Position numbers and translations under genes: made by a program. A DNA stretch of 64,000 nt from Phycicoccus sonneratiae. Its GTDB lineage: Bacteria > Actinomycetota > Actinomycetes > Actinomycetales > Dermatophilaceae. The DNA lies in NCBI RefSeq assembly GCF_016887965.1, contig NZ_JAFDVD010000008.1, forward strand, positions 62,001 to 126,000, given 5' to 3'. This document shows positions 1-64,000 of the stretch, one piece after another. How positions within the stretch are numbered: the first letter of the stretch is position 1; every line of letters starts with the position of its first letter. The notes below the pieces were generated by a model. It did not search any database, was not told the DNA's origin, and saw only the letters and a program-made list of their open reading frames with translations.

Positions 1-1482
1 GGACAGTGCCGCGACGAGCACGAGCACCTCGCGCATGCACCCGAGCCGGCCGGCCTCCACGACCATCCGGCCGAGCCGCGGGTCGAGCGGCATCCGGGCG
101 AGCGTGCGCCCGGTGCGGGTCAGCCGGCGCTCCCGCCCCCGGTGCCGACCCGGTCCGCGCTCGTCGGTGGAGAAGGCCCCGAGCTCCTCGAGGAGCCGCA
201 CGCCGTCGGCCACCTGGCGGGCGTCCGGCGGGTCGACGAACGGGAAGCGGGTGACGTCGCCGAGCCCGAGCGAGGTCATCTGGAGGATGACCGAGGCGAG
301 CGAGGTGCGCTGGATCTCGGGCTCGGTGAACTCGTCGCGGGCCTCGTGGTCCTCCTCCGAGTACAGCCGGATGCAGACGCCGGGTGCGACGCGGCCGCAG
401 CGGCCGGCACGCTGGGCCGCGCTGGCCCGGCTGACCGGCTCGATGGGCAGCCGCTGGACCTTGGTGCGCTGGCTGTACCGAGAGATGCGCGCGGTGCCGG
501 TGTCGACGACGTAGCCGATGCCGGGCACGGTGAGCGAGGTCTCGGCGACGTTGGTCGCGAGGACGATGCGCCGGCCGCCGGAGCGGCGGAAGACCCGGTG
601 CTGCTCCGCGGCCGAGAGCCGCGCGAAGAGCGGCAGGACCTCGGTACCGGGCAGCTTGCGGGCCGTGAGCGCCTCGGCGGCGTCGCGGATCTCCCGCTCG
701 CCGGAGAAGAAGACGAGGATGTCGGTGGCGTCCGGGCTCGGCGGGGCCTCGGTCCAGAGCTCCTCGACCGCCTCGACGACGCCGGTGACCTGGTCGCGCT
801 CCCCGACGACGTGCTTGCCGTCGGGGTCGAGCTCGACGAGCGGCCGGTAGCGGACCTCGACGGGGAAGGTGCGCCCCGACACCTCGAGCACCGGCACCTC
901 GCGCACCACCTCGCCGCGCTCGTCGGTGGCGAAGTGTCGGGCGAAGCGGTCGGGGTCGATGGTCGCCGAGGTGATGACGACCTTGAGGTCCGGGCGGCGG
1001 GGCACGAGCTGCTTGAGGTAGCCGAGGATGAAGTCGATGTTCAGCGACCGCTCGTGCGCCTCGTCGATGATGATCGTGTCGTAGCGCCGCAGCTCGCGGT
1101 CGCGCTGCATCTCGTTAAGCAGGATGCCGTCGGTCATCACCTTGACCCGGGTGCGGTCGCTGCTGTGGTCGGAGAAGCGCACCTGGTAGCCGACGAGCCC
1201 GCCGAGCTCGTCCTGCACCTCCTCGGCGATCCGCTCGGCGACCGACCGCGCCGCGATGCGCCGGGGCTGGGTGTGCCCGACCTGGCCGGCCACCCCGCGC
1301 CCCAGCTCGAGGCACATCTTGGGCAGCTGGGTGGTCTTCCCCGACCCGGTCTCCCCCGCGATGACGACGACCTGGTGGTCGCGGATCGCGGCGAGGATGT
1401 CGTCACGCCGCTCGACGACCGGCAGGTGCTCCGGGTAGTGCAGCTCCGCCGCGTCGATCGCGTCGAGGGGGCGGACGGGCAT
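1..1482 (-). CDS. hrpA: ATP-dependent RNA helicase HrpA (DEAH box), C-terminus outside window
   Basis: Reading leftward from the ATG at 1482 gives an uninterrupted frame of 494 codons that leaves the window, so only the N-terminal helicase part is present. Walker A GETGSGKT lies at residues 43-50. It is followed by a DEAH box (IIIDEAHERSLN, about residue 140), motif III (TSATID) and the C-terminal RecA signature QRAGRCGR. The order and spacing are those of the DEAH/RHA superfamily 2 helicases. The wording around motif III (SATIDPDRFARHF) is closer to HrpA than to HrpB. HrpA proteins act on RNA, and in E. coli HrpA helps rescue stalled ribosomes. The gene is convergent with nothing visible and sits alone. 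Confident for the family, fairly confident for HrpA. Confidence 0.9.
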   Translation of the reverse strand, partial: MPVRPLDAIDAAELHYPEHLPVVERRDDILAAIRDHQVVVIAGETGSGKTTQLPKMCLELGRGVAGQVGHTQPRRIAARSVAERIAEEVQDELGGLVGYQVRFSDHSSDRTRVKVMTDGILLNEMQRDRELRRYDTIIIDEAHERSLNIDFILGYLKQLVPRRPDLKVVITSATIDPDRFARHFATDERGEVVREVPVLEVSGRTFPVEVRYRPLVELDPDGKHVVGERDQVTGVVEAVEELWTEAPPSPDATDILVFFSGEREIRDAAEALTARKLPGTEVLPLFARLSAAEQHRVFRRSGGRRIVLATNVAETSLTVPGIGYVVDTGTARISRYSQRTKVQRLPIEPVSRASAAQRAGRCGRVAPGVCIRLYSEEDHEARDEFTEPEIQRTSLASVILQMTSLGLGDVTRFPFVDPPDARQVADGVRLLEELGAFSTDERGPGRHRGRERRLTRTGRTLARMPLDPRLGRMVVEAGRLGCMREVLVLVAALS

Positions 1483-1503
1483 GTCCGACAGGATAGGTCG
1501 CGC

Positions 1504-2715
1504 TCACCACGAGCTCCTCCGAGTTCCCGGCCCGTCGCCGCCCGGCAGGCTGACCGGTGACGCGGGCTCGGGACGCGGGGCCTCGGGGACCACCCGCGGC
1601 AGCACCTTCGAGGCGGCCTCGAGCGCGACCCCTCCGGCGTACATCCGCTCGGTGGTCCGCCCTCCGGCCGTCACCAGCTGGAGCTCGGTGTCCACCCGGT
1701 GCAGCCGGTGGCGCACCGCCCGCCGGACGGCGTTCCGGACCCCCGTGCCCTGCACCGGGGCCGCCCAGCGGCTCGCGGCCAGCCGCTCGGGGGCGTGCGC
1801 GACCGGCCGCCCGAAGCGCTCGGCGGCCGCCGCCACCCGGGCGCGGGCCATCGCGACGACCCCCTGCCGCAACCGTTCCTCGACGGTGAGCGAGCGCGCC
1901 ACGACCGCGCCGTTCGGGAGGACCGTCGCACCGGACTTCGACGCGAGCCTGAGGCTCTCCCCACTCGCACCGAGCGCCGTGGTCGCGGCGCCGATGCCGA
2001 CGTCGGTCCAGCTGCCCTCCCCGTAGCCCACGAGGAGCACGCCATCGGCCACGGTGCCCACGCCCTCGCCGACCGTCCCCGCGACCGCGAGCGGACGACA
2101 GACCTTGACGGGGGTCATCGCGAGGTACCCGGCGCCGTGACCCACCTCGCTCGCCAGCCGCAGGCCCCGGTAGACCACCGGGTCGCCGATGCCGTCGCGG
2201 GCGAGGGCCTCGAGGACCGCGGCGCACCGCGCGTCGGACGCCCGGAGGGCCTCGAGCGCCCCGGCGTGCGCGGCCTCGGCCCGGCCGGCCGACGCGACCT
2301 CCTCCTGCTGGGCCTGCCGCACGACGAGCAGCGCCTGCGCCGACTCGTCGAGCCCGGAGTCGAGGAGGGTGACGGCCCGGGTCTCGAGGTGGTCGTACAC
2401 CTCCCAGGCCTCGCGGTGCACGAGCACGGCCCGCTGCGCCACGGCCTGCTGCTCCTCGAGGACCCCGGCGTGGGCGCGGAGGGGCGCCACCGCCCCGAGG
2501 AAGCGCCGGGCGGCGGCGTCGAGGACCCCGGGTGCGGCCCCGATGCGGGCACCGAACGCCTCGCCGGCCGGGCCGTCCCACACCGCGCCGTCGCGCATCC
2601 GACCGAGGGTCGCGGCCGTCGCCGCGAGCCGGCGACCGGTGGAGCCGACCGCGTCGGCCACCGCGAGGACGCCGGCCGCCGACCCCGGGACCGGCTCGAG
2701 GAGCATCCGGGTCAC
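1504..2715 (-). CDS. WXG100-associated hypothetical protein, possibly type VII secretion related
   Basis: 403 residues from a GTG at 2715 whose GTGA overlaps the TGA of the upstream small gene, so the two are translationally coupled. An ATG three codons in (2706) is an alternative start. The first 200 residues are Ala/Arg/Glu-rich and predicted helical, with GAVWDGPAGEAFGARI near the start, which resembles the helix-turn-helix WxG region of ESX-type secretion substrates. A Gly/Ala-rich, weakly hydrophobic middle (GVGTVADGVLLVGYGEG) and a basic C-terminus follow. No signal peptide and no recognisable toxin domain are visible. The pairing of a ~100-residue protein with a longer helical one is typical of WXG100 partner loci, but no EccC-type ATPase lies in this window. 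Function is inference. Confidence 0.6.
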   Translation of the reverse strand: MTRMLLEPVPGSAAGVLAVADAVGSTGRRLAATAATLGRMRDGAVWDGPAGEAFGARIGAAPGVLDAAARRFLGAVAPLRAHAGVLEEQQAVAQRAVLVHREAWEVYDHLETRAVTLLDSGLDESAQALLVVRQAQQEEVASAGRAEAAHAGALEALRASDARCAAVLEALARDGIGDPVVYRGLRLASEVGHGAGYLAMTPVKVCRPLAVAGTVGEGVGTVADGVLLVGYGEGSWTDVGIGAATTALGASGESLRLASKSGATVLPNGAVVARSLTVEERLRQGVVAMARARVAAAAERFGRPVAHAPERLAASRWAAPVQGTGVRNAVRRAVRHRLHRVDTELQLVTAGGRTTERMYAGGVALEAASKVLPRVVPEAPRPEPASPVSLPGGDGPGTRRSSW

Positions 2716-3002
2716 CACGACGACCCCCCGTCGAGGGCCCGCGAGACCCCGGCCTCGGTGTCGAGGTAGGCCCCACCGGCCTCCGCCGCCGCCACCCCGA
2801 GCTCGGCGAGCGACGCGGCCAGCTGCAGCCGGGCGTGCCGCCACCCGCCGAGCAGCTCCTCGACGGCCGGGCCGCTGCGCCCGGGCCCGAGCGCCCACCG
2901 GTCGGCCTGCGGGTCACCCATCGCCGCGAGGCCGTCGGCGAGGTCGACGAGGGCCGCCCCCACCTCGAGGACGGTCCGCGCATCGACCCGGAACGACGTC
3001 AT
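2712..3002 (-). CDS. WXG100-like small helical protein
   Basis: 96 residues beginning MTSFRVDARTVLEVGAALVD. The length matches the ESAT-6/WXG100 family (about 100 residues), and two helical halves are separated by a turn region. A central Trp-containing segment (GGWRHARLQLAASL) stands roughly where the WxG turn would be, although no canonical W-x-G is present. It begins the two-gene unit with the 403-residue protein and shares a 4-bp GTGA junction with it. If the assignment is right, the pair would form a helical heterodimer exported by a type VII apparatus elsewhere in the genome. An unrelated helical protein remains possible. Confidence 0.6.
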   Translation of the reverse strand: MTSFRVDARTVLEVGAALVDLADGLAAMGDPQADRWALGPGRSGPAVEELLGGWRHARLQLAASLAELGVAAAEAGGAYLDTEAGVSRALDGGSSW

Positions 3003-3103
3003 CCGGCCACGCTAGGCCGATCCGCCGGAGCGCCCTGCGGGTTATCCACAGGGAGCCCGGCGGAGGTCAGCCGGGCCCGGCGAGGGCGTCCCGGTCGGTC
3101 CTC

Positions 3104-4471
3104 TCAGGCCGACGAGCCGACGAGCTCGGGCGAGGTGTCGCCCGCCCCACCGGGCCCCTGCGCCGCGGCGAACCCGGCGTCGAGGTCGGCGAGGATGTCC
3201 TCGACGGTCTCGATGCCGACGGCGAGGCGCACGAGCCCCGGCGTGACACCGGCCGCGGCGCGGTCCTCGTCGCCACCCTGGCTGTGGGTGGTCGACGCCG
3301 GGTGGATGGCCAGCGAGCGCACGTCGCCGATGTTGGCGACGTGGCTGTGCAGCGACAGCCCCTCGACGAACCGCCGCCCGGCCTCGATGCCCCCGGCGAT
3401 CTCGAAGGCCAGCACCGCCCCGGCCCCACCGGGCGCGTACTTGTCGGCGAGCGCCTTGCCCGGGCTGCCGTCGAGCGAGGCCCAGCGCACCGACTCGACC
3501 TGCGGGTGCGCCTCCAGGTACGCCGCGACCGCGCGGGCGTTGGCCACGTGCCGCTCGACGCGCAGGCTGAGCGTCTCGAGGCCCTGCGCGATGAGGAAGG
3601 CGTTGAACGGGCTGATCGCGGCCCCGATGTCGCGGAGCAGCTGGACGCGCGCCTTGAGGACGTAGGACAGGTTGGCGCCGAACGGGCTGCCGACGCCGAG
3701 GTCCGGGCCGTAGCGCAGCCCGTGGTAGCTCTCGTCGGGGGTGTTGTAGTTCGGCCACCGCTCCGGGTCGGCCGCGAAGTCGAAGCGCCCGCCGTCGACG
3801 ATGACGCCGGCGATCGACGTCCCGTGCCCGCCGAGGTACTTCGTCGCCGAGTGGATGACGACGTCGGCGCCCCACTCCAGGGGCCGGATGAGGTACGGCG
3901 TCGCGATGGTGTTGTCGACGACGAGCGGCACCCCCACCTCGTGGGCCACCGAGGCGACCCCCTCGATGTCGAGCACCTCGGCCTTCGGGTTGGCGATCGT
4001 CTCGCCGAAGAAGGCCTTGGTGTTCGGGCGCACCGCGGCCCGCCAGGCGTCGAGGTCGGTGTGGTCCTCGACGAAGGTGACGTCGACCCCGAGCTTCCTG
4101 AAGGTGAACTTCAGCAGGTTCACCGTGCCGCCGTAGAGCGCGGCGCTGGAGACGATGTGGTCGCCGGCCTCGGCGAGGTTGAGCAGCCCGAGCGTCGTCG
4201 CGGCCTGCCCGGACGAGACGAGCAGCGCCCCGACGCCGCCCTCGAGCGCCGCGATGCGCTGCTCGACCGCGTCCTGCGTCGGGTTCATGATGCGCGTGTA
4301 GATGTTGCCGAACTCCCTGAGCGCGAACAGGTTCTCGGCGTGCGCGGTGTCGTTGAAGACGTAGGACGTCGTCTGGTAGATCGGCAGGGCCCGGGCGCCG
4401 GTGGCGCTGTCGGGCGTCTGGCCGGCGTGCACCTGGCGGGTCTCGAAGCCCCACTGGGACGGGTCGGACAT
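3104..4471 (-). CDS. metY: O-acetylhomoserine sulfhydrylase (homocysteine synthase)
   Basis: 455 residues of the Cys/Met-metabolism PLP enzyme family (aspartate aminotransferase fold). The PLP-binding Lys is K211 in SATKYLGGHGTS. The cofactor-ring Asp is D186 in VVDNTIATP, and the phosphate-binding SSGQAA segment is near residue 87. The longer length and the N-terminal GFETRQVHAGQ motif fit O-acetylhomoserine/O-acetylserine sulfhydrylases rather than cystathionine gamma-synthase (about 390 residues). The enzyme makes homocysteine from O-acetylhomoserine and sulfide in the cytosol, the direct-sulfhydrylation route to methionine. It is monocistronic here and lies downstream of a SAM-IV riboswitch, which indicates feedback control by S-adenosylmethionine. 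Confidence 0.95.
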   Translation of the reverse strand: MSDPSQWGFETRQVHAGQTPDSATGARALPIYQTTSYVFNDTAHAENLFALREFGNIYTRIMNPTQDAVEQRIAALEGGVGALLVSSGQAATTLGLLNLAEAGDHIVSSAALYGGTVNLLKFTFRKLGVDVTFVEDHTDLDAWRAAVRPNTKAFFGETIANPKAEVLDIEGVASVAHEVGVPLVVDNTIATPYLIRPLEWGADVVIHSATKYLGGHGTSIAGVIVDGGRFDFAADPERWPNYNTPDESYHGLRYGPDLGVGSPFGANLSYVLKARVQLLRDIGAAISPFNAFLIAQGLETLSLRVERHVANARAVAAYLEAHPQVESVRWASLDGSPGKALADKYAPGGAGAVLAFEIAGGIEAGRRFVEGLSLHSHVANIGDVRSLAIHPASTTHSQGGDEDRAAAGVTPGLVRLAVGIETVEDILADLDAGFAAAQGPGGAGDTSPELVGSSA

Positions 4472-4554
4472 GGTCGCTCCTCGCGTGTGGTGCGTCCGAC
4501 GCAGAGGCCGGGCGCACGCGGACGTGTGCTCGGCGGGGGTACCGGTGGGGTCTC

Positions 4555-4668
4555 CCGCGCTTGCGCACGGCGGGTGCCGTGCGCCAGGTCCTCACCCGGG
4601 GCACCCCACCGCGGAGGAGGGTTGCCGGCCAGCGAGCCGGGGCTTGGCGCTGGCACTCATGACCTGCG
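4555..4668 (-). promoter_or_regulatory. SAM-IV riboswitch upstream of metY
   Basis: On the minus strand the segment starting at 4664 reads GGTCATGAGTGCCAGCG, continues with AAGCCCCGGCTCGCTGGCC and GGCAACCCTCC, and ends with a GGTGGGGTGCCCCGGGTGA core before GACCTG. These are the conserved SAM-I/SAM-IV core elements. P1 is closed by CAGGTC (4666-4661) with GACCTG (4590-4585). A further strong hairpin (GCGCACGGC/GCCGTGCGC, about 4563-4584) follows P1, as expected for the SAM-IV architecture, which has an extra 3' stem instead of the SAM-I P4. SAM-IV riboswitches are known mainly from actinobacteria, ahead of methionine genes. It ends about 85 nt before the metY start, so ligand binding probably controls initiation or termination. 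Confidence 0.9.
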
Positions 4669-4749
4669 CTCAGGATACGCACCCGCCCCCGGCGAGGTCA
4701 GCCCCCACCCCGGACCCGTCTCAGCCCGCGAACGCGGCAGGATGGCGCC

Positions 4750-5799
4750 ATGACCTTCCACGCCGACGAGTACAAGGCCGCCGCGAACCGCTACCGCGCC
4801 GGGATGCCCTACCGCCGGGTCGGCCGCTCCGGCCTCGACCTGCCCGCCATCTCGCTGGGCCTCTGGCACAACTTCGGCGACGACGTGCCGCTGGAGCGCC
4901 AGCAGGCCATCCTCCGCCGCGCCTTCGACCGCGGTGTCACGCACTTCGACCTCGCGAACAACTACGGCCCGCCCTACGGCTCGGCCGAGCGGAACTTCGG
5001 CACGCTCTTCGCCCGCGACTTCCGCCCCTACCGCGACGAGCTCGTCATCAGCTCCAAGGCCGGCTACGACATGTGGCCCGGCCCCTACGGGCAGGGCGGC
5101 GGCTCGCGGAAGTACGTCACCGCCTCGGCCGACCAGTCGCTGCAGCGCACCGGGCTCGACTACTTCGACATCTTCTACAGCCACCGCTTCGACGAGACGA
5201 CCCCGCTGGAGGAGACCTGCGGGGCCCTCGACTCCCTCGTGCGCGCCGGCAAGGCGCTGTACGTCGGCATCTCGTCGTACTCCTCGCAGCGCACCCGCGA
5301 GGCCGTCGACATCCTCCGCTCGATGGGCACACCGCTGCTCATCCACCAGCCGTCCTACTCGATGCTCAACCGGTGGATCGAGGAGGAGGGGCTGCTCGAC
5401 GCGCTCGGCGAGACCGGCGTCGGGTGCATCGCCTTCTCACCGCTCGCCCAGGGCATGCTGACCAACAAGTACCTCAAGGGCATTCCCGAGGGTTCGCGTG
5501 CGGCACAGGGGAAGTCGCTGGACCCGGCGCTCCTCACCGACTCCGCGCTCAAGCACGTGCGCGCCCTCGACCGGATGGCCAAGCAGCGCAACCAGTCCCT
5601 CGCGCAGATGGCCCTCGCCTGGGCGCTGCGCGACCCGCGCGTCACCTCGGTGCTCATCGGCGCGAGCTCGGTCGCGCAGCTCGACGACAGCCTCGACGCG
5701 GTGAAGAAGCTGCGCTTCACCAAGGACGAGCTGGCCACGATCGACAAGCACGCGCGCGACGCCGGCATCAACCTGTGGAAGACCTCGAGCGACAAGTGA
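4750..5799 (+). CDS. Aldo/keto reductase, YghZ/MgrA-like
   Basis: 349 residues with the AKR TIM-barrel motifs. The catalytic tetrad is visible as Asp and Tyr in FDLANNYGPPYG, Lys in VISSKAGYDM and His in FYSHRFDE. The C-terminal NADPH site includes VLIGASSVAQL. The N-terminus (MPYRRVGRSGLDLPAISLGLW) and the glycine-rich PGPYGQGGGSRKY loop match the E. coli YghZ branch, whose member reduces L-glyceraldehyde 3-phosphate and methylglyoxal. It is divergent from metY and runs straight into a deazaflavin-dependent oxidoreductase 14 bp downstream, so the two may be co-transcribed. The substrate in this organism is not determinable from sequence. Confidence 0.9.
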   Translation: MTFHADEYKAAANRYRAGMPYRRVGRSGLDLPAISLGLWHNFGDDVPLERQQAILRRAFDRGVTHFDLANNYGPPYGSAERNFGTLFARDFRPYRDELVISSKAGYDMWPGPYGQGGGSRKYVTASADQSLQRTGLDYFDIFYSHRFDETTPLEETCGALDSLVRAGKALYVGISSYSSQRTREAVDILRSMGTPLLIHQPSYSMLNRWIEEEGLLDALGETGVGCIAFSPLAQGMLTNKYLKGIPEGSRAAQGKSLDPALLTDSALKHVRALDRMAKQRNQSLAQMALAWALRDPRVTSVLIGASSVAQLDDSLDAVKKLRFTKDELATIDKHARDAGINLWKTSSDK

Positions 5800-5812
5800 G
5801 TTGGACCGTGGC

Positions 5813-6247
5813 ATGAGCGAGAACTACATCCCCTCCCCCACCGGCTGGGTCCGCGACCAGGTCGAGAAGATCGAGGCCACCGGCGACACCCGCTCGGTGC
5901 AGGTCATGGACCGACCGGTCGTCATGCTGACGATGCGCGGCCGGAAGACCGGCGCGACGCGCAAGGTGCCGCTGATGCGCGTCGAGCACGACGGCACCTA
6001 CGCGGCGGTCGCCAGCAAGGGCGGCGCGCCCGAGCATCCGGTCTGGTACGGCAACCTGCAGGCCGACCCGACCATCACCCTCCAGGACGGCACCGAGTCG
6101 TGGACGGCCGTGGCCCGCGAGATCACCGGCGAGGAGCGGGAGCAGTGGTGGGAGCGGTGCGTCGCCGCCTACCCGCCCTACGCGGAGTACCAGGAGAAGA
6201 CCGACCGGCTCATCCCGGTGCTCCTCCTCGAGCGCGCCGGGGGCTGA
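5813..6247 (+). CDS. Deazaflavin (F420)-dependent nitroreductase family protein
   Basis: 144 residues from ATG 5813; a TTG four codons earlier is possible but has no better ribosome site. The central block VVMLTMRGRKTGATRKVPLMRVEHDG, followed by YAAVASKGGAPEHPVWYGNL, is the signature of the Ddn/FDOR family. These are split-barrel proteins that bind coenzyme F420 and reduce nitro compounds, quinones or other acceptors. The family is largely actinobacterial, which fits the rest of the window. The gene follows the aldo/keto reductase by 14 bp. Dependence on F420 rather than FMN or heme is inferred from family membership. Confidence 0.9.
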   Translation: MSENYIPSPTGWVRDQVEKIEATGDTRSVQVMDRPVVMLTMRGRKTGATRKVPLMRVEHDGTYAAVASKGGAPEHPVWYGNLQADPTITLQDGTESWTAVAREITGEEREQWWERCVAAYPPYAEYQEKTDRLIPVLLLERAGG

Positions 6248-6260
6248 GCCCCGGGGTCGG

Positions 6261-6725
6261 TCAGTCCGCGGTCGGGGCGGTGGTCTCCACCGTCGCCCCG
6301 GCCGCGGCCCGCTCGACCCGGCGGAACCACAGGAGGCCGAGCACCGGCAGGACGAGCGGGACGAAGCCGTAGCCCTGCCCGAAGTGCGACCACACCGTCT
6401 TGTCCGGGAAGGCCGACGGCACGAGCAGCGAGGCGAGCCCGACGACGACGACCCCGACGAGCTCGACCGCGCACGCGACGATGCCGACCCGCACCCAGGG
6501 TCCGCCGCGCGCGAGGCACCACGTCGCGAGGACGTAGACGACGGCGGCGACCGCTGACAGCACGTAGGCGAGCGGTGCCCTCGAGAAGTACTCGCCGATC
6601 TGGAGGACCGAGCGACCCGTGGCGGCCAGGGCGAGGACCCCGTAGACGACGACGAGCAGGACCCCGGGGCCACCGAGGGCGCGCCGGTCCGCCGGGGACG
6701 ACGGGGTGGGGCGGGGCTCAGGCAT
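6261..6725 (-). CDS. Four-helix integral membrane protein of unknown function
   Basis: 154 residues with about four hydrophobic segments (GVLLVVVYGVLALAATG, APLAYVLSAVAAVVYVLATW, VGIVACAVELVGVVVVGLASL and FVPLVLPVLGLLWF). No signal peptide cleavage site or catalytic motif is visible. It overlaps the end of the next upstream membrane-protein gene by 8 bp, so the two are presumably made together and may interact. It resembles the conserved small integral membrane proteins common in actinobacteria, but I do not recognise the family. Confidence 0.75.
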   Translation of the reverse strand: MPEPRPTPSSPADRRALGGPGVLLVVVYGVLALAATGRSVLQIGEYFSRAPLAYVLSAVAAVVYVLATWCLARGGPWVRVGIVACAVELVGVVVVGLASLLVPSAFPDKTVWSHFGQGYGFVPLVLPVLGLLWFRRVERAAAGATVETTAPTAD

Positions 6726-7080
6726 AGGACATCCAGATCTGGAGCAGGCGGGCGCTCATGACGCCGACGGCGAAGGCCCCCACCGCGATCGACCCCATGG
6801 CCCAGCGCGACTTCTCCTTGATCGCGAGGAACGCGGTGCCGGGCGGGATGACGGGCAGGCTGACGAGGTAGGCGACGAAGGTCGCGCGCTCGGCGGAGTC
6901 GGTGATGTGCCCCAGCCCGACGAGACCGGTGACGAGCAGGACCACTAGGGCGAGCTCGAGGAGGCCGGCGACGACGAGCAGGCGATCGTCGATGAGCCGG
7001 TCGCGGACCGCGTACCAGACCGCGGCGAGGCACAGGAGCACCGAGAGCCCCACGACGACGTACGTCAGCCACGCGATCAC
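6718..7080 (-). CDS. Small integral membrane protein of unknown function
   Basis: 120 residues beginning MIAWLTYVVVGLSVLLCLAAVW. Four hydrophobic stretches cover most of the length: an N-terminal helix, LLVVAGLLELALVVLLVTGLVG, ATFVAYLVSLPVIPPGTAFLAI and MGSIAVGAFAVGVMSA. It is first in a two-gene unit with the 154-residue membrane protein, whose start lies 8 bp inside this gene. The spacing suggests a heteromeric membrane complex, but nothing in the sequence names a substrate. Confidence 0.75.
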   Translation of the reverse strand: MIAWLTYVVVGLSVLLCLAAVWYAVRDRLIDDRLLVVAGLLELALVVLLVTGLVGLGHITDSAERATFVAYLVSLPVIPPGTAFLAIKEKSRWAMGSIAVGAFAVGVMSARLLQIWMSYA

Positions 7081-7159
7081 CTCGCCATGCTAGACGCGGC
7101 CGACGAGCACCTCGTGCGCGGTGGCGGCGCCGCCGAGGGAGGGGTGCCAGACTGCCTCC

Positions 7160-8065
7160 ATGGCAACGGTGCAGCTCGGTGACGTGGAGATCGCCTACGA
7201 GGTCGACGGACCGGACGACGGCGTGCCGCTGCTCCTCGTCATGGGCCTCGGCACCCAGCTCGTCGGCTGGCCGGCCGACCTCGTCGAGGGGCTCGTCGAG
7301 CGCGGGTTCCGCGTCATCCGGCACGACAACCGCGACGTCGGGCTGTCGAGCTTCACCGACGCCCCGCCCCCGGCCCGCTCGGCCGTCGTCCGCTCCTTCC
7401 TCCGACCCGGCTCGGGGGGCGCCGACTACCTGCTCTCGGACATGGCCGAGGACGCCCGCGCCCTGCTCGACCACCTCGACGTCCCCGCGGCCCACGTCGT
7501 CGGCGCCTCGATGGGCGGGATGATCGCCCAGCAGCTGACCATCGACCACCCCGAGCGGGTCCTCAGCCTCACCTCGATCATGTCGAACACGGGGTCCCGG
7601 CGGCACGGCGGCGTCCACCCGAAGCTCCTGCCGACGATGGCCCTCTCGCTCACCCAGGCCCGCCCCACCGACGAGCAGGAGGCCGTCCGGCTCGGCGTGG
7701 AGGGCTGGCGGCTCATCGCCGGACCGCTCTTCGACGAGACCGAGATGACCGAGATGGTGCGGACCGCGGTGCGGCGCAGCGTCAGCCCCATCGGCACCGT
7801 GCGCCAGCTGCTCGCCATCCTCGACAGCCCGGACCGGACGCCGGCGCTGCGGCGCGTGGCGGTCCCCACCCTCGTCGTCCACGGCCTCGCCGACCGCCTC
7901 GTCGCGCCGAGCGGCGGCATCGCGACGGCCCGGGCCGTGCCGGGGTCGCGGCTGCTGATGTTCCCCGACATGGGGCACGACCTCCCGCGGGCCCGCCGCG
8001 GCGAGATCGTCGAGGCCATCGCGCAGAACGCGGCCCGGGCGGCGACCGCCGACATCGCCGGCTGA
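7160..8065 (+). CDS. Alpha/beta hydrolase
   Basis: 301 residues from ATG 7160, preceded by a purine-rich GAGGGAGGGG stretch. The fold is shown by the oxyanion segment LLLVMGLGTQ, by HDNRDVGLS, by the nucleophile elbow GASMGGM (Ser near residue 116), by the acid in VVHGLADRLV and by the catalytic His in FPDMGHDLP near the C-terminus. Length and motif order match the TAP-like/epoxide hydrolase-related serine hydrolases often annotated as alpha/beta fold hydrolases. Substrate unknown. It is divergent from the membrane pair and convergent with rocD, only 10 bp apart. Confidence 0.9.
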   Translation: MATVQLGDVEIAYEVDGPDDGVPLLLVMGLGTQLVGWPADLVEGLVERGFRVIRHDNRDVGLSSFTDAPPPARSAVVRSFLRPGSGGADYLLSDMAEDARALLDHLDVPAAHVVGASMGGMIAQQLTIDHPERVLSLTSIMSNTGSRRHGGVHPKLLPTMALSLTQARPTDEQEAVRLGVEGWRLIAGPLFDETEMTEMVRTAVRRSVSPIGTVRQLLAILDSPDRTPALRRVAVPTLVVHGLADRLVAPSGGIATARAVPGSRLLMFPDMGHDLPRARRGEIVEAIAQNAARAATADIAG

Positions 8066-8075
8066 GCCCCCGGCG

Positions 8076-9290
8076 TCAGCCGATCGAGGCGGCGACGGCG
8101 TCGACGAGCCGGCCGACCTCGTCGTCGGTGACGACGAGCGGTGGGGCGAGCCGGATGGTCGAGCCGTGCGTGTCCTTGGCGAGGACGCCGCGCGCGAGAA
8201 GACGTTCGCAGAGCTCGCGACCGGTCGGGCCACCGGGCGAGACGTCGAGCCCGGCCCACAGCCCGCGGACGCGGATCGCGTCGAGCCCGGCGCCGACGAG
8301 CGGGCGCAGGCCTTCCTCGAGCACCCGGCCGAGACGCGCGGCGTCGGCCTGGAAGGTGCCCTCCTCGAGCATCGCGACGACCTCGTGGCCGATGGCGGCG
8401 GCGAGCGGGTTGCCGCCGAACGTCGAGCCGTGGGAGCCCGGGCTGATGACGCCGAGCACGGCCTGGTCGGCGGCGATCGCGGAGACCGGGTAGAGGCCAC
8501 CGCCGAGCGCCTTGCCGAGGACGTAGACGTCGGGCACGACGTCCTCGTGGTCGCAGGCGAAGGTGCGCCCGGTGCGGGCGAGCCCGGACTGGATCTCGTC
8601 GGCGACCATCAGGGCACCGGCCTCGTCGCAGATGGCCCGGACCTCGCGGAGGTAGCCCTCGGGCGGGATGACGACACCGCCCTCGCCCTGGACCGGCTCG
8701 AGGAGCACGGCGACCGTCGTGTCGTCGACCGCGCGGCGCAGCGCGTCGGCGTCGCCGTAGGTGACGGTGCGGAATCCCGGTGTGTAGGGCCCGTACTCGT
8801 CGCGCGCGACCTTGTCGTCGGAGAAGCTGACGATCGTCGTGGTGCGTCCGTGGAAGTTGCCCTCCATGACGACGATGCTCGCCTCGCCCTCGGGCACGCC
8901 CTTGACCCGGTACCCCCACTTGCGGGCGACCTTGATGGCGGTCTCGACGGCCTCGGCGCCGGTGTTCATCGGCAGGACCATCTCCTTGCCGGTGAGCCGG
9001 CAGAGCGACTCGGCGAACGGGCCGAGCTGGTCGTTGAGGAAGGCCCGGCTCGTGAGGGTCAGCCGGTCGAGCTGGGCGTGGGCCCGGGCCAGCAGCCGTG
9101 GATGGCCGTGGCCGAAGTTCAGCGCCGAGTAGCCGGCGAGGCAGTCGAGGTAGCGCCGTCCCTCGACGTCGGTGACCCAGGCCCCCTCCCCGTGCTCGAG
9201 CACCACCGGCAGCGGGTGGTAGTTGTGGGCGGCGTAGCGCTCGGTGAGGGCGATGTGGGCGCCGGTGTCGAGCACGGTCGGGTCGGGCAT
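8076..9290 (-). CDS. rocD: Ornithine--oxo-acid transaminase
   Basis: 404 residues from ATG 9290 (MPDPTVLDTGAHIALTERY). It is a class III PLP aminotransferase. The N-terminal YAAHNYHPLPVVLEHGEGAWVTDVEG block is characteristic of ornithine aminotransferases. Other visible sites are NTGAEAVETAIK (substrate/PLP phosphate region), ADEIQSGLARTG (cofactor Asp) and VLGKALGGGLYPVSA, which carries the PLP-linked Lys. It converts ornithine and 2-oxoglutarate to glutamate semialdehyde and glutamate, linking arginine breakdown to proline and glutamate. No arginase or ddaH gene is adjacent, so its arginine-catabolic partner must be elsewhere. Confidence 0.93.
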   Translation of the reverse strand: MPDPTVLDTGAHIALTERYAAHNYHPLPVVLEHGEGAWVTDVEGRRYLDCLAGYSALNFGHGHPRLLARAHAQLDRLTLTSRAFLNDQLGPFAESLCRLTGKEMVLPMNTGAEAVETAIKVARKWGYRVKGVPEGEASIVVMEGNFHGRTTTIVSFSDDKVARDEYGPYTPGFRTVTYGDADALRRAVDDTTVAVLLEPVQGEGGVVIPPEGYLREVRAICDEAGALMVADEIQSGLARTGRTFACDHEDVVPDVYVLGKALGGGLYPVSAIAADQAVLGVISPGSHGSTFGGNPLAAAIGHEVVAMLEEGTFQADAARLGRVLEEGLRPLVGAGLDAIRVRGLWAGLDVSPGGPTGRELCERLLARGVLAKDTHGSTIRLAPPLVVTDDEVGRLVDAVAASIG

Positions 9291-9355
9291 CCTCGGGCCT
9301 CCTTCTGCCCGCGACCCTACCCAGCGGGTGGGCCGCGGCGTGGGAGGCCCGGGGG

Positions 9356-9739
9356 TCAGGAGCCGGACGGTCCGAGCAGGAGGTAGCCCTGGGCCGCGAG
9401 CGCGATGACGACGGCGACCAGCTTGCCGGTGGGCAGCGTCGTCTCGTAGTGCAGCCGGTCGATGAGGAGGATGCCGACCTGGAGCAGGACGATCCAGCCC
9501 ATCGTCACGACGGCCAGCTCGGCGTAGCGCAGCGACGAGGCGTAGACCCAGAAGAGGACGACGAACGAGGTGACGCCGCCGGCGAGCGCGACGCCGCTCC
9601 CCCGCTCGGCCCACTCCTTGGCGGCGACGGCGCCGAGCAGGTCGAGCCCGGCGAGCGCGCCCATGGCGAGCAGGGCGACGAGCGGCAGCGGCCAGGACTC
9701 GGGGACCGACAGCAGCGGCAGCGAGCGGAAGGTGGACAC
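9356..9739 (-). CDS. Small membrane protein, DMT/SMR-like four-helix
   Basis: 127 residues from GTG 9739 with a GGGAGG ribosome site about 7 nt upstream. Four hydrophobic segments are visible: LPLVALLAMGALAGLDLLGAVAA, SGVALAGGVTSFVVLFWVYA, VVTMGWIVLLQVGILLID and LVAVVIALAAQGYLLLG. The size and topology resemble half-size drug/metabolite transporters, but the conserved small-multidrug-resistance Glu of helix 1 is not evident: the only acidic residue in that region is in LDLLGAV. I therefore keep the function open. It is a single gene between rocD and the patatin gene. Confidence 0.7.
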   Translation of the reverse strand: MSTFRSLPLLSVPESWPLPLVALLAMGALAGLDLLGAVAAKEWAERGSGVALAGGVTSFVVLFWVYASSLRYAELAVVTMGWIVLLQVGILLIDRLHYETTLPTGKLVAVVIALAAQGYLLLGPSGS

Positions 9740-9831
9740 GGCGGGCCTCCCGGGGTGGGCGGGGACGGCGGAGGGGAGCCGTCTCCCGAGGGGAGGCGCG
9801 AGGGGTCGGTCCTGATACGTCCGCGCGCGGG

Positions 9832-10767
9832 TCAGTCGCCGGTCCACACCTCCGCGACCCGCGGGGCGATGCGCCGGCCGTGGGCCCGGGCGGCCTCGAA
9901 GGTGGCCGCTCCCCGCGTCATGTCGAGCGGGTTCGCGCCCATGGCCCAGAGGTCCTTGGCGTCGGGGACGACGAGGTGGGTGCGGCTCTGCGGGCGCAGG
10001 GCGCGCAGCTGCATCCGGGGCAGGTCGCGCAGGTGCGGCCCGACCGGGTAGGGCGAGAGGACGAGGATTCGGCGGTGGCCGGCCGCGAGGTCGGCGTTGG
10101 CGATGCTCCGCAGGCCGCCGTCGACGTACCGGCGGCCGGCCACCTCGACCGCGGGGAAGACACCGGGCACCGCGCAGCTGGCCGCGACGGCCCGCTCGAG
10201 CGGGACCTCGCCGCTGCCGTCGAAGACGACGGAGGTGCCGGTCTCGGCGTCGACCGCCGTGACGAGGAGTCGGCCGTGCGGCCACTGCCGGCCGATGAGG
10301 CCGAGCCCGACGGTGTCGAGCCACTCCTCCTCGGTGGGGGTCGCGGCCGAGAGCGCGGCCCGCGAGACGAGGGCCCGTCCCTCGCGGGGGTCGCGGGTGC
10401 GGGCGACCTGGGCGCGCACGTACCGCCCGGCGTCGGCGGCGCCGAGCCGCCCGTAGCTGGCGAGCGGGGCTCCCTCGCGGATCCGGGCGAAGGCGTCGCC
10501 CTCGTCGGTGCCGAGGCGCAGGTGGGCGGCGACCATCGAGCCCGCGGACGTGCCGATCATCGTGTCGGCGTCGCGCACGTCGACGCCCTCGTCGCGCAGG
10601 CCGAGGATGATGCCCGCCTCCCACGCGATGCCCGTCGCGCCGCCGCCGGCGAGCACGAGGGCGCGCTCGAGGCCCTCGGCGGGCGGCTGCCAGTCGGCGA
10701 ATCCGGTGCTCGTCGGGTCGGCGACGCGGCTGCTGCCCTCGATCTCCTGCTCGTCCACGAGCGACAT
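9832..10767 (-). CDS. Patatin-like phospholipase
   Basis: 311 residues. Patatin motifs are in order: the oxyanion GGGATG (LVLAGGGATGIAWEAGI), the nucleophile GTSAGS (MIGTSAGSMVAAH, about residue 94) and the DGG dyad partner in YVDGGLRSIAN. The serine-aspartate dyad hydrolyses acyl esters of phospholipids or neutral lipids. No signal peptide or membrane helix is seen, so a cytosolic or peripherally membrane-bound enzyme is likely. It is followed 70 bp later by a glycerophosphodiester phosphodiesterase gene upstream on the same strand. The two activities would act in sequence on phospholipid turnover (deacylation, then glycerophosphodiester hydrolysis). Confidence 0.92.
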   Translation of the reverse strand: MSLVDEQEIEGSSRVADPTSTGFADWQPPAEGLERALVLAGGGATGIAWEAGIILGLRDEGVDVRDADTMIGTSAGSMVAAHLRLGTDEGDAFARIREGAPLASYGRLGAADAGRYVRAQVARTRDPREGRALVSRAALSAATPTEEEWLDTVGLGLIGRQWPHGRLLVTAVDAETGTSVVFDGSGEVPLERAVAASCAVPGVFPAVEVAGRRYVDGGLRSIANADLAAGHRRILVLSPYPVGPHLRDLPRMQLRALRPQSRTHLVVPDAKDLWAMGANPLDMTRGAATFEAARAHGRRIAPRVAEVWTGD

Positions 10768-10837
10768 TGTCGGGGGCGCGGGCCCCTCCGGTCACGTCCG
10801 GGCGGGGTGAGGGTGCTCACCGGATGGGCGGCGGAGG

Positions 10838-11623
10838 TCAGCCCCGGGCCGCGAGCGCCGTCCGGACTAGGCGCGGGTGGTCGGTGATGACGCCGTCGAC
10901 CCCCCAGCCGAGGGCCCGCTCGACGTCGTCGGGGTCGTTGACCGTCCAGACGTTCGTGGCCAGCCCGAGGTCGTGCACGCGCGAGACGAGCTCGGGGGTG
11001 ATGTTGCCGAGCGCGGGGTTGAGGGCGTCGAGCCAGGTGCTGTCGGCGGCGACCCGCTCCTCGTCGGGCACGCCGTGGTGGACGAGGGCGAGCGGGACCT
11101 CGGGCGCGAGGTCGTGGAAGGCCCTCAGCCAGTCGCGGTCGCTCGACTGGACGACGAGCCGGCCGGCGGTCAGGGCCTCGACGAGTCCGGGCAGGGCGCG
11201 CAGCGCGGCGGCGAGGTCGTGCTCGATGCCGGGGTGCAGCTGCGGGTCCTTGGCCTCGACGAGCATCCCCGTGTCTACGACCGCCTCCGCCCACTCCTCG
11301 AGGGTGGGCACCGGCTCACCCACGAACTCCGGACCGAACCACGACCCGGCGTCGAGGCGGCGGACCTCCTCGAGGGTGAGGTCTCGGACCCACCACGGCT
11401 CCCGGTCGGGGAAGTGCTCGCGGACGTCGGTGGTGCGGGCGAGCGACTCGTCGTGCAGCACGACGAGCACGCCGTCGCGCGTGCGTTTGACGTCGGTCTC
11501 GACGACGTCGGCTCCGTGCGCCCGCGCGAGCCGGACCGCGGCCAGCGTGTTCTCCGGGGCGTCACCCGCCGAGCCCCGGTGCGCGACGACCGTGACCCGG
11601 TGCGCTCGTGGTGTCGCGCTCAG
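10838..11623 (-). CDS. Glycerophosphodiester phosphodiesterase, apparent CTG start
   Basis: The reading frame contains the full GDPD signature VVAHRGSAGDAPENTLAAV at its N-terminus, then ETDVKRTRDGVLVVLHDESL, a KDPQ segment and the C-terminal VDGVITDHP. The HRG and E..D metal-binding positions are present. No ATG, GTG or TTG lies upstream of the HRG motif in this frame: a TGA stops it two codons before a CTG at 11623. The CTG overlaps the TGA of the upstream SprT-like gene as CTGA, exactly like the ATGA/GTGA junctions elsewhere in the window. Starting there gives 261 residues, the usual family size. Starting at the first later GTG would delete the catalytic HRG. The enzyme releases glycerol 3-phosphate from glycerophosphodiesters. 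Confidence 0.85.
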   Translation of the reverse strand: MSATPRAHRVTVVAHRGSAGDAPENTLAAVRLARAHGADVVETDVKRTRDGVLVVLHDESLARTTDVREHFPDREPWWVRDLTLEEVRRLDAGSWFGPEFVGEPVPTLEEWAEAVVDTGMLVEAKDPQLHPGIEHDLAAALRALPGLVEALTAGRLVVQSSDRDWLRAFHDLAPEVPLALVHHGVPDEERVAADSTWLDALNPALGNITPELVSRVHDLGLATNVWTVNDPDDVERALGWGVDGVITDHPRLVRTALAARG

Positions 11624-12369
11624 GCGGCATCACCCGCCCCGGACGACACCGCGGCGCCATCCGCCGACGTCCCCACCGCGGCGGATGGCGCCGGGCGGAC
11701 GGCCTCGATCGGCAGGCTGACCAGCTCGTCGTCGACCCGCACCTGGCAGCGCACCGACCCGACGAGCTCGACCTCGCCGGTCATCCCCGCCCACGGACCC
11801 ATCGCCACCTCGACGAGGTCGCCGAGCCCGGGCGGCTCGACGGCGGTGACCGGGACCGCGGCCCGCCGCACCTCCGCGAGCTCGGCAGCGTACGAGGGCG
11901 GCAGGGTGGCCGGCCCTCCCCGGAAGCTCCAGGTGAACAGGTGCGCGGTGTCGAAGCGGCGCGAGCAGCGCCCGCACGACATCAGCCGGGTGGGCGCCCG
12001 GTGCCGCGTGCGCTCGTGACCGGCCGGGCAGCGTCCCACCCAGTCGCCCGGGACCCGCGGCGCGTCGGCGGGGACGCACCGCTCCCCCGTGCAGCCGATG
12101 CGGACGGCCGTGGCGCGCCACACCGCGTCGTGCCCGTGCTCGGGACCGACGAGCGCGTGCGCGATCTCGTGGAGCACGGTGTCGCGGACGTCCTCCTCGG
12201 AGTGCAGCGCCGTGAGCGGCCCGCTGATGCCGATCTGCCGACGGGCGAACCGGCACACCCCGGCCCGGGTCTTGGCACGGTCGGCGACGAGGGTCCAGCC
12301 GTCGAGGCCGTGCTCGCGCATCAGGCGCCGCCCCATCGCCAGGGCCTGCTGCACCTCCACGCCACGCAC
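11620..12369 (-). CDS. SprT-like zinc metalloprotease domain protein
   Basis: 249 residues. The zinc-protease motif HEIAHALVG is at about residue 66, followed by a third ligand region (HGHDAVWR) and a treble-clef-like zinc ribbon: CVPADAP, GRCPAGHER, LMSCGRCSRRFD. This is the SprT/WSS1-related layout, in which the N-terminal domain resembles the SPRTN protease involved in DNA-protein crosslink repair. The C-terminal third carries a VEVAMGPWAGMTGEVELVG segment that looks like a small beta-barrel (KOW/SH3-like) domain. It is translationally coupled to the downstream glycerophosphodiesterase through a CTGA overlap. A role in DNA-protein crosslink repair is inference from family. Confidence 0.85.
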   Translation of the reverse strand: MRGVEVQQALAMGRRLMREHGLDGWTLVADRAKTRAGVCRFARRQIGISGPLTALHSEEDVRDTVLHEIAHALVGPEHGHDAVWRATAVRIGCTGERCVPADAPRVPGDWVGRCPAGHERTRHRAPTRLMSCGRCSRRFDTAHLFTWSFRGGPATLPPSYAAELAEVRRAAVPVTAVEPPGLGDLVEVAMGPWAGMTGEVELVGSVRCQVRVDDELVSLPIEAVRPAPSAAVGTSADGAAVSSGAGDAA

Positions 12370-12654
12370 CTCCTCGCCGTGCCGCCACCGGGACGGGCGA
12401 CCTGCCGGTCACCCTGTGCGACAACCCTAGGCACGGGGACCGACACGGCGTCCGCGGCACACCGTGCACGCGGCCATGCCTGTGGACGACGACGTCCCGG
12501 CCCGCGCCTGTGGACGAGGCACCGACAACCACCGAAGTCGTCCGTCGCTATCGGTCCGATCGGCGCGGAGCGTGCCTACCCTCGGTCGAGGTGCCTGCCG
12601 GGAGACGCGCACCCGAGGCGCAACGGAGCGCCGGGACGACGGAAGGGGAAGGGC

Positions 12655-14226
12655 ATGGCCGCCACCACCGACGAGCAGAGGGCACCGGCCGGAGGCCTGC
12701 TGTCCCTCCTCGACCGCCACCACACGGTGGCCCCGCAGAGCTACAACCGGTGGCTCATCCCGCCGGCCGCGCTCGCCATCCACCTCTGCATCGGGCAGGC
12801 CTACGCGACGAGCGTCTACAAGACCTCGATGGTCGCCCACTTCGACAGCTCGCTGACGGCGGTCGGCATCGTCTTCTCGATCGCCATCGTCATGCTCGGG
12901 CTCTCGGCCGCGGTGCTCGGGACGTGGGTCGACCGGGTCGGGCCGCGCAAGGCGATGTTCACGGCGGCGTGCGCGTGGGCCCTCGGCTTCTTCGTCGGGG
13001 CGATCGGCATGGCGACGACGCAGCTGTGGCTCGTCTACCTCGGGTACGGAGTCATCGGCGGCATCGGCCTGGGCATCGGCTACATCTCGCCCGTGTCGAC
13101 GCTCATCAAGTGGTTCCCGGACCGTCCGGGTCTCGCGACCGGCCTGGCCATCATGGGCTTCGGCGGTGGGGCGATGGTCGCCTCGCCCCTCTCGCGCCAG
13201 CTGCTGAAGTTCTACGACCCCGAGTACGACCCGTCGGTCGCGTCCTCGCTCGCCAACGGCCACGCCCTGACGATGCTCTTCGTCAGCCTCGGCGTCATCT
13301 ACTTCCTCATCATGATGATCGGCGTGACGAACGTCCGCGTGCCGGCGCCCGGCTGGACCCCGGCCGGCTTCGACCCGTCGACGCTCTCGGACAAGAGCGA
13401 GCTGATCACGGACCGCAGCGTCTCGGCGGCCAACGCCATCAAGACGCCGCAGTTCTGGATGCTGTGGATCGTCCTCTTCTGCAACGTGACTGCGGGCATC
13501 GGCATCCTCGAGCAGGCGGCACCGATGATCCAGGACTTCTTCCGCGGCTCCGACGGCAAGTCGTCGGTGGCGGTCGCGGCGGCCGGTGGGTTCGTCGGGC
13601 TGCTGTCGCTCTTCAACATGGCCGGTCGGTTCGTGTGGTCGTCGACGTCGGACAAGATCGGGCGCAAGCCGATCTATATGGTCTACCTCGGCGTGGGCAT
13701 CGTGCTCTACCTGCTTCTCGCGCTTGCCGGTTCGACGGCGACGGCGATCTTCGTGCTCGTCGCGGCGATCATCATCAGCTTCTACGGTGGCGGCTTCGCC
13801 ACCGTGCCGGCCTACCTGCGCGACCTGTTCGGCACCTTCCAGGTCGGCGCCATCCACGGCCGGCTGCTCACGGCGTGGTCGGCGGCCGGGGTCGCCGGGC
13901 CGCTCATCATCAACGGCTTCCTCGACGCCGCCGGTACGCCCGGCAAGCTGACCGCGGCCGACTACCGGCCGGCGTTGTTCACGATGGTCGGGGTGCTGGC
14001 GGTGGGCTTCGTCGCGAACCTGCTCGTCAAGCCGGTGGACGCGCGCTTCCACGAGCCCGAGGGCGCGGCGGCGGCTGCGGCGGCCGACTTCGCCGAGGGC
14101 GAGTCCGAGGGGTCGGTGGCCCGCGGTGGGTCGGTGCGGGTGTACCTGTCGTGGGGGGTCGTGCTCCTGCTGCTGGCCTACGGCGTGTGGCAGACGCTCG
14201 TGACGGCGGCCAAGCTCTTCGCCTGA
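12655..14226 (+). CDS. MFS transporter, oxalate/formate antiporter (OFA) family
   Basis: 523 residues from ATG 12655, with a GGAAGGGGAAGGG ribosome site just upstream. Twelve transmembrane segments are visible, with the MFS loop motif DRVGPRKAMF between helices 2 and 3 and the equivalent SDKIGRKPIY between helices 8 and 9. The GYGVIGGIGLGIGYISPV segment in helix 5 and the KWFPDRPGLATG loop are hallmarks of the OFA (OxlT-like) family. A C-terminal extension, rich in Ala/Glu and ending in a further hydrophobic stretch (VYLSWGVVLLLLAYGVW), makes it longer than the ~420-residue norm and may add a thirteenth helix. The substrate is probably a small carboxylate. Confidence 0.9.
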   Translation: MAATTDEQRAPAGGLLSLLDRHHTVAPQSYNRWLIPPAALAIHLCIGQAYATSVYKTSMVAHFDSSLTAVGIVFSIAIVMLGLSAAVLGTWVDRVGPRKAMFTAACAWALGFFVGAIGMATTQLWLVYLGYGVIGGIGLGIGYISPVSTLIKWFPDRPGLATGLAIMGFGGGAMVASPLSRQLLKFYDPEYDPSVASSLANGHALTMLFVSLGVIYFLIMMIGVTNVRVPAPGWTPAGFDPSTLSDKSELITDRSVSAANAIKTPQFWMLWIVLFCNVTAGIGILEQAAPMIQDFFRGSDGKSSVAVAAAGGFVGLLSLFNMAGRFVWSSTSDKIGRKPIYMVYLGVGIVLYLLLALAGSTATAIFVLVAAIIISFYGGGFATVPAYLRDLFGTFQVGAIHGRLLTAWSAAGVAGPLIINGFLDAAGTPGKLTAADYRPALFTMVGVLAVGFVANLLVKPVDARFHEPEGAAAAAAADFAEGESEGSVARGGSVRVYLSWGVVLLLLAYGVWQTLVTAAKLFA

Positions 14227-14267
14227 CGCGCGGCTCGTGCGTCCGCCGCGGGCGCGGTTGTCGGTCT

Positions 14268-14310
14268 CGGACGGGGTTGTTGCCGCGTCCGACGCCGACA
14301 ACCCCGTCCG
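14268..14310. terminator. Bidirectional hairpin terminator
   Basis: CGGACGGGGTTGT at 14268-14280 is perfectly complementary to ACAACCCCGTCCG at 14298-14310, with a 17-nt loop. It lies between the convergent ends of the MFS gene and the secreted-protein gene at 14412-15308. That is the position expected for a terminator working in both directions. No U-tract follows, which is common in high-GC actinobacteria. Confidence 0.7.
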
Positions 14311-14411
14311 CGTCGCGGGTGCACGCCGCCGGCGTCCGAAGAATCCGGGGTGATGGCACCGGTTTCTCCGGTCGGTGGCGGCCCCGGCCGGTCGCACTCG
14401 GCCTGACGGCG

Positions 14412-15308
14412 TCAGCTGGTGTAGAGCCGGGACTTCGCCTCGCGGATGGTCAGGGTGACCGGGGTGCCCTGGAGGTCGACCTCGCCGGGGATGTCGATCC
14501 AGCCGCTGCCGCCCACCCGGAACTGTCCGGTGTAGACGATGTCGACCCGCACCTGCTGCTTCCCGGGCTGCGTGTAGGTCTGCACGACGGTGCCGCTCGG
14601 GTACGGGCCGCCGAGGTCGGTGGTCGGCCCGATGGTCCGCTCGCCCAGGTGGTAGGTCACCGACTTCAGCCGTGGACGCACCTCGATGCGGTGGCCCAGC
14701 AGGCGGGCGGGGTCCGGGTGGTCGACCTCGTCGGGGCCGAAGCCGGAGTCGGGGAAGGTGACCTGGAAGAACGTCGGGAGGTTGACCAGCGTGACGTCCC
14801 CCTCGGGCTGGATGTTCACCGTCGGCACCGTGAAGTCGGTGTGGTGAAATGCATCTCGAATCATCGCCATCGTCAGCACGTTCGTTGCCCCGGGAACCAG
14901 TTCGGGAAAGCACGTCACGCCTCGGGCACGCCATTGTCCATCGGCACCATCAACGGGGGCGCCCGCCTTGGTCGTCTGCCGCGAGTAGATCGCGACAGCC
15001 GGGCCATCTCCAGGGGGCGCGATGCACATGATGGCCGCGCGCCCACAAAGCTCATCTGACCCGGCTCGACCTGGATAGCCGTTGCACGGTGAGACGCTTG
15101 CGTACTGGAACCACGGCCCGGTATCGGCACGGCTGAGTCGCTGCGTGTCCCAGGCTCGGAGTGTGCTGGCCGAGACGAAGGAGAGGTCTGTTCCGCTGTC
15201 GGTGGCTGTCGAGTCGACGTCGACGGGTGGTGGCTCGGTGGGGTCGGCGTGCGCGGCAACGGTTCCTGCCAGCCAGAGCAGAAGCACGGTCACGAGCAGC
15301 CGCTTCAC
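14412..15308 (-). CDS. Secreted hypothetical protein
   Basis: 298 residues from GTG 15308, with a GGAGAGGA ribosome site upstream. The start gives a typical signal peptide: VKRLL, then the hydrophobic core VTVLLLWLAGTVAA and an AHA cleavage site. The mature part is Pro/Asp-rich at first (TEPPPVDVDSTAT), contains four Cys in two pairs (SPCNGYPGR...ELCGRAAIMC and VTCFPEL) and ends in a beta-rich region (VDIVYTGQFRVGGSGWIDIPG). Its GTGA start overlaps the stop of the upstream DUF6318-like lipoprotein, so the two exported proteins are a translationally coupled unit. I do not recognise a domain. Confidence 0.8.
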   Translation of the reverse strand: MKRLLVTVLLLWLAGTVAAHADPTEPPPVDVDSTATDSGTDLSFVSASTLRAWDTQRLSRADTGPWFQYASVSPCNGYPGRAGSDELCGRAAIMCIAPPGDGPAVAIYSRQTTKAGAPVDGADGQWRARGVTCFPELVPGATNVLTMAMIRDAFHHTDFTVPTVNIQPEGDVTLVNLPTFFQVTFPDSGFGPDEVDHPDPARLLGHRIEVRPRLKSVTYHLGERTIGPTTDLGGPYPSGTVVQTYTQPGKQQVRVDIVYTGQFRVGGSGWIDIPGEVDLQGTPVTLTIREAKSRLYTS

Positions 15309-15889
15309 GATGTCCTCTCCACCGCGAACATGAGCCACACGCCCTCTTGCCACTTCAGGCCGATGTTCCTGGGCAGCGTCTTCTCAGGGTCAGTGCGGGT
15401 GACAGCCCCGGACTCGTCGAGGATGCGCGTCTGGTTCTGACGCAGGGTCCCCGTGAGGTAGATCTGGCCCTCCGGTGCCCCGGAAATGGCCTGGATGTCA
15501 AGCAGTGTGACCGGCGCCTTGTCGTACCGCTGCTTGTTGTCGACTAACCACTTGGCCTGCGTCTCGACGGTCGCGCAGAACTTACAGTCCTTGGCGCTGA
15601 ACTTTGCGACTAGTCCTGCCTCCGGCTTCGTCCATGCCACGTTGAACTGCTCCATGTAGAACTTCACGAAAGCTTCGGCGCCGGCGTCGGTCTGCTCACG
15701 CGCAGCGGCGGGGATCTGCGGACCCGACTCCGTGACCGACGGTGACGGCGACGGACTGGGCGTCGGGCTGGCCGACGAGCTCGACGCCGACGGCGTGGAC
15801 GTGACGACCGGGTCGTCGGCGGAGTCGCACCCCGCCAGCACCCCGGCGGCGAGCATCGCCACCACCGCCCACCGCACCGTGCCCGCCAC
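15305..15889 (-). CDS. DUF6318-type lipoprotein
   Basis: 194 residues from GTG 15889 with GAGAGG as ribosome site. The N-terminus is a lipoprotein signal: RW, hydrophobic AVVAMLAAGVLAGC, with the lipidated Cys in LAGC. A Ser/Pro/Thr-rich linker (SASSSSASPTPSPSPSPSV) follows and then a compact domain of about 130 residues (AFVKFYMEQFNVAWTKPE, CKFCATVETQAKWL). The FxFYxxxxNxAWxxP pattern and the KDCKFC motif are those of the small actinobacterial lipoprotein family DUF6318. It is anchored on the outer face of the membrane. It is coupled by GTGA to the following secreted protein. Function unknown. Confidence 0.82.
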   Translation of the reverse strand: MAGTVRWAVVAMLAAGVLAGCDSADDPVVTSTPSASSSSASPTPSPSPSPSVTESGPQIPAAAREQTDAGAEAFVKFYMEQFNVAWTKPEAGLVAKFSAKDCKFCATVETQAKWLVDNKQRYDKAPVTLLDIQAISGAPEGQIYLTGTLRQNQTRILDESGAVTRTDPEKTLPRNIGLKWQEGVWLMFAVERTS

Positions 15890-16035
15890 GCGTCCCTCTC
15901 CCGGGCCACCCCCTCGGCGACCCTGCACGCCCCAAGGTAGCCAAAACCCCCACATCCGCCACCGGGGTTGTCCACAGGCGGCCACCGACGCCCGCCGGTG
16001 ACACCGACCGGCCACGCACCACCGCGTCCGGCGCG

Positions 16036-16413
16036 TCAGGCGCGCCCGGCCACCACCGCGTCGGCGTGACGGGCCACCCATCCCATGAGCGGCACGAGGT
16101 GGGCACCCAGCTCCTCCCCGAGCGGCGTGAGGCTGTACTCGACGCGCGGCGGGATGACCGGGAAGGCCTCGCGGTGCACGAACCCGTCGGCCTCGAGCGT
16201 CCGCAGCGTCTGCGCGAGCATCTTCTCGCTGACCCCCTCCGCCCGCCGCCGCAGCTCGCTCCACCGCTGCGGCCCGTCGGTGAGCGACAGGAGGACGAGC
16301 AAGCCCCACTTGCTCGTCACGTGGTCGATGACCACCCGACTCGGGCAGGCCGCCGGGAAGATCCCGTCGGGAAACGCCTGCCGCACCGCGCTGACCTCGT
16401 CACTCACCGTCAC
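16036..16413 (-). CDS. HxlR/DUF24-family redox-type repressor, QorR-like
   Basis: 125 residues from GTG 16413. Winged-helix HxlR signature: VVIDHVTSKWGLLVLLSLTDGPQRWSELRRRAEGVSEKMLAQTLRTLEADGFVHR. A single Cys sits at residue 23, directly before the first helix (FPAACPSRVV), the position of the redox-sensing Cys in YodB, CatR and QorR. The gene is divergent from a quinone-oxidoreductase-like gene. In Corynebacterium glutamicum QorR represses the divergent qor2 gene and is inactivated by oxidants, so the same logic is likely here. Its promoter region contains an imperfect palindrome immediately upstream of the start. Confidence 0.9.
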   Translation of the reverse strand: MTVSDEVSAVRQAFPDGIFPAACPSRVVIDHVTSKWGLLVLLSLTDGPQRWSELRRRAEGVSEKMLAQTLRTLEADGFVHREAFPVIPPRVEYSLTPLGEELGAHLVPLMGWVARHADAVVAGRA

Positions 16414-16416
16414 GTC

Positions 16417-16441
16417 AGTACCTTACCCAAAAGTGCGTACT
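16417..16441. promoter_or_regulatory. Candidate operator for the HxlR-type repressor
   Basis: AGTAC at 16417-16421 is mirrored by GTACT at 16437-16441, with partly symmetric TTACCC/AAAGTGC between them. The site starts four bases upstream of the HxlR regulator start and about 85 bp upstream of the divergent reductase, so one bound dimer could control both. The TAC/GTA half-site layout with this spacing is typical of DUF24-family operators. The assignment is inference from position and symmetry. Confidence 0.55.
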
Positions 16442-16525
16442 ACCTCTCGGGAAGCACCACCCCGCCTGCGCGGTTGCCCCGCACGGACACACCGACCACC
16501 CCGGACACCCCCGAGAGGAACCACC

Positions 16526-17401
16526 ATGACCATCGTCGTCACCGGAGCCACCGGCCACCTCGGCCACCTCGTCGTCGAGGCGCTGCTGCGTCGCGGCGCC
16601 GACCCCGCCCAGGTCGTCGCCACCGGTCGCGACCTCGCGAAGGTCGCCGACCTCGCAGCACGTGGCGTCCGCACCGTCGCCTCCGACTACACCGACCCCG
16701 AGTCGCTGCGCGCGGCGTTCGCCGGCGCCGACCGCGTGCTCCTGGTCTCCGGCAACGAGATCGGCCAGCGCCTTCCCCAGCACACCAACGCCGTCGAGGC
16801 CGCGAAGGACGCCGGCGTCGACCTCCTCGCGTACACGAGCATCCCGCAGGCCGACACCTCCGGCATGCAGCTGGCCGCCGAGCACCTGGCGACCGAGCAG
16901 GTCATCCGCGACTCCGGCCTGCCGTGGGTCTTCCTCCGCAACTCCTGGTACCTCGAGAACTACCTCCCGCAGCTGCCGACCTGGCTCGAGCACGGTGCGA
17001 TCCTCGGCGCCGCCGGGGACGGACGCGTCAGCGCCGCCACCCGCGCCGACTACGCCGACGCCGCCGCAGCCGTCCTCCTCGACCCCGCCACCACCGGCGG
17101 CACGGTCCACGAGCTGGGCGGCAGCAGCGCCTTCACGCTCGCCGAGCTGGCGGCCGCCGTCACGGAGGCCACCGGCACCGACGTCGCCTACCGCGACCTG
17201 TCCGAGGCCGACCTCACCGACGCCCTCGCCGACGCCGGCCTCCCGCGCCCGTACGCCGCCGTGCTCGCCGACTCCGACCGCGGCATCGCGCGCGGCGCGC
17301 TGGAGGTGACGAGCGGCGACCTCGAGCGCCTCATCGGCCGCCCCCCGACGACGATGGCGCACGCCCTCGCCGACGCCGTCGCGGCAACCCGCGCGGCCTG
17401 A
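16526..17401 (+). CDS. NAD(P)H-binding quinone oxidoreductase-like protein (QOR2 type, NmrA fold)
   Basis: 291 residues from ATG 16526 with a CCGAGAGGA ribosome site. Rossmann motif GATGHLG at residues 7-13, followed by ATGRDLAKVADL, VASDYTD and LLVSGNE, which place it among the atypical short-chain dehydrogenases of the NmrA/QorB type. These proteins bind NADPH, and QOR2 members reduce quinones. LLAYTSIPQADTS and VFLRNSWYLENY resemble E. coli QorB (LLYTSLLHADTS, LRNGWYSENY). It is divergent from the Cys-containing HxlR repressor and followed 25 bp later by a paralogous gene, suggesting an operon for quinone or electrophile stress. Confidence 0.88.
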   Translation: MTIVVTGATGHLGHLVVEALLRRGADPAQVVATGRDLAKVADLAARGVRTVASDYTDPESLRAAFAGADRVLLVSGNEIGQRLPQHTNAVEAAKDAGVDLLAYTSIPQADTSGMQLAAEHLATEQVIRDSGLPWVFLRNSWYLENYLPQLPTWLEHGAILGAAGDGRVSAATRADYADAAAAVLLDPATTGGTVHELGGSSAFTLAELAAAVTEATGTDVAYRDLSEADLTDALADAGLPRPYAAVLADSDRGIARGALEVTSGDLERLIGRPPTTMAHALADAVAATRAA

Positions 17402-17426
17402 CCCGACCGAGGAGGAGGATGGCCCG

Positions 17427-18275
17427 ATGACCACGAGCACCCCCCGCATCGCCGTCACGGGAGCGACCGGCGCGGTCGGCGGGATGGTCGCCCGCGACCT
17501 CGCCGACCGCGGTGTGCCGCAACGACTCGTCGTGCGCGACCCGTCGCGCGCCCCGCAGCTGCCCGGCGCCGAGGTGGTCGCGGCGACCTACGGCGACGCG
17601 GACGCGATGCGCGCCGCGCTCGAGGGGGTCGACGTCCTCCTCCTCGTCTCGGCCTCGGAGTCCGCCGACAGGATGGCCGAGCACCGCTCGGCCGTCGAGG
17701 CGGCCTCGGCGGCCGGAGTCGGGCACGTCGTCTACACCTCGTTCCTCGGTGCCGCGGCCGACTGCACCTTCACCCTCGGCCGCGACCACTGGGCGACGGA
17801 GGGCCTCGTCCGCGACGCCGGGCTGTCGCACACCTTCCTGCGTGACAGCCTCTACCTCGACTTCCTGCCGCTCATGGTCGGCGAGGACGGCGTCGTGCGC
17901 GGGCCCGCCGGGGACGGCCGGCTCGGCGCCGTCGCGCGCGAGGACGTCGCCCGCACGGCCGTTGCCGCGCTCCTCGACCCCGACGCCCACCGGAACCTGA
18001 CCTACGACCTCACGGGCCCGGAAGCGTTGTCGTTCACCGAGATCGCGGCCACGATCGCCGAGATCACCGGACGACCCGCCACCTTCCACGACGAGACGGT
18101 CGAGGAGGCGTACGCGTCCCGCGCGGGCTACGGCGCTCCACCGTGGCAGCTCGACGCCTGGGTGTCGACGTACACGGCGGTGCGCGCCGGGGAACTCGAC
18201 GTCGTCACCGGCGACGTCGAGCGGGTCACCGGCCGCGCACCGATCTCGTTGCGCGAGCTGCTCGCCCGCACCTGA
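17427..18275 (+). CDS. NmrA-family NAD(P)-binding protein
   Basis: 282 residues. Glycine-rich Rossmann motif GATGAVGG at about residues 12-19, then VVRDPSRAPQL (NADP-preferring Arg), VAATYGD and LLLVSASES. HVVYTSFLGAAADCTF and HTFLRDSLYLDFLP occupy the catalytic-domain positions. It is paralogous to the gene just upstream (same domain order, about 280-290 residues) and separated from it by 25 bp carrying a GAGGAGGA ribosome site. It is therefore probably a co-regulated second reductase or sensor with a different substrate. The active-site YxxxK of classical SDRs is absent, as usual in NmrA-like proteins. Confidence 0.88.
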   Translation: MTTSTPRIAVTGATGAVGGMVARDLADRGVPQRLVVRDPSRAPQLPGAEVVAATYGDADAMRAALEGVDVLLLVSASESADRMAEHRSAVEAASAAGVGHVVYTSFLGAAADCTFTLGRDHWATEGLVRDAGLSHTFLRDSLYLDFLPLMVGEDGVVRGPAGDGRLGAVAREDVARTAVAALLDPDAHRNLTYDLTGPEALSFTEIAATIAEITGRPATFHDETVEEAYASRAGYGAPPWQLDAWVSTYTAVRAGELDVVTGDVERVTGRAPISLRELLART

Positions 18276-18277
18276 CG

Positions 18278-19288
18278 TCAGGCCACGCGACCCTTCGGGG
18301 CGTTGGCGGCGGTCTGCGCGGGGTCGCGGACGACGACGTCGCCGAGGGCCTCGTCGATGGCCGTCATCGCCGACGCCTCGAGCTTCACCCCGGCGGCCTT
18401 GACGTTGCTCTCGACCTGCTCGGGGCGCGAGGCGCCGACGAGCGCCGCCGCCACGTTGTCGTTCTGCAGGACCCAGGCGATGGCCAGCTGCGCCATCGTC
18501 AGGCCCGCCTCGTCGGCGATCGGCTGCAGCTTTTGCACCCGCGCGAGGAGGTCGTCGTCCATGAACCGCTTGATCATGTCGGCGCCCCCCTTGTCGTCGG
18601 TGGCGCGCGACCCGGCCGGGGGGGCCTCGCCCGGCTTGTACTTGCCGGTGAGGATGCCCTGCGCGATGGGGCTCCAGACGATCTGGCTGACGCCGAGCTC
18701 CTCGCACGCCGGCACGACCTCGTCCTCGATGACGCGCCAGAGCATCGAGTACTGCGGCTGGCTCGAGATCAGCTGGATGCCGAGGTCCTTCGCGAGCGCG
18801 TGCCCGGCGCGGATCTGGTCGGCGGTCCACTCGGACACCCCGATGTAGAGCGCCTTGCCCTGCCGGACGACGTCGGCGAAGGCCTGCATCGTCTCCTCGA
18901 GCGGGGTCTCGGTGTCGTAGCGGTGCGCCTGGTAGAGGTCGACGTAGTCGGTGCGCAGCCGGCCGAGCGAGCCGTGGATGGACTCCATGATGTGCTTGCG
19001 GGACAGGCCGGTGTCGTTCTTCCCGCCCGGTCCGGTGGGCCAGTAGACCTTCGTGAAGATCTCGAGGCTCTCGCGCCGCTCGCTGACGAGGGCCTCGCCG
19101 AGCACCGACTCGGCCCGGGTGTTGGCGTACACGTCCGCCGTGTCGAAGGTGCTGATGCCCGCGTCGAGCGCGGCCCGCACGCAGGCGGTGGCCGCGTCGT
19201 TCTCGACCTGCGAGCCGTGGGTCAGCCAGTTGCCGTAGGTGATCTCGGAGATCTTGAGACCGCTGTTGCCGAGGTATCGGAAGTCCAT
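18278..19288 (-). CDS. Aldo/keto reductase, Kv-beta-like
   Basis: 336 residues from ATG 19288. AKR signatures: FDTADVYANTRAES (Asp, Tyr of the tetrad), FTKVYWPTG (Lys), YQAHRYD (His) and the C-terminal NADPH loop ALVGASRPEQVESN. The N-terminus (MDFRYLGNSGLKISEITYGNW) and insertion pattern match the AKR family related to voltage-gated potassium channel beta subunits, widespread in actinobacteria. It is convergent with the NmrA-like gene with only 2 bp between stops. Substrate unknown. It is distinct from the YghZ-like reductase at 4750. Confidence 0.92.
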   Translation of the reverse strand: MDFRYLGNSGLKISEITYGNWLTHGSQVENDAATACVRAALDAGISTFDTADVYANTRAESVLGEALVSERRESLEIFTKVYWPTGPGGKNDTGLSRKHIMESIHGSLGRLRTDYVDLYQAHRYDTETPLEETMQAFADVVRQGKALYIGVSEWTADQIRAGHALAKDLGIQLISSQPQYSMLWRVIEDEVVPACEELGVSQIVWSPIAQGILTGKYKPGEAPPAGSRATDDKGGADMIKRFMDDDLLARVQKLQPIADEAGLTMAQLAIAWVLQNDNVAAALVGASRPEQVESNVKAAGVKLEASAMTAIDEALGDVVVRDPAQTAANAPKGRVA

Positions 19289-19346
19289 CCCGCCACCGTA
19301 GGCCGGGACCCCGCGCCGACGGTGGCCGGGGTGCGCCCCGACGCGG

Positions 19347-19712
19347 CTACTTCGACGACGGGGAGACGGTGGTGCCCGCCCCCGATGCCGGGTCGGTCGG
19401 CGCCGTCGCGGGCACCGACACGACGGTCCGCACGGGCACGGGGTCCTGGGCCCGCGCGTCCGCGCCCCCACCCGCGCCGACGTACAGGCCCAGGAGGCCG
19501 GTGGCGAGCGCGAGCATGATGCCGTGCCCGGTCAGCAGCTGCGGCTTGCTGCCGTAGAAGCCGGCGGGCCCGGGGACGGCCACGCCGTAGTCGTTGCGCC
19601 AGAAGCTCCATCCGCGCGGCGCGGCGGGCCAGTCCGGCTCCGGGGTCCAGCCGGGGTCGGGGAACCACCCCTCCGGCATGGGTGGCCAGGTCGGCGGCGC
19701 GGTGAACCGCAT
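19347..19712 (-). CDS. Trp-rich N-terminus, single-pass membrane protein of unknown function
   Basis: 121 residues from ATG 19712. The first 40 residues are rich in Pro and Trp (TWPPMPEGWFPDPGWTPEPDWP) and resemble a DUF2510-like cytoplasmic headpiece. One membrane segment follows (GIMLALATGLLGLYVGAGGG), then a low-complexity Val/Thr/Ala/Pro tail. It begins 5 bp after the end of the 340-residue hypothetical gene upstream, so the two are probably one transcript. No functional motif is visible. Confidence 0.72.
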   Translation of the reverse strand: MRFTAPPTWPPMPEGWFPDPGWTPEPDWPAAPRGWSFWRNDYGVAVPGPAGFYGSKPQLLTGHGIMLALATGLLGLYVGAGGGADARAQDPVPVRTVVSVPATAPTDPASGAGTTVSPSSK

Positions 19713-19717
19713 CGCGG

Positions 19718-20740
19718 CTACGCGGAGGCGCGGTGGCGAACGGCGCAGACCTCTTCGAGGCGCTCGGCCAGCCCGGGCACGGTGTCGAGCGCCAGCGGGA
19801 TCATCACCGGGCTGTCGACGCCCTCGGCGCCGAGGCGCACCCCCCGCCCGAAGCGCTCGAGCAGCGAGACGGCGTCCATCGCGAAGTCGGCGCGCAGGAT
19901 GTCGTCGCGGGTCAGCTCGGCGACCGCGAGGAGGTTGAGGTCGTCCCACGGGCCCGAGCAGGTGGCGCGCAGGGCGTGCACCTTGACCGAGTCCGCGCCG
20001 GGCGACGCGGCGAGGGCGCGGCGGGCGGTGGCGACGACGACGGCCGCGACGTGCTGGCGGTAGAGCCGGGCCCGGTGGGCGACCGACGCGCGGCGGATGG
20101 TCAGCGACCCGTCCGCGGCGAGGCGCACCTCCTCGGCCGGCAGCACGTGCTCGCCGGAGACGACGACCGCGACCTCGACGCACGCGCCGTGCGTGCCGAG
20201 CGCCGTGGCGCGCGACCCGCGGTCGGCGGCGAAGACGCCGTTGACGTACTCGGTGACCGTGCGGGGGTCGTTGGCGCACAGGGCGCTCCACCACTGGTCG
20301 ATGCGGTGCTCCTCGGCCTGCACGCGCTCCTCGGCGGCCCGGCGGGCGGCGCCGATGTCGGTGAGGGCGCGGCGCTGGGCGACCTTCGCGGCGCGACGAC
20401 GGTTCGCCATGTCGAACCACGGGACCCCGCGGACGGCGGCCTCGGCGTGCCGGGTGCGGATCGTCGACTCGTCGATCCGCTCGGGGGCCGGGGCGCTCGG
20501 GCGCTGGGCCGGCGCGAACCAGGAACGGTGCACGGAGGTGAGGGCGTCCTCGGCGTCGAGGATGGACTCCGCGAGCGCCGCCTTGGCCGCCGACGCGTGG
20601 TCGGAGGTCAGTCGGGGCGTCCGCTCGACCGCCGCGAGCTGGGCGCCCGACGACGCGACCCGGGGCGTGAACGTCGCCCGGAACGCGGGGCTCGAAACGC
20701 GAATGCTGACACTCGTTGCGGTGTCGACCGTGATGCTCAC
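19718..20740 (-). CDS. Hypothetical protein with central coiled-coil
   Basis: 340 residues from GTG 20740, chosen because two GGAGGAG-type ribosome sites lie within 20 nt upstream; an upstream ATG at 20791 would pass through them. The N-terminal part begins VSITVDTATSVSIRV. A charged helical stretch (RRRAAKVAQRRALTDIGAARRAAEERVQAEEHRIDQWW) suggests a coiled coil around residues 120-165. Beta/alpha segments such as VEVAVVVSGEHVLPAEEVRL follow. No membrane helix, signal peptide or catalytic motif is seen. The following 121-residue membrane protein is 5 bp away. I do not recognise the family. Confidence 0.75.
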   Translation of the reverse strand: MSITVDTATSVSIRVSSPAFRATFTPRVASSGAQLAAVERTPRLTSDHASAAKAALAESILDAEDALTSVHRSWFAPAQRPSAPAPERIDESTIRTRHAEAAVRGVPWFDMANRRRAAKVAQRRALTDIGAARRAAEERVQAEEHRIDQWWSALCANDPRTVTEYVNGVFAADRGSRATALGTHGACVEVAVVVSGEHVLPAEEVRLAADGSLTIRRASVAHRARLYRQHVAAVVVATARRALAASPGADSVKVHALRATCSGPWDDLNLLAVAELTRDDILRADFAMDAVSLLERFGRGVRLGAEGVDSPVMIPLALDTVPGLAERLEEVCAVRHRASA

Positions 20741-20978
20741 CTGACTCCTCCGGCTCCTCCCTGCTGCACTACGGAAGTTAGTGACGCGCAACGGCGCTCA
20801 CGGGTGACTTGACCAACCCTTTACGAAGGTCGGCAACGGCCTTTACCGACACCGTTGTCCCCCTCGTCCGAACGGTCGACGGGCGGTGTCCGGACACCCG
20901 ATCGCCCGCTCCCGCGGGGTGTGCCGCGACGCGGCGGACCCCTGTCGCCGGGTGCGCCCGACGCGGCACACTGGCCTC

Positions 20979-22715
20979 GTGCAGGTGCCGTGGGCCGTGG
21001 TGCCGGAGAACGTCCGGACGCTGCGCCACTACCCCCGCCGCCAGCTGCCCGGCGACCTGCTCGCCGGCCTGCTCGTCGCGGCCCTCGCAGTGCCCCAGGC
21101 CCTCGGGTACGCCGCGGTCGCGGGAGTGCCCGTGCAGGTCGGTCTGTACACGCTGCCGCCGGCCCTGCTCGCCTACGCGCTCTTCGGCACCTCGCGGGTG
21201 CTGTTCGTCGGACCGGTCTCGACGGTGTCGGTGCTGTCGGGGTCCATCGTGCGGGCCCTGGCCGGTGGCGACCCCGAGCTCGCCGTGCGGCTCACCTCGG
21301 CGCTGGCCCTCACCGCCGGGGTCGTGCTCGTCGTCGCAGGCCTGCTGCGGCTCGGCTGGGTGGCGCAGTTCCTCAGCCAGCCGATCGTCACCGGGTTCGT
21401 CGCGGGGCTCGTCGTGCTCATCGTCGTCGGGGAGCTGCCGGCCCTGGCCGGGTTGCCATCGCCCGCCGGCAACCTCGCCGAGCGCCTGCTCACCCTGGTC
21501 GGCGGGGTGGCGGACTTCGACGGGTTGACGCTGTCGGTCGGCGCGGGGGCGCTCGTCGTGCTCTTCGGGGGGCAGCGGCTGCTCCCCCGCGTGCCGTGGT
21601 CGCTCGTCGTGCTCGTCGCCGGCATCGTCCTGTCGTCCCGCGCCTCGCTCGCCGAGCACAGCGTCCTCGTCGTGGGCGCGGTGCCGGGCGGGCTGCCCGT
21701 GCCGTCGCTGCCGCTCGTCGACGTGCGGCTGCTCGGCGGGGTCGTCACCGGGGCGCTGGCCATCGCAGCGGTCGGCATCGCCGAGGGGCTGGCCGCGGTG
21801 CGCACCTTCTCGGCCGAGGAGGTCGATGCGCGCACCGACGACCGCGAGCTCGTCGCCCACGGCGCCGCCGACCTCGCCTCCGGGCTGTTCGGGGGGATGG
21901 GCGTCGGCGGGTCGCTGTCGAAGACGGCCGCCAACGCGAGCGCCGGCGCGCACACGCAGCTGAGCGGCATCACCTCGGCCGTCGTGACCCTCGCCGTGCT
22001 CGTCGCGGCCACCGGGGCGCTGGCCGAGCTGCCGCGCACCGTCCTGTCGGCGATCGTCGTCCACGCGGTGTGGGGCCTGGTGCGCCCGCGGGAGTTCACC
22101 CGGTACGCGCGGCTGCGGCGCAACGACGCGGTCGCGGCGCTCGTGGCGCTCGGCGGGGTGCTGGCCCTCGGGCCGCTGGGCGGGCTGCTCCTCGCGGTGG
22201 CCCAGTCGGTGCTCGGGCTCGTCTACCGGTCGGTGCAGGTCGACGTCGACGAGATGGGCCGGGTCGCGACGGAGAAGGCGGCGTGGGGGTCGCTGAGGTC
22301 GGACCCGACCCGGCGCACGTACCGCGGCGTCCTCGTCCTCCGGCCGAGCGGCCCGTTGTTCTGGGCCAACGCCTCGACCGTGCTCGCCCAGGTCGAACGG
22401 GTCGCCCTGGCCCGGGCCGCGGAGGGTGGGCTGCGCGCCGTCGTGCTCGACCTCGAGGCGACGAACCAGATGGACTCGACGACGAGCGACCGGCTCACCC
22501 ACCTCGTCCACGTGCTGCGGCGGCACGGCGTCGACGTCCACCTCGTGCGGGTGTTCGGTGAGGTCCGCCGGGTGCTCCGGCGGGCCGGCCTGCTCGACGA
22601 CCTCGGGCCGGGGCACCTGTGGCACTCGATCGCCGCCGGGGTGAAGGCGGCGCGCGCGGCGCCGGAGGGCGAGGACGAGCCCGAGGACGGTGCCGACCCC
22701 GACGACGGGAGCTAG
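20979..22715 (+). CDS. SulP-family anion transporter with STAS domain
   Basis: 578 residues from GTG 20979; an in-frame ATG at 20886 would add 31 Arg-rich residues that do not fit the family N-terminus. About ten to twelve hydrophobic helices are present. The SulP signature VAALAVPQALGYAAVAGVP lies in helix 1, with GVGGSLSKTAANASAGAHTQLSG in the core domain (close to the family GGMPGTGAxSRTAVN motif). A cytoplasmic STAS domain forms the last ~110 residues (YRGVLVLRPSGPLFWANAS, VLDLEATNQMDSTT). Such proteins carry sulfate, bicarbonate or dicarboxylates. No carbonic anhydrase or sulfate gene is adjacent, so the substrate is open. Confidence 0.92.
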   Translation: MQVPWAVVPENVRTLRHYPRRQLPGDLLAGLLVAALAVPQALGYAAVAGVPVQVGLYTLPPALLAYALFGTSRVLFVGPVSTVSVLSGSIVRALAGGDPELAVRLTSALALTAGVVLVVAGLLRLGWVAQFLSQPIVTGFVAGLVVLIVVGELPALAGLPSPAGNLAERLLTLVGGVADFDGLTLSVGAGALVVLFGGQRLLPRVPWSLVVLVAGIVLSSRASLAEHSVLVVGAVPGGLPVPSLPLVDVRLLGGVVTGALAIAAVGIAEGLAAVRTFSAEEVDARTDDRELVAHGAADLASGLFGGMGVGGSLSKTAANASAGAHTQLSGITSAVVTLAVLVAATGALAELPRTVLSAIVVHAVWGLVRPREFTRYARLRRNDAVAALVALGGVLALGPLGGLLLAVAQSVLGLVYRSVQVDVDEMGRVATEKAAWGSLRSDPTRRTYRGVLVLRPSGPLFWANASTVLAQVERVALARAAEGGLRAVVLDLEATNQMDSTTSDRLTHLVHVLRRHGVDVHLVRVFGEVRRVLRRAGLLDDLGPGHLWHSIAAGVKAARAAPEGEDEPEDGADPDDGS

Positions 22716-22730
22716 CCGGGGGACGAGTCG

Positions 22731-23675
22731 TCAGCCCGGCGGAGCCGTCGTCGAGGAGGTTCGGGTGAGCTCCGCGGTCGGTGACGGCTGCGGTGCGACG
22801 TGCTGCCCCCACTGCGCGCCGGCGGTGCGCGCCCAGTCCTCCCAGGCGCCGGACGACACCGACAGCCATGCCGAGGCCAGCAGGACGAGGGCGGCCGCCC
22901 GACGGCGCAGGCGGCGGTGCCGACGCCTGCGTTCGGCCGCGCGACGGGCATCACCGAGCTGGCGGCGGGTGGGTGGCGGAGCGGTGGTCACGGGCCGTCG
23001 AGCGGTGGTCACGGGCCGTCGAGTCGGCGGTCGTCGGTGGGGGGCAGATCGGCTCGCGCCGAGGTCGCGACCGATGGCGGCGAGCAGAAGGGGGTCGGTC
23101 GTCGTCGACGGGAACTCTGTCCGCACCTGCACCTTGAGCGCCTGGAGCTCGGCCTCCGGGGCGCGGCGCAGGCCGGTGACCCACCGGGCGAGGTGGGGCA
23201 GCGGGACGATCCACACACCGCGGACGACGCGCGGTTCACCGAAGCGCCGCGCGTCGCGGCCGACCAGGCAGATGGCTTGGGTCACGCCGTGCCGCAGGCG
23301 ACCTGCGACGACCCCGGCCATCCACTCCACCCGGGCGAGCTCGCGGGTGCGAGGGCGGTGCGTGCGCTCACCGGTCGCCGACCAGTAGTGCTGGAAGAGG
23401 GTTCCGCCGTACTCGGTGACCTGCCCGCTCCAGTTCTTGGCGTCGACGAGGAGGATGCCGGTCGGGCCGACGACGAGGTGGTCGAGGTTCGACTCGGTGA
23501 CCCCTGGCATGAGCAGTCGGTCGTGGAGGACGAGGTAGTCCGCCGGCAGCGTCGCGAGGGCGGCCGCCACCCGGCGTTCGCCCTCGGCACCGGCCGCCCA
23601 CGCGGCCGCGGAGTCGTCACCGCGGGCCGCGAGCAGCTGCGCCATCCGCTCGGCGCTGCCCCCCGACTCCCCCAT
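22731..23675 (-). CDS. NERD-domain protein with C-terminal membrane anchor
   Basis: 314 residues from ATG 23675. The nuclease-related domain occupies about residues 25-150: GAEGERRVAAALATLPADYLVLHDRLL, SNLDHLVVGPTGILLVDAKNWSG, with the D...E/D-x-K-type core residues (LDHLVVGP and VDAKNW). A long Arg/Pro linker (THRRPPTRRPVTTARRPVTT) contains a short repeat. A single hydrophobic helix (AAALVLLASAWLSVSSG) lies near the C-terminus, followed by an Ala/Thr tail. NERD proteins are suspected nucleases or nucleic-acid-binding proteins. It is convergent with the SulP gene, 15 bp apart, and divergent from the giant-protein cassette. Confidence 0.9.
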   Translation of the reverse strand: MGESGGSAERMAQLLAARGDDSAAAWAAGAEGERRVAAALATLPADYLVLHDRLLMPGVTESNLDHLVVGPTGILLVDAKNWSGQVTEYGGTLFQHYWSATGERTHRPRTRELARVEWMAGVVAGRLRHGVTQAICLVGRDARRFGEPRVVRGVWIVPLPHLARWVTGLRRAPEAELQALKVQVRTEFPSTTTDPLLLAAIGRDLGASRSAPHRRPPTRRPVTTARRPVTTAPPPTRRQLGDARRAAERRRRHRRLRRRAAALVLLASAWLSVSSGAWEDWARTAGAQWGQHVAPQPSPTAELTRTSSTTAPPG

Positions 23676-23782
23676 CCGTCCCTCCCGTCGCGTCCACCCC
23701 GCGGCGTGACCGTAGCCGGATGCCGTCCTGGTGTCCGGGGAACGAGGAAGTTCGGGACAGCGCGGGGCGAGGTGGGGTGTTC

Positions 23783-23827
23783 GAGTGCTCTCGGTTGAGT
23801 CACATGCTGAAGCAACCGAGAGCACTC
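23783..23827. repeat. Perfect 15-bp inverted repeat between divergent genes
   Basis: GAGTGCTCTCGGTTG (23783-23797) and CAACCGAGAGCACTC (23813-23827) are perfect complements around a 15-nt loop. A second palindrome, AATGGCCCG-GT-CGGGCCATT, follows at 23887-23906. Both lie in the 395-bp gap (23676-24070) between the NERD gene and the giant cassette, which are transcribed away from each other, so a terminator for a flanking gene is unlikely. The composition of 23720-23840 is less GC-rich than its surroundings. A small RNA, operator or mobile-element remnant are all possible. I see no protein-coding gene in the gap. Confidence 0.6.
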
Positions 23828-24015
23828 CACACACACCCCCTTCGCACCCGGCCGACCCCCTCGCGGGCACGCGCGCGGGCGCCGGCAATGGCCCGGTCGG
23901 GCCATTCCCGCCGACCGGAGCGCCGCAGTAGGTTCGGACGTCTCCACGCGCGGGCCGGGGCTCTATGGCCGGCGAATCACCCGGCGCCGTCCGGGCTCCT
24001 CGGGTACAGGTCGTC

Positions 24016-24066
24016 GGCTCCGCGATCCGGCCGGTGACCCCGATGCCGGATCGCGGACACGGAGCC
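24016..24066 (+). promoter_or_regulatory. Hairpin overlapping the ribosome site of the giant-protein cassette
   Basis: CCGCGATCCGGC (24020-24031) pairs perfectly with GCCGGATCGCGG (24045-24056). An outer arm GGCT/AGCC (24016-24019 with 24063-24066) reaches the GGAG ribosome site at 24061-24064, six nt before the ATG at 24071. Folded RNA would sit directly on the translation start, so translational control of the first giant gene is plausible. This is inferred from complementarity alone. Confidence 0.5.
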
Positions 24067-24070
24067 ACCG

Positions 24071-27000
24071 ATGAGCGATCGGAGCGTCCCGGGCCTCCCC
24101 GACGCCGGCAAGCTGCACCCCTACGACCACCGCGCCGGCGAGGACGACCTCGTCGTCGACGTCATCCGCCCCGGCGACCTCGTCGCCCTCACCGTCACCG
24201 TCCGCGGCGCCACGCTCGAGCCGCCGAAGAACCCCCGGGCCAAGGGCGCCCACTCCGTGCTCGTCGCCAGACCGGCCGCCACCCTCGTCGTCGACCTCCC
24301 CTTCCAGCACGGTCACGAGGAGGCGTCCTACGAGGCGGCCTCCGCGCCCCAGGTCGACCCGATGCACCCCGACGAGACGTCGACCGAGCCCGTCCCGCAG
24401 GTCGTCCTGCCGGCCCACGAGCCGGCGCAGTACCGGCCGGCCCGCGGCAGCCGCCTCGTCTTCGCGCTCCCCGAGGGCGGACGCATCGACTGGACGAGCG
24501 CCGGCATCCTCGGCGCCCTCCCCTGGCTCGAGGCCGTCCTGCACCCCCGTGGAGCCGCGCCGGGCAAGCGCCCCCCGCCCTACCAGCTGCCCTCCGGCAA
24601 GGTCTTCCTCGACCCGTTCCTCGAGGTCCCGCTGCTCAATGGCCTCTTCGCGGTCCTCAGGGGCGACGACGTCCTCATCACCCGCCGCGGCAGCGCCGGC
24701 ACCGTCGTCCCCGACGCCGGCACCGTGCGGGGCCTGGCCGCGCTCGCAGCCAACGAGCGGCTCGTCTCCGACTACGCCCGCACCCACTCCGTCCGCCTGG
24801 GGCGGGGGATCGACATCGCCGCGGTCGACGGCCGGCTCGTCGGCCTCGTCGGCCGCCGGGACCTCGGCACCGTCTTCCGACGGGGCACCTACAGCCGCCG
24901 GGCGACCGGCGACGAGACCGCCATCGAGGCGCCCTTCCGGCTGCAGGTCTCCCCGACGAGCGAGGGCCACTGGGTGCACGCCGCCGAGCCGGTGCCGGCC
25001 GAGGACGCCCCCGGCAACGTCGAGCTCTGGCACACCCGGCTCGACACCGGCCACCGCACGCCCGAGGACCTCCTGCGCCCGGGACGCCCGCAGGACAGGG
25101 AGTCCCGGGTCGTCCGCGCCGTCTGGGCCCGCGACCGCGACGACCACCCGACCTCGGTGTGGCGCGACCCGTTCGCCGACGACGCCGACACCAAGCCGCT
25201 CGGCCCCGACACCATCTCGAGCACGGTCACCCCGACCCGGCCGTTCCTCGGGTCGCTCGACCAGGCCGACCGCCACCGCCTCGTCCGCCAGACCGCGGAG
25301 GTCTGGCCGGGCGCGGGCCGCTCGCGCATCGACCCGGTCCCGGTCGGCGCGGACAAGCTGTGGCTCACCGCCCTCGGCGCGTGGCTCGACCTGCACGGCC
25401 ACTGGGACACCAAGCCCTACTCGGTCGAGGGCATCGCCTCGGTCCTCGCGTGGGACCACATCGCGACGGCCGGCCGCGACCAGTACGTGCGGGTCGTCTA
25501 CCCCGGCTACCTCTTCCCGCTCGGCCAGCCGACCGTGCGGGTCAAGCTGACGCAGCGCAGCATCCGGCCCCAGGACGACCCGCGCGCCGGCCTCGTCCAG
25601 CGCCAGTTCCTCGTCGTCATCGACCCCCACCGTGACCACACGCCGGTGTTCGGGTTCCCGTTCACGAGCTCGCGGCTCTCCCCCGGCGCCACGCCGGCGC
25701 TCGACCCGCCCGGCGACGACCCGGTCCCCGGTCTCACCTCCTCGCAGGCGTTCTGGCCGCGTGTCGGCGGCCAGACCTTCGTCTGGAAGGTCGACACCGT
25801 CGACCGCGACGGCCGCCCCGGCACCGTCCCCGTCCCGCTCGTCTGGGTCGCCGAGCACGTCAAGGCCTCCGCCGACCTCAAGGCCCTCGAGAAGGGCTAC
25901 CGCGAGGACTCGCGCCGCGTCATCGACCTCGGTGGTCAGCACGTCGCCTTCGCCCCGGCCGGTGAGGAGGGCGACTCGCGACTCGAGACCCGCTCCCTCC
26001 GGATGCTCGGCGCGGCCCGCCAGGGTGGTAGCACGCCCCGGATGTCGACCGCCGACGTCGTCCTGCCCGCGGCGCAGGCCGTCGCCGGCACGGGCGCCAC
26101 CCGCGTCACGTACTTCCCCGAGTACCGCGCCAAGGGGTTCACGCCGGGCAACGCCGGGCGGGTGTGGGCCTCGACGCTGCTGCCCGGGATGGACACCGCC
26201 GCGGAGTACGAGGACGACCTCGGCACCACCGGCGCGACGACCGCGCGCGACGTCCCCCAGGACCTGCCGCGCATCGGGTTCGGCGGGAACCCCGGGGACG
26301 TCGGGTCCGACCAGGCGGGCGGCTTCGTCCAGCCGAACCTCACCGTCGCCGGCCTCTCGCAGAGCCGCGGCCCCGTGGGCGACCTCGCGTCGGTGGCGAG
26401 CGGGTCGTTCGACCCTGCCGCCTTCCTCGGCGACGCCCTGCCGAAGCTCTTCGGGCTCGTCGAGCTGCTCGACCTGCTGCCCGACGACGGGCCGCTCGCC
26501 GAGGCACCGGCCCTGGTTACCGAGGCCCTCGACACGTTCTCGGCCATCGAGAGCGAGGTCCAGCGGGCCGTCGCCACGGCACAGGACGCCGCGAACCAGG
26601 CTGCGGCAGTGCGCGACCGAGTACAAGCGGCCGGCGGTGCGGCCCTCGCCGACGCGCAGGCGCTGCTCGACGACGCCGAGGACCTCGCGACCGCCTTCGC
26701 CGACCTCCTGGCCTTCGTCGGTGGGCTGCCCGCGGCCCTCGCCGGTCTCGGGTCCGGTGACGTCGACGCCGCCCTCGCGGCCCCGAACGGCCTGAAGGAC
26801 CGGCTGACCACCGCCTCAGGCGCGGCCCGCGCCCTCGTCCGCGCGCCGCTGCCGCTCTTCGCCCGCAACCGGCTCACCCAGGCCGCCGACGCCCTCGACC
26901 GCCTCGCCGCGTCGGCCGACCTGCTCGGCGACGTCCTCGCCGTGCTCCAGGGCATCGACCCCGAGCGCAAGGAGATCAGCTTCCGCTACGAGTGGGGTCC

Positions 27001-27985
27001 GAAGCTGTCGTCGTGGCCGAAGGGCAGCGCCCCGCTCGTCAAGCTCGAGGAGGACTCGCTCGTCATCGCCCTCGCCGGCACGCTGCGGGCCTCCGGGCCG
27101 CCGAGCGTCGAGGTGCTCGCCGAGCTGCGGAACTTCTCGCTCATCCTCTTCGCGTCCGAGCCGCTCGTGACGATCCCGTTCGAGCGGTTGGCCTTCCACG
27201 GCGGGACGTCGGGCAAGGCCGAGGTCGACGTCGTCATGGGCGACATCGTCTTCGGCGGCTTCCTGTCCTTCGTCGAGACCATCAAGGACCTCATCCCGCT
27301 CGACGGCTTCTCCGACCCGCCGAGCGTCGAGGTCACGCCGGCCGGGCTGACCGCGGGCTTCTCACTGACCCTCCCGAACCTCGCCGTCGGCGTCTTCAAC
27401 CTGTCGAACATGTCGCTCGGGGCCGACGTCAAGGTGCCGTTCCTCGGCGAGACGATCAGCTTCGGGTTCAACTTCTGCACCCGCGAGCGTCCGTTCGTGC
27501 TGTCCGTCGTCTTCCTCGGCGGGGGTGGATGGTTCCTCATCCGCCTCTCCCCCAAGGGTCTCGAGGTGCTCGAGCTCGGGCTGGAGGCCGGCGCCTACCT
27601 CGCCGTCGACTTCGGCGTGGCGTCCGGGTCGATCTCCGCGGCCATCGGCATCTACATCCGGCTCGAGGGCGAGAAGGGTTCTCTCACAGGCTACTTCCGG
27701 CTGCGGGGCGAGGTCGACGTGCTCGGTCTGATCTCCGCGTCGATCGAGCTCTACATGGAGCTCGTCTACAGCTTCGACACGGGGAAGATGATCGGCCGCG
27801 CGCGGATCACCGTCGAGGTCGAGGTCCTCTGCTTCTCGGCGAGCGTGAGCATCGAGGCCGAACGCCAGCTGGCCGGCTCCAACGGCGACCCGAGCCTAAG
27901 GGAGGTCGTCATGGAGGACGACGGCAGTGCGCCCGCCTGGGACGACTACCTGCTCGCCTTCGCCACCGAGGAGGTCCCGGCATGA
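24071..27985 (+). CDS. Giant uncharacterised protein A (1304 residues)
   Basis: 1304 residues with no signal peptide and no clear membrane helix, so probably cytosolic or exported by a non-classical route. Visible regions: a beta-rich N-terminus (VIRPGDLVALTVTVRG, LVVDLPFQHGHEE); a middle block with ETAIEAPFRLQVSP, VELWHTRLDTG, LWLTALGAWLDLHGHW and RDQYVRVVYPGYLFPLG; a helical probably coiled-coil segment at about 815-905 (IESEVQRAVATAQDAANQAA); and a strongly patterned beta-rich C-terminal domain at about 985-1280 (FVLSVVFLGGGGWFLIRLS, LTGYFRLRGEVDVLGLISAS). The last part resembles, from memory, long uncharacterised DUF6603-like domains; this is unverified. Its stop overlaps the start of giant protein B by ATGA. 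Function unknown. Confidence 0.85.
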   Translation: MSDRSVPGLPDAGKLHPYDHRAGEDDLVVDVIRPGDLVALTVTVRGATLEPPKNPRAKGAHSVLVARPAATLVVDLPFQHGHEEASYEAASAPQVDPMHPDETSTEPVPQVVLPAHEPAQYRPARGSRLVFALPEGGRIDWTSAGILGALPWLEAVLHPRGAAPGKRPPPYQLPSGKVFLDPFLEVPLLNGLFAVLRGDDVLITRRGSAGTVVPDAGTVRGLAALAANERLVSDYARTHSVRLGRGIDIAAVDGRLVGLVGRRDLGTVFRRGTYSRRATGDETAIEAPFRLQVSPTSEGHWVHAAEPVPAEDAPGNVELWHTRLDTGHRTPEDLLRPGRPQDRESRVVRAVWARDRDDHPTSVWRDPFADDADTKPLGPDTISSTVTPTRPFLGSLDQADRHRLVRQTAEVWPGAGRSRIDPVPVGADKLWLTALGAWLDLHGHWDTKPYSVEGIASVLAWDHIATAGRDQYVRVVYPGYLFPLGQPTVRVKLTQRSIRPQDDPRAGLVQRQFLVVIDPHRDHTPVFGFPFTSSRLSPGATPALDPPGDDPVPGLTSSQAFWPRVGGQTFVWKVDTVDRDGRPGTVPVPLVWVAEHVKASADLKALEKGYREDSRRVIDLGGQHVAFAPAGEEGDSRLETRSLRMLGAARQGGSTPRMSTADVVLPAAQAVAGTGATRVTYFPEYRAKGFTPGNAGRVWASTLLPGMDTAAEYEDDLGTTGATTARDVPQDLPRIGFGGNPGDVGSDQAGGFVQPNLTVAGLSQSRGPVGDLASVASGSFDPAAFLGDALPKLFGLVELLDLLPDDGPLAEAPALVTEALDTFSAIESEVQRAVATAQDAANQAAAVRDRVQAAGGAALADAQALLDDAEDLATAFADLLAFVGGLPAALAGLGSGDVDAALAAPNGLKDRLTTASGAARALVRAPLPLFARNRLTQAADALDRLAASADLLGDVLAVLQGIDPERKEISFRYEWGPKLSSWPKGSAPLVKLEEDSLVIALAGTLRASGPPSVEVLAELRNFSLILFASEPLVTIPFERLAFHGGTSGKAEVDVVMGDIVFGGFLSFVETIKDLIPLDGFSDPPSVEVTPAGLTAGFSLTLPNLAVGVFNLSNMSLGADVKVPFLGETISFGFNFCTRERPFVLSVVFLGGGGWFLIRLSPKGLEVLELGLEAGAYLAVDFGVASGSISAAIGIYIRLEGEKGSLTGYFRLRGEVDVLGLISASIELYMELVYSFDTGKMIGRARITVEVEVLCFSASVSIEAERQLAGSNGDPSLREVVMEDDGSAPAWDDYLLAFATEEVPA

Positions 27986-30900
27986 ACGCCGAGTGGTTCA
28001 CCGCCGTCGCGCTGCCGGTGTCCGTCGCCGACGACGCCCCAGCCCACGTTACCGTCTTCGTCGCACCCACCCTGCGACCCGACCACGCGGACGCCGTCCT
28101 CGGCGAGTTCGACCTGTTCCGCGACTGGGCCGGGGTCCTCGCGGCAGGCGTCGAGGTCACCCTCGTCGACCAGTCCGGCGAGTTCGCGGCTTCCGTCGAC
28201 CTCTCCGGCGTCGACCTCACGCTGTGGGAGAGGGCGTTCGGCGACGACGTCCCGGTGCGGGCCAACCACGTGCCCGAGTGGCAGGCTCGCGACTGGCGCA
28301 CCTTCGCCGCGAAGGACTGCGCCGACATCGCCAAGGCCGTCCACCTGTCGACGCTCGCCGCCGACCCCGTGACGCCGGTCCCCCCGAGCGCCCACCCGCT
28401 GCTCCAGGGCGTCGTGGGGATGGCCAACGAGGCGCACGCCATCACCTACGGCGGCCGCGGGACGCACGGCGACCGCGGCAGGCGCTGGCCGACCTACGAC
28501 GAGTCGAAGCTCACCGACTACCTCGACGAGCGGATGCGGCGTGGGCCACGCGGGGCGTGGACGACCCCGGCCGCCGGCTCGATGCCCACCGACCCCGCCG
28601 ACTCGGTCGGCACGGTCCTCGAGGCGCTGCACTACGCGCGCCGGTTCTACGAGCGCCCCGAGAGCCAGGCCGAGCACCAGGTGCTGGCCGACCCGCCCGC
28701 CAAGGTCGAGCCGCTGGAGCCGCCGACGCCCGAGTTCCACGAGCGCGTGGGCTCGGCCGGCGACCACCCGGCGTTCCTCCGCCGGCTCGGGCTGCTGCTG
28801 CCGGTGCGCTCGGATCCTGTGCGCCTCCGTCGCAGCCGGTGGCTCGCGGCGGTCGCCCGGACGCGTGGAGGCGAGGAAGCCTGCCGCTCACCCCGGCTCG
28901 CCGTGCGGGCCCTGCGCGACGGCTCCTTCGTGTCGCAGCCCAACCCCGACGACCCGGCCATCTGGTCCGACGGTGCGCTGGTCCTCGGCGACACCGACGT
29001 CTTCGACGTGGTCGACGTCGACCCGGACGGCTCCGCCATCAAGGCCGAGCGTTTCCTCACGACCATCCCGCGGCTGGCGCTCACCCAGCTGCAGGAGATG
29101 CCGGTGGATGCCGCGTCGCCGGCGCTGCGGGCCACCGGCTTCACGCTGACCCGGCGCCAGCAGGCCGGGCGCAGCCAGGACCAGCTCGATCGGCAGGAGG
29201 GCTACCAGTCCGCGCTCGAGGCTCCGACGCCGCCGCAGGACATGCCGCTGCTGCACACCCAGGACGTCACGCGTGGCATGCGGGTCGAGGTGTGGGACAG
29301 CGTCTCCCGGGTGTGGCACTCGTTGCACTCCCGACGCTCGACGCTCCTCGTGTCGGGCGAGGAGGTGTACCGCGACGACCCCGGGGAGGGGTTCATCCAG
29401 GGGACGAGCGCGACCGAGACTCGCGGCGTCGAGGGCGGGGCCGTGCACGTCCACGAGGCGATGTTCGGCTGGGAGGGCTGGAGCCTGTCGGTGCCCCGGC
29501 CCGGCAAGCGGGTCACGCCCGTGTACTCGGACGCGCCCGGCGGCGGCACCCACATCGAGGAGACGGCCGAGCCGACCTCCACCGACCCCACCGGGAAGGA
29601 GCCGCACCCCTTCGCCTTCACCCACGAGTACGCACCGGGCACCCTTCCCCGGCTGCGGTACGGCCGCGACTACGCCTTCCGCGCGTGGGGCGTCGACCTC
29701 GGCGGCAACGTGCGCCCGCACCACGTCGGCCCGCGGCCGCCGGCCCTCGTCGAGGTGGCCGACGCCGTGGCCCGCATGTCGCCGCTCTCCGACACCGCCC
29801 TGTCGCGCCGCCTCAAGGCCGCCGGGGGTGCCGACCTCCCGCGGCTGACCGCGACGCTGGCCACCGCGGTCGAGCCCGCCTCCGCCACAGGGCTGGCCGA
29901 CCTGCGGGCGCTGCTCCCGGAGGACCCCGAGGCCTCGGTCGTCGGGGAGGTCGTGGCCGGTGGCGCCACGCGCGCACCGGCGGCCGACGAGCTGCTCCTC
30001 GACGCCGCCTCCCCCACGCTGCTGCGGACCGTCGTGGCGGGCGCCGCGCTGGGACGTCCGGCGGCCGAGGCCGTCGCCGCGGCCGAGGCCGTCGCCGCGG
30101 CCGAGTCCGACGCAGCCCCGCTGCGGGACATCGGCATCCGCGGTGTGGCGACCCGTCGGCTGCTCGCCGAGCCTCCCCCGCCCCCGGCCGGGATGGTCTC
30201 CCGGACCGCCGCGGTGGGGGCCGCCTTCCGGCAGGCCGCGGCCGCCGGTGCGGTGGCGCGCAGCACCGTCAGCGACGACCTGCTCGTCAACCGCGACCTG
30301 TTCGCCGGCCACCTCGCGGACGTCCTCGGCGTCGGGGCGCCGGGGCTCACCGTCCCCGGTGTGCGCCTGGGCGTCTCGACCGCCACGGCGGCCCGCCCGT
30401 TCCTCCGGTGGGACCCCGTCCCGCCGCCGGTCGTCGTGCCCCTCGCGCAGTTCACCGAGGGCGAGTCGCTGCGGGTCGTCGTCGTGCGCTCCGGCGTCGG
30501 CCAGGACCCCGACACCCTCGAGGTGACCGTGCAGCCTCCGGATGAGTACGCCGCGTCCGTGGCCGGCACCGCCCCGCTGTACGCCGGGAGCGCGCGGCGG
30601 CACCTCGCCCCGCCGAAGACCAGCCAGGTGCAGGCCGAGCTGCACGGCGCCTTCGACGCCGGCATCGACGAGGGGACGCCCGCGGCCCGGCGCCGGATGC
30701 TCGCCTGGGCGCTGCGCGAGGGCGGCACCTGGTACGACCGCGAGGTCCCGCACCCCACCGACCCCACCGGAGCCCCGTCGACCCAGGAGGGCGTGCACCT
30801 GCTGCCCGAGCCGGTCGGCACCGACCACTACAACCCGCACGACCCGCAGCGCCCGCTCAAGGTGCTGCCCCCGGCCGCGCCCACGGTCCCGGACGAGCTG

Positions 30901-32946
30901 GTGCTCCAGCCCGGCGACGCCCCCGCACCGGGCCAGTACGTCGTGCACGCCACCGAGGACCTCGACCTGCCGTACCTGCCGGACCCGCTGGCCTCCGGTG
31001 TCTCGCTGGCCTTCACGCAGGCCGGGTCCGGGCGGCACGTGGTGTTCCCGTGGGGCGCCGAGCAGGTCACCGCCGGGTACCCCGGCGAGTGGCCCGAGCG
31101 CGAGCCGTTCCTGCTCACCCTGTCCGGCGCCCCGCAGCTCGGGGCCTCCATCGACGGGCGGGCGCTCGACGTGCAGCTGCCGGCCGGCGACGTGCAGACC
31201 TTCCGGCTCGCGAGCACCCTCCCGGCCGACCGCCTGCCGTGGATGGGCGTCTGGCGCAGCCTCGACGACGCACTGACCGGCAACCCGGACGTGCGCGAGG
31301 CGGCATCCGACGGCCTGCTCTGGGCGCTGACGCCCGGCGAGGACGTGCGGCTCGTGCACGCGGTGCCGCGTCCGGTCACCGCACCGCGCCCCACCGTCGT
31401 CGCGCCGTTCCGGGCGGCTGGGTCCGTGCTGGCCTCGCTCGTCGGCGGGGTCGAGGTGCACGGCCCGAGCACCGAGAAGCTGACGACCTCCCTCGCCTGG
31501 ACCGACCTCGTCGACGACGTCACACTCGACGCGCCGGTCGAACGTTCCTCCACCGCAGCGGGTTTCGAGGTCGCTGTCCGGCCGGAGGACCGCATCGTGC
31601 CGCTCTGGCTGGCCGACCAGACGCTCCCGTTCCCGGGGTTCGAGGGCGTCGTGCTGCGCAGCACCGTCCATCCGCTGCCGGACACCAGGCACCACGTCGT
31701 GCGGTACCGGTTCCGGGCCTCGACCCGGTTCCGCGAGTACTTCCCGGCGGCCCTCCTCGCCGGCGACCCGGCCGACCCGCTCGACGACGGTCAGAGCACG
31801 GTGAGCGCCGAGCTCGTCGTGTCCATGCCGTCGACGGTGCGCCCCGACCCGCCGGCCGTGCACTCGGTCCTGCCGCTGTTCCGGTGGGAGGAGACCGAGG
31901 AGCCGGAGCAGCCGTTCGGTCGTCGCCGGGTGCGGCGGCCGGGCGTGCGCATCTACCTCGAGCGGCCCTGGAACTCCAGCGGCGACGACGAGCTGCTCGC
32001 GGTGCTGCTGGCGGTCGGCGGTGACGACGAGAAGGCGCCGTACCCCCTCCCGGCCCCGAGCGACCCCGAGGCCGACCCGGCCGGCGGCTTCCCGTTCGTG
32101 AGCCAGTGGGGGGCGGACCCGATCTGGACGGCGCCCGGGGTGCCGAAGCGACCGGTGACGCTGGCCGAGCTCGACGACGCGCTGTCGGTGCTCGGGTGGG
32201 ACGACCGGGTCGAGGCCGCCCGACCGGTGCACGCGCCGGTCACCCTGCCGCTCCCGTTGGAGCCCAAGGGTTTTGCGAGCCCGCCGGCCACGGTGCCCGT
32301 GGTCGTCGCGGCGTACCGTCCGCAGTACTCGCACGACCGGCACCAGTGGTACGTCGACGTCGCGTTCGACGCGCGGGCGACGTTCTGGCCGTTCGTGCGA
32401 CTGGCCGTCTCGCGCTACCAGCCGGACTCGGTGGCCGGCGCCCACCTGTCGACGCCGGTGCGGCTCGACCAGGTGCAGCTGGCGCCGGAGCGCACGGTGT
32501 CGGTGGCCCGCACCGACTCCACGCACGCCCGGGTCGTCGTCTCCGGTCTGGCTGGGCACCGCGAGTCGGCGTCACGCCAGTACGCGGTCTCGGTGTCGCG
32601 CAACCGGACCCTCGTCGCTCGCCTGCAGCGGTACGTGCCGAAGGTCGGCGGCGACCTCGCGTGGTCGAGCGTCGACACGGTCGAGCTCGTCCCCCGTGGG
32701 TACGCGAGCCGGGTCGAGGACCTCGTGTGGGTCGGCGAGCTCGAGGCGGACGCGGTGATGGACGTCCGCACACCGGTCGGTGGCGTGAGCGCCGACGGGG
32801 CACCGGCCGGCTCGCGGTGGCGCGTCCGGGTCGAGGAGTGGGAGCGCTTCCCCGGCGACCCGCCGCCCCGCGCGGAGATGGCGCGCTTCGGCGAGGGACC
32901 GGTGTGGGAGAAGCGGCTCGTCTACGCCGACGACGTCTACCTCTGA
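27982..32946 (+). CDS. Giant uncharacterised protein B (1654 residues)
   Basis: 1654 residues from ATG 27982, which overlaps the stop of giant protein A. The frame stays open far upstream inside gene A, but the ATGA junction fixes the start. There is no signal peptide or transmembrane helix. The N-terminus (WFTAVALPVSVADDAPAHVTVFVAPTL) is beta-rich. A fibronectin-III-like signature LRYGRDYAFRAWGVDLGGN lies at about 556-575. An Ala/Glu-rich helical stretch (about 690-715) is encoded by a duplicated 18-bp unit, and many beta segments continue to the end. No catalytic motif is recognised. The multi-domain beta architecture suggests a structural or adhesion-like role, stoichiometrically coupled to protein A. 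This is inference. Confidence 0.85.
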   Translation: MNAEWFTAVALPVSVADDAPAHVTVFVAPTLRPDHADAVLGEFDLFRDWAGVLAAGVEVTLVDQSGEFAASVDLSGVDLTLWERAFGDDVPVRANHVPEWQARDWRTFAAKDCADIAKAVHLSTLAADPVTPVPPSAHPLLQGVVGMANEAHAITYGGRGTHGDRGRRWPTYDESKLTDYLDERMRRGPRGAWTTPAAGSMPTDPADSVGTVLEALHYARRFYERPESQAEHQVLADPPAKVEPLEPPTPEFHERVGSAGDHPAFLRRLGLLLPVRSDPVRLRRSRWLAAVARTRGGEEACRSPRLAVRALRDGSFVSQPNPDDPAIWSDGALVLGDTDVFDVVDVDPDGSAIKAERFLTTIPRLALTQLQEMPVDAASPALRATGFTLTRRQQAGRSQDQLDRQEGYQSALEAPTPPQDMPLLHTQDVTRGMRVEVWDSVSRVWHSLHSRRSTLLVSGEEVYRDDPGEGFIQGTSATETRGVEGGAVHVHEAMFGWEGWSLSVPRPGKRVTPVYSDAPGGGTHIEETAEPTSTDPTGKEPHPFAFTHEYAPGTLPRLRYGRDYAFRAWGVDLGGNVRPHHVGPRPPALVEVADAVARMSPLSDTALSRRLKAAGGADLPRLTATLATAVEPASATGLADLRALLPEDPEASVVGEVVAGGATRAPAADELLLDAASPTLLRTVVAGAALGRPAAEAVAAAEAVAAAESDAAPLRDIGIRGVATRRLLAEPPPPPAGMVSRTAAVGAAFRQAAAAGAVARSTVSDDLLVNRDLFAGHLADVLGVGAPGLTVPGVRLGVSTATAARPFLRWDPVPPPVVVPLAQFTEGESLRVVVVRSGVGQDPDTLEVTVQPPDEYAASVAGTAPLYAGSARRHLAPPKTSQVQAELHGAFDAGIDEGTPAARRRMLAWALREGGTWYDREVPHPTDPTGAPSTQEGVHLLPEPVGTDHYNPHDPQRPLKVLPPAAPTVPDELVLQPGDAPAPGQYVVHATEDLDLPYLPDPLASGVSLAFTQAGSGRHVVFPWGAEQVTAGYPGEWPEREPFLLTLSGAPQLGASIDGRALDVQLPAGDVQTFRLASTLPADRLPWMGVWRSLDDALTGNPDVREAASDGLLWALTPGEDVRLVHAVPRPVTAPRPTVVAPFRAAGSVLASLVGGVEVHGPSTEKLTTSLAWTDLVDDVTLDAPVERSSTAAGFEVAVRPEDRIVPLWLADQTLPFPGFEGVVLRSTVHPLPDTRHHVVRYRFRASTRFREYFPAALLAGDPADPLDDGQSTVSAELVVSMPSTVRPDPPAVHSVLPLFRWEETEEPEQPFGRRRVRRPGVRIYLERPWNSSGDDELLAVLLAVGGDDEKAPYPLPAPSDPEADPAGGFPFVSQWGADPIWTAPGVPKRPVTLAELDDALSVLGWDDRVEAARPVHAPVTLPLPLEPKGFASPPATVPVVVAAYRPQYSHDRHQWYVDVAFDARATFWPFVRLAVSRYQPDSVAGAHLSTPVRLDQVQLAPERTVSVARTDSTHARVVVSGLAGHRESASRQYAVSVSRNRTLVARLQRYVPKVGGDLAWSSVDTVELVPRGYASRVEDLVWVGELEADAVMDVRTPVGGVSADGAPAGSRWRVRVEEWERFPGDPPPRAEMARFGEGPVWEKRLVYADDVYL

Positions 32947-33151
32947 GGTCGTTCGCGCCGCTTCTGGTACAGGTGGTGGACGTCACCTCGGCCGAACGGC
33001 CAGTTGATCCGGATTCGGTCGTGCGCACCGGAGCCCGCGCGTAACTTCGGAATCGGATCGCGCCCCCCTGCAACCGTGGCGCCGTGCGCGATCACCGTGA
33101 CTGGCGTGCTGGGGAGTCGTAGGCGCGGTGGCGCCGTGAAAGAAGTCAGCC

Positions 33152-34135
33152 ATGGGCATCTCCATGTCCCCGTGCCGCCGTGCGACCCAGTCCCTCGGCG
33201 TGCTCGCTCTCGTCACCTCGCTCGGTCTCGCGACGGCCGGAAGCGCCGCCGCCCGACCCGTGCCCGACCCCTCCTCCTCCATCCGCGTCACCTCGGTGAC
33301 CGGCACCGTGGTGCGCAAGGCGGTGTCGACGCGGAACACCATCTACTTCGGGGCGGCCGGCGACGTCGACGCCCTCTCCGCCGTGTCCGGGGAGACCGTC
33401 AGCCGACACAGCTACGGCAACTTCCAGGGCTCGGTGCCCACCGGCCGGATGATCACGGTCAACGCCTCCGGCATCCCGTGGACCAGCGTCACCGACGCCG
33501 TGCCCGGAACCCCGATGTACACCAACATCGTGCGCTGGGCGCAGACCATCAAGGCCCGTCCGGACCGCATCCTCCTCTCGTTCGGGCACGAGCCCGAGGT
33601 CGTCAAGAAGGCCGGCCTCGGCACCGCGGCCGAGTACCGCGCCGCCTACCAGCACGTGGTGAGCATCTTCCGCCAGCAGGGCGTCACCAACGTCACGTGG
33701 GTCTTCCAGGCGACGGCCTGGGCCTTCCGGGTCGACCCGGCGTCCGCGGGCTCGGCGGCGACGTGGTACCCCGGCGACGCCTACGTCGACGTCGTCGGCG
33801 GAGACGCGTACAACTGGAACACCTGCGGGCTCCCGGGCCAGGGCAAGGACGTGCCGCTGAGCACGATCGCGGGCGGCATCCTCGCCTTCGCCAAGGCACA
33901 CGGCAAGAAGGCATCCCTGCCGGAGTTCGCCGCCACCTCCTCGCCCGGTCGGGCCGCCTGGCTCACCAACGGGTACGCGTGGCTGAAGTCGAACAGCTCG
34001 TACTTCGTCGCGTCGTACTACTTCAACCGTCCCCCGACCAACCCGGACAACGCCGACTGCGTGTGGTGGCTCAACACCCCCGCGGAGTACGCGTCGTACA
34101 CGGCGATCGTCAAGGACACCTGGACCGTGCAGTAG
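33152..34135 (+). CDS. Secreted glycoside hydrolase, GH26-like
   Basis: 327 residues with a clear signal peptide: MGISMSPCRRATQSL, hydrophobic GVLALVTSLGLATAGSAAA and cleavage near AAA-RP. The mature part has TIM-barrel character. ILLSFGHEPEV carries the probable acid/base Glu (HE motif at the end of strand 4 of clan GH-A), and KASLPEFAATS carries the probable nucleophile Glu. TWVFQATAWAF and YPGDAYVDVVGGDAYNW match GH26-type mannanases and related glucanases. It probably cleaves an extracellular beta-glycan. The 205-bp gap before it holds no other gene, and a strong terminator follows the stop. Confidence 0.82.
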   Translation: MGISMSPCRRATQSLGVLALVTSLGLATAGSAAARPVPDPSSSIRVTSVTGTVVRKAVSTRNTIYFGAAGDVDALSAVSGETVSRHSYGNFQGSVPTGRMITVNASGIPWTSVTDAVPGTPMYTNIVRWAQTIKARPDRILLSFGHEPEVVKKAGLGTAAEYRAAYQHVVSIFRQQGVTNVTWVFQATAWAFRVDPASAGSAATWYPGDAYVDVVGGDAYNWNTCGLPGQGKDVPLSTIAGGILAFAKAHGKKASLPEFAATSSPGRAAWLTNGYAWLKSNSSYFVASYYFNRPPTNPDNADCVWWLNTPAEYASYTAIVKDTWTVQ

Positions 34136-34151
34136 CCGGCTCGGTCAGCGC

Positions 34152-34189
34152 ACCGGCCCACGAGGACCTCGTCGTCCTCGTGGGCCGGT
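34152..34189 (+). terminator. Intrinsic-type terminator of the GH26-like gene
   Basis: ACCGGCCCACGAGGAC (34152-34167) pairs with GTCCTCGTGGGCCGGT (34174-34189), a perfect 16-bp stem with a 6-nt loop. It starts 17 bp after the stop codon. No clear U-tract follows. Confidence 0.8.
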
Positions 34190-34233
34190 CCGTCGTCGGG
34201 GGTTGTGGTGCAGGTCATACGTCGTTGAGCGTT

Positions 34234-34267
34234 CTACTACTACCAGTCGTACTACGCGTCGTAGTAG
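34234..34267. promoter_or_regulatory. Nested CTACTAC/GTAGTAG inverted repeats, candidate operator
   Basis: An outer pair CTACTAC (34234-34240) and GTAGTAG (34261-34267) encloses a second palindrome TACTACG-CGT-CGTAGTA (34250-34266). The cluster lies about 75 bp upstream of the membrane-protein gene at 34340, where a repressor site would be expected, and is locally AT-richer than its surroundings. The layout resembles TetR- or GntR-type operators. No regulator gene is adjacent, so it would be regulated in trans. Confidence 0.55.
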
Positions 34268-34339
34268 TTTGTCCTCGTCAGACCACCACGCCAGCAACCG
34301 GGCCGACCACCTCCCGGCCCGCGGAAGGACACGAGACCA

Positions 34340-34927
34340 ATGCGCAGCTCATTCGACAAGCTCATCTCCTGGACCGGCCTCATCGTCGCCGCCGTCCTCC
34401 TCGTCGCCGGTGCCCTGCTCACCTGGGCCTCGACGTTCGCCACCTCCACCGTCCACGACCAGCTCGCGGCGCAGCAGATCACGATGCCGGCGGCCGCGGC
34501 GCTCACCACGCCCGACATGAAGGCCCACCTCACGCAGTACGCCGGCCAGCCGATGACCACGGGCGACCAGGCCAAGGCCTACGCCGACTACTACATCCAG
34601 GCCCACATGGACGAGTCGGCCGAGGGCAAGACCTACTCGCAGGTCTCCGGCGAGTACATGGCCGCCCTCAAGACCGACCCCACCGCGCAGGCCACGCAGG
34701 ACCTCGGCCAGCTCCGCCAGACGCTGTTCATGGGCACCACGCTGCGCGGCATGCTGCTCAACGCCTACGCCTTCGGCACCATCGGCGCGATCGCGATGTG
34801 GGCGGCGATCGCGGCCTTCGTCGGCTCCGCCGTGATGTTCGTCCTCGGCGCCCTCGGCCTGGCCCACGCCCGGCGCGTCACCCCGGTCGAGGCCCCGGCC
34901 CTCGAGAAGATCCCCGCGACTGCCTGA
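34340..34927 (+). CDS. Two-helix membrane protein of unknown function
   Basis: 195 residues. An N-terminal membrane segment (ISWTGLIVAAVLLVAGALLTWAS) and a C-terminal one (AYAFGTIGAIAMWAAIAAFVGSAVMFVLGALGLAHA) flank an extracytoplasmic domain of about 95 residues. That domain contains AKAYADYYIQAHMDESAEGKTYSQVSGEYMA. The architecture recurs in small actinobacterial membrane proteins, but the function is not known to me. The nested inverted repeats in its promoter suggest dedicated regulation. A hairpin terminator follows 39 bp downstream. Confidence 0.8.
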   Translation: MRSSFDKLISWTGLIVAAVLLVAGALLTWASTFATSTVHDQLAAQQITMPAAAALTTPDMKAHLTQYAGQPMTTGDQAKAYADYYIQAHMDESAEGKTYSQVSGEYMAALKTDPTAQATQDLGQLRQTLFMGTTLRGMLLNAYAFGTIGAIAMWAAIAAFVGSAVMFVLGALGLAHARRVTPVEAPALEKIPATA

Positions 34928-34965
34928 CCCCTGCGAACCCCTGCACGCAGGATCTCAGGACAGAG

Positions 34966-34993
34966 GCCCCGGTCGGCACCCGCCGACCGGGGC
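34966..34993 (+). terminator. Hairpin terminator, first of two near-identical copies
   Basis: GCCCCGGTCGG (34966-34976) pairs with CCGACCGGGGC (34983-34993) around a 6-nt loop. It follows the two-helix membrane protein and precedes the lipoprotein gene at 35112. The same stem recurs at 36385-36412. Confidence 0.8.
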
Positions 34994-35111
34994 TCCTTCG
35001 TGCCGGTGCCGGCGGGTTGTCCACAGGGCGAGGATGCCGGGGCGCGCCGGCCGCCCCGGTCGGGCAGGCTGGTGCTCCGGGCGAGGGGCGCCCGGACGGG
35101 GAGGGGTGGAC

Positions 35112-36329
35112 ATGCGAGGTCACGGGTCATTCGCGGCGCTGATGTCGGTGCTGGTCGCGGCTGGATGCGCGAGCGGAGGGGACGGCGCTGCCGGACGGGA
35201 CGGCTCGGCGTCCCCGACCCCGACCCCCACGCGTGCACCGGTCGTCATGTCGCACGCCGACGCGTTCCAGACGGCCCTGGCCGCGGTGCCTGCCCTCCGC
35301 AAGGACTGGACGGGCGCCTCCACCGGCACGGTCAACCGCGTGACGATCTGCGGCGACGACGAGCTGGAGGTACCGGGACTCACCGACGGCATCTACGTCG
35401 TCGCCGGCGACGAGCGGACCGAGGACTCCCCCATCACCCGCGACGTCGAACGCCTGCGCTCCGTCGTGGCTGCGATCCCGAAGGGCGCACGCGAGAGGGC
35501 GGTTGCCGCGGTCCACGGGCTGGCGTCGTGCACGGACGCAGCCGACGACGAGGTGCCGTCACCCGCCACGATCCTTGACGAGGACGGCGTCGAGGTGGTC
35601 GTGCTGCCCATGACCCACCAGCAGGAGAAGAAGCCGCGCACCGTTCACCGGGTGTACGTGGCCGAGGTGGTCGACGGCCTCGCGGTGCTCTGCGTGGCGG
35701 AGGGTACGTCGGTCGCGAAGTCGTCGGAGGTGGCCACCGGATGCACCACCCGGGCTCGCGAGTCGGTCGCCGTCATCCGCGGCGACGCCACCGACCGGGG
35801 GTCGATCGCCTCGGCGGCTGCCCTGGCGGCTCGCCTCCGACCGGCCAAGGACCAACCAGTGCAGGCGAACTGGTTGCCCGTCGTGACCCCGTGCGTCGGC
35901 CTCGAACCCGAGCCGCCGAGGTTCGGCGTCGTCGCGACCAAGCTCGAGACCGGCGAGATGGGGTCGGTGCCGGCGCAGGTACTCGTGCAACCGTTCGAGG
36001 ACGCCGCGGCAGCGCAGCGCGAGCTGGCTCGCTACCGCGCCCTCGTCGCCACGTGCACCGGCGAGTACGTCTTGTACGAGGCGACGGTGAACACCCCCGA
36101 GTACCGCGTCACCCGCCTGCCCCCGGAGGTCACCTCGACGGGCGATGGCGGCGTGCGGTTCCCGAGCTTCTTCGGCGCGGCGAAGAAGCGGACCGGGACC
36201 TCCCAGGTCACCGAGGTCTTCGCCGTCGGGCCACACCTCGTCTTCGCCGGCGGTGAGGCCGATGACCTCGAAGCCGCTGCGGACCTCGTGGACAAGGCCG
36301 TCGCCGACGTCATCGACCCACGACGTTGA
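35112..36329 (+). CDS. Lipoprotein of unknown function
   Basis: 405 residues from ATG 35112 with GAGGGG as ribosome site. Lipoprotein signal: MRGHGSFAALMSVLVAAGC, with the lipidated Cys in VAAGC, then a short Ser/Pro/Thr linker (SASPTPTPTRAP). The mature protein appears to be two related halves, each carrying Cys pairs (RVTICGDDEL, LASCTDAAD; VTPCVGLEP, VATCTGEY). This resembles sensor-like lipoproteins of actinobacteria. No catalytic motif is visible. It stands alone, bracketed by two copies of the same terminator hairpin. Confidence 0.8.
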   Translation: MRGHGSFAALMSVLVAAGCASGGDGAAGRDGSASPTPTPTRAPVVMSHADAFQTALAAVPALRKDWTGASTGTVNRVTICGDDELEVPGLTDGIYVVAGDERTEDSPITRDVERLRSVVAAIPKGARERAVAAVHGLASCTDAADDEVPSPATILDEDGVEVVVLPMTHQQEKKPRTVHRVYVAEVVDGLAVLCVAEGTSVAKSSEVATGCTTRARESVAVIRGDATDRGSIASAAALAARLRPAKDQPVQANWLPVVTPCVGLEPEPPRFGVVATKLETGEMGSVPAQVLVQPFEDAAAAQRELARYRALVATCTGEYVLYEATVNTPEYRVTRLPPEVTSTGDGGVRFPSFFGAAKKRTGTSQVTEVFAVGPHLVFAGGEADDLEAAADLVDKAVADVIDPRR

Positions 36330-36384
36330 CCCGCGTCCTCACCCTCGTCGGTCGCGGCTGACCGGCGACTCGGGAGGAAGCGAG

Positions 36385-36412
36385 GCCCCGGTCGGCAACC
36401 GCCGACCGGGGC
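36385..36412. terminator. Hairpin terminator, second copy, between convergent genes
   Basis: GCCCCGGTCGG (36385-36395) and CCGACCGGGGC (36402-36412) form the same 11-bp stem as at 34966-34993, with a 6-nt loop differing at one base. It lies between the convergent lipoprotein and Ltp-domain genes and could stop transcription from both sides. Confidence 0.8.
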
Positions 36413-36428
36413 TCCTCCATGAGGTCGG

Positions 36429-37133
36429 TCAGAGCCCAACCTTCTGTGCCGCGTACGTCGCCTGCTTGACCGTGAACTGGTCGCCGTACTCGCTGCTGAG
36501 CTGCTCGATGAGACCGTTTCGCGAGAAGCCCTTGAGCTCGAGATAGCTCTGCGCCGCTCGGACGGCCTGCTCGTTCCAGTTGACGTCGAGGTGCTCGACC
36601 GCCCAGGTGGCGTCGGCCTTCTTGAAGCCGTCCCCGTACTCCGACGAGAGCTGCTGGATCAGGCCCTTCTTGCTGAAGCCCTTGAGGTCGATGTAGTTCT
36701 CAGCACTCCGGAGCGCGTTCGCCTGGCCTGCCGTGGCCTTCGGCTTGGCAGGGGCCGGCTTGACCGTCGCGGTCGCCGAGGGAGCAACCGTCTCGGCCGC
36801 CGGTGACGCCTTGGTGGCGGGAGTCGGCTGCGCACTGCTCGTCGTGGCGCTCTTGAGCGCGGACTCCTGGCTCGGTGTCTGGTCGCCACCCGCAGTCAGC
36901 GCGGACCCGAGGATGACGAAGCCCGCCAGGCCCGCGGGGATGAGGACCCGCTTCTTCCTGAACCAGGGGCGGGTGGTGCTGACGGCGCCGGCCGCCACGG
37001 CAGCGCTTGCGGGCGCGGTGGCCTGCGGCTGCTGGCCCGCGCCGGGAGCGAAGTGCTCCGTCCACGTCTGGCCGTCCCAGTAGCGCTGCTGGCCGTCGGG
37101 CTGCGGGTACCAACCGGCGGGGGTGTTCGACAT
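36429..37133 (-). CDS. DUF2510 membrane protein with two C-terminal Ltp-type domains
   Basis: 234 residues from ATG 37133. The N-terminus is a DUF2510 module (PAGWYPQPDGQQRYWDGQTWTEHF). One membrane helix follows (VLIPAGLAGFVILGSALTAGG), then a Thr/Ala/Pro linker and two tandem 45-residue repeats starting ALRSAENYIDLKGFSKKG and AVRAAQSYLELKGFSRNG. These repeats match the Ltp (host cell surface-exposed lipoprotein) domain. In Streptococcus phage TP-J34, Ltp blocks injection of incoming phage DNA. Here the repeats would face outward on a membrane anchor, so a role at the cell surface, possibly superinfection exclusion, is inferred. It is not in a visible prophage. Confidence 0.88.
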   Translation of the reverse strand: MSNTPAGWYPQPDGQQRYWDGQTWTEHFAPGAGQQPQATAPASAAVAAGAVSTTRPWFRKKRVLIPAGLAGFVILGSALTAGGDQTPSQESALKSATTSSAQPTPATKASPAAETVAPSATATVKPAPAKPKATAGQANALRSAENYIDLKGFSKKGLIQQLSSEYGDGFKKADATWAVEHLDVNWNEQAVRAAQSYLELKGFSRNGLIEQLSSEYGDQFTVKQATYAAQKVGL

Positions 37134-37409
37134 CGATCGTGCTCCTTGGGTGAGAGGTCCCGGAAGCACAGAGGGCACCCCCGGACGCCCGCGACGTGAT
37201 CCCCCACACGCGAGCAGCCCGACCGTAAGCGCCTGGTCAAGGCGGGCCAAGGTCCGGGACCGAAGGAGGGCCGAACGACCGATGCCCTTCGGTCGAAGGT
37301 GCTGGTGGTAGAGGCACTGCCGATGAGTGTGGCTGACGCGCAATGCCTTCCGGCGCAGGCCTGTCAGTGGTCGGCTCTACAGTGGGGTCAGCAGAGGGAG
37401 GCAGTGGCG

Positions 37410-38783
37410 ATGTCCACGACGACGGTGCGGGAGCGGGTCGACGCAGGCGCGCCCTGCTCGCCCGCCGCTCGGGTCACGGGCTTCCGGTCCTCGCTGGCCG
37501 AGGTCGACGTGGCGGGCCTCACCGACTCCGAGCGGGTCGATCTGATCAGCGAGCTCGAGCGACTCAAGGGTGCTGCGACCGCGGCGCAGGCGCGGGCCAC
37601 CGAGGCCTTCCGGGTCTCCCGGGAGGAGACCGCACCGCAGGACGCCGCCCGCTCGGTCGGGTCGCAGGTCGCCCTGGCCCGGCGCGAGTCCCCAACCCTG
37701 GGTGACCGGTTCGTGGGGCTGTCCCGCGCGCTGGTCCACGAGCTGCCCGCCACCATGGCCGCCCTCACCGACGGCGCGATCGGTGAGCGCCACGCCGTCG
37801 AGGTCGCCCGCGAGAGCGCCACCCTCACCCTCGAGCACCGCGCCGAGGTCGACCGGCGCGTCGGCGCCGTCATCGGCCGCCTCTCCCCCAAGGCCGCCGG
37901 GCGCGCCGCACGCCGGGTCGCCGCCGAGCTCGACGCCGCCTCCGTCGTGCGCCGGATGGAGACAGCGGTCGCCTCCCGCCGCGTCACCGTCCGTCCGGCC
38001 CCGGACGGGATGGCCTGGCTCACCGTGCTGGGGCCGCTGCGCGACGTCGTCGGCGCCTACGCCGCGCTGCGCACTCGCGCCCAGAGCGTCGTCGGCGGGC
38101 AGTGTGACGACGAACCGGCCGACGGTCGCGGCCTCGGTGCCGTCGCCGCCGACACCGCGCTGCGGTCGATGGCCGGCCTGGCCCCCGGGCAGGTCCAGCC
38201 CGTCGAGGTCCAGCTCGTCATCACCGACCGCGCGCTCCTCGGCACCGGCGACCCCGCCGCCTCGCTCCTGGCACCCGCGCGCATCCCCGGCCACGGGCCG
38301 GTCCCGGCACCGGTGGCCCGCGCCTGGGTCCGCGGCGCCGGCGAGGCATCGGTCTGGCTCCGACGGCTCTACACCAGCCCCGACGGGCGCGACCTCGTGG
38401 CGATGGACGCCCGCCGCCGCCTCTTCACCGGCCTGCTGCGCCGGATGCTCGTGCTGCGCGACGACACCTGCACCACCCCGTGGTGCGACGCCCCCATCGT
38501 CCACGCCGACCACGCCCACCCGGCCCGCGACGGCGGCCCCACCAGCTACCTCAACGGCTCAGGCACCTGCGCCCGCTGCAACCACGCCAAGGAGTCACCC
38601 GGCTGGGCCGCCACCGTCGTGCGCGGCTCACCCCGCCAGGTCGAGCTCCACACACCCACCGGCCACACCTACCGGTCGCTCGCCCCACCCCTGCTCGGCT
38701 GGGGCACCGACCCGCCACCCGACGACCTCACCCCCGCCTCACCCCTCGAACGACACCTCGCGGCGCTGCTCCACGCCGCCTGA
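37410..38783 (+). CDS. DUF222 protein with C-terminal HNH endonuclease domain
   Basis: 457 residues from ATG 37410 with AGAGGGAGG upstream; longer in-frame extensions lack a ribosome site. The helical DUF222 region covers roughly residues 20-330 (AAQARATEAFRVSREE, GDRFVGLSRALVHELPATMAAL). The HNH domain follows: DDTCTTPWCDAPIVHADHAHPARDGGPTS and CARCNHAKESPGW, with the C-x4-C/HxDH and CxxC zinc/metal residues in place. Such genes occur in many copies in Micrococcales and behave like selfish or mobile retroelement-associated HNH genes. Role not established. It does not sit in an obvious mobile element here. Confidence 0.9.
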   Translation: MSTTTVRERVDAGAPCSPAARVTGFRSSLAEVDVAGLTDSERVDLISELERLKGAATAAQARATEAFRVSREETAPQDAARSVGSQVALARRESPTLGDRFVGLSRALVHELPATMAALTDGAIGERHAVEVARESATLTLEHRAEVDRRVGAVIGRLSPKAAGRAARRVAAELDAASVVRRMETAVASRRVTVRPAPDGMAWLTVLGPLRDVVGAYAALRTRAQSVVGGQCDDEPADGRGLGAVAADTALRSMAGLAPGQVQPVEVQLVITDRALLGTGDPAASLLAPARIPGHGPVPAPVARAWVRGAGEASVWLRRLYTSPDGRDLVAMDARRRLFTGLLRRMLVLRDDTCTTPWCDAPIVHADHAHPARDGGPTSYLNGSGTCARCNHAKESPGWAATVVRGSPRQVELHTPTGHTYRSLAPPLLGWGTDPPPDDLTPASPLERHLAALLHAA

Positions 38784-38886
38784 CCATCGCCGGGCCCTCG
38801 ACACACCCGCTCAAGAACCCTGTAACGCTCGGTCCCGGTCCGGACATGGGGGTGGTGTCAGACTCACCCGCGTGGAGGGGGATCCA

Positions 38887-39474
38887 TTGAGCACGCCCGA
38901 GGACCGGTTCTCGGCGCTCTTCGACACCACGCACGTCGCCCTGCTCGGGTACGCCGTGCGCCGGGTCGCCGATCCCGCGGACGCCGCGGACGTCGTCGCC
39001 GAGACCTACCTCGTCGCATGGCGCCGGCTCGACGACGTGCCCGTTGGCGCCGAGGCCCGGCCGTGGCTGTTCGGCGTCGCCCGACGGGTTCTGGCCAACC
39101 ACTACCGCGGCGAGCGGCGCCGGATGGCCCTCGCCGACCGGCTGCGCGACTCGCTCCACCAGGTCGTGCCGCCGCCCGAGGTCCGCGAGCCGAGCGTCGT
39201 CGAGCGGGCCGTCGAGCGGCTCGGCGCCGACGACCGCGAGCTGCTGCGCCTCCTCGCCTGGGAGGAGCTCGCCCGCGAGGAGATCGCCCTCGCAATGGGA
39301 CTGTCGCGCGCCACCGTCCGGGTCCGGCTGCACCGGGCTCGTGCACGCCTTCGCCAGGCCATGGTCGAGATCGAGTCCGAGACGGATGCACCTGCCCTGC
39401 AACGCATCCCGACATCCGGACATGACTCCCCCAGATGGGCGACCGCCCGTCCCGGCACCGAGGAGAACTCGTGA
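38887..39474 (+). CDS. ECF-type RNA polymerase sigma factor
   Basis: 195 residues. The start is taken as TTG 38887 because GGAGGGG lies at the right distance upstream (38874-38880); a GTG five codons earlier would be inside that ribosome site. Region 2 is seen in DTTHVALLGYAVRRVADPADAADVVAETYLVAWRRLDDV. Region 4 is AVERLGADDRELLRLLAWEELAREEIALAMGLSRATVRVRLHRARARLR. It redirects RNA polymerase to a small regulon. The stop overlaps the start of a membrane protein (GTGA) that is probably its anti-sigma factor. Confidence 0.93.
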   Translation: MSTPEDRFSALFDTTHVALLGYAVRRVADPADAADVVAETYLVAWRRLDDVPVGAEARPWLFGVARRVLANHYRGERRRMALADRLRDSLHQVVPPPEVREPSVVERAVERLGADDRELLRLLAWEELAREEIALAMGLSRATVRVRLHRARARLRQAMVEIESETDAPALQRIPTSGHDSPRWATARPGTEENS

Positions 39475-40469
39475 ACGACCTGGAGCTGATGGACGCCCTG
39501 CGCACCACGCGCCGGGTCGACGACCCGACGATCGCCACGGTGACCGACCGGCACGCGCTCAGCGCGCTGCGAGAGGGGATCACCATGACCGACCGCCACG
39601 CTCCCCCGACCGTCGAGACGCCGCGGAGGGGCCGGCGTCTCGGCCGTCGGGGGCTCACCGCCGGCGCGCTGGGGCTGGTCCTCGCCGGCACCGGGACCGC
39701 CTGGGCCGTCACCCACTGGGACCGCGGCCCGACCCTCGACGGGCTCACCTGCGCCCAGTCCGTCACCGTCACCGGAGGATGGGTCGAGGTGTCGGGGTCG
39801 GCCACAGGGCGGCCGGTCAGCGGGGACGACGTCGCCGACTGCGCAGCCATCCGGCGCGATGCCGGGCTGCCGGCGCTCGTCGACCCGGTGGGCTTCCAGC
39901 TCCTGGGCAGCCGGTTCGTCGTCTCGCGCACCGGGGTACCGGCCGACGTGATGGCCTCGGCGAGCGCGTCCGGGCCGAATGCCGACCGCGCCGCCCGGCT
40001 CGCGCTCGACGCGGCCCTGGGTGACTGGGTGGATGGCCCGCGCGGCGGCTGCTTCTCCGCCGCCGACGCCGAGCAATACGCCGACGCGTCGCTGGCCCGG
40101 GCCGGGCTGTCGGAGTGGCCGGTCCGGGTCGTCCAGACGCCGAGTGGCGGGGGCGACTCAGGACCGTGCGCCCTGGCCGAGGTCGCGGCGGACGGTCGGT
40201 CGGTCGAGGTGACCCCGGATGCCCGCCCGCCGCTGGGGCGCGGCCCGGCCGAGGTCGACGACTCGGTCTTCGACGTCGCCGATGCCCTGCGGACGGGGCT
40301 GGACGGCCGGTGCCTCTCGCTCACCGAGGCCGAGGACCTGGCCCGGTCGAGCGTCGGGACGAACGGCCGGGTATCGACCGTGCCCGACGAGCTGCTCGAC
40401 TGCGCGGACGTCGACCTGGTCGTCGGCGGGTCCATCGAGGTCACCGTCCGCGGCCCGCGGAGCCGCTGA
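39471..40469 (+). CDS. Probable anti-sigma-like membrane protein
   Basis: 332 residues from GTG 39471, overlapping the sigma factor stop by GTGA, with GAGGAG as ribosome site. The ~65-residue N-terminal cytoplasmic part (NDLELMDALRTTRRVDDPTIATV) precedes one membrane helix (LTAGALGLVLAGTGTAWAVTH). An extracytoplasmic domain of about 240 residues carries several Cys (LTCAQSV, DCAAIR, GCFSAADAEQ, RCLSLTEAEDL). Coupling to an ECF sigma gene plus this topology is the usual anti-sigma arrangement. There is no zinc-binding HxxxCxxC motif, so the mode of sigma inhibition, if any, is not visible. Confidence 0.8.
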   Translation: MNDLELMDALRTTRRVDDPTIATVTDRHALSALREGITMTDRHAPPTVETPRRGRRLGRRGLTAGALGLVLAGTGTAWAVTHWDRGPTLDGLTCAQSVTVTGGWVEVSGSATGRPVSGDDVADCAAIRRDAGLPALVDPVGFQLLGSRFVVSRTGVPADVMASASASGPNADRAARLALDAALGDWVDGPRGGCFSAADAEQYADASLARAGLSEWPVRVVQTPSGGGDSGPCALAEVAADGRSVEVTPDARPPLGRGPAEVDDSVFDVADALRTGLDGRCLSLTEAEDLARSSVGTNGRVSTVPDELLDCADVDLVVGGSIEVTVRGPRSR

Positions 40470-40509
40470 CCTGCGGGCCGCGAGGGCACGGCCTCGCTAC
40501 GGTGAGGCC

Positions 40510-41553
40510 GTGCCCCCCGCCCGCCGTCGCCCGACCCTCGAGCAGGTCGCCGAGCGCGCCGGCGTGTCGCGGGCCACCGTGTCCCGCGTGGTCAACGGAG
40601 CCGCCACGGTGGAGCCGGGGCTGGCCGACCGGGTCCGGCAGGCCGTCGACGAGCTGGGGTACGCCCCCAACCTCGCCGCCCGCTCGCTGATGACCCGCCG
40701 CACCGACGCGGTCGCCCTCGTGGCCGTCGAGTCGCCGAACCGGGTCTTCGGCGACCCGTTCTTCGCGGCCGTCACCCGGGGCGCCAGCCAGGAGCTCGGC
40801 CGCTCGGGCGTGCACATGGTGCTGTCGATGGTGCAGACCGACGCCGACCTCGAGCGGTTCGCCGGCTTCCTGCGCGGCGGGCACGTCGACGGTGCCCTCG
40901 TCATCTCCGAGCACGGCGACCACGACGTCGTCGGGCTCGTCGAGCGGTGCGGCATCGCCGTGGTCGCCGGCGGCCGACCGGTGGCCACTCACCCCGATGC
41001 GGCCCACGTCGACCACGACAACCGCGAGGGCGGCCGGCTGGCGGCGCGTCACCTGCTGGCCCGAGGGTGCCGGCACATCGGCACGGTCGCCGGTCCGCAG
41101 GACATGACGGCCGGGGTGGACCGGCTCGTGGGGTTCCGCGAGGAGCTGGGATCGGCGTTCGACGGCTCGCTCGTCGAGGTCGGCGACTTCACGACGACCG
41201 GTGGCGCGCGGGCGACATCCGCTCTGCTGCAACGTCGCCCAAACCTCGACGGCCTCTTCGTCGCGAACGACCTGATGGCCCTCGGCGCCCTGACCGCGCT
41301 GCGCGAGGCCGGACGCCAGGTGCCCGAGGACGTCGCGGTCATCGGGTTCGACGACGCCGACGTCGCGGCGGTGGCCGCTCCCCCGCTGACGACCGTCCGC
41401 CAGCGCACCGAGACCCAGGGCCGGCTGATGGCCCAGCTGCTGCTGCACCGGCTCGGCCGGCGGTCGGCCGACCCGCTGCCCGAGCTCGACGCCGCGGAGG
41501 CGTCCGGCGCGGTGGTGCTCGGCGTCCAGCTGGTCGTCCGCGACAGCGCCTGA
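40510..41553 (+). CDS. LacI-family transcriptional repressor
   Basis: 347 residues from GTG 40510. The N-terminal HTH is TLEQVAERAGVSRATVSRVVNG, followed by the hinge helix YAPNLAARSLMTRRTDAVALV and a periplasmic-binding-protein-like effector domain (GLFVANDLMALGALTALREAG, VAVIGFDDADVAAVAAPPLTTVRQ). It is a sugar-responsive repressor. It is convergent with the secreted beta-helix gene, whose promoter contains a 14-bp LacI-type palindrome, so that gene is the most likely target. The effector sugar is inferred to be a beta-glucan fragment from the resemblance of that site to CebR-type operators. Confidence 0.92.
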   Translation: MPPARRRPTLEQVAERAGVSRATVSRVVNGAATVEPGLADRVRQAVDELGYAPNLAARSLMTRRTDAVALVAVESPNRVFGDPFFAAVTRGASQELGRSGVHMVLSMVQTDADLERFAGFLRGGHVDGALVISEHGDHDVVGLVERCGIAVVAGGRPVATHPDAAHVDHDNREGGRLAARHLLARGCRHIGTVAGPQDMTAGVDRLVGFREELGSAFDGSLVEVGDFTTTGGARATSALLQRRPNLDGLFVANDLMALGALTALREAGRQVPEDVAVIGFDDADVAAVAAPPLTTVRQRTETQGRLMAQLLLHRLGRRSADPLPELDAAEASGAVVLGVQLVVRDSA

Positions 41554-41608
41554 GCGGGAGCCGTGCTCGGCGCTGCCGCGGACCGGTGCAGAGGTCAGGC
41601 GCCGTGCG

Positions 41609-43519
41609 TCACGGGTACTCGCTGACGTAGGCCGGCGTGCCGGTGTTGCTGTTGTCGACCTGGCTGCCGACGTCGTTGACGACGTGTCGGGTCGTGCCGG
41701 CGCCGAGGTTGACGGTCAGCAGGTGGTGCAGCCGCACCCCCGGCCGGGTCGGCACCTGGAAGCCGTGCTCGGTGACGATCGACGGGTCGTTCCGGTTGTA
41801 GACGTACGACCCGCCGCCCCAGAGCTCGTGGGTGCGCACCTTCGGGGAGACGACGTAGCCGGCGTAGCCGAGGGTGCCGTCGGGCTGGGTCCAGTCGGCC
41901 TGCGTGGGCGGGTCGTAGGGAAGCTCGTTCTGGTAGAGGACCGTTCGTCCCCGCTCGCCGTTCCAGATCGTGTTGTGCTGCTGGAAGTGCTCGACGAACA
42001 GGCCGGTGGCGGTGACGTCGTCACCGTTGACGACCAGGCCGTTGGTGCCGGTGTTGACGGCCCAGCGCTCGTCGTCGCCGAGGACGCCGCCGGTGAAGTC
42101 CTCGACGCCGTGGTCGGCGCGCCAGACCCAGGTGTGGTCGATGAGGACGTGGTCGGCGTCGATCTGCATCGCGACCTTGACCTTGCCGATGTGCGGGCCG
42201 CCGACGCGGAAGTAGACGTCGCTGAGGGTCAGCGGGTCCTTCGCGCTCGAGCCGCGACCCGAATGGTGGCCGCCCTTGCCCTTGTCGTGGTCATCGACGT
42301 GGAGCAGGTTGCGCGACAGCTTCGTTCCCGCATCGATGGTGACGCCGGCGATGATCGTGCCTGCACCGTCGGCCACCTCGAGCGGCGTCGCACCGCGCAC
42401 GGCGGTGAGGGTCGCCTGCCCCATCCCGAGGACGACGGTGCCGGGGCGCTTGACCTCGATGCTGCGGTCGACGTCGTAGACGCCCGGCGTCAGGAGGAGA
42501 TGCTGGCCCTTGGCCAAGGCCTTGTTGATGTCCTTGACCGACTCACCGGGCTTGGCGATGTGGAAGGCGCTGAGCGGCAGCGTCTTCCCGGCGGTCATGC
42601 CGTTGGCCCAGCTGCGGCCGCGGGTGTTCGTCTGCGCCGAGGGAACGCGCACGGCCCAGCGGTTGCCGTCCATGAACAAGAATGGCTTCTCGCGGCTGAC
42701 CGGAGTCGTCTCGAGCGTCGTGTACGGCGGGTGGGGGAAGGTGCTGTCGTCGGGGGCTCCCTCGACACCGGCGAACACCTGGTTCCAGACGCCGTTGCTC
42801 CAGCTGCCGACCGTGCTGTTGCGGGTCAGCCACTGCTGCTGCGAGCCGTTGACGACCGTCTCGGCGGAGGTGTCGGCGATGAACCCGCCGCTGGCGTACT
42901 GCGGCCCGGCGGTGCAGTAGTCCATCAGGCTGAGCGTGCCGCCCTTGACGGCGACGCGGCGCATCGAGACGGCCTGGCTGACCGCCCAGAAGTTGGCGCT
43001 CTGGCGGCAGCCGTCCTGGCCGGTGCCGTTGACGTCGATCGTCAGGTTGCTCAGGGTGCGCCAGAAGTTGTTGAGCGCGATGCAGTTGCTCGTCCCACCG
43101 TCCTCGAGGCAGCGGTTGTAGACCTCGATCTTGCCGACGACGTGCACGTCGTCCGGGCTCGCGCCGAGGCCGGCGACCTCGGTGTTGTAGCCGACCTTGA
43201 TCTGCAGCGGCTCGGTCGCCGTGCCGTAGGTGCCCGGCTTGAAGAGGATGCTCCAGCGGTCGGTGCCCATCTCGGCGTCGGTCTGGGCGCTGCTGATCCG
43301 GTCGACGGCGGCCTTGATGTCGGCGGTCGGCATGCTCGGGTCGAGGACGAGGACCCTGCTGCCGAGGTCGATGCCGGCCGGCGGCTTCGGGTGCGCCGGT
43401 GCCGCGGCGGCCGGTGCCAGCTGGGCGGCCATCCCGGTGAGGGCGAGCAGCGCGGTCACGGCGCCGGCGACGGCGCGTCGGGTGGCTCGGGTGAGTGTCG
43501 CGGTCGGGGGTGAGGTCAT
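41609..43519 (-). CDS. Secreted beta-helix protein, GH55-like
   Basis: 636 residues from ATG 43519. The signal peptide is MTSPPTATLTRATRRAVAG, hydrophobic AVTALLALTGMAAQL and a cut near APAAAA. The mature chain starts GIDLGSRVLVLDPSMPTADIKAAVD and shows repeated short beta strands typical of a two-part right-handed beta-helix. Signature stretches include GTSNCIALNNFWRTLSNLTI, YASGGFIADTSAETVVNGSQ and QQQWLTRNSTVGSW. Streptomyces relatives are variously annotated as coagulation factor 5/8-type, adenylyl cyclase (mis-annotation) or GH55-like beta-1,3-glucanase. GH55 is my preferred reading. It acts outside the cell and is probably controlled by the LacI regulator nearby. Confidence 0.8.
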   Translation of the reverse strand: MTSPPTATLTRATRRAVAGAVTALLALTGMAAQLAPAAAAPAHPKPPAGIDLGSRVLVLDPSMPTADIKAAVDRISSAQTDAEMGTDRWSILFKPGTYGTATEPLQIKVGYNTEVAGLGASPDDVHVVGKIEVYNRCLEDGGTSNCIALNNFWRTLSNLTIDVNGTGQDGCRQSANFWAVSQAVSMRRVAVKGGTLSLMDYCTAGPQYASGGFIADTSAETVVNGSQQQWLTRNSTVGSWSNGVWNQVFAGVEGAPDDSTFPHPPYTTLETTPVSREKPFLFMDGNRWAVRVPSAQTNTRGRSWANGMTAGKTLPLSAFHIAKPGESVKDINKALAKGQHLLLTPGVYDVDRSIEVKRPGTVVLGMGQATLTAVRGATPLEVADGAGTIIAGVTIDAGTKLSRNLLHVDDHDKGKGGHHSGRGSSAKDPLTLSDVYFRVGGPHIGKVKVAMQIDADHVLIDHTWVWRADHGVEDFTGGVLGDDERWAVNTGTNGLVVNGDDVTATGLFVEHFQQHNTIWNGERGRTVLYQNELPYDPPTQADWTQPDGTLGYAGYVVSPKVRTHELWGGGSYVYNRNDPSIVTEHGFQVPTRPGVRLHHLLTVNLGAGTTRHVVNDVGSQVDNSNTGTPAYVSEYP

Positions 43520-43556
43520 GTCGCAGTCCAATCGCGCCGGGGCTCGCTCGCCGGTG

Positions 43557-43570
43557 AGAGAGCGCTCTCT
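43557..43570. promoter_or_regulatory. LacI-type operator in the beta-helix gene promoter
   Basis: AGAGAGCGCTCTCT is a perfect 14-bp palindrome with a central CG, the hallmark of LacI/GalR operators. It lies 38 bp upstream of the ATG at 43519, in the core promoter position. The GAGCGCTC core equals that of the actinobacterial CebR site (TGGGAGCGCTCCCA), which controls cello-oligosaccharide use. Confidence 0.75.
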
Positions 43571-43705
43571 GCGACGACCCAACCACGGCCCCGCCGCCCC
43601 GGCAACCGGAGCCGCGCGGCCTCCGACCGGGGCACCTGCCCGGACCGGCCCGGCCGCGGGCGTGCGAGGCTTTCTCCTCACCATCGAGCGAGAGCGAGGA
43701 GCACC

Positions 43706-44880
43706 GTGGGCGCGCACGGACACCCCGAGGGGCCGACCCTGCCGATGAACCGGATCGCCTGGGCGGTGCTCGTCCCGCTCGCCGTGGCCACCCTCGTCGG
43801 CCTCGTCCTGCTGTGGCCGTCGGCCACCCCGCCCACGGCGCAGCCTCCGGCGCCCGAGTTCAAGGGCGTCGTCCTCGCGCTGCAGGGCGAGGAGTGCACC
43901 GGCGAGCAGACCGGACCGCCGTCCAGCTGCGGCACCGTCACGGCCCGCATCACGACGCCCGAGGGCGACCGCGAGATCGAGGCGCCACTGTCGAGGAGCC
44001 CGTCGGCGCCGGACCTGTCGGTCGGTGACGAGGTGGTCGTCGCGGCATCGGAGAGCCCGGACGGCCCGATCTACGGGGTGGTCGACCACCAGCGCGGGTC
44101 CGAGCTCGTCGTCGTGCTCGTGGCCCTCGCGCTCGCCCTCGTGGCCTTCGGGCGCTGGCGCGGGTTCACAGCGCTCGTCGGGCTGGCCATCACGTTCGGC
44201 GTGCTGTTCGCGTTCATCGTGCCCGCCGTCATCGCGGGCAGCAGCCCCGTCCTCGTCGCGCTCGTCGGCGCCTCGCTCATCACCCTTACCGTGCTCTACC
44301 TGACCCACGGGGTGTCCCTGCCGACGACCGTCGCCGTGCTCGGGACGATGACCGCGCTGGCCTCACGGCGGGCCTGTCCGAGCTGACGGTGGGCCTGTTG
44401 CGGCTCACCGGGACCACCGACGACGTCTCGACCGCCGTGGCGACCACCTACGGCATCGACACCCGCGGGCTGCTCGTCGCGAGCATCATCATCGGCTCGG
44501 TCGGCGTGCTCGACGACGTCACCGTCACCCAGGCCGCCACCGTCACCGAGATCAGCCGCGCCAACCCGTCATACGGCGTCGGGCAGCTGTTCGGCGGCGC
44601 CGCCCGCGTCGGCCGCTCGCACATCGCGTCTGTCGTGAACACGGTCGTCCTCGCTTACGCGGGATCGTCGCTGCCGCTGCTCGTCCTGGTGGTCGCGAAC
44701 AACGACTCCGTCGTCCAGGTGGCCACGACGCAGCTCATCGCGCAGGAGGTCGTCCGCAGCGCGGTGGCCACCCTCGGCCTCATCGCGGCGGTCCCCCTCA
44801 CGACGGCGCTGGCCGCCCTCGCGACCCGCCGGGCGGAGTCGGGTGAGAGCCGCCAGCACGCGCCGGCTCCGGCCGCCTGA
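43706..44880 (+). pseudogene. YibE/F family membrane transporter, frameshifted
   Basis: The 5' part from GTG 43706 (GAGGA ribosome site) encodes the YibE/F N-terminus: one helix, a beta domain (GVVLALQGEECTGEQ) and helices up to SLPTTVAVLGTMTALA, then runs into RRACPS and a stop at 44386. The rest of the family continues in the +1-shifted frame (TAGLSELTVGLLRLTGTTDDVS, then VASIIIGSVGVLDDVTVTQAATV and the final helices) to 44880. Restoring one C in the CC at 44361-44362 rejoins the frames as MTALALTAGLSELTVG. Everything else is intact, so this is either a very recent mutation or a sequencing/assembly error in a C run. YibE/F proteins are predicted multipass exporters of unknown substrate. Confidence 0.88.
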
Positions 44881-44892
44881 GCGGTTCCTCCG

Positions 44893-45291
44893 TCAGCCGA
44901 TGACGGCGGGGCGCAGGTCCGTGTGGATGAAGTCATCGCCCTTGAAGAGCAGCGTGTCGTCGCTCTCTCGCGCCAGGGCGTAGGCGAAGCAGTCGCCGAA
45001 GTTCAGCCGCGCCGGGTGCCCGCTCCCCCTGCCGTAGTCGCGGTAGGTCGCGCGCGCGATGGCGCACTGCTCGGCAGTGACCGGCTCGACGACCAGCCCG
45101 AGGCGGGCGACCAGGTCATCCATCCTGCGGGTCGCGACGGGTGACCGGCGGCTGTCGATGACGATGCACGTCTCCAGGAGCGTGGCCGCGGAGATGCGCG
45201 GGTGCGCATCTCCGACGAGAGCCGCGACGAAGGCGTCGCGCTCCGGCTCGTCCGTGACGATGGCCACGAGCGCCGAGGTGTCGACGATCAC
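44893..45291 (-). CDS. vapC: VapC family PIN-domain ribonuclease toxin
   Basis: 132 residues. The PIN active-site acids are visible: D4 in MIVDTSALVAI, a central Glu in SAATLLETCIVID, Asp in NFGDCFAYALA and a final Asp in LLFKGDDFIHTD. PIN toxins cleave tRNA or rRNA when released from their antitoxin. Its ATG overlaps the antitoxin stop by ATGA, the usual order with the antitoxin first. The last base is 12 bp from the end of the convergent YibE/F gene. Confidence 0.95.
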   Translation of the reverse strand: MIVDTSALVAIVTDEPERDAFVAALVGDAHPRISAATLLETCIVIDSRRSPVATRRMDDLVARLGLVVEPVTAEQCAIARATYRDYGRGSGHPARLNFGDCFAYALARESDDTLLFKGDDFIHTDLRPAVIG

Positions 45292-45545
45292 GCGGGCAGC
45301 CCGCGCTCGTCGTAGAGATCGAGGTTCCGGATGGCCTCGCGGTCCTCGTCCGTCAACGACCGGTCGATGTCCGCGAGGATCGCGTCGATCCGCCCGCGCC
45401 GCGCCGCGTCATCGTCCGGACTCGTCAACATCTCGAGGTAGTGCTCGAGCGCTGCCTCGATGACGCTCGTCTGGGACAGGCCCGTGCGGGATGCCGCCTC
45501 GCGCGCGAGCTCGTGCACCCGCGGCTTCTTGATGTTCAGGCTCAT
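45288..45545 (-). CDS. vapB: VapB-type antitoxin (Rv0623/PSK family)
   Basis: 85 residues starting MSLNIKKPRVHELAREAASRTGLSQTSVIEAAL. This N-terminal ribbon-helix-helix-like DNA-binding region is characteristic of the Rv0623-type antitoxins. The acidic C-terminus (ILADIDRSLTDEDREAIRNLDLYDERGLPA) would wrap the toxin. It is the first gene of the module and overlaps vapC by 4 bp. Autorepression is expected through the perfect inverted repeat 18 bp upstream. Confidence 0.93.
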   Translation of the reverse strand: MSLNIKKPRVHELAREAASRTGLSQTSVIEAALEHYLEMLTSPDDDAARRGRIDAILADIDRSLTDEDREAIRNLDLYDERGLPA

Positions 45546-45562
45546 GAACCCATTCTACCGTC

Positions 45563-45584
45563 GGTGGGTAGATGTCTACCCACC
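45563..45584. promoter_or_regulatory. VapBC operator
   Basis: GGTGGGTAGA (45563-45572) and TCTACCCACC (45575-45584) are a perfect 10-bp inverted repeat with a 2-bp spacer. A further partial half-site, TTCTACC, overlaps 45553-45559. It lies directly upstream of the antitoxin start, where VapB-VapC complexes normally bind and repress their own promoter, and 66 bp upstream of the divergent gene at 45650. Confidence 0.8.
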
Positions 45585-45649
45585 TGTGGATAACCTCGCT
45601 GGCCGAGCCGGCCGTCCGTGCACTGTGACGAGCGACGAAAGGACTCCTC

Positions 45650-46627
45650 ATGACCGAACCGGTCGAGCTCAACCCCACCGACGACGACCTCGAGAGCACC
45701 GCCCTGCTCGCTCTGGCCGACGGCCCGTTGTCGGCCGGCGCCCTGGCCACCCGGATGCGACGTCGCTTCCGCAGCCGCACCATGGATGCCCGTCTCGTCG
45801 AGATGCTCGTCCAGCGCAGCCTCCTCCTCGTCGGCCGTCCGGACGGCTCGGTCATCCGGCTCATCGACCTGCTCGAGGGCTCGACGTTCACGGTGCGCGT
45901 GGCGCAGGCCGACGGGACACGGCGCGACCTGTGGGTCTCCCTGGCCCTGGCGCCCCTCATCACTTGGATGGACCGCGAGGGCCTCTGCCTCACCTCGGGC
46001 GACCCGCTCTCGAGGGGCGCGTTCGGGCACAACACGATCGTCGGGCCCGACGGGTGGCTGCCCTCGATGGCCCCGGGGTCGCTCGTCTCGCTCACCGTGA
46101 CGCGCGGGCGCATCGAGGTGGCGCCGGTGGAGGACGACGCGCTGCTGCGCTCCGAGGAGGAAGGAGCGGTCCGCCGTGCCCCGAGCCACCACTACCGGAC
46201 GACGACGTGGTGGACGGAGGACGACCTCGCCGAGCGGCCGTACGACCTGACGGCAGCAGTCGCGAACGCGCTCGTCGAGGATCCCCTCCTGCTCCGGCGA
46301 CCCACCCGGCCGCTCGACGAGCTCCTGTACATCGCCGTGCGCCAGTGCGAGCAGGACCACCACCTGCGGGACGCCTCCGCGTGGGGTGCCGGCGACTGCG
46401 TCAGCTTCGAGATCTCCGGGATGCCCGAGGCGCTGGCCGGCGAGATCGCTCGGCGCGCCCGGCACTACGGGATGTCTGACGACCAGTATCTGATCCTCGC
46501 CTTGGGTCACCTCTGCTGGCGCACCCCCTTCGCGGAAGACCTCGGCGACAACGGGTTCGGGTGGGAGCCGGCACCCCATCCTGGCGAGGACGGGCCGGAC
46601 GAGCCCCGCCGCCTCCGCCCGGTCTGA
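45650..46627 (+). CDS. Hypothetical protein, 325 residues
   Basis: 325 residues with no signal peptide or membrane helix. The first 60 residues look like a winged-helix domain (TALLALADGPLSAGALATRMRRRFRSRTMDARLVEMLVQRSLLL). Beta-rich segments follow (GSTFTVRVAQADGTRRDLWVSLALAPLI, GSLVSLTVTRGRIEVAPV), then helical stretches. A DNA-binding regulatory role is possible but speculative. It is divergent from vapBC, with which it shares a ~105-bp intergenic region containing a DnaA-box-like TGTGGATAA. I do not recognise the family. Confidence 0.75.
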   Translation: MTEPVELNPTDDDLESTALLALADGPLSAGALATRMRRRFRSRTMDARLVEMLVQRSLLLVGRPDGSVIRLIDLLEGSTFTVRVAQADGTRRDLWVSLALAPLITWMDREGLCLTSGDPLSRGAFGHNTIVGPDGWLPSMAPGSLVSLTVTRGRIEVAPVEDDALLRSEEEGAVRRAPSHHYRTTTWWTEDDLAERPYDLTAAVANALVEDPLLLRRPTRPLDELLYIAVRQCEQDHHLRDASAWGAGDCVSFEISGMPEALAGEIARRARHYGMSDDQYLILALGHLCWRTPFAEDLGDNGFGWEPAPHPGEDGPDEPRRLRPV

Positions 46628-46643
46628 GCGGGCCGGCCGGCCC

Positions 46644-47120
46644 TCAGCTGAGGATGCCGTGCCGCGCGTTCCAGGCCTGGGCGCTGGAGTAGGCGTCGAC
46701 CATCGACCAGATCCACACCACGGGGATGACGACGATCCCGACGAGCACGAACAGCAGGAGGAACCCCACGAAGTAGCTGAGCAGGAACGCCACGCCCTTG
46801 CCCGCCTGCCCGTTGATGAACTGACCGAGTCCGGGGAGGAAGAACGACGCGATGACGGCGATGCCGGCGCTCTTGGGCGCCACGCGCGTCGCCGGGGCGT
46901 AGCCGTAGGTGCCGGCCACGAGGGGTGCGGGCTGCCCGGGTGGCAGTGGGTAGCTGGTCGGGACCTGCTGCGGCGGTGGGGTCGGCTGGGCCCGCACCAC
47001 CTCGCCGTGCACGACGGCGCCGCTGCTCGGAGCGGCCGGCTCGGCCCACGCCGCTCCCGTCCACCAACGCTGGGTACCGTCGGGCTGCGGGTACCACCCC
47101 GCAGGTGCGCTCTGGCTCAT
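46644..47120 (-). CDS. DUF2510 protein with TM2-like membrane domain
   Basis: 158 residues from ATG 47120. N-terminal DUF2510 module (PAGWYPQPDGTQRWWTGAAWAEP), a Pro/Gln-rich linker (PTPPPQQVPTSYPLPPGQPAP) and a TM2-type domain: KSAGIAVIASFFLPGLGQFINGQ, then KGVAFLLSYFVGFLLLFVLVGIVVIPVVWIWSMVDAY. The GLGQFxxGQxxKG turn between the two helices is the TM2 signature. Location: cytoplasmic membrane. Function unknown. It is the last host-like gene before the lower-GC defence island. Confidence 0.88.
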   Translation of the reverse strand: MSQSAPAGWYPQPDGTQRWWTGAAWAEPAAPSSGAVVHGEVVRAQPTPPPQQVPTSYPLPPGQPAPLVAGTYGYAPATRVAPKSAGIAVIASFFLPGLGQFINGQAGKGVAFLLSYFVGFLLLFVLVGIVVIPVVWIWSMVDAYSSAQAWNARHGILS

Positions 47121-47680
47121 GGCGCTGTCTCCCTCTCCCGGGTCGCGACCCACTGGTCGTGACGCTCGACCCAGGGGGCACGCACCGCGGGATGGACCAG
47201 AGCGTGCCCCTCTAGCTCTCGTCCGTCGATGACGACCCCCCGCGAGCGTCCACTTCATCCACCTCAGTCATCCGTTTGGCTGTCGCCACGCGGGCGATTC
47301 TTCGTACGCACGGTCCACTCGCAGTGCATCGACCCCTGCCGCGAAGACAACGCCAGATTCCGGGTCTCCTTTCGTGTAGTCAGGCCGCCGTACGAGCAGG
47401 CGATTTGGTCGACGAGCGCCCGCGCCGAGGAGGAGCGCGGAGCGCCGACGCCCTCGCTTTGAGCCCGTCGGCAAACGTGGCCGGTGTCACGGACCGCCCG
47501 TGAGCGGTCATCCACATCGGTGCGGTCGGGCGGCCCACATCGCCGACGCAGTAATCCGCCGGCTTGCCCGGGTTGCGCTCGCACCCGCGCCCCGGACGCA
47601 CCCGAATTTCCGCCTGCCCCCACCCGTGAACCACGTGAACTCACCACCGAGAATCGGTCACTGAGCGGGCCGTCCGGGCA
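47121..47680. other. 560-bp intergenic stretch at the edge of the defence island
   Basis: No convincing gene. A minus-strand frame (47380-47634) encodes 84 residues with a Cys-containing piece, CERNPGKPADYCVGDVGRPT, that looks like a fragment of a zinc-binding or KfrA-like N-terminus, but it has no ribosome site and no matching remainder. Composition shifts here from the flanking 73% GC to the lower GC of the island. I regard it as the scar or decayed margin of the insertion. Confidence 0.4.
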
Positions 47681-48406
47681 CTAATAGAGGTCGCGCTGCA
47701 CAGGATCCCCGAGCGATCGCACTTCAGGGCGGACCGAAATCATTTGCTCACGCAGCGCTAGGAGTTCGTCGGTGCCGATTGTGCCCCGGATTTCAACAAC
47801 GTTCGTCGACGCGACGCGCGGCCACACCAACACGAACTTGGAAGGGCGCATTTGAGAATCCACCACATGCTGGGTGCAATCGATCAAGCCAACATGCATC
47901 TCGAACACAAGACCCCCGATAATCGTCAGAGCGAAGAACGCGCAGCCCCGGGGGCGAGGCAACGCAATGCTACTCGGCGACATCAGGGCTGGATCGAACT
48001 TGGCCACGCGCATCATCGTATTAGGTGGCACATACCGTGGAAACTGGGCCAGTCTCGAAATCATTCGCACGGCTAGCTCATCTCCCCACGTGCCCGAATT
48101 GTCCGCCAAGGATGAGAAGATAACAACCTTCGCGAACCACCTAGTCAGCGCCAGAAGCGATTCCCCGCAGGGGTCCAAGGTTCCGCTTCTTAGAAGTTCA
48201 GTCACGACCGGCCGAGCTGGCTCTTCGATCGCTCTACCCAACCTCGAGTTGCAGACGTGACAAATGCGCATTCTGAATCGGGGCGCCGGGTCCGACAGAT
48301 GAGGCTTCAGCTCCGACAGAAGCCGGCGGAGCCACATGGGAGTGATGTCTTCAAACGTAAGGTCCTGGGGCAGGCCGCACAATCGACATGGCTTCCGCTC
48401 AGTCAC
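47681..48406 (-). CDS. Cys-pair (HNH-like zinc) protein of the defence island
   Basis: 241 residues from GTG 48406. The N-terminus has a zinc-binding arrangement of the HNH type: CRLCG at residues 7-11, a ~45-residue spacer containing DITPMWLRRLL, then CHVCNSRLG. The spacing and the NSRLG segment resemble HNH-like treble clefs, but the expected catalytic His pair between the Cys pairs is not visible, so nuclease activity is doubtful. The remainder is helical with a beta-rich end (FVLVWPRVASTNVVEIRGTIG). Last gene of the minus-strand island, 84 bp after the HNH gene, with the same lower-GC composition. Confidence 0.7.
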   Translation of the reverse strand: MTERKPCRLCGLPQDLTFEDITPMWLRRLLSELKPHLSDPAPRFRMRICHVCNSRLGRAIEEPARPVVTELLRSGTLDPCGESLLALTRWFAKVVIFSSLADNSGTWGDELAVRMISRLAQFPRYVPPNTMMRVAKFDPALMSPSSIALPRPRGCAFFALTIIGGLVFEMHVGLIDCTQHVVDSQMRPSKFVLVWPRVASTNVVEIRGTIGTDELLALREQMISVRPEVRSLGDPVQRDLY

Positions 48407-48490
48407 AGGGCATCTCCCGCCGCCGCCGTCATACGCACGTCCCTACTAAGCCAGCGAGAAGCAGGTCGGGCCGAACTCGCGCTACGTTAC

Positions 48491-49372
48491 TCACTGCGGA
48501 GGACTGACCGCCGGGAGGGGCGGCTTGCTCGGGAGACCCAAGATTCCCCTAAGCGCTGCGGGCTCGAGTGGGGGGTTTCGACGGTGGATCATCATATGGC
48601 AGTTCGGGCAGAGCGGAACGAGGTCTCGGATAGGGTCAACTACATACGATGCGCCGGCGAAGCTCGACACCAAGACTCTGTGATGCACATGAATGTAGCC
48701 ATCCCCAATCTCACCATACTTAGCGAAAGAAACGTCGCACACCCAGCAGCTGCTGCCATAGTGGGCAATGCATTGCATCCGAGCGACAGGGTTTCTTTCG
48801 TATTTATTGACAGCAACCCGAACGGACGCTCCTTCAGTGAGAATCTCGCCGCTGTCCTGCGCCTGAAGGTCAAGTCCGACGAGAAATAGAGACAAGGCCG
48901 CTCGGGAAGCGATCAGAGTCGCCAGCTTCCGCTCTAGTACCGAGGTACCCGAAGACTTGGCCACACATTCGATCTCGACCGTACGAAACTCAATAGAAGG
49001 CAACCTCTCAGGCGCCAAGATCATTTCATCATCCGCATATACCGTGGCGGAAATCGATCCTTGCATGGCGAGTGCCCATTGCTGCTTCCACGCTTGAGGA
49101 TCGGCACTCACTCCGGTGGCAAAGGAACGCACCAAACGCCCGCTAAAGCGCCCTGGGCGAAGCGTCGCCTCGGACGATCGGTAACCCACCGCCAACAACA
49201 AGTCGAACGCATAACCGTCCTCGACTTGGGCGCTGTACCCGATTGCCCAGCCGTGGAAGCCATCGGCGTCCATCATAGCGGGGTTGAGTTCCAGACCGGT
49301 TTCGAGTGCGAGATCCCGCGCTACTTCCGCGGCAATCCACGCACTGTCCTCTTGGGCAGGGTCAGTCGTCAT
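48491..49372 (-). CDS. HNH endonuclease of the restriction island
   Basis: 293 residues. The N-terminal two thirds form an uncharacterised domain (ALETGLELNPAMMDADGFHGWAI, GYAFDLLLAVGYRSSEATLRPGRF) with no recognised fold. The C-terminal domain is a full HNH: CWVCDVSFAKYGEIGDG, then HVHHRVLVSS and DLVPLCPNCHMMIHRR, with two CxxC zinc ligands and the HxHH catalytic His. This is the McrA-like arrangement seen in restriction nucleases. Its start lies 11 bp inside the end of the MORC-like ATPase gene. It is the most plausible cleavage subunit of the system. Confidence 0.88.
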   Translation of the reverse strand: MTTDPAQEDSAWIAAEVARDLALETGLELNPAMMDADGFHGWAIGYSAQVEDGYAFDLLLAVGYRSSEATLRPGRFSGRLVRSFATGVSADPQAWKQQWALAMQGSISATVYADDEMILAPERLPSIEFRTVEIECVAKSSGTSVLERKLATLIASRAALSLFLVGLDLQAQDSGEILTEGASVRVAVNKYERNPVARMQCIAHYGSSCWVCDVSFAKYGEIGDGYIHVHHRVLVSSFAGASYVVDPIRDLVPLCPNCHMMIHRRNPPLEPAALRGILGLPSKPPLPAVSPPQ

Positions 49373-51020
49373 CAGGCTCTGCCAAGTCCTTCACCAACTT
49401 CTTGAGGTTCCTGCTAACTTCGATCCGAAACTCTTCGAAAGTCTCGTGCGCCTTGACATCCGTGTTATTCATTTCCGCCTGCGCTAGCGCATAGAACAGG
49501 TACTCGATCGCCTGAACCATATTGTTGTCGCCGGCATAAGGAAGATAGGCCTTGCGGTACCACTGATGGCCAGTGTTAATGGCCACTTGAATATTCGAAC
49601 GAGCGAGCCGAGCTTCCCACAGGGCGCCATCGTCGAGACTCGCGTCACGAACCACGTTCAAACCGAGGTCGTCGGCATCCACGGCGATGGCCACGATCCC
49701 CGACGCCTTACCCGTGCCGTCGCGCAGGACAACTTGACCTGAATTGTTGACCAGGCTAACCGCGCCATTTGAGTCTGATTCAACCTTCGGCACCGTCAGG
49801 TTGCCTTTGAGACGAGCAATCGTCCTTTCTGTTGGCCTCGATGAGTTGGGGGACACGGACGACTCTGCGGTCGTGGCCCTCCCCTTCCTCGACAGACGAT
49901 CGGCCTCTCGCCGAACAGGGGCGAGCAAATCCTTCAGCAGCGCAATCAGCTGGGGGTCAATGTGCACCCCTGACTTCTTGATTCCAACCCCCATCACTTC
50001 GTCGAGCTGCGCGGGGAACGACAGTTCCACCCGGAGGGTGTTCAAGTGCGTCTCTGTGGCCCCTGTTCCGAGCCAGTCGGGCCCCTCAATCATTCGCTCC
50101 TCGCGGTACAGGTATATGCCCTGTCGGTCCAAGCCAATGTTTGCGTAATCGCGGGTCTCGTCTGAGGAGTACTCGTCCTTTCGAGGGAGGATGAAGGCCC
50201 TAAGCGAGATGTTGTACTCCTCCATCTCCGCACCTGAGTAGGCGGGGCGCATCTTCAGCGTCTTCTCCAACACGCAGTTCCCGCCGCGACCCTCCAAGAA
50301 TGGGTCCCACGCTTCAAGGACAACCCCATTAACTGCGATGGACACGTTCCGCGCGCGCTTGTCGTTGGGGTTGAGGTACCTTTGGAACACGAGGCGCAGG
50401 TGGTCGCGCAGCTTATCCTCCGTCTTGGAAAGAGCTAGGTCCAAGTTCTTGGCAGGTGCACCCGATGCCGTCTTGAGAAGCTTGTCTACCTTTTGCCATA
50501 GCACGACAGTTCCAGCACCGACCTCCTCGTCGGCGATTGCGTGCAACTCTGCCACCGAGTCCTCCCATAGGGCCTCCTCGCCCTCGTCCGCCGGACCCAG
50601 GTCAAGGTTCCACTCGCCGGCGCGCACGAGGTCATCCAGATCCCATACGGCAGCGCTCAAGGGTGACGACCCGGCGTTCCGAGACATCACGGTTAGTCGG
50701 CGACAGAACCCAGTCGAAGCTGTCTTCAGACCAAGACCGAAGCGCCCAAGGCTCGACCTCGAGGGTCGTTCTGGGGCGCCGTAGCGCATCGCGTCCTTTA
50801 GACCGTTCGTAGTCATACCGTGGCCGTCGTCTGCGACTGTCAGGATGATGTCGCGGTCCGTGGTCCAGCCGAGGTAGACGCTGACCCGTGTCGCGTCTGC
50901 CGCGATCGAATTGTCAATGAGATCGGCGAGAGCCGCATTGAATGTGTATCCCGTGTCGCGGAGCCCTTCAACCATTCGTCGTGTGTCCGGCGCCACGACG
51001 ACGTGCTGACGAGAACTCAT
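49362..51020 (-). CDS. MORC/MutL-like GHKL ATPase of the restriction island
   Basis: 552 residues from ATG 51020, with GGAGGT as ribosome site. GHKL ATP-binding fold: N-box ALADLIDNSIAADA (Asn37 for magnesium), G1 VADDGHGMT at 62-70 and G2 LGRFGLGLKTAS at 91-102. A transducer-like region (RNVSIAVNGVVLEAWDPF) and a long C-terminal part with ENNMVQ-type helices follow. The sequence is closer to MORC/MutL-type ATPases found in prokaryotic restriction operons than to histidine kinases: no His-box, no receiver. It presumably dimerises on ATP and clamps DNA, coupling recognition to cleavage by the neighbouring nucleases. It overlaps the HNH gene by 11 bp. Confidence 0.88.
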   Translation of the reverse strand: MSSRQHVVVAPDTRRMVEGLRDTGYTFNAALADLIDNSIAADATRVSVYLGWTTDRDIILTVADDGHGMTTNGLKDAMRYGAPERPSRSSLGRFGLGLKTASTGFCRRLTVMSRNAGSSPLSAAVWDLDDLVRAGEWNLDLGPADEGEEALWEDSVAELHAIADEEVGAGTVVLWQKVDKLLKTASGAPAKNLDLALSKTEDKLRDHLRLVFQRYLNPNDKRARNVSIAVNGVVLEAWDPFLEGRGGNCVLEKTLKMRPAYSGAEMEEYNISLRAFILPRKDEYSSDETRDYANIGLDRQGIYLYREERMIEGPDWLGTGATETHLNTLRVELSFPAQLDEVMGVGIKKSGVHIDPQLIALLKDLLAPVRREADRLSRKGRATTAESSVSPNSSRPTERTIARLKGNLTVPKVESDSNGAVSLVNNSGQVVLRDGTGKASGIVAIAVDADDLGLNVVRDASLDDGALWEARLARSNIQVAINTGHQWYRKAYLPYAGDNNMVQAIEYLFYALAQAEMNNTDVKAHETFEEFRIEVSRNLKKLVKDLAEPDDD

Positions 51021-51038
51021 TTGATAACCTCCACGGCG

Positions 51039-51482
51039 TTAGTCGACGGCAATGGTCCAGCCACCTCTCAGTACGAGTTTGTCCACGTCGGGAACCACTA
51101 TCGAGGCATCTTCGGCCCCAACGTCAAGACTTAGATCGCCCGCGTTGTCGCGGGAGAGCTTGAGCTGATCGCCCGGCACCGCTCCCAGTTCTCGCAAGAG
51201 ACGCGCGATCTGTGTGAGCCGATACTCGGACCTTGTCCCTATCCCCAAGTCCTTGGTGTTATAGAACACAAACCTCGCTGGTCGGAACACCCCGAGCCGC
51301 GGCACGCGGATATGCATGTTCGCATCGGGATTGACGGCAGTTGGATTCAGACGAGGAAAGAGTCGGAGAATTCGCGCGTCCTTGGGAATCAGGATCCCCG
51401 ACTGATGAGTTCGAGAGTGCCCAGTGTCCGTAGCACTCAGCGTCTTGAAGGCACTGACTGATCTGTTCTCTCTGTTCTCCAT
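51039..51482 (-). CDS. Stand-alone EcoRII-N-like (B3-fold) DNA-recognition protein
   Basis: 147 residues from ATG 51482, sharing its A with the SNF2 stop as TGATG. The body resembles the EcoRII N-terminal effector-binding domain: KTLSATDTG, HQSGILIPK, LFPRLNPT...NP, HIRVP, then RFVFYNTKDLG and GTRSEYRLT. This parallels LSANDTG, HQVGLYIPS, LFPSINHT and AIYYNSR...GKTRNEKRIT of EcoRII. In EcoRII that pseudobarrel domain binds CCWGG and gates the C-terminal nuclease. Here there is no nuclease domain, so the protein would be a separate site-recognition or allosteric subunit. The homology is recalled by eye and needs a profile check. Confidence 0.8.
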   Translation of the reverse strand: MENRENRSVSAFKTLSATDTGHSRTHQSGILIPKDARILRLFPRLNPTAVNPDANMHIRVPRLGVFRPARFVFYNTKDLGIGTRSEYRLTQIARLLRELGAVPGDQLKLSRDNAGDLSLDVGAEDASIVVPDVDKLVLRGGWTIAVD

Positions 51483-53248
51483 CAATTCTCCTTTGTTGCC
51501 TCTGCAGCAGCGTCCTCAACTGCCCCCGCCACCTCCCGTTTCTCCGAAGAGACTTCCAAAGCCCCCTCCTCGACACTATCTGCATACAAGAGATGCGTCA
51601 CGAAGACAGTTTGTCGCTGCCCCGTTCGATGCGCCCGCGCCGTGGCTTGGTCGGTTGCCGCCGGGTTCCATTCGGGATTAAAGTGATAGACGTAATTGGC
51701 TGCGGTGATATTCAACCCGACTCCCGCAGCGCGCGGATTCATGACCAGCACCGCCGATCCGACAACTGACTCAAAGTGATCAATGACAGCTTGCCGCTCA
51801 ACCGGGCCCGTCCTTCCGTCCACAGGGGCACACAATTGCACGTGTGGCAGGCCGGCAATCCGCTCGACAAGGCGATCAACCGTCCTTGTGAACGAAGTGA
51901 AAATGAGAATCTTCTTTCCCTGTTCTGCGAGACCCCTCACGGTGGACAGGATGTATTCCATTTTGGATGAGGCGTCCACAAGTTCCGGTGCGCGGCTCTC
52001 ATCACCAACGGCGCAGAATTGTCGCCTCGCCTGTATCGCTGCCAAGCCACCTCCGACGGAGCTAATGGATTCATACATTGCACGCTCCGCTTCGCTCATG
52101 TCGAGCGCGACGTGCTCCTCTACCTTGGGTGGCAACTGAGATCCCACGTCAACCACCCTGCGTCGCAACATGACGGGGGCCACCGCCCGGCCCGTGATCA
52201 CTGCCTCTTGAAGGTCTCGATCCCTCCCTACTACGGCTTCCTGATGCTGTTTCGCAAGTTCTGGGACTACGAACTCGACGATTGACCAGATGTCCGAGAG
52301 ACCGTTCTCAACCGGCGTACCGGTAATAGCTATGCCGACCCTCTTCGGCAAGGATTTGAGGATCCTCGCCCGACGGCTTTCCGGATTCTTTATTGCCTGA
52401 GCCTCGTCAACTATTACCAGGTTCCAGTGGACGTCGACCATGAATATCGAATCGTTGGCCACCACATCGTAGGAGGCGACAACGACATCAAAGTTCTCAA
52501 GCGTCCCGCTAACGCCGGCCCTAAGCGGGCCCGCATGCACAAGGACCTTCAATTGTGGCGCAAACCTCGTGAGTTCGCGAAACCAGTTTGTTGTCAGACT
52601 AGATGGGCAGACAACCAGAGAAGTCCCATCGCCTTGGCAATCGGCGATCAGGGTAATTGCTTGCAGGGTCTTGCCAAGGCCCATCTCGTCGGCCAGCAGA
52701 CTGCCTACGCCCATCCTCGCGAGGGTTCGAAGGAAGCCGGATCCCTGTTCTTGGTAGGGAAATAGGGTCGCATTCGCGATCTTCGGGGGGCCAATCTTGG
52801 ACGCAGCTCGCTCCGCCTCCCGCTGAACATCGATCCTCACCAGATCAACAAAGGCGGGATCGTGGTTAAAGGCGATTGCGGCCCTCTGATACGTCGCGAG
52901 GTTCACCGCCCCCAAGGTGACGCCGACTTGTTCGGTCATTTCGAAGAGGCGAGTCACCTCGAGGCCAGGCAGCTCGTGCCAAGCGCTGGCAAGCACGACA
53001 TGGCTTTGCCCATCCTTGATGGGGGTCGCGCGGCCGCCGAAACTCGCTACAACCTCGAGGGTAAGCGCATCCAGAGAGTCACCCATGGCCCTAATTCGAG
53101 GCAGGGCGAGTTTGGCTGAGAGACGTCGTATGGGCGAGGCCGCAAGCTCGTCCGCCGCGAAGGCGGTTCGTACGACGTCAGCAGGCACGCGGTCCACCCG
53201 TCGTCCGTCGACGGCAACAAGCTCCGAGCCGGATATGGCCCACCCCAT
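51482..53248 (-). CDS. SNF2-type superfamily 2 helicase/translocase
   Basis: 588 residues. SNF2 motifs in order: the pre-motif FPYQEQGSGFL (163-173), Walker A DEMGLGKT (187-194), CPSSLTTNWFREL, DEAQ box (DEAQAIKN, 281 onward), TGTPVENGLSDIWS, then the C-terminal RecA part (KILIFTSFTRTVDRLVER, VLVMNPRAAGVGLNITAAN and QATARAHRTGQ). The first 160 residues form a basic/hydrophobic domain of unknown type. SNF2 proteins move along double-stranded DNA without unwinding it. It starts with TGATG overlap after vsr and ends with the same overlap before the EcoRII-N-like gene, so the three are tightly coupled. Confidence 0.93.
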   Translation of the reverse strand: MGWAISGSELVAVDGRRVDRVPADVVRTAFAADELAASPIRRLSAKLALPRIRAMGDSLDALTLEVVASFGGRATPIKDGQSHVVLASAWHELPGLEVTRLFEMTEQVGVTLGAVNLATYQRAAIAFNHDPAFVDLVRIDVQREAERAASKIGPPKIANATLFPYQEQGSGFLRTLARMGVGSLLADEMGLGKTLQAITLIADCQGDGTSLVVCPSSLTTNWFRELTRFAPQLKVLVHAGPLRAGVSGTLENFDVVVASYDVVANDSIFMVDVHWNLVIVDEAQAIKNPESRRARILKSLPKRVGIAITGTPVENGLSDIWSIVEFVVPELAKQHQEAVVGRDRDLQEAVITGRAVAPVMLRRRVVDVGSQLPPKVEEHVALDMSEAERAMYESISSVGGGLAAIQARRQFCAVGDESRAPELVDASSKMEYILSTVRGLAEQGKKILIFTSFTRTVDRLVERIAGLPHVQLCAPVDGRTGPVERQAVIDHFESVVGSAVLVMNPRAAGVGLNITAANYVYHFNPEWNPAATDQATARAHRTGQRQTVFVTHLLYADSVEEGALEVSSEKREVAGAVEDAAAEATKEN

Positions 53249-53721
53249 CAGGATCCCATCTGGTCCACTACTAGGTCTGTCTCACCCACAATGAGCTCAT
53301 CCGCCCTTGGAGTGAGCAGAAACTGCTCCACCGCGACGCAGGTCGCCGCAGTATCCCGCCGAACAGCACACTCCCAGATCGTGACGACTCTCCAGCCGGC
53401 GAGCTTCAGGCTAGCAACCTGGCGTACGTCTCGCTCTCGATTGGCAGCAATCTTTCTCTCCCAGAACACGGCTCGCGTCTGGGGCAATCGAAAGAACCTG
53501 CAGCCGTCGTGGCCGTGCCAAAAGCATCCATGGACGAATACAACTGCTCGCCACTTGGGCAGCACGATGTCGGGCCGCCCGGGCAGGCTGCTGACGTGAA
53601 CCCGAAACCGATAGCCGCGCCGATGGAGTGCGCTCCTGACAGCGAGCTCGGGTCTCGTGTCCGTCGACCTGATGCTCGCCATCATTCGACTTCGAGTCGC
53701 CGAGTCGACCACATCTGCCAT
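53248..53721 (-). CDS. vsr: Very short patch repair (Vsr) endonuclease
   Basis: 157 residues. Vsr signatures: DVVDSATRSRMMASIRSTDTRPELAVRSALHRRGYRFR, then LPGRPDIVLPKWRAVVFVHGCFWHGHDGCRF with the catalytic Asp in DIVLP and the zinc/active-site Cys-His residues, then VASLKLAGWRVVTIWEC. Classical Vsr nicks next to T:G mismatches created by deamination of 5-methylcytosine in Dcm sites, preventing methylation-caused mutations. It starts 10 bp after the methyltransferase stop. In MORC-type restriction operons Vsr-like proteins have also been proposed as restriction nucleases. Confidence 0.95.
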   Translation of the reverse strand: MADVVDSATRSRMMASIRSTDTRPELAVRSALHRRGYRFRVHVSSLPGRPDIVLPKWRAVVFVHGCFWHGHDGCRFFRLPQTRAVFWERKIAANRERDVRQVASLKLAGWRVVTIWECAVRRDTAATCVAVEQFLLTPRADELIVGETDLVVDQMGS

Positions 53722-53730
53722 CTGGACAGA

Positions 53731-54786
53731 CTACGGGCGCACGGCCAGCGCCTCGCTAGCTGGCGCGACCCAAGGGGCCATCGCTCTTGCTACCGATTCG
53801 ATAACCGGCACGACCACACTGTTTCCGAACTGCTTATAGGCACGAGTGTCGCTCACCGGAATTCGGAACGAGTCAGGGAAACCCATGATGCGCGCACATT
53901 CCCGCGGGGTCAGCCTTCTGGGGTTGAGACCCGCTCCACGATTCACGAGGATCTCAGAACCATCCTTATAGTACCTTGCCGAGAGCGTTCTAGACACATC
54001 ATTCGGACCAACGATCCCGTATCCGAACCCGTTGCCTGCGCCCCTGTGTTTCGCGCGATAGTCCTGCAAGTAGGTCCAGAGCCTATCGCTAAGAACATAC
54101 TTCTCGGCGGCGTTGCCGCGACTATCCGTATATGGCAATTCGACGCCGTCAGTTACCGCGCCGTGTAGGACCTCTCCCATTCGGGGGTATTTCCCATCTA
54201 AGTCAACGGCGTTGAGGTCAAAGCGTGTACCTTGCGGAAACGTGTCCTTGTCGAAGCCGACCATCACAATCCGCTTCCGCCCTTGCGGCACGACTTCGCG
54301 GGAGTCAAAGACGCGGCTGTGGAACTCGTATCCTAGCTCGCTCTCCAGCCGCTCGCGGATGACCTCGAACGTCCTTCCCTTATCGTGCGACATCAGGTTG
54401 CGCACATTCTCGAGCAGGAACGCTCGGGGCCGCTTCTTGTCAATGATGCGGGCAACGTCGAAGAAGAGGGTGCCTTGAGTTGGATCATTAAAGCCGTGGG
54501 GTCGACCAAGTGCGTTCTTCTTGGAAACGCCCGCAATACTGAACGGCTGGCAGGGAAAACCTGCCACAAGGACGTCGTGGTCGGGAATATCCGCGGCATC
54601 AACCTGGGTGATGTCACCATCAAAGGGATGCTGATCCTGTAGGTCAAAATTCGCTTCATACGTCTTGCGAGCGTACGCATCCCACTCAGATGTGTACAGA
54701 CACTCCCCACCTGCGCGCTCAAAACCGAGTCGGCACCCGCCGATTCCGGCGAAGAGGTCGATGAAGGTGAACCTTGCGGCCTTCAC
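53731..54786 (-). CDS. dcm: DNA cytosine-5 methyltransferase
   Basis: 351 residues from GTG 54786 with TGAGGA as ribosome site. All key m5C motifs are present: motif [30 protein letters not shown] (catalytic Cys), [44 protein letters not shown] and [12 protein letters not shown]. The target-recognition domain between VIII and IX is about 90 residues. First gene of the island operon; a ~180-bp AT-richer gap separates it from nrdJ. It protects host DNA from the restriction arm. A Dcm/EcoRII-like CCWGG specificity is suggested only by the adjacent Vsr and EcoRII-N-like genes. Confidence 0.95.
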
Positions 54787-54969
54787 AATTGGTCCTCAGA
54801 TCGTTGCAGCGTGGTTGCGGAGCGGATGGGTCGCGTCATAGCGAGCGCAATCAGCGCCCTCTCAGAGAGACACTTCTAAAACACGGGGGCAGTCGCCTTC
54901 GTGCCGGCCAAAGCCGAGCCCTAGACACAGTCGACGGTGGGTTAACCGCCCCCCACAGCCTCGATGACG

Positions 54970-57936
54970 TCAGCTGCAGCCGCTGGTGGAGCCGCAGCCC
55001 TCGCAGACGTAGCAGGAGCCGGCAGGACGCATCTTGGTCCCGCAGGTCATGCACATCGGGGCGTCGGCGGCCTTGGAGTTGCCGAACGCCGCCAGGAGGT
55101 CGGCCGAGCTGTGGATCTCCGAGGAGACCTCACGAGCCGAGGCCGCACCCGAGCCGGAGGCGACGGTCGCCGCGGAGTCCGCGTCGGCCGAGTGCGTCTC
55201 CGCCGCGGCCGGAGCAGAAGCAGCAGCCGGCTCCTCGTGCTTCTTGGACGAGGCGCCGATGCCGACCGAGAGCGACTCGATCTCCTCCTCGAGCTCCTCG
55301 TCGGACTCCGCGGACTCCGGCGCGTACGAGCCGGTCTCGAGCTGGCGCGCCCGCTCCTCCGCGGTGTGGATGCCCATGTAGGAGCGCGTGTCGAAGTCGA
55401 GGTGGTCCAGGGCCAGCCGGCGGAACACGTAGTCCATGAGCGACTGCGCCATCCGCACGTCCGGGTCGTCGGTCATGCCGGCCGGCTCGAAGCGCATGTT
55501 CGTGAACTTCTCGACGAACGTCTCGAGCGGCACGCCGTACTGCAGCGCGACCGAGGTGACGATCGAGAAGGCGTCCATGACGCCGGCGAGCGTGGAGCCC
55601 TGCTTGCCGAACTTGAGGAAGACCTCGCCGAGGCGGCCATCGTCGTAGGTGCCGGCCGTGAGGTAGCCCTCGGCCCCGCCCACGGCGAACGACGTGGTCT
55701 GGCTCGTACGGCGCTTCGGGAGACGCTCGCGGGTCGGCCGGTAGACGACCTTCTCGACGATCTCCGTCGTGGCAGCAGCCACCGCGGCAGAGGCCTTGTC
55801 CGCCGCAGCGTCCTTGGCGGTCGAGCCGCCGTCGGAGAGCGGCTGCCCGACCTTGCAGTTGTCGCGGTAGACCGCGAGCGCCTTGAGGCCGAGCTTCCAG
55901 CCCTGGACGTAGACGTCCTGGATCTCCTCGACGGTCGCCGTCTCCGGCAGGTTCACCGTCTTCGAGATGGCACCGGAGAGGAACGGCTGCGTCGCGGCCA
56001 TCATCCGGACGTGGCCCATCGGGGAGATGGCGCGCGCACCCATCGCGGTGTCGAAGACCTCGTAGTGCTCGGTCTTCAGGCCCGGCGCGTCGATGACGTG
56101 GCCCTTGTCGGCGATGTACTCGACGATCGCCTCGACGGTCTCCTCGGTGTAGCCGAGCTTGCGCAGGGCCCGCGGGATCGTGAGGTTGACGATCTGCATC
56201 GAGCCGCCACCGACGAGCTTCTTGAACTTCACGAGCGAGAAGTCGGGCTCGATGCCGGTGGTGTCGCAGTCCATCATGAAGCCGATGGTCCCGGTGGGGG
56301 CGAGCACCGACGCCTGGGCGTTGCGGTAGCCGTTCTTCTCCCCCAGCTTGACGACGTCGTCCCACGCCTTGGTGGCGACGCGGTGGATGTCCTTGTCCAT
56401 CGTGCCGAGCGTGCGGACGTCGTCGTTGGCGGCGGCGTGCTTGCGCATGACCCGCTTGTGGGCGTCGGCGTTGCGGGCGTACCCGGCGTACGGGCCGACG
56501 ACGGCAGCCATCTCGGCGGAGCGCTTGTAGGCGGCACCGGTGAGCAGCGAGGTGATCGACGCGGCCAGCGCCCGGCCACCCTCGGAGTCGTACCCGTGGC
56601 CGGTGGCCATGAGCAGCGCGCCGAGGTTGGCGTAGCCGATGCCGAGCTGGCGGTAGTCGCGGGTGGTGATGCCGATCGACTCGGTCGGGAAGTCGGCGAA
56701 GCAGATCGAGATGTCCATCGCCGTGATGACGAGCTCGACGACCTTCTGGAAGGTGACGGCGTCGAAGGTGTCGTCGTCCTTGAGGAACTTCAGGAGGTTG
56801 AGCGAGGCCAGGTTGCACGAGGAGTTGTCGAGCGACATGTACTCCGAGCACGGGTTGGACGCGGTGATGCGGCCGCTCTCGGGGTTGGTGTGCCAGTCGT
56901 TGATCGTGCCGTCGTACTGGATGCCCGGGTCGGCGCACTCCCACGCGGCCTTGGCGATCTTGCCCATGAGCTCGCGGGCGTCGACGGTCTCGATGACCGA
57001 GCCGTCCTTGCGCGAGGTGAGCCCGAACTCGGTGCCTTCCTCGACGGCGCGCATGAACGCGTCGTTGACGCGGACCGAGTTGTTGGCGTTCTGGTACTGG
57101 ACGGAGGTGATGTCCTTGCCGCCGAGGTCCATGTCGAAGCCGGCGTCGCGCAGCGCGCGGATCTTGTCCTCCTCGCGCGCCTTGGTCTCGACGAACTCCT
57201 CGATGTCCGGGTGGTCGACGTCGAGGACGACCATCTTCGCCGCGCGGCGGGTGGCGCCACCGGACTTGATGGTGCCCGCGGAGGCGTCGGCGCCGCGCAT
57301 GAACGAGACCGGGCCGGAGGCGGTGCCGCCGGAGGACAGCAGCTCCTTGGAGGAGCGGATGCGCGAGAGGTTGAGGCCCGCGCCCGAGCCGCCCTTGAAG
57401 ATGAAGCCCTCCTCCTTGTACCAGTTGAGGATGGAGTCCATGGAGTCGTCGACCGAGAGGATGAAGCAGGCGCTGACCTGCTGCGGGCTCGCGGTGCCGA
57501 CGTTGAACCAGACCGGCGAGTTGAAGCTGAACACCTGGTGCAGCAGGGCGTAGCTCAGCTCGTGCTCGAAGATCTCGGCGTCCTCGGGGCTGCCGAAGTA
57601 CCCGTGGTCCTTGCCGGCCTTGACGTAGGTGAGGACGACGCGGTCGATGAGCTGCTTGAGCCCGGTCTCGCGCGCCTCGGTGCCGACGGCCCCGCGGAAG
57701 TACTTCGTCGTGACGATGGTGGAGGCGTTGACGCTCCAGAAGTCGGGGAACTCGACCCCGCGCTGCTCGAAGATCGTCTCGCCCGTCTTCCAGTTCTGCT
57801 GGACGACGTCGCGCTTCTCCCAGGTCACCTCGTCGTACGGGTGGACGCCCGGCGTGGTGTAGATCCGCTCGATCTTCACCCCCTTGCCCTTGGCGGCCTT
57901 GCGGGCACCTGCACGTGCTCCGGCGACATCGGTCAT
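54970..57936 (-). CDS. nrdJ: Class II (B12-dependent) ribonucleotide reductase
   Basis: 988 residues from ATG 57936. Visible catalytic-domain elements are FNSPVWFNVG, QQVSACFILSVDDSMDSI (redox Cys), GGSGAGLNLSRIRSS, NPCSEYMSLDNSSCNLASLNL (thiyl Cys and Glu of NCSE type) and LAPTGTIGFMMDCDTTGIEP. The C-terminus has a Cys pair tail (CMTCGTKMRPAGSCYVCEGCGSTSGCS) that would relay reducing equivalents. It converts ribonucleotides to deoxyribonucleotides with adenosylcobalamin, independent of oxygen. It lies 57 bp downstream of nrdR on the same strand, the standard actinobacterial nrdR-nrdJ order. Confidence 0.97.
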   Translation of the reverse strand: MTDVAGARAGARKAAKGKGVKIERIYTTPGVHPYDEVTWEKRDVVQQNWKTGETIFEQRGVEFPDFWSVNASTIVTTKYFRGAVGTEARETGLKQLIDRVVLTYVKAGKDHGYFGSPEDAEIFEHELSYALLHQVFSFNSPVWFNVGTASPQQVSACFILSVDDSMDSILNWYKEEGFIFKGGSGAGLNLSRIRSSKELLSSGGTASGPVSFMRGADASAGTIKSGGATRRAAKMVVLDVDHPDIEEFVETKAREEDKIRALRDAGFDMDLGGKDITSVQYQNANNSVRVNDAFMRAVEEGTEFGLTSRKDGSVIETVDARELMGKIAKAAWECADPGIQYDGTINDWHTNPESGRITASNPCSEYMSLDNSSCNLASLNLLKFLKDDDTFDAVTFQKVVELVITAMDISICFADFPTESIGITTRDYRQLGIGYANLGALLMATGHGYDSEGGRALAASITSLLTGAAYKRSAEMAAVVGPYAGYARNADAHKRVMRKHAAANDDVRTLGTMDKDIHRVATKAWDDVVKLGEKNGYRNAQASVLAPTGTIGFMMDCDTTGIEPDFSLVKFKKLVGGGSMQIVNLTIPRALRKLGYTEETVEAIVEYIADKGHVIDAPGLKTEHYEVFDTAMGARAISPMGHVRMMAATQPFLSGAISKTVNLPETATVEEIQDVYVQGWKLGLKALAVYRDNCKVGQPLSDGGSTAKDAAADKASAAVAAATTEIVEKVVYRPTRERLPKRRTSQTTSFAVGGAEGYLTAGTYDDGRLGEVFLKFGKQGSTLAGVMDAFSIVTSVALQYGVPLETFVEKFTNMRFEPAGMTDDPDVRMAQSLMDYVFRRLALDHLDFDTRSYMGIHTAEERARQLETGSYAPESAESDEELEEEIESLSVGIGASSKKHEEPAAASAPAAAETHSADADSAATVASGSGAASAREVSSEIHSSADLLAAFGNSKAADAPMCMTCGTKMRPAGSCYVCEGCGSTSGCS

Positions 57937-57993
57937 GCCTATCCCTTCCTTCTGCCCCGCTCGTGGGGGCCGTGGTGACCTGGTGGTGCTGTT

Positions 57994-58491
57994 CTACTGC
58001 TGGGGTCCGACAGGCGCTCCGGCCTGCGGTTCCTCCGCGGTCGCCTCTCGTTCGGCGCGCAGGAGGGTGATGGCCGACTCGAAGTCCTCGAGGGAGTCGA
58101 AGGCCTGGTAGACCGACGCGAACCGCAGGTACGCGACCTCGTCGAGCTCGCGCAGCGGCTCGAGGACGGCCAGGCCGACCTCGTGGGCGTCGATCTCTGC
58201 GGAACCCGCACTGCGGATGGTCTCCTCGACCTTCTGGGCGAGGAGGGCGAGGTCGTCCTCGGTGACCGGGCGGCCCTGGCAGGCCTTGCGGACGCCGACG
58301 AGGACCTTGGGCCGGCTGAACGGCTCGGTGGCGCCGGAGCGCTTGACGACGCTCAGGCTCGCGGTCTCGACGGTGGTGAACCGGCGGCCGCACTCCGGGC
58401 ACTGGCGGCGGCGGCGGATGGCCGCGCCGTCGTCGGTGGTGCGGGAGTCCATGACCCGGGAGTCGGTGTGCCGGCAGAACGGGCAGTGCAT
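57994..58491 (-). CDS. nrdR: Transcriptional repressor NrdR
   Basis: 165 residues from ATG 58491 ([17 protein letters not shown]). Zinc ribbon CPFC...CPEC in the first 35 residues, then an ATP-cone domain ([30 protein letters not shown]). NrdR senses dATP/ATP and represses ribonucleotide reductase genes. It heads the nrdR-nrdJ unit, and two NrdR-like boxes lie upstream, so autoregulation together with nrdJ is likely. A longer in-frame ATG at 58542 has no ribosome site and would precede the conserved N-terminus. Confidence 0.96.
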
Positions 58492-58568
58492 GTCCTCGGC
58501 ACCCTCTCCTGTGGACGAACTGGTGGACTCTCGTGTGAACAACCTGTGGATGACGCTGATTTCGTGTG

Positions 58569-58614
58569 CACAAGATGTGGACGAACTACAGCGGTGTAAC
58601 CACTAGATGTTGTG
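58569..58614 (-). promoter_or_regulatory. Two tandem NrdR-like boxes upstream of nrdR-nrdJ
   Basis: On the plus strand CACTAGATGTTGTG (58601-58614) and CACAAGATGTGGAC (58569-58582) are two approximate matches to the palindromic NrdR box (ACACWATATATWGTGT type), exactly 32 bp apart, about three helical turns. Paired boxes at this spacing are the normal NrdR operator. They lie 78 to 123 bp upstream of the nrdR start. Confidence 0.7.
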
Positions 58615-58882
58615 CCCATCATGCATCGCGTGTGACCTGCGACGCAAGAAGGCGCGGCCAAAGATCGTCCGTTCGGCTGTTTGCGCAGGTCAGAGGGGGT
58701 GCGGGCGGCCGTGGGTCGGGGCGGCTCGGCGTGTCGCAACACCATTGGTGGGACTCGTGTGACGGGTGAGGCACCAGATCTGGGGGTCGCGGCCGGTCCG
58801 TCGTCCCCAGCTGTGGGGACGGGTCGCTCGACGAGCTCGACCCGGCGCCGGGGGGATGCTCCGCTCCCGGCGCCGGGGACGC

Positions 58883-59068
58883 TCACTCCCCCGGGCAGGC
58901 GCTCTGGTGGACCAGGGCGGCGGTGACCATCCAGTGCCAGTCGGTGGCACCCGAGCCGCCGCGCGCGCCGGCCCCGCAGCCGCACTCCCAGTGCCACCGG
59001 CCGAGGACGTCGCACGTGACGGCCGGGTGGTGGGTGCGGCGGGCGGTCCGCCGGCGGTTGGTCCTCAT
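58883..59068 (-). CDS. Small Cys/Trp-rich hypothetical protein
   Basis: 61 residues from ATG 59068, ending DWHWMVTAALVHQSACPGE. The conserved-looking part is RWHWECGCGAGARGGSG, with three Cys and four Trp, which suggests a small metal-binding or helical fold. It has low support beyond an open frame with high-GC codon use. The flanking segments (58615-58882 and 59069-59311) contain no other gene I can support. An in-frame start further upstream (59128) would add 20 residues. Confidence 0.5.
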   Translation of the reverse strand: MRTNRRRTARRTHHPAVTCDVLGRWHWECGCGAGARGGSGATDWHWMVTAALVHQSACPGE

Positions 59069-59311
59069 GGGCGTCAAGAGGGCCGAACGCGCCTGCTGAT
59101 ACCGAAGGACCTGCGGCCGGATGTCCAAGGTCCCGGATGGGAGCGCTTTCCACGCCTGTGGACTGCACGGATGCCCGCATCGGCCGTTCGGCCATCGGGG
59201 GTCCTCCGACCATCCGCACCTTCGGAATCAGTAGTGGCTTTACCGTTCCTTGGTGGCACCGTTGACAACGTCATACCGAAGCAGGGGACACGCTTCTGGG
59301 AGGACAGCGTC

Positions 59312-59488
59312 ATGGGATACCACCTCGAGGGGCCGCTCGGCCGCTACACCGTGTGCTCGGCTTCGCCGCGCCGCGACGGCGAGCACGCCCCGTCACCCCT
59401 GGTCGACCTCATCCGCGTCGGCGTCAGCGCTCTCTCGCGCCTGCCGCACACGCAGCACACCGGCGGCTCCGGCCGTCGGCACGGCTGA
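59312..59488 (+). CDS. Possible small protein overlapping the BtuF-like gene 3' end
   Basis: 58 residues from ATG 59312, with a good GGGAGGA ribosome site at 59298-59304. A TTGACA element lies at 59262-59267 without a clear -10. The peptide starts MGYHLEGPLGRYTVCSASPRRDGEH and has no recognised domain. Its last 96 bp are antisense to the 3' end of the gene at 59393-60370. It could be a short real gene or a chance frame. Only the ribosome site argues for expression. Confidence 0.35.
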   Translation: MGYHLEGPLGRYTVCSASPRRDGEHAPSPLVDLIRVGVSALSRLPHTQHTGGSGRRHG

Positions 59489-60370
59489 GGTCACGGACGA
59501 CCCACGCCGCGGGTCCCGTCGGGCGTGGGGGTGCAGGAGCCGAGCCAGCTCCTCGACCCCCTCGACCAGGCGGGGCCCCGGCCGGGCCCACTGCCCGTCG
59601 GCGTCCACCGCGTGGGTCGCCACCCTCGCCGGCAGCACCCCCTGCGCGATCAGCGCGTCCGCCTGCTCCCGGGCCCCGGCCCGGTCGAAGCCGCACGGCG
59701 CGACGACGACGACCTCCGGCCGAGCCGCCGCGACGTCGTCCCACGTGACCCGGTGCGAGCGGGCGCCGGCCGTGCCGAGCACCGCCTCTCCCCCAGCCGC
59801 CTCGACGAGCTCGGGCACCCAGTGCCCCGGCGCGTACGGCGGGTCGGTCCACTCGAGCACGACGACCCGCGGTCGAGGCCGGCCGGCCACCTGCTCGGCG
59901 ACCCGGCCGAGCCGCTCGCGCAGTGACGTGACGAGCGCCTGCGCCGCCTCGGCCCGACCGACGGCCGCGCCGATGGTGCCGATGGACGCCAGCACCTCCT
60001 CGAGCGTGTGCGGGTCGACGGTGACGACCTCGGCCGTGCACCCGAGGTGGGCCAGCGCGGCGTCGACCGTCGCGACGTCGAGGGCGCAGACGGCGCAGAG
60101 GTCCTGGGTGACGACGAGGTCGGCGTCGAGGGCCGACAGGGCGCCGGCGTCGAGCCGGTAGAGGTCCTCCCCGCGCGCGACGGCCGCGGTGACGGCATCG
60201 TCGATCTCCCGGGGTGAGAGGCCCTCCGGCAGCGTGGTGTTCGAGACGACGGTGCGCATGCGGGCCTCGGCGGGGTGGTCGCACTCGAAGGTCACGCCGA
60301 CGACGTCGTCGCCCGCACCGACCGCGAAGAGGATCTCGGTGGCGGACGGGACGAGGCTGACGACGCGCAC
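59393..60370 (-). CDS. BtuF-like periplasmic-binding-protein-family protein without signal peptide
   Basis: 325 residues starting MRVVSLVPSATEILFAVGAGDDVVGVTFECDHP, which is the class III (helical) metal/vitamin-binding-protein fold (BtuF/FhuD type). VVTQDLCAVCALDVATVDAAL and VVVLEWTDPPYAPGHWVPELVEAAGG are typical of the cobalamin-binding subgroup. No signal peptide or lipobox precedes the domain, so the protein should be cytosolic, unlike transport-linked BtuF. The C-terminus (about 55 residues, RRDPRRGSSVTSAV) is unrelated tail. It is near the B12-dependent nrdJ but not in its operon. Cobalamin as ligand is inferred. Confidence 0.82.
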   Translation of the reverse strand: MRVVSLVPSATEILFAVGAGDDVVGVTFECDHPAEARMRTVVSNTTLPEGLSPREIDDAVTAAVARGEDLYRLDAGALSALDADLVVTQDLCAVCALDVATVDAALAHLGCTAEVVTVDPHTLEEVLASIGTIGAAVGRAEAAQALVTSLRERLGRVAEQVAGRPRPRVVVLEWTDPPYAPGHWVPELVEAAGGEAVLGTAGARSHRVTWDDVAAARPEVVVVAPCGFDRAGAREQADALIAQGVLPARVATHAVDADGQWARPGPRLVEGVEELARLLHPHARRDPRRGSSVTSAVPTAGAAGVLRVRQARESADADADEVDQG

Positions 60371-60404
60371 GCCGCGACCCTACGTCGCCCGTCCCCGGGA
60401 CGGC

Positions 60405-61976
60405 TCAGCCGGACGGGACGGTGCGCCGCCGGAAGCCGGCCATCCCCGCCGCGACGAGTCCCGCCGCGACGAGCGTCAGCCCGACGACCCCGCCGACGGC
60501 CACCGCCCCGACGGGTGGGTCGCCGACGTGCATCGTCGGGGAGAGGTCGAGCAGCCAGCCGGGCATCCGCAGCCCGGGCCCGAGGAGGGCGACGACGGCG
60601 ACGACGCCGACCACCGCCCAGGCCGCGGGGACGGCTCGCGGGAGCAGGCCGAGCAGCGCGACGGCCACGCCGCCCACGACGAGCACCGCTGGCACGTACG
60701 CGAGCCCGCCGACGACGATGGGCCGGACCCCACCGGCGTCGCCGGTCGACCACGCCGTCGCCAGCGCGAGCACGAGCGATGAGCCGCCGAGCAGCACGAC
60801 GAGCCCCGCCGTGACGACGCCGACGTGGACGCCGAGCCAGCGCAGCCGACCGACCGTGCCCACGAGCTGCGGCTCGAGGCGTCCGTCGGTCTCCTCGCGG
60901 CGCAGCGCGCCCAGCGACTGCACGACGTACCCCGTCGCGAGGACGGCGAGGTAGAGCAGGACGACCGAGAGGAAGCCGTCGGCCGGTCGGTCGCCGGGCG
61001 CGAGGAGGCGCTCGACGCCGGGGTTGCCGCGGACGGCAGCGACGACGTCGCTCGCGAGCGCGCCCATCACCGCGGCGAGGGCCACCGCCCCGGCCAGCCA
61101 GCCGACGAACGACGAGCGGTGCAGTGCGAGGGCCAGACCGACCGGGTGCCGCAGCAGCCGGGACGCCCGCGCCGGCCCGGCGCCTCCCCGCACGAGCGCC
61201 GCCCCGAGGTCGCGGCGTCCGGCGACGAGCACGGCGGCACCCGCGAGCGCGGCCGAGACGAGCAGCGGCACGGCGAGCACCCACCACCGGGGCCGGCCGA
61301 AGGGGGCGGCCCGCTCCACCCAGGTGAGCGGCGAGAGCCAGGCGAGCCACCAGCCGCGGACGTCGCCGACGCCCCGCACGACGTAGGACGCCGCGAGGAC
61401 CCCCAGCGAGATGGCGGACACCGTGCGCGCGTGGAGCACCAGCTGCGCGAGCAGGCTTGCGAGGCAGGCGAACACGAGAGCCAGCGCCCCGAGGGAGGCG
61501 GCGTGGAGGGTGGCCCGGGCCGGGGGGATGCCGGCGAGCGCCATCCCGCCGGCCGACCCGAGAACGACGAGGACCACGGCGGCGGAGACGACGACGAGGG
61601 ACGCCGCGACCGGCGCTCGGCGGTCGACGCGGCCGGCGAGCAGCGCCTCGAGACGGCCGCTCTCCTCCTCCCGGCGGGTCATCGCAGCGACGAGCGAGAC
61701 CCCGAGCAGCGGCAGCGCGAGCGCGGCGACGAAGCCGAACTCGTCCTGGACGACGCCGCCCAGCGTGCCGATGCCCTCGACCCGGCCGTTGACGGCGACG
61801 AGCGCGTCGCCGGCGACGGCATCCGCGTACGAGCGCAGCTTCTCCGGGGTGTCGTACAGGCCGGCGACCGACACGGCCGTGCCGACGAGCGACCCGACGA
61901 CCGCCACGACCCAGACGAGCGCGACCCGCCAGCGGGTGCGCAGCCGGACCCGCACGACGGCGCCGAGACCGGTCAT
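60405..61976 (-). CDS. ABC exporter permease
   Basis: 523 residues from ATG 61976, overlapping the ATPase stop by ATGA. Twelve hydrophobic segments form two six-helix halves, and each half carries a RREEExGRLE-type cytoplasmic motif (AAMTRREEESGRLEALLAG and LRREETDGRLEPQLVG), indicating internal duplication. It is the membrane part of a drug/antibiotic-type ABC-2 exporter with the ATPase encoded just upstream. TetR control of the operon suggests efflux of a toxic compound. Confidence 0.9.
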   Translation of the reverse strand: MTGLGAVVRVRLRTRWRVALVWVVAVVGSLVGTAVSVAGLYDTPEKLRSYADAVAGDALVAVNGRVEGIGTLGGVVQDEFGFVAALALPLLGVSLVAAMTRREEESGRLEALLAGRVDRRAPVAASLVVVSAAVVLVVLGSAGGMALAGIPPARATLHAASLGALALVFACLASLLAQLVLHARTVSAISLGVLAASYVVRGVGDVRGWWLAWLSPLTWVERAAPFGRPRWWVLAVPLLVSAALAGAAVLVAGRRDLGAALVRGGAGPARASRLLRHPVGLALALHRSSFVGWLAGAVALAAVMGALASDVVAAVRGNPGVERLLAPGDRPADGFLSVVLLYLAVLATGYVVQSLGALRREETDGRLEPQLVGTVGRLRWLGVHVGVVTAGLVVLLGGSSLVLALATAWSTGDAGGVRPIVVGGLAYVPAVLVVGGVAVALLGLLPRAVPAAWAVVGVVAVVALLGPGLRMPGWLLDLSPTMHVGDPPVGAVAVGGVVGLTLVAAGLVAAGMAGFRRRTVPSG

Positions 61977-62890
61977 CGCCGATCGGCCGAGTCGGCGTAG
62001 GTGCGCAGGAAGAGGGTGTCGAGGCTGGGTGGGTGGACGGTGAGGGTGTGGATGCCCGCCGCGTGCAGCCGGCCGACGACGGCGTCGAGGTGCTCGGCGT
62101 CGACGGTGAGCCGGACGTCGGTGCGCCCCTCCCCCGCCGGCTCGGCCTCGACGCCCTCGACGCCGGGCGCGTCCCGCAGGTCCTCGGCCGTGCCGTCGAC
62201 GACGGCGTGGACGACGGTGCGGGTGTGCCGGCGCAGCTCGGCGAGCGTGCCGGTCGTCACGGTCCGGCCGCGGCGGACGATGCTCACCCGGTCGGCGAGC
62301 GCCTCGACCTCGCCGAGCAGGTGGCTCGAGAGCAGGACGGTCGCGCCCTCGGAGCGCCGCTCGCGCACGACGTCCTGGAAGGTCTGCTCCATCAGCGGGT
62401 CGAGCCCGGAGGTCGGCTCGTCGAGGACGAGCAGCTCGGAGTCGGCGGCCAGGGCCGCGACGAGCGCGACCTTCTGGCGGTTGCCCTTGGAGTAGTCGCG
62501 CGCCCGCTTCGTGGGGTCGAGGTCGAACCGCTCGACGAGGGCGTCGCGGCGCCGGTCGTCGAGACCGCCGCGGACGGCGCCGAGCACGTCGAGGCACTGG
62601 CCGCCGGTCAGACCCGGCCAGAGCGAGACGTCGCCGGGGAGGTAGGCGACGCGGGCGTGCAGTCGGGCGGCGTCGCGCCAGGGGTCGCCGCCGAGGAGCC
62701 GCACGCCACCGGCGTCGGCCCGGACCAGGCCGAGCAGCACGCGGATGGTCGTCGACTTCCCCGCCCCGTTCGGCCCGAGGAAGCCGTGCACCTCCCCCGG
62801 ACGGACCGCGAGGTCGAGGCCGTCGAGGGCGCGGACTCCCCCGAAGTGCTTGACCAGGCCCTCGATCCGGATGACGTCGTCGGTACTCAC
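61973..62890 (-). CDS. ABC transporter ATPase, drug-export type
   Basis: 305 residues. Walker A GPNGAGKST near residue 39, signature motif DYSKGNRQKVAL and Walker B LLVLDEPTSGLDPLMEQTF. The SKGNRQK signature and the ~90-residue C-terminal extension (VVHAVVDGTAEDLRDAPGVEGVE) are typical of the DrrA/CcmA-like drug-resistance ATPases. It powers the permease encoded immediately downstream. Its ATG overlaps the TetR stop by ATGA, so regulator, ATPase and permease form one operon. Confidence 0.94.
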   Translation of the reverse strand: MSTDDVIRIEGLVKHFGGVRALDGLDLAVRPGEVHGFLGPNGAGKSTTIRVLLGLVRADAGGVRLLGGDPWRDAARLHARVAYLPGDVSLWPGLTGGQCLDVLGAVRGGLDDRRRDALVERFDLDPTKRARDYSKGNRQKVALVAALAADSELLVLDEPTSGLDPLMEQTFQDVVRERRSEGATVLLSSHLLGEVEALADRVSIVRRGRTVTTGTLAELRRHTRTVVHAVVDGTAEDLRDAPGVEGVEAEPAGEGRTDVRLTVDAEHLDAVVGRLHAAGIHTLTVHPPSLDTLFLRTYADSADRR

Positions 62891-63564
62891 GTCGGGTCTC
62901 CTCCCGGGCCGGCGGTGGGTGGGTCGGTGGCCTCCGGCGGTGCGAGGAACGCGCCGTGGAGGTAGACGTCGGTGGCCTCGGCCGTCCAGCGGGCCATCCC
63001 CGCGGGGGTCAGCGGGTTCTCGCCGAGGACGGCGCCGAGGTGCGGGGCGAGCAGCACGACCGCGAGGTCGCCGGCGAGGAGGAGGGCGGCGCGGGCCTCG
63101 CGGTCGCGGCTCGGGCGCCCGACCCCGGCCTCCTCGAGCCGTTCGACGAGGCCGAGGGTGAGGGTGTGCCAGCGGCGGACGAGCGCGGTCCCCGCGGGGT
63201 CGCCGGAGAGGAGCAGCCGGCGCAGGTAGAGCACGAGCGGGGAACCGGCGCGGAACTCGGCGGCGAAGGCCTCCGCGAGCGAGGCCGGCTCGCCGCCCCC
63301 GAGCACCTCGGCGAGGTCGCCGCCCTCGAGCCGCGCGAGCATCGCGTCGAAGGCCCCGGCGGCGTGGTCGTCGACCACGGCCCGCAGCCCGTCCTTGCTC
63401 CCGAAGTGGTGCAGGACCAGGGCGGGCGACACCCCAGCGGCGGCGGCGATCTCGCGGACGGTCACCGCGTCGGGACCCTTGTCGGCGAAGAGGGCGAGGG
63501 CGGTGTCGCGGATCGTCGCCCGGGCGGTGCGGTCCGGGTCCCTCGCCTCCGGTGCTGAACGCAT
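62887..63564 (-). CDS. TetR-family regulator of the ABC exporter
   Basis: 225 residues from ATG 63564; an alternative ATG lies three codons upstream at 63573. The HTH is VTVREIAAAAGVSPALVLHHFGSKDGLRAVV. The C-terminal ligand-binding part is helical (AFAAEFRAGSPLVLYLRRLLLSG, WHTLTLGLVERLEEAG). It is the first gene of the exporter operon and probably represses it until the exported drug binds. The AT-rich segment TTTAGCATGCTGTTCATG over the start could hold the operator or a leaderless promoter. Confidence 0.92.
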   Translation of the reverse strand: MRSAPEARDPDRTARATIRDTALALFADKGPDAVTVREIAAAAGVSPALVLHHFGSKDGLRAVVDDHAAGAFDAMLARLEGGDLAEVLGGGEPASLAEAFAAEFRAGSPLVLYLRRLLLSGDPAGTALVRRWHTLTLGLVERLEEAGVGRPSRDREARAALLLAGDLAVVLLAPHLGAVLGENPLTPAGMARWTAEATDVYLHGAFLAPPEATDPPTAGPGGDPT

Positions 63565-63635
63565 GAACAGCATGCTAAACGCTTGTTCAGTCTGCGTCCA
63601 GCCCCCGGTGTCGGGGGCGGGTGCTTCCATGGGGC

Positions 63636-64000
63636 ATGGCCACGCCGCAGTGGGAGACCCATCCCGTCACGCCCAGCCGGTTCGACGACTTCGCCGACGT
63701 CGTCAACCCCAACCGGCGCGCCACGCACTGCTGGTGCCTGTCGCACCGGCTGCGCGCCCAGGAGATCGAGGAGCTCGGGCAGGGCAGCCGCGAGGAGGCC
63801 GCCCGCCGGCTGTGCGCCCGCAGGAACCCGCCGGGGGTCGTCACCTACCTCGACGGCACGCCCGTCGGCTGGTGCAACGTCGGTGCGCGCTCGGACATCC
63901 CGCGGCTCGTCCACAGCACGAAGATCCACCCCGTCGACGACCTGCCGGTGTGGAGCATCATCTGCGTCGTCGTGCGCGGTGGGCACCGGAAGAAGGGGGT
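63636..64000 (+). CDS. GNAT-like N-acetyltransferase, C-terminus outside window
   Basis: From ATG 63636 the frame stays open to the window end (121 codons). It encodes MATPQWETHPVTPSRFDDFADVV, then HCWCLSHRLRAQEI, VVTYLDGTPVGWCNVGARSDIPRLVHS and VWSIICVVVRGGHRKKG. The GWCNVGxRxxxPRL and ICVVVRxGHRxxG blocks match a GNAT subfamily in actinobacteria, the latter segment being the acetyl-CoA-binding P-loop start. The acceptor substrate is unknown. It is divergent from the TetR regulator. Confidence 0.85.
   Translation, partial: MATPQWETHPVTPSRFDDFADVVNPNRRATHCWCLSHRLRAQEIEELGQGSREEAARRLCARRNPPGVVTYLDGTPVGWCNVGARSDIPRLVHSTKIHPVDDLPVWSIICVVVRGGHRKKG

Follow-up and report, generated by a model that had tools for sequence, protein, structure and literature searches.

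The gene pair and its products

Within the window (the whole 64,000-nucleotide stretch of Phycicoccus sonneratiae DNA that was analysed) lie two adjoining genes, here called A and B, with the following features.

24071..27985, forward strand: gene A, 1304 aa, with a GGAG ribosome-binding-like site at 24061-24064
24917..25045, forward strand: part of a conserved region of A around residues 283-325 (T-x-IE-x-P...ELWH[TS]RL), from the alignment
26492..26950, forward strand: alanine-rich segment of A, about residues 808-960, presumably helical and possibly a coiled coil (by eye)
27014..27985, forward strand: most conserved, C-terminal region of A, about residues 982-1304, probably mostly beta (alignments and a low-confidence model)
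27969..27975, forward strand: AGGAGGT, the ribosome-binding site of B, within the end of A and 6 nt upstream of the ATG of B
27982..27985, forward strand: ATGA overlap of the B start (ATG, 27982-27984) and the A stop (TGA, 27983-27985)
27982..32946, forward strand: gene B, 1654 aa
29251..29736, forward strand: block of B at about residues 424-585 with ...LPRLRYGRDYAFRAWGVDLGGN at its end, conserved across 20 aligned members
31789..32547, forward strand: conserved C-terminal region of B, about residues 1270-1522 (alignments, and a genome search using most of the region)

The reading frames agree exactly with those given in a first-pass annotation of this DNA, including the ATGA overlap, which had been taken to imply equal translation of the two proteins; that implication does not hold, as B has a strong ribosome-binding site of its own. 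The open frame of A in the window extends just 11 codons 5' of its ATG. Both frames are also open in another genome of the genus (G008), where the copies are 84% (A) and 82% (B) identical to those of the window and the dN/dS is 0.228 over 1301 codons for A and 0.255 over 1645 codons for B. Remoter relatives align at 24-47% identity to A and 21-44% to B. The open frames in G008, the dN/dS values and these remote alignments indicate that A and B are real genes and not chance open reading frames, and both are under purifying selection. In Phycicoccus sp. HDW14 (G007:C1:931253-935165, locus L010 with the adjoining B) both genes are broken by frame changes, with a TGA inside one piece of A, the result of either sequencing error or decay.

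As had been claimed, there is no clear membrane helix in either protein, the highest 19-residue hydropathy being 1.75 for A and 1.56 for the longest ORF of B, and the window proteins have two cysteines each, a raw count. The alanine-rich middle of A differs greatly in length among the aligned relatives. The beta-rich C-terminal domain proposed for A is suggested by an AlphaFold model, made from a 3-row alignment, that is nearly all-beta at a pLDDT of 43. The fibronectin-III-like block proposed for B, which we take to be the one around residues 424-585, could not be substantiated, with no Pfam match to fn3 in the window B or in 22 B members, an unrelated protein as the best PDB match of the block profile (E 0.15), and an AlphaFold model (again from a 3-row alignment) at a pLDDT of 35. 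Neither model gave a confident fold and no interface was seen in them, which counts against the joint complex favoured below.

Neither A nor B of the window has a family match at E<=1 in Pfam, NCBIfam or PADLOC, and neither finds a PDB chain by phmmer; a profile of 23 A proteins found no PDB chain and a profile of 22 B proteins found a single one at E 0.34. This is in keeping with the earlier statements that the pair has no assigned role and, in the lack of any enzyme family match for A or B, no enzyme motif. Tc, Rhs and polymorphic toxin domains are absent from both window proteins (Pfam and NCBIfam, E<=1). Identity with a known anti-phage defence gene was rejected given that no PADLOC family matched at E<=1, and DUF6603, a possibly similar beta-rich family, is absent from the Pfam matches. 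PHROGs gave one weak match of A (residues 808-943) to a tail protein at E 0.073, and nothing for B at E<=1; beyond this tail match no clear homology to a tail, toxin or adhesin system was found. A literature search of the open PMC articles found nothing on the pair. Since no known family or system was found to include them, A and B are filed as a new protein family; the novelty is at the level of the protein family, and the mode of working may well be of a known kind.

Distribution, pairing and mobility

A was found in 3 of 12 genomes of the genus, 14 of 394 genomes of the class, 8 of 296 genomes of the phylum (by profile search) and, with another A as query, 23 of 200 genomes of the family to which G328 belongs, these samples partly overlapping (G000 is in three of them). 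That family is probably the Streptomycetaceae, since its loci group with those of named Streptomyces plasmids. A further 72,556 plasmid records yielded 10 with A, or 15 when the Cupriavidus protein was the query. The named hosts are Phycicoccus, Cupriavidus, Diaphorobacter, Rhizobium, Sinorhizobium, Ruegeria, Agrobacterium and Streptomyces. The similar giants mentioned earlier for other actinobacteria do exist, and occur in Alpha- and Betaproteobacteria too.

B follows A closely in this distribution. A 244-aa piece of B matches 14 of the 394 class genomes, 13 of them in common with A, and the unshared genomes are marginal (G341 with A only at E 2e-4, G367 with B only at E 6e-4); the stretch from G341 (L051) holds neither A nor B by profile. 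B is present in the very same 10 plasmid records as A. When 59 stretches were examined A was present in 58, with B following on that strand in 56 of the 58, and the two without B (L078 and L124) are both remote matches to A. The matched part of B starts inside the 4-nt overlap in 10 of 56 loci, that of the window included, and in the remaining loci it mostly starts a few tens of bases from the stop of A. Distances between the end parts of A correlate with those between the end parts of B (r 0.81 over 48 loci, with 0 of 1000 permutations as high; 10 loci that were broken, cut, remote or lacking B had been left out), a value that is also obtainable from co-inheritance alone. The A-B pair is obligate as far as sampled, A alone being essentially absent. 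A two-component complex had been suggested for the pair: the two-component unit is strongly supported by co-occurrence and fixed order, and the physical complex is what we infer.

A conserved third partner had been put forward as something to look for, and the answer differs with the scope of the survey. Among the first 27 loci no third gene or secretion gene was found in common. The 40 most shared ORFs printed for these loci include 39 that overlap A or B (by eye), being antisense or out-of-frame shadows, and the one left over (L055 23917-24852) is shared by 3 loci. Within seven streptomycete-type loci (L047, L049, L113-L116, L122) there is a third gene behind B encoding about 300-410 aa, whose products are homologous in all 21 pairwise BLAST comparisons (E below 2e-8); the L047 member has no Pfam match and, by eye, the look of Ig-type repeats.

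The evolutionary history of A was followed in a tree of its C-terminal part (56 rows, with L053 and L113 excluded as broken) made by a quick method that leaves deep branches weak. The window copy and three actinobacterial copies are joined to copies from Cupriavidus, Diaphorobacter and Rhizobium with an SH-aLRT of 98. This grouping of the window clade with proteobacterial copies implies transfer between phyla. With the empty site in G005 described next, A-B is seen to be a co-inherited and mobile two-gene unit.

All three pair-carrying genomes of the genus have one and the same gene upstream of the pair and a common gene downstream of it, and a longer stretch is missing at the same site in genome G005.

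22664..32987, no strand: stretch missing at the same site in G005, holding A, B and a NERD-domain gene; its limits are those of BLAST alignments
22734..24068, reverse strand: NERD (nuclease-related) gene beside A, inside the missing stretch
33152..34135, forward strand: gene starting 205 bp behind B, for a secreted-looking protein that in part matches glycosyl hydrolase 26 (E 1.7e-6)

The flanks, at window positions 22663 and 32988, are 104 bp apart in G005. Next to A-B, neither G007 (133 bp there) nor G008 (1.9 kb) has a nucleotide match to the NERD gene and G009 has a short weak one, and the GH26-like gene has a counterpart at the G005 site, where A-B is missing. Both genes were considered as partners of the pair and neither looks linked, the NERD match being patchy and the GH26-like gene being present at the A-B-free site. 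Elsewhere in the window (16085-18272, forward strand) two adjoining NmrA-like genes are found, perhaps a tandem duplication.

It could be supposed that the pair is a phage-tail, contractile-injection or phage-derived module. The weak PHROGs tail match points in this direction, as does a viral contig (L057) in which some 2.7 kb separate A-B (8787-16584) from portal, capsid and terminase-like genes recognised by eye (775-6065, on the opposite strand to A-B). However, this is the sole viral contig found with the pair, four of five scans having given the same contig and one nothing, and response-regulator and lipoprotein-like genes lie between its phage genes and A, giving by eye the look of a prophage edge. 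A and B have no match among 50,697 phage records, and no gene besides A and B is widely common in the 27 loci. A phage or injection-system origin was rejected on the PHROGs search, the phage records and the neighbour survey, and is very improbable.

Export signals and accessory domains

Tat-like signals were called by a pattern script that looks for a twin-arginine motif and then a hydrophobic stretch near the N-terminus. The script finds them in 12 of the 58 A proteins and in none of the 56 B proteins (Fisher p 2.6e-4). As a control, the remaining ORFs of 250 aa or more in these loci gave 9 of 1301, although many of those ORFs are not genes. As the longest ORF often starts too early, the matched part of 20 A and 16 B proteins lying past residue 80, a rescan was made at the start of the family-matched part, which gave 12 A and 0 B again; a looser pattern adds one more (L123). 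All four A proteins longer than 3000 aa, which come from alphaproteobacteria, are among the 12; Ruegeria has an A of up to 3311 aa and a B of 1899 aa. The Pfam TAT_signal family is matched by 1 of 23 A proteins (E 0.0037); 5 of these 23 are called by the script. In Sinorhizobium meliloti LMB1, where A is Tat-like, a gene of the TatA/TatE family encoding 55 aa is found directly behind B (L034 25748-25915, forward strand).

The script finds no Tat-like N-terminus on A or B of the window. Across the 13 rows of the window clade no A has a Tat-like signal or a lectin part, which counts against a reading based on export. On the tree of A the Tat state changes at least four times, with the weakness of the deep branches noted above. 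The claim that the proteins have no signal peptide is thus right for the window copy and its clade and wrong for the family.

Some members carry additional domains. In five A proteins (L047, L107, L114-L116) there is an N-terminal domain whose joint profile matches the PLL lectins at E 4e-12, the structures found being the seven-bladed beta-propeller lectins of Photorhabdus (PDB 6rfz, 5c9l, 5mxe). The match needs the 5-row profile, as the L107 domain alone found nothing convincing in the PDB (E 0.94), and Pfam finds nothing on the A of L047 and L114. Unlike the PLL lectins themselves, the domain occurs here only as a fused accessory, and it is missing from the window A. For B, CW_binding_2 is present three times in L120 (E 2e-46), an Ig-like Big_3_5 domain in L111 (E 5e-13), and PG_binding_1 (E 2e-5) together with PLDc_2 (E 2e-9) in L048. 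PG_binding_1 is also matched in 2 of 22 other B proteins, and 2 members of that set of 22 match endolysin families; a search with two PG-binding segments for those two PG_binding_1 members found L048 alone. In total a wall-, surface- or hydrolase-type domain is present in 5 of 25 Pfam-scanned B proteins (22 + 3). Contrary to this surface trend one B has HHH_3, a DNA-binding-type motif, at E 1.2e-5, and there are weak DUF7092 and ACT_3 matches among the 22. The window B has no added domain.

These data bear on whether the pair works inside or outside the cell. A cytosolic structural or scaffold assembly, such as a shell, filament or storage body, would treat the Tat-bearing members as derived exported branches, and it is consistent with the lack of a detected signal in 46 of 58 A, in 56 of 56 B and in the window clade, as well as with the lack of a common secretion gene beside the pair in the first 27 loci. 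Yet Tat-like signals occur in scattered lineages of two phyla, and lectin-like or wall-binding fusions are found on signal-less members too (L047, L107, L114-L116, L120, L048, L111), where they would make little sense intracellularly; an assembly of this kind is rather unlikely.

Alternatively the pair may form an adhesin or surface layer that serves attachment and is non-toxic. The CW_binding_2 domains on the B of L120 and on one ORF close behind B, the Ig-like domain of L111 and the lectin-like domain of A would all suit such a function, but, sortase motifs aside, no anchor was recognised in most members, and the hydrolase-type fusion and neighbours count against it, so that a purely adhesive role seems doubtful.

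Neighbouring enzymes, known systems and a possible role

Genes behind B were chosen mechanically, as the best ORF starting within 110 bp of it, with no background control. Over 56 loci this gave 37 ORFs, some surely not genes, with none in 15 loci and 4 loci at contig ends. The 37 ORFs match 26 Pfam families, each in one ORF. Among the 25 families shown, those of surface type include CW_binding_2, glucosaminidase, patatin, trypsin, astacin, PG_binding_1, Big_3_5 and Exo_endo_phos; aconitase, response regulator, sigma-70 and HTH families are found as well, which counts against a surface reading. The patatin is behind B in Cupriavidus (L030), and the glucosaminidase (L104) and PG_binding_1 (L100) proteins directly behind B have by eye no evident signal peptide. 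On the other side of the pair, Amidase_2 is immediately upstream of A in L047.

Further neighbours were seen in passing. In L101 (14856-16100, forward strand) an ORF behind B has by eye a nuclease-like part and a peptidoglycan-binding-like C-terminus, with no Pfam match. Three alphaproteobacterial plasmid loci with a large A (and B), L076 (21619-28900), L077 (1-8908) and L078 (1-2905), are possible defence islands: their neighbours are Dpd (DpdE-H) genes, an N-6 methylase accompanied by a helicase and a nuclease, or an endonuclease together with an AAA ATPase.

The enzymes near some loci invite the idea of a device for antagonism or predation, in which a secreted carrier docks by lectin or wall binders and delivers interchangeable peptidoglycan hydrolases, phospholipases, nucleases and proteases, resembling the umbrella toxins without any sequence relationship. 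The peptidoglycan-binding and PLD domains of the L048 B, the glucosaminidase, peptidoglycan-binding, patatin and amidase neighbours of L104, L100, L030 and L047, and the lectin-like domain on A would fit, as would a Tat signal on a giant subunit, a feature described for UmbC (PMC11062931). Recognisable cargo is nevertheless limited to a small minority of loci, the window and most others having no such neighbour, and ten of the neighbour proteins were picked by eye, the mechanical set being without control. Such a device is a possibility to be entertained with some reserve.

Umbrella toxins (UmbA/UmbB/UmbC) are the nearest in design to A-B among the systems compared. UmbC is described as combining a TAT signal with ALF repeats, coiled coils and a toxin at the C-terminus, and UmbA as bearing lectin (PMC11062931; PMC13274773). 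The likenesses are a very large Tat-bearing subunit (12 of 58 A), an alanine-rich helical middle, the involvement of lectin, streptomycetes among the hosts and envelope-directed enzyme modules near some loci. Against this, A-B has only two giants, is also found in proteobacteria and, in the window copy, has no signal. UmbC has two extended coiled coils; in A one alanine-rich, presumably helical segment was seen by eye. Pfam at E<=0.1 listed four families for 23 A proteins and four for 22 B proteins, none of them ALF repeats, so the pair is not an umbrella toxin. Nor was a C-terminal toxin found on A, the most conserved region of which ends the protein, with an extension of at most 135 aa beyond the profile in whole A proteins and no toxin family in 23 A.

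Two other comparisons are informative. Tat hitchhiking is described for redox enzymes, namely hydrogenases and formate dehydrogenases (PMC10924467) and PaoABC (PMC4273604). Like those hitchhikers the pair has its signal on one partner in 12 loci (A yes, B no), the window pair not among them, and by analogy co-export of B may be supposed; unlike them, A and B match no redox enzyme family and are much larger. The lactic acid bacterium Apilactobacillus kunkeei is reported (PMC12863079) to have giant extracellular surface proteins, Giant1-5, of 3,000-8,000 aa, and these too are very large proteins encoded by adjoining genes, a likeness of description only.

The reading that is favoured here, with a probability of about 0.5, is that A and B are obligate partners in one large complex, encoded by a mobile two-gene unit and acting at the envelope or outside the cell. 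The two proteins would join in a single large complex; in many relatives A would cross the membrane folded, by way of Tat, and B, on which no signal was seen, would be carried along with the exported A. The N-terminus of A and the C-terminus of B would form the outward tips, on which different lineages may mount lectin, cell-wall-binding, Ig or hydrolase modules, and the enzymes adjoining some loci may be cargo or helpers, which the neighbours do no more than suggest. A complex at the envelope or outside, with A exported by Tat in many lineages and B riding along, is held with moderate confidence. The likeliest purpose would be binding, perhaps attack, of the envelope of neighbouring cells, and the targeting and attack of such cells is proposed with low confidence.

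A bolder form of the idea has the pair as a new, horizontally moving class of two-subunit giant export machine, in which A drags B folded through Tat (in Ruegeria proteins of about 3300 and 1899 residues) and the pair, its tips bearing exchangeable lectins, wall binders and hydrolases, docks on neighbours and attacks them; as a whole this is unlikely. The size limit usually cited for Tat is far below that of such complexes, and if the giant export machine were true it would mean that Tat handles complexes far above the usually cited sizes.

A 9 kb two-gene unit of no known family that is kept intact and is common to actinobacteria and proteobacteria presumably serves a function both costly and useful. 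With signals on A in scattered lineages and none on B, the question of what Tat can carry, and how large it may be, becomes directly testable. An envelope-directed system operating between microbes, so far unrecognised, is hinted at by the modules of lectin-like, wall-binding and hydrolase type.
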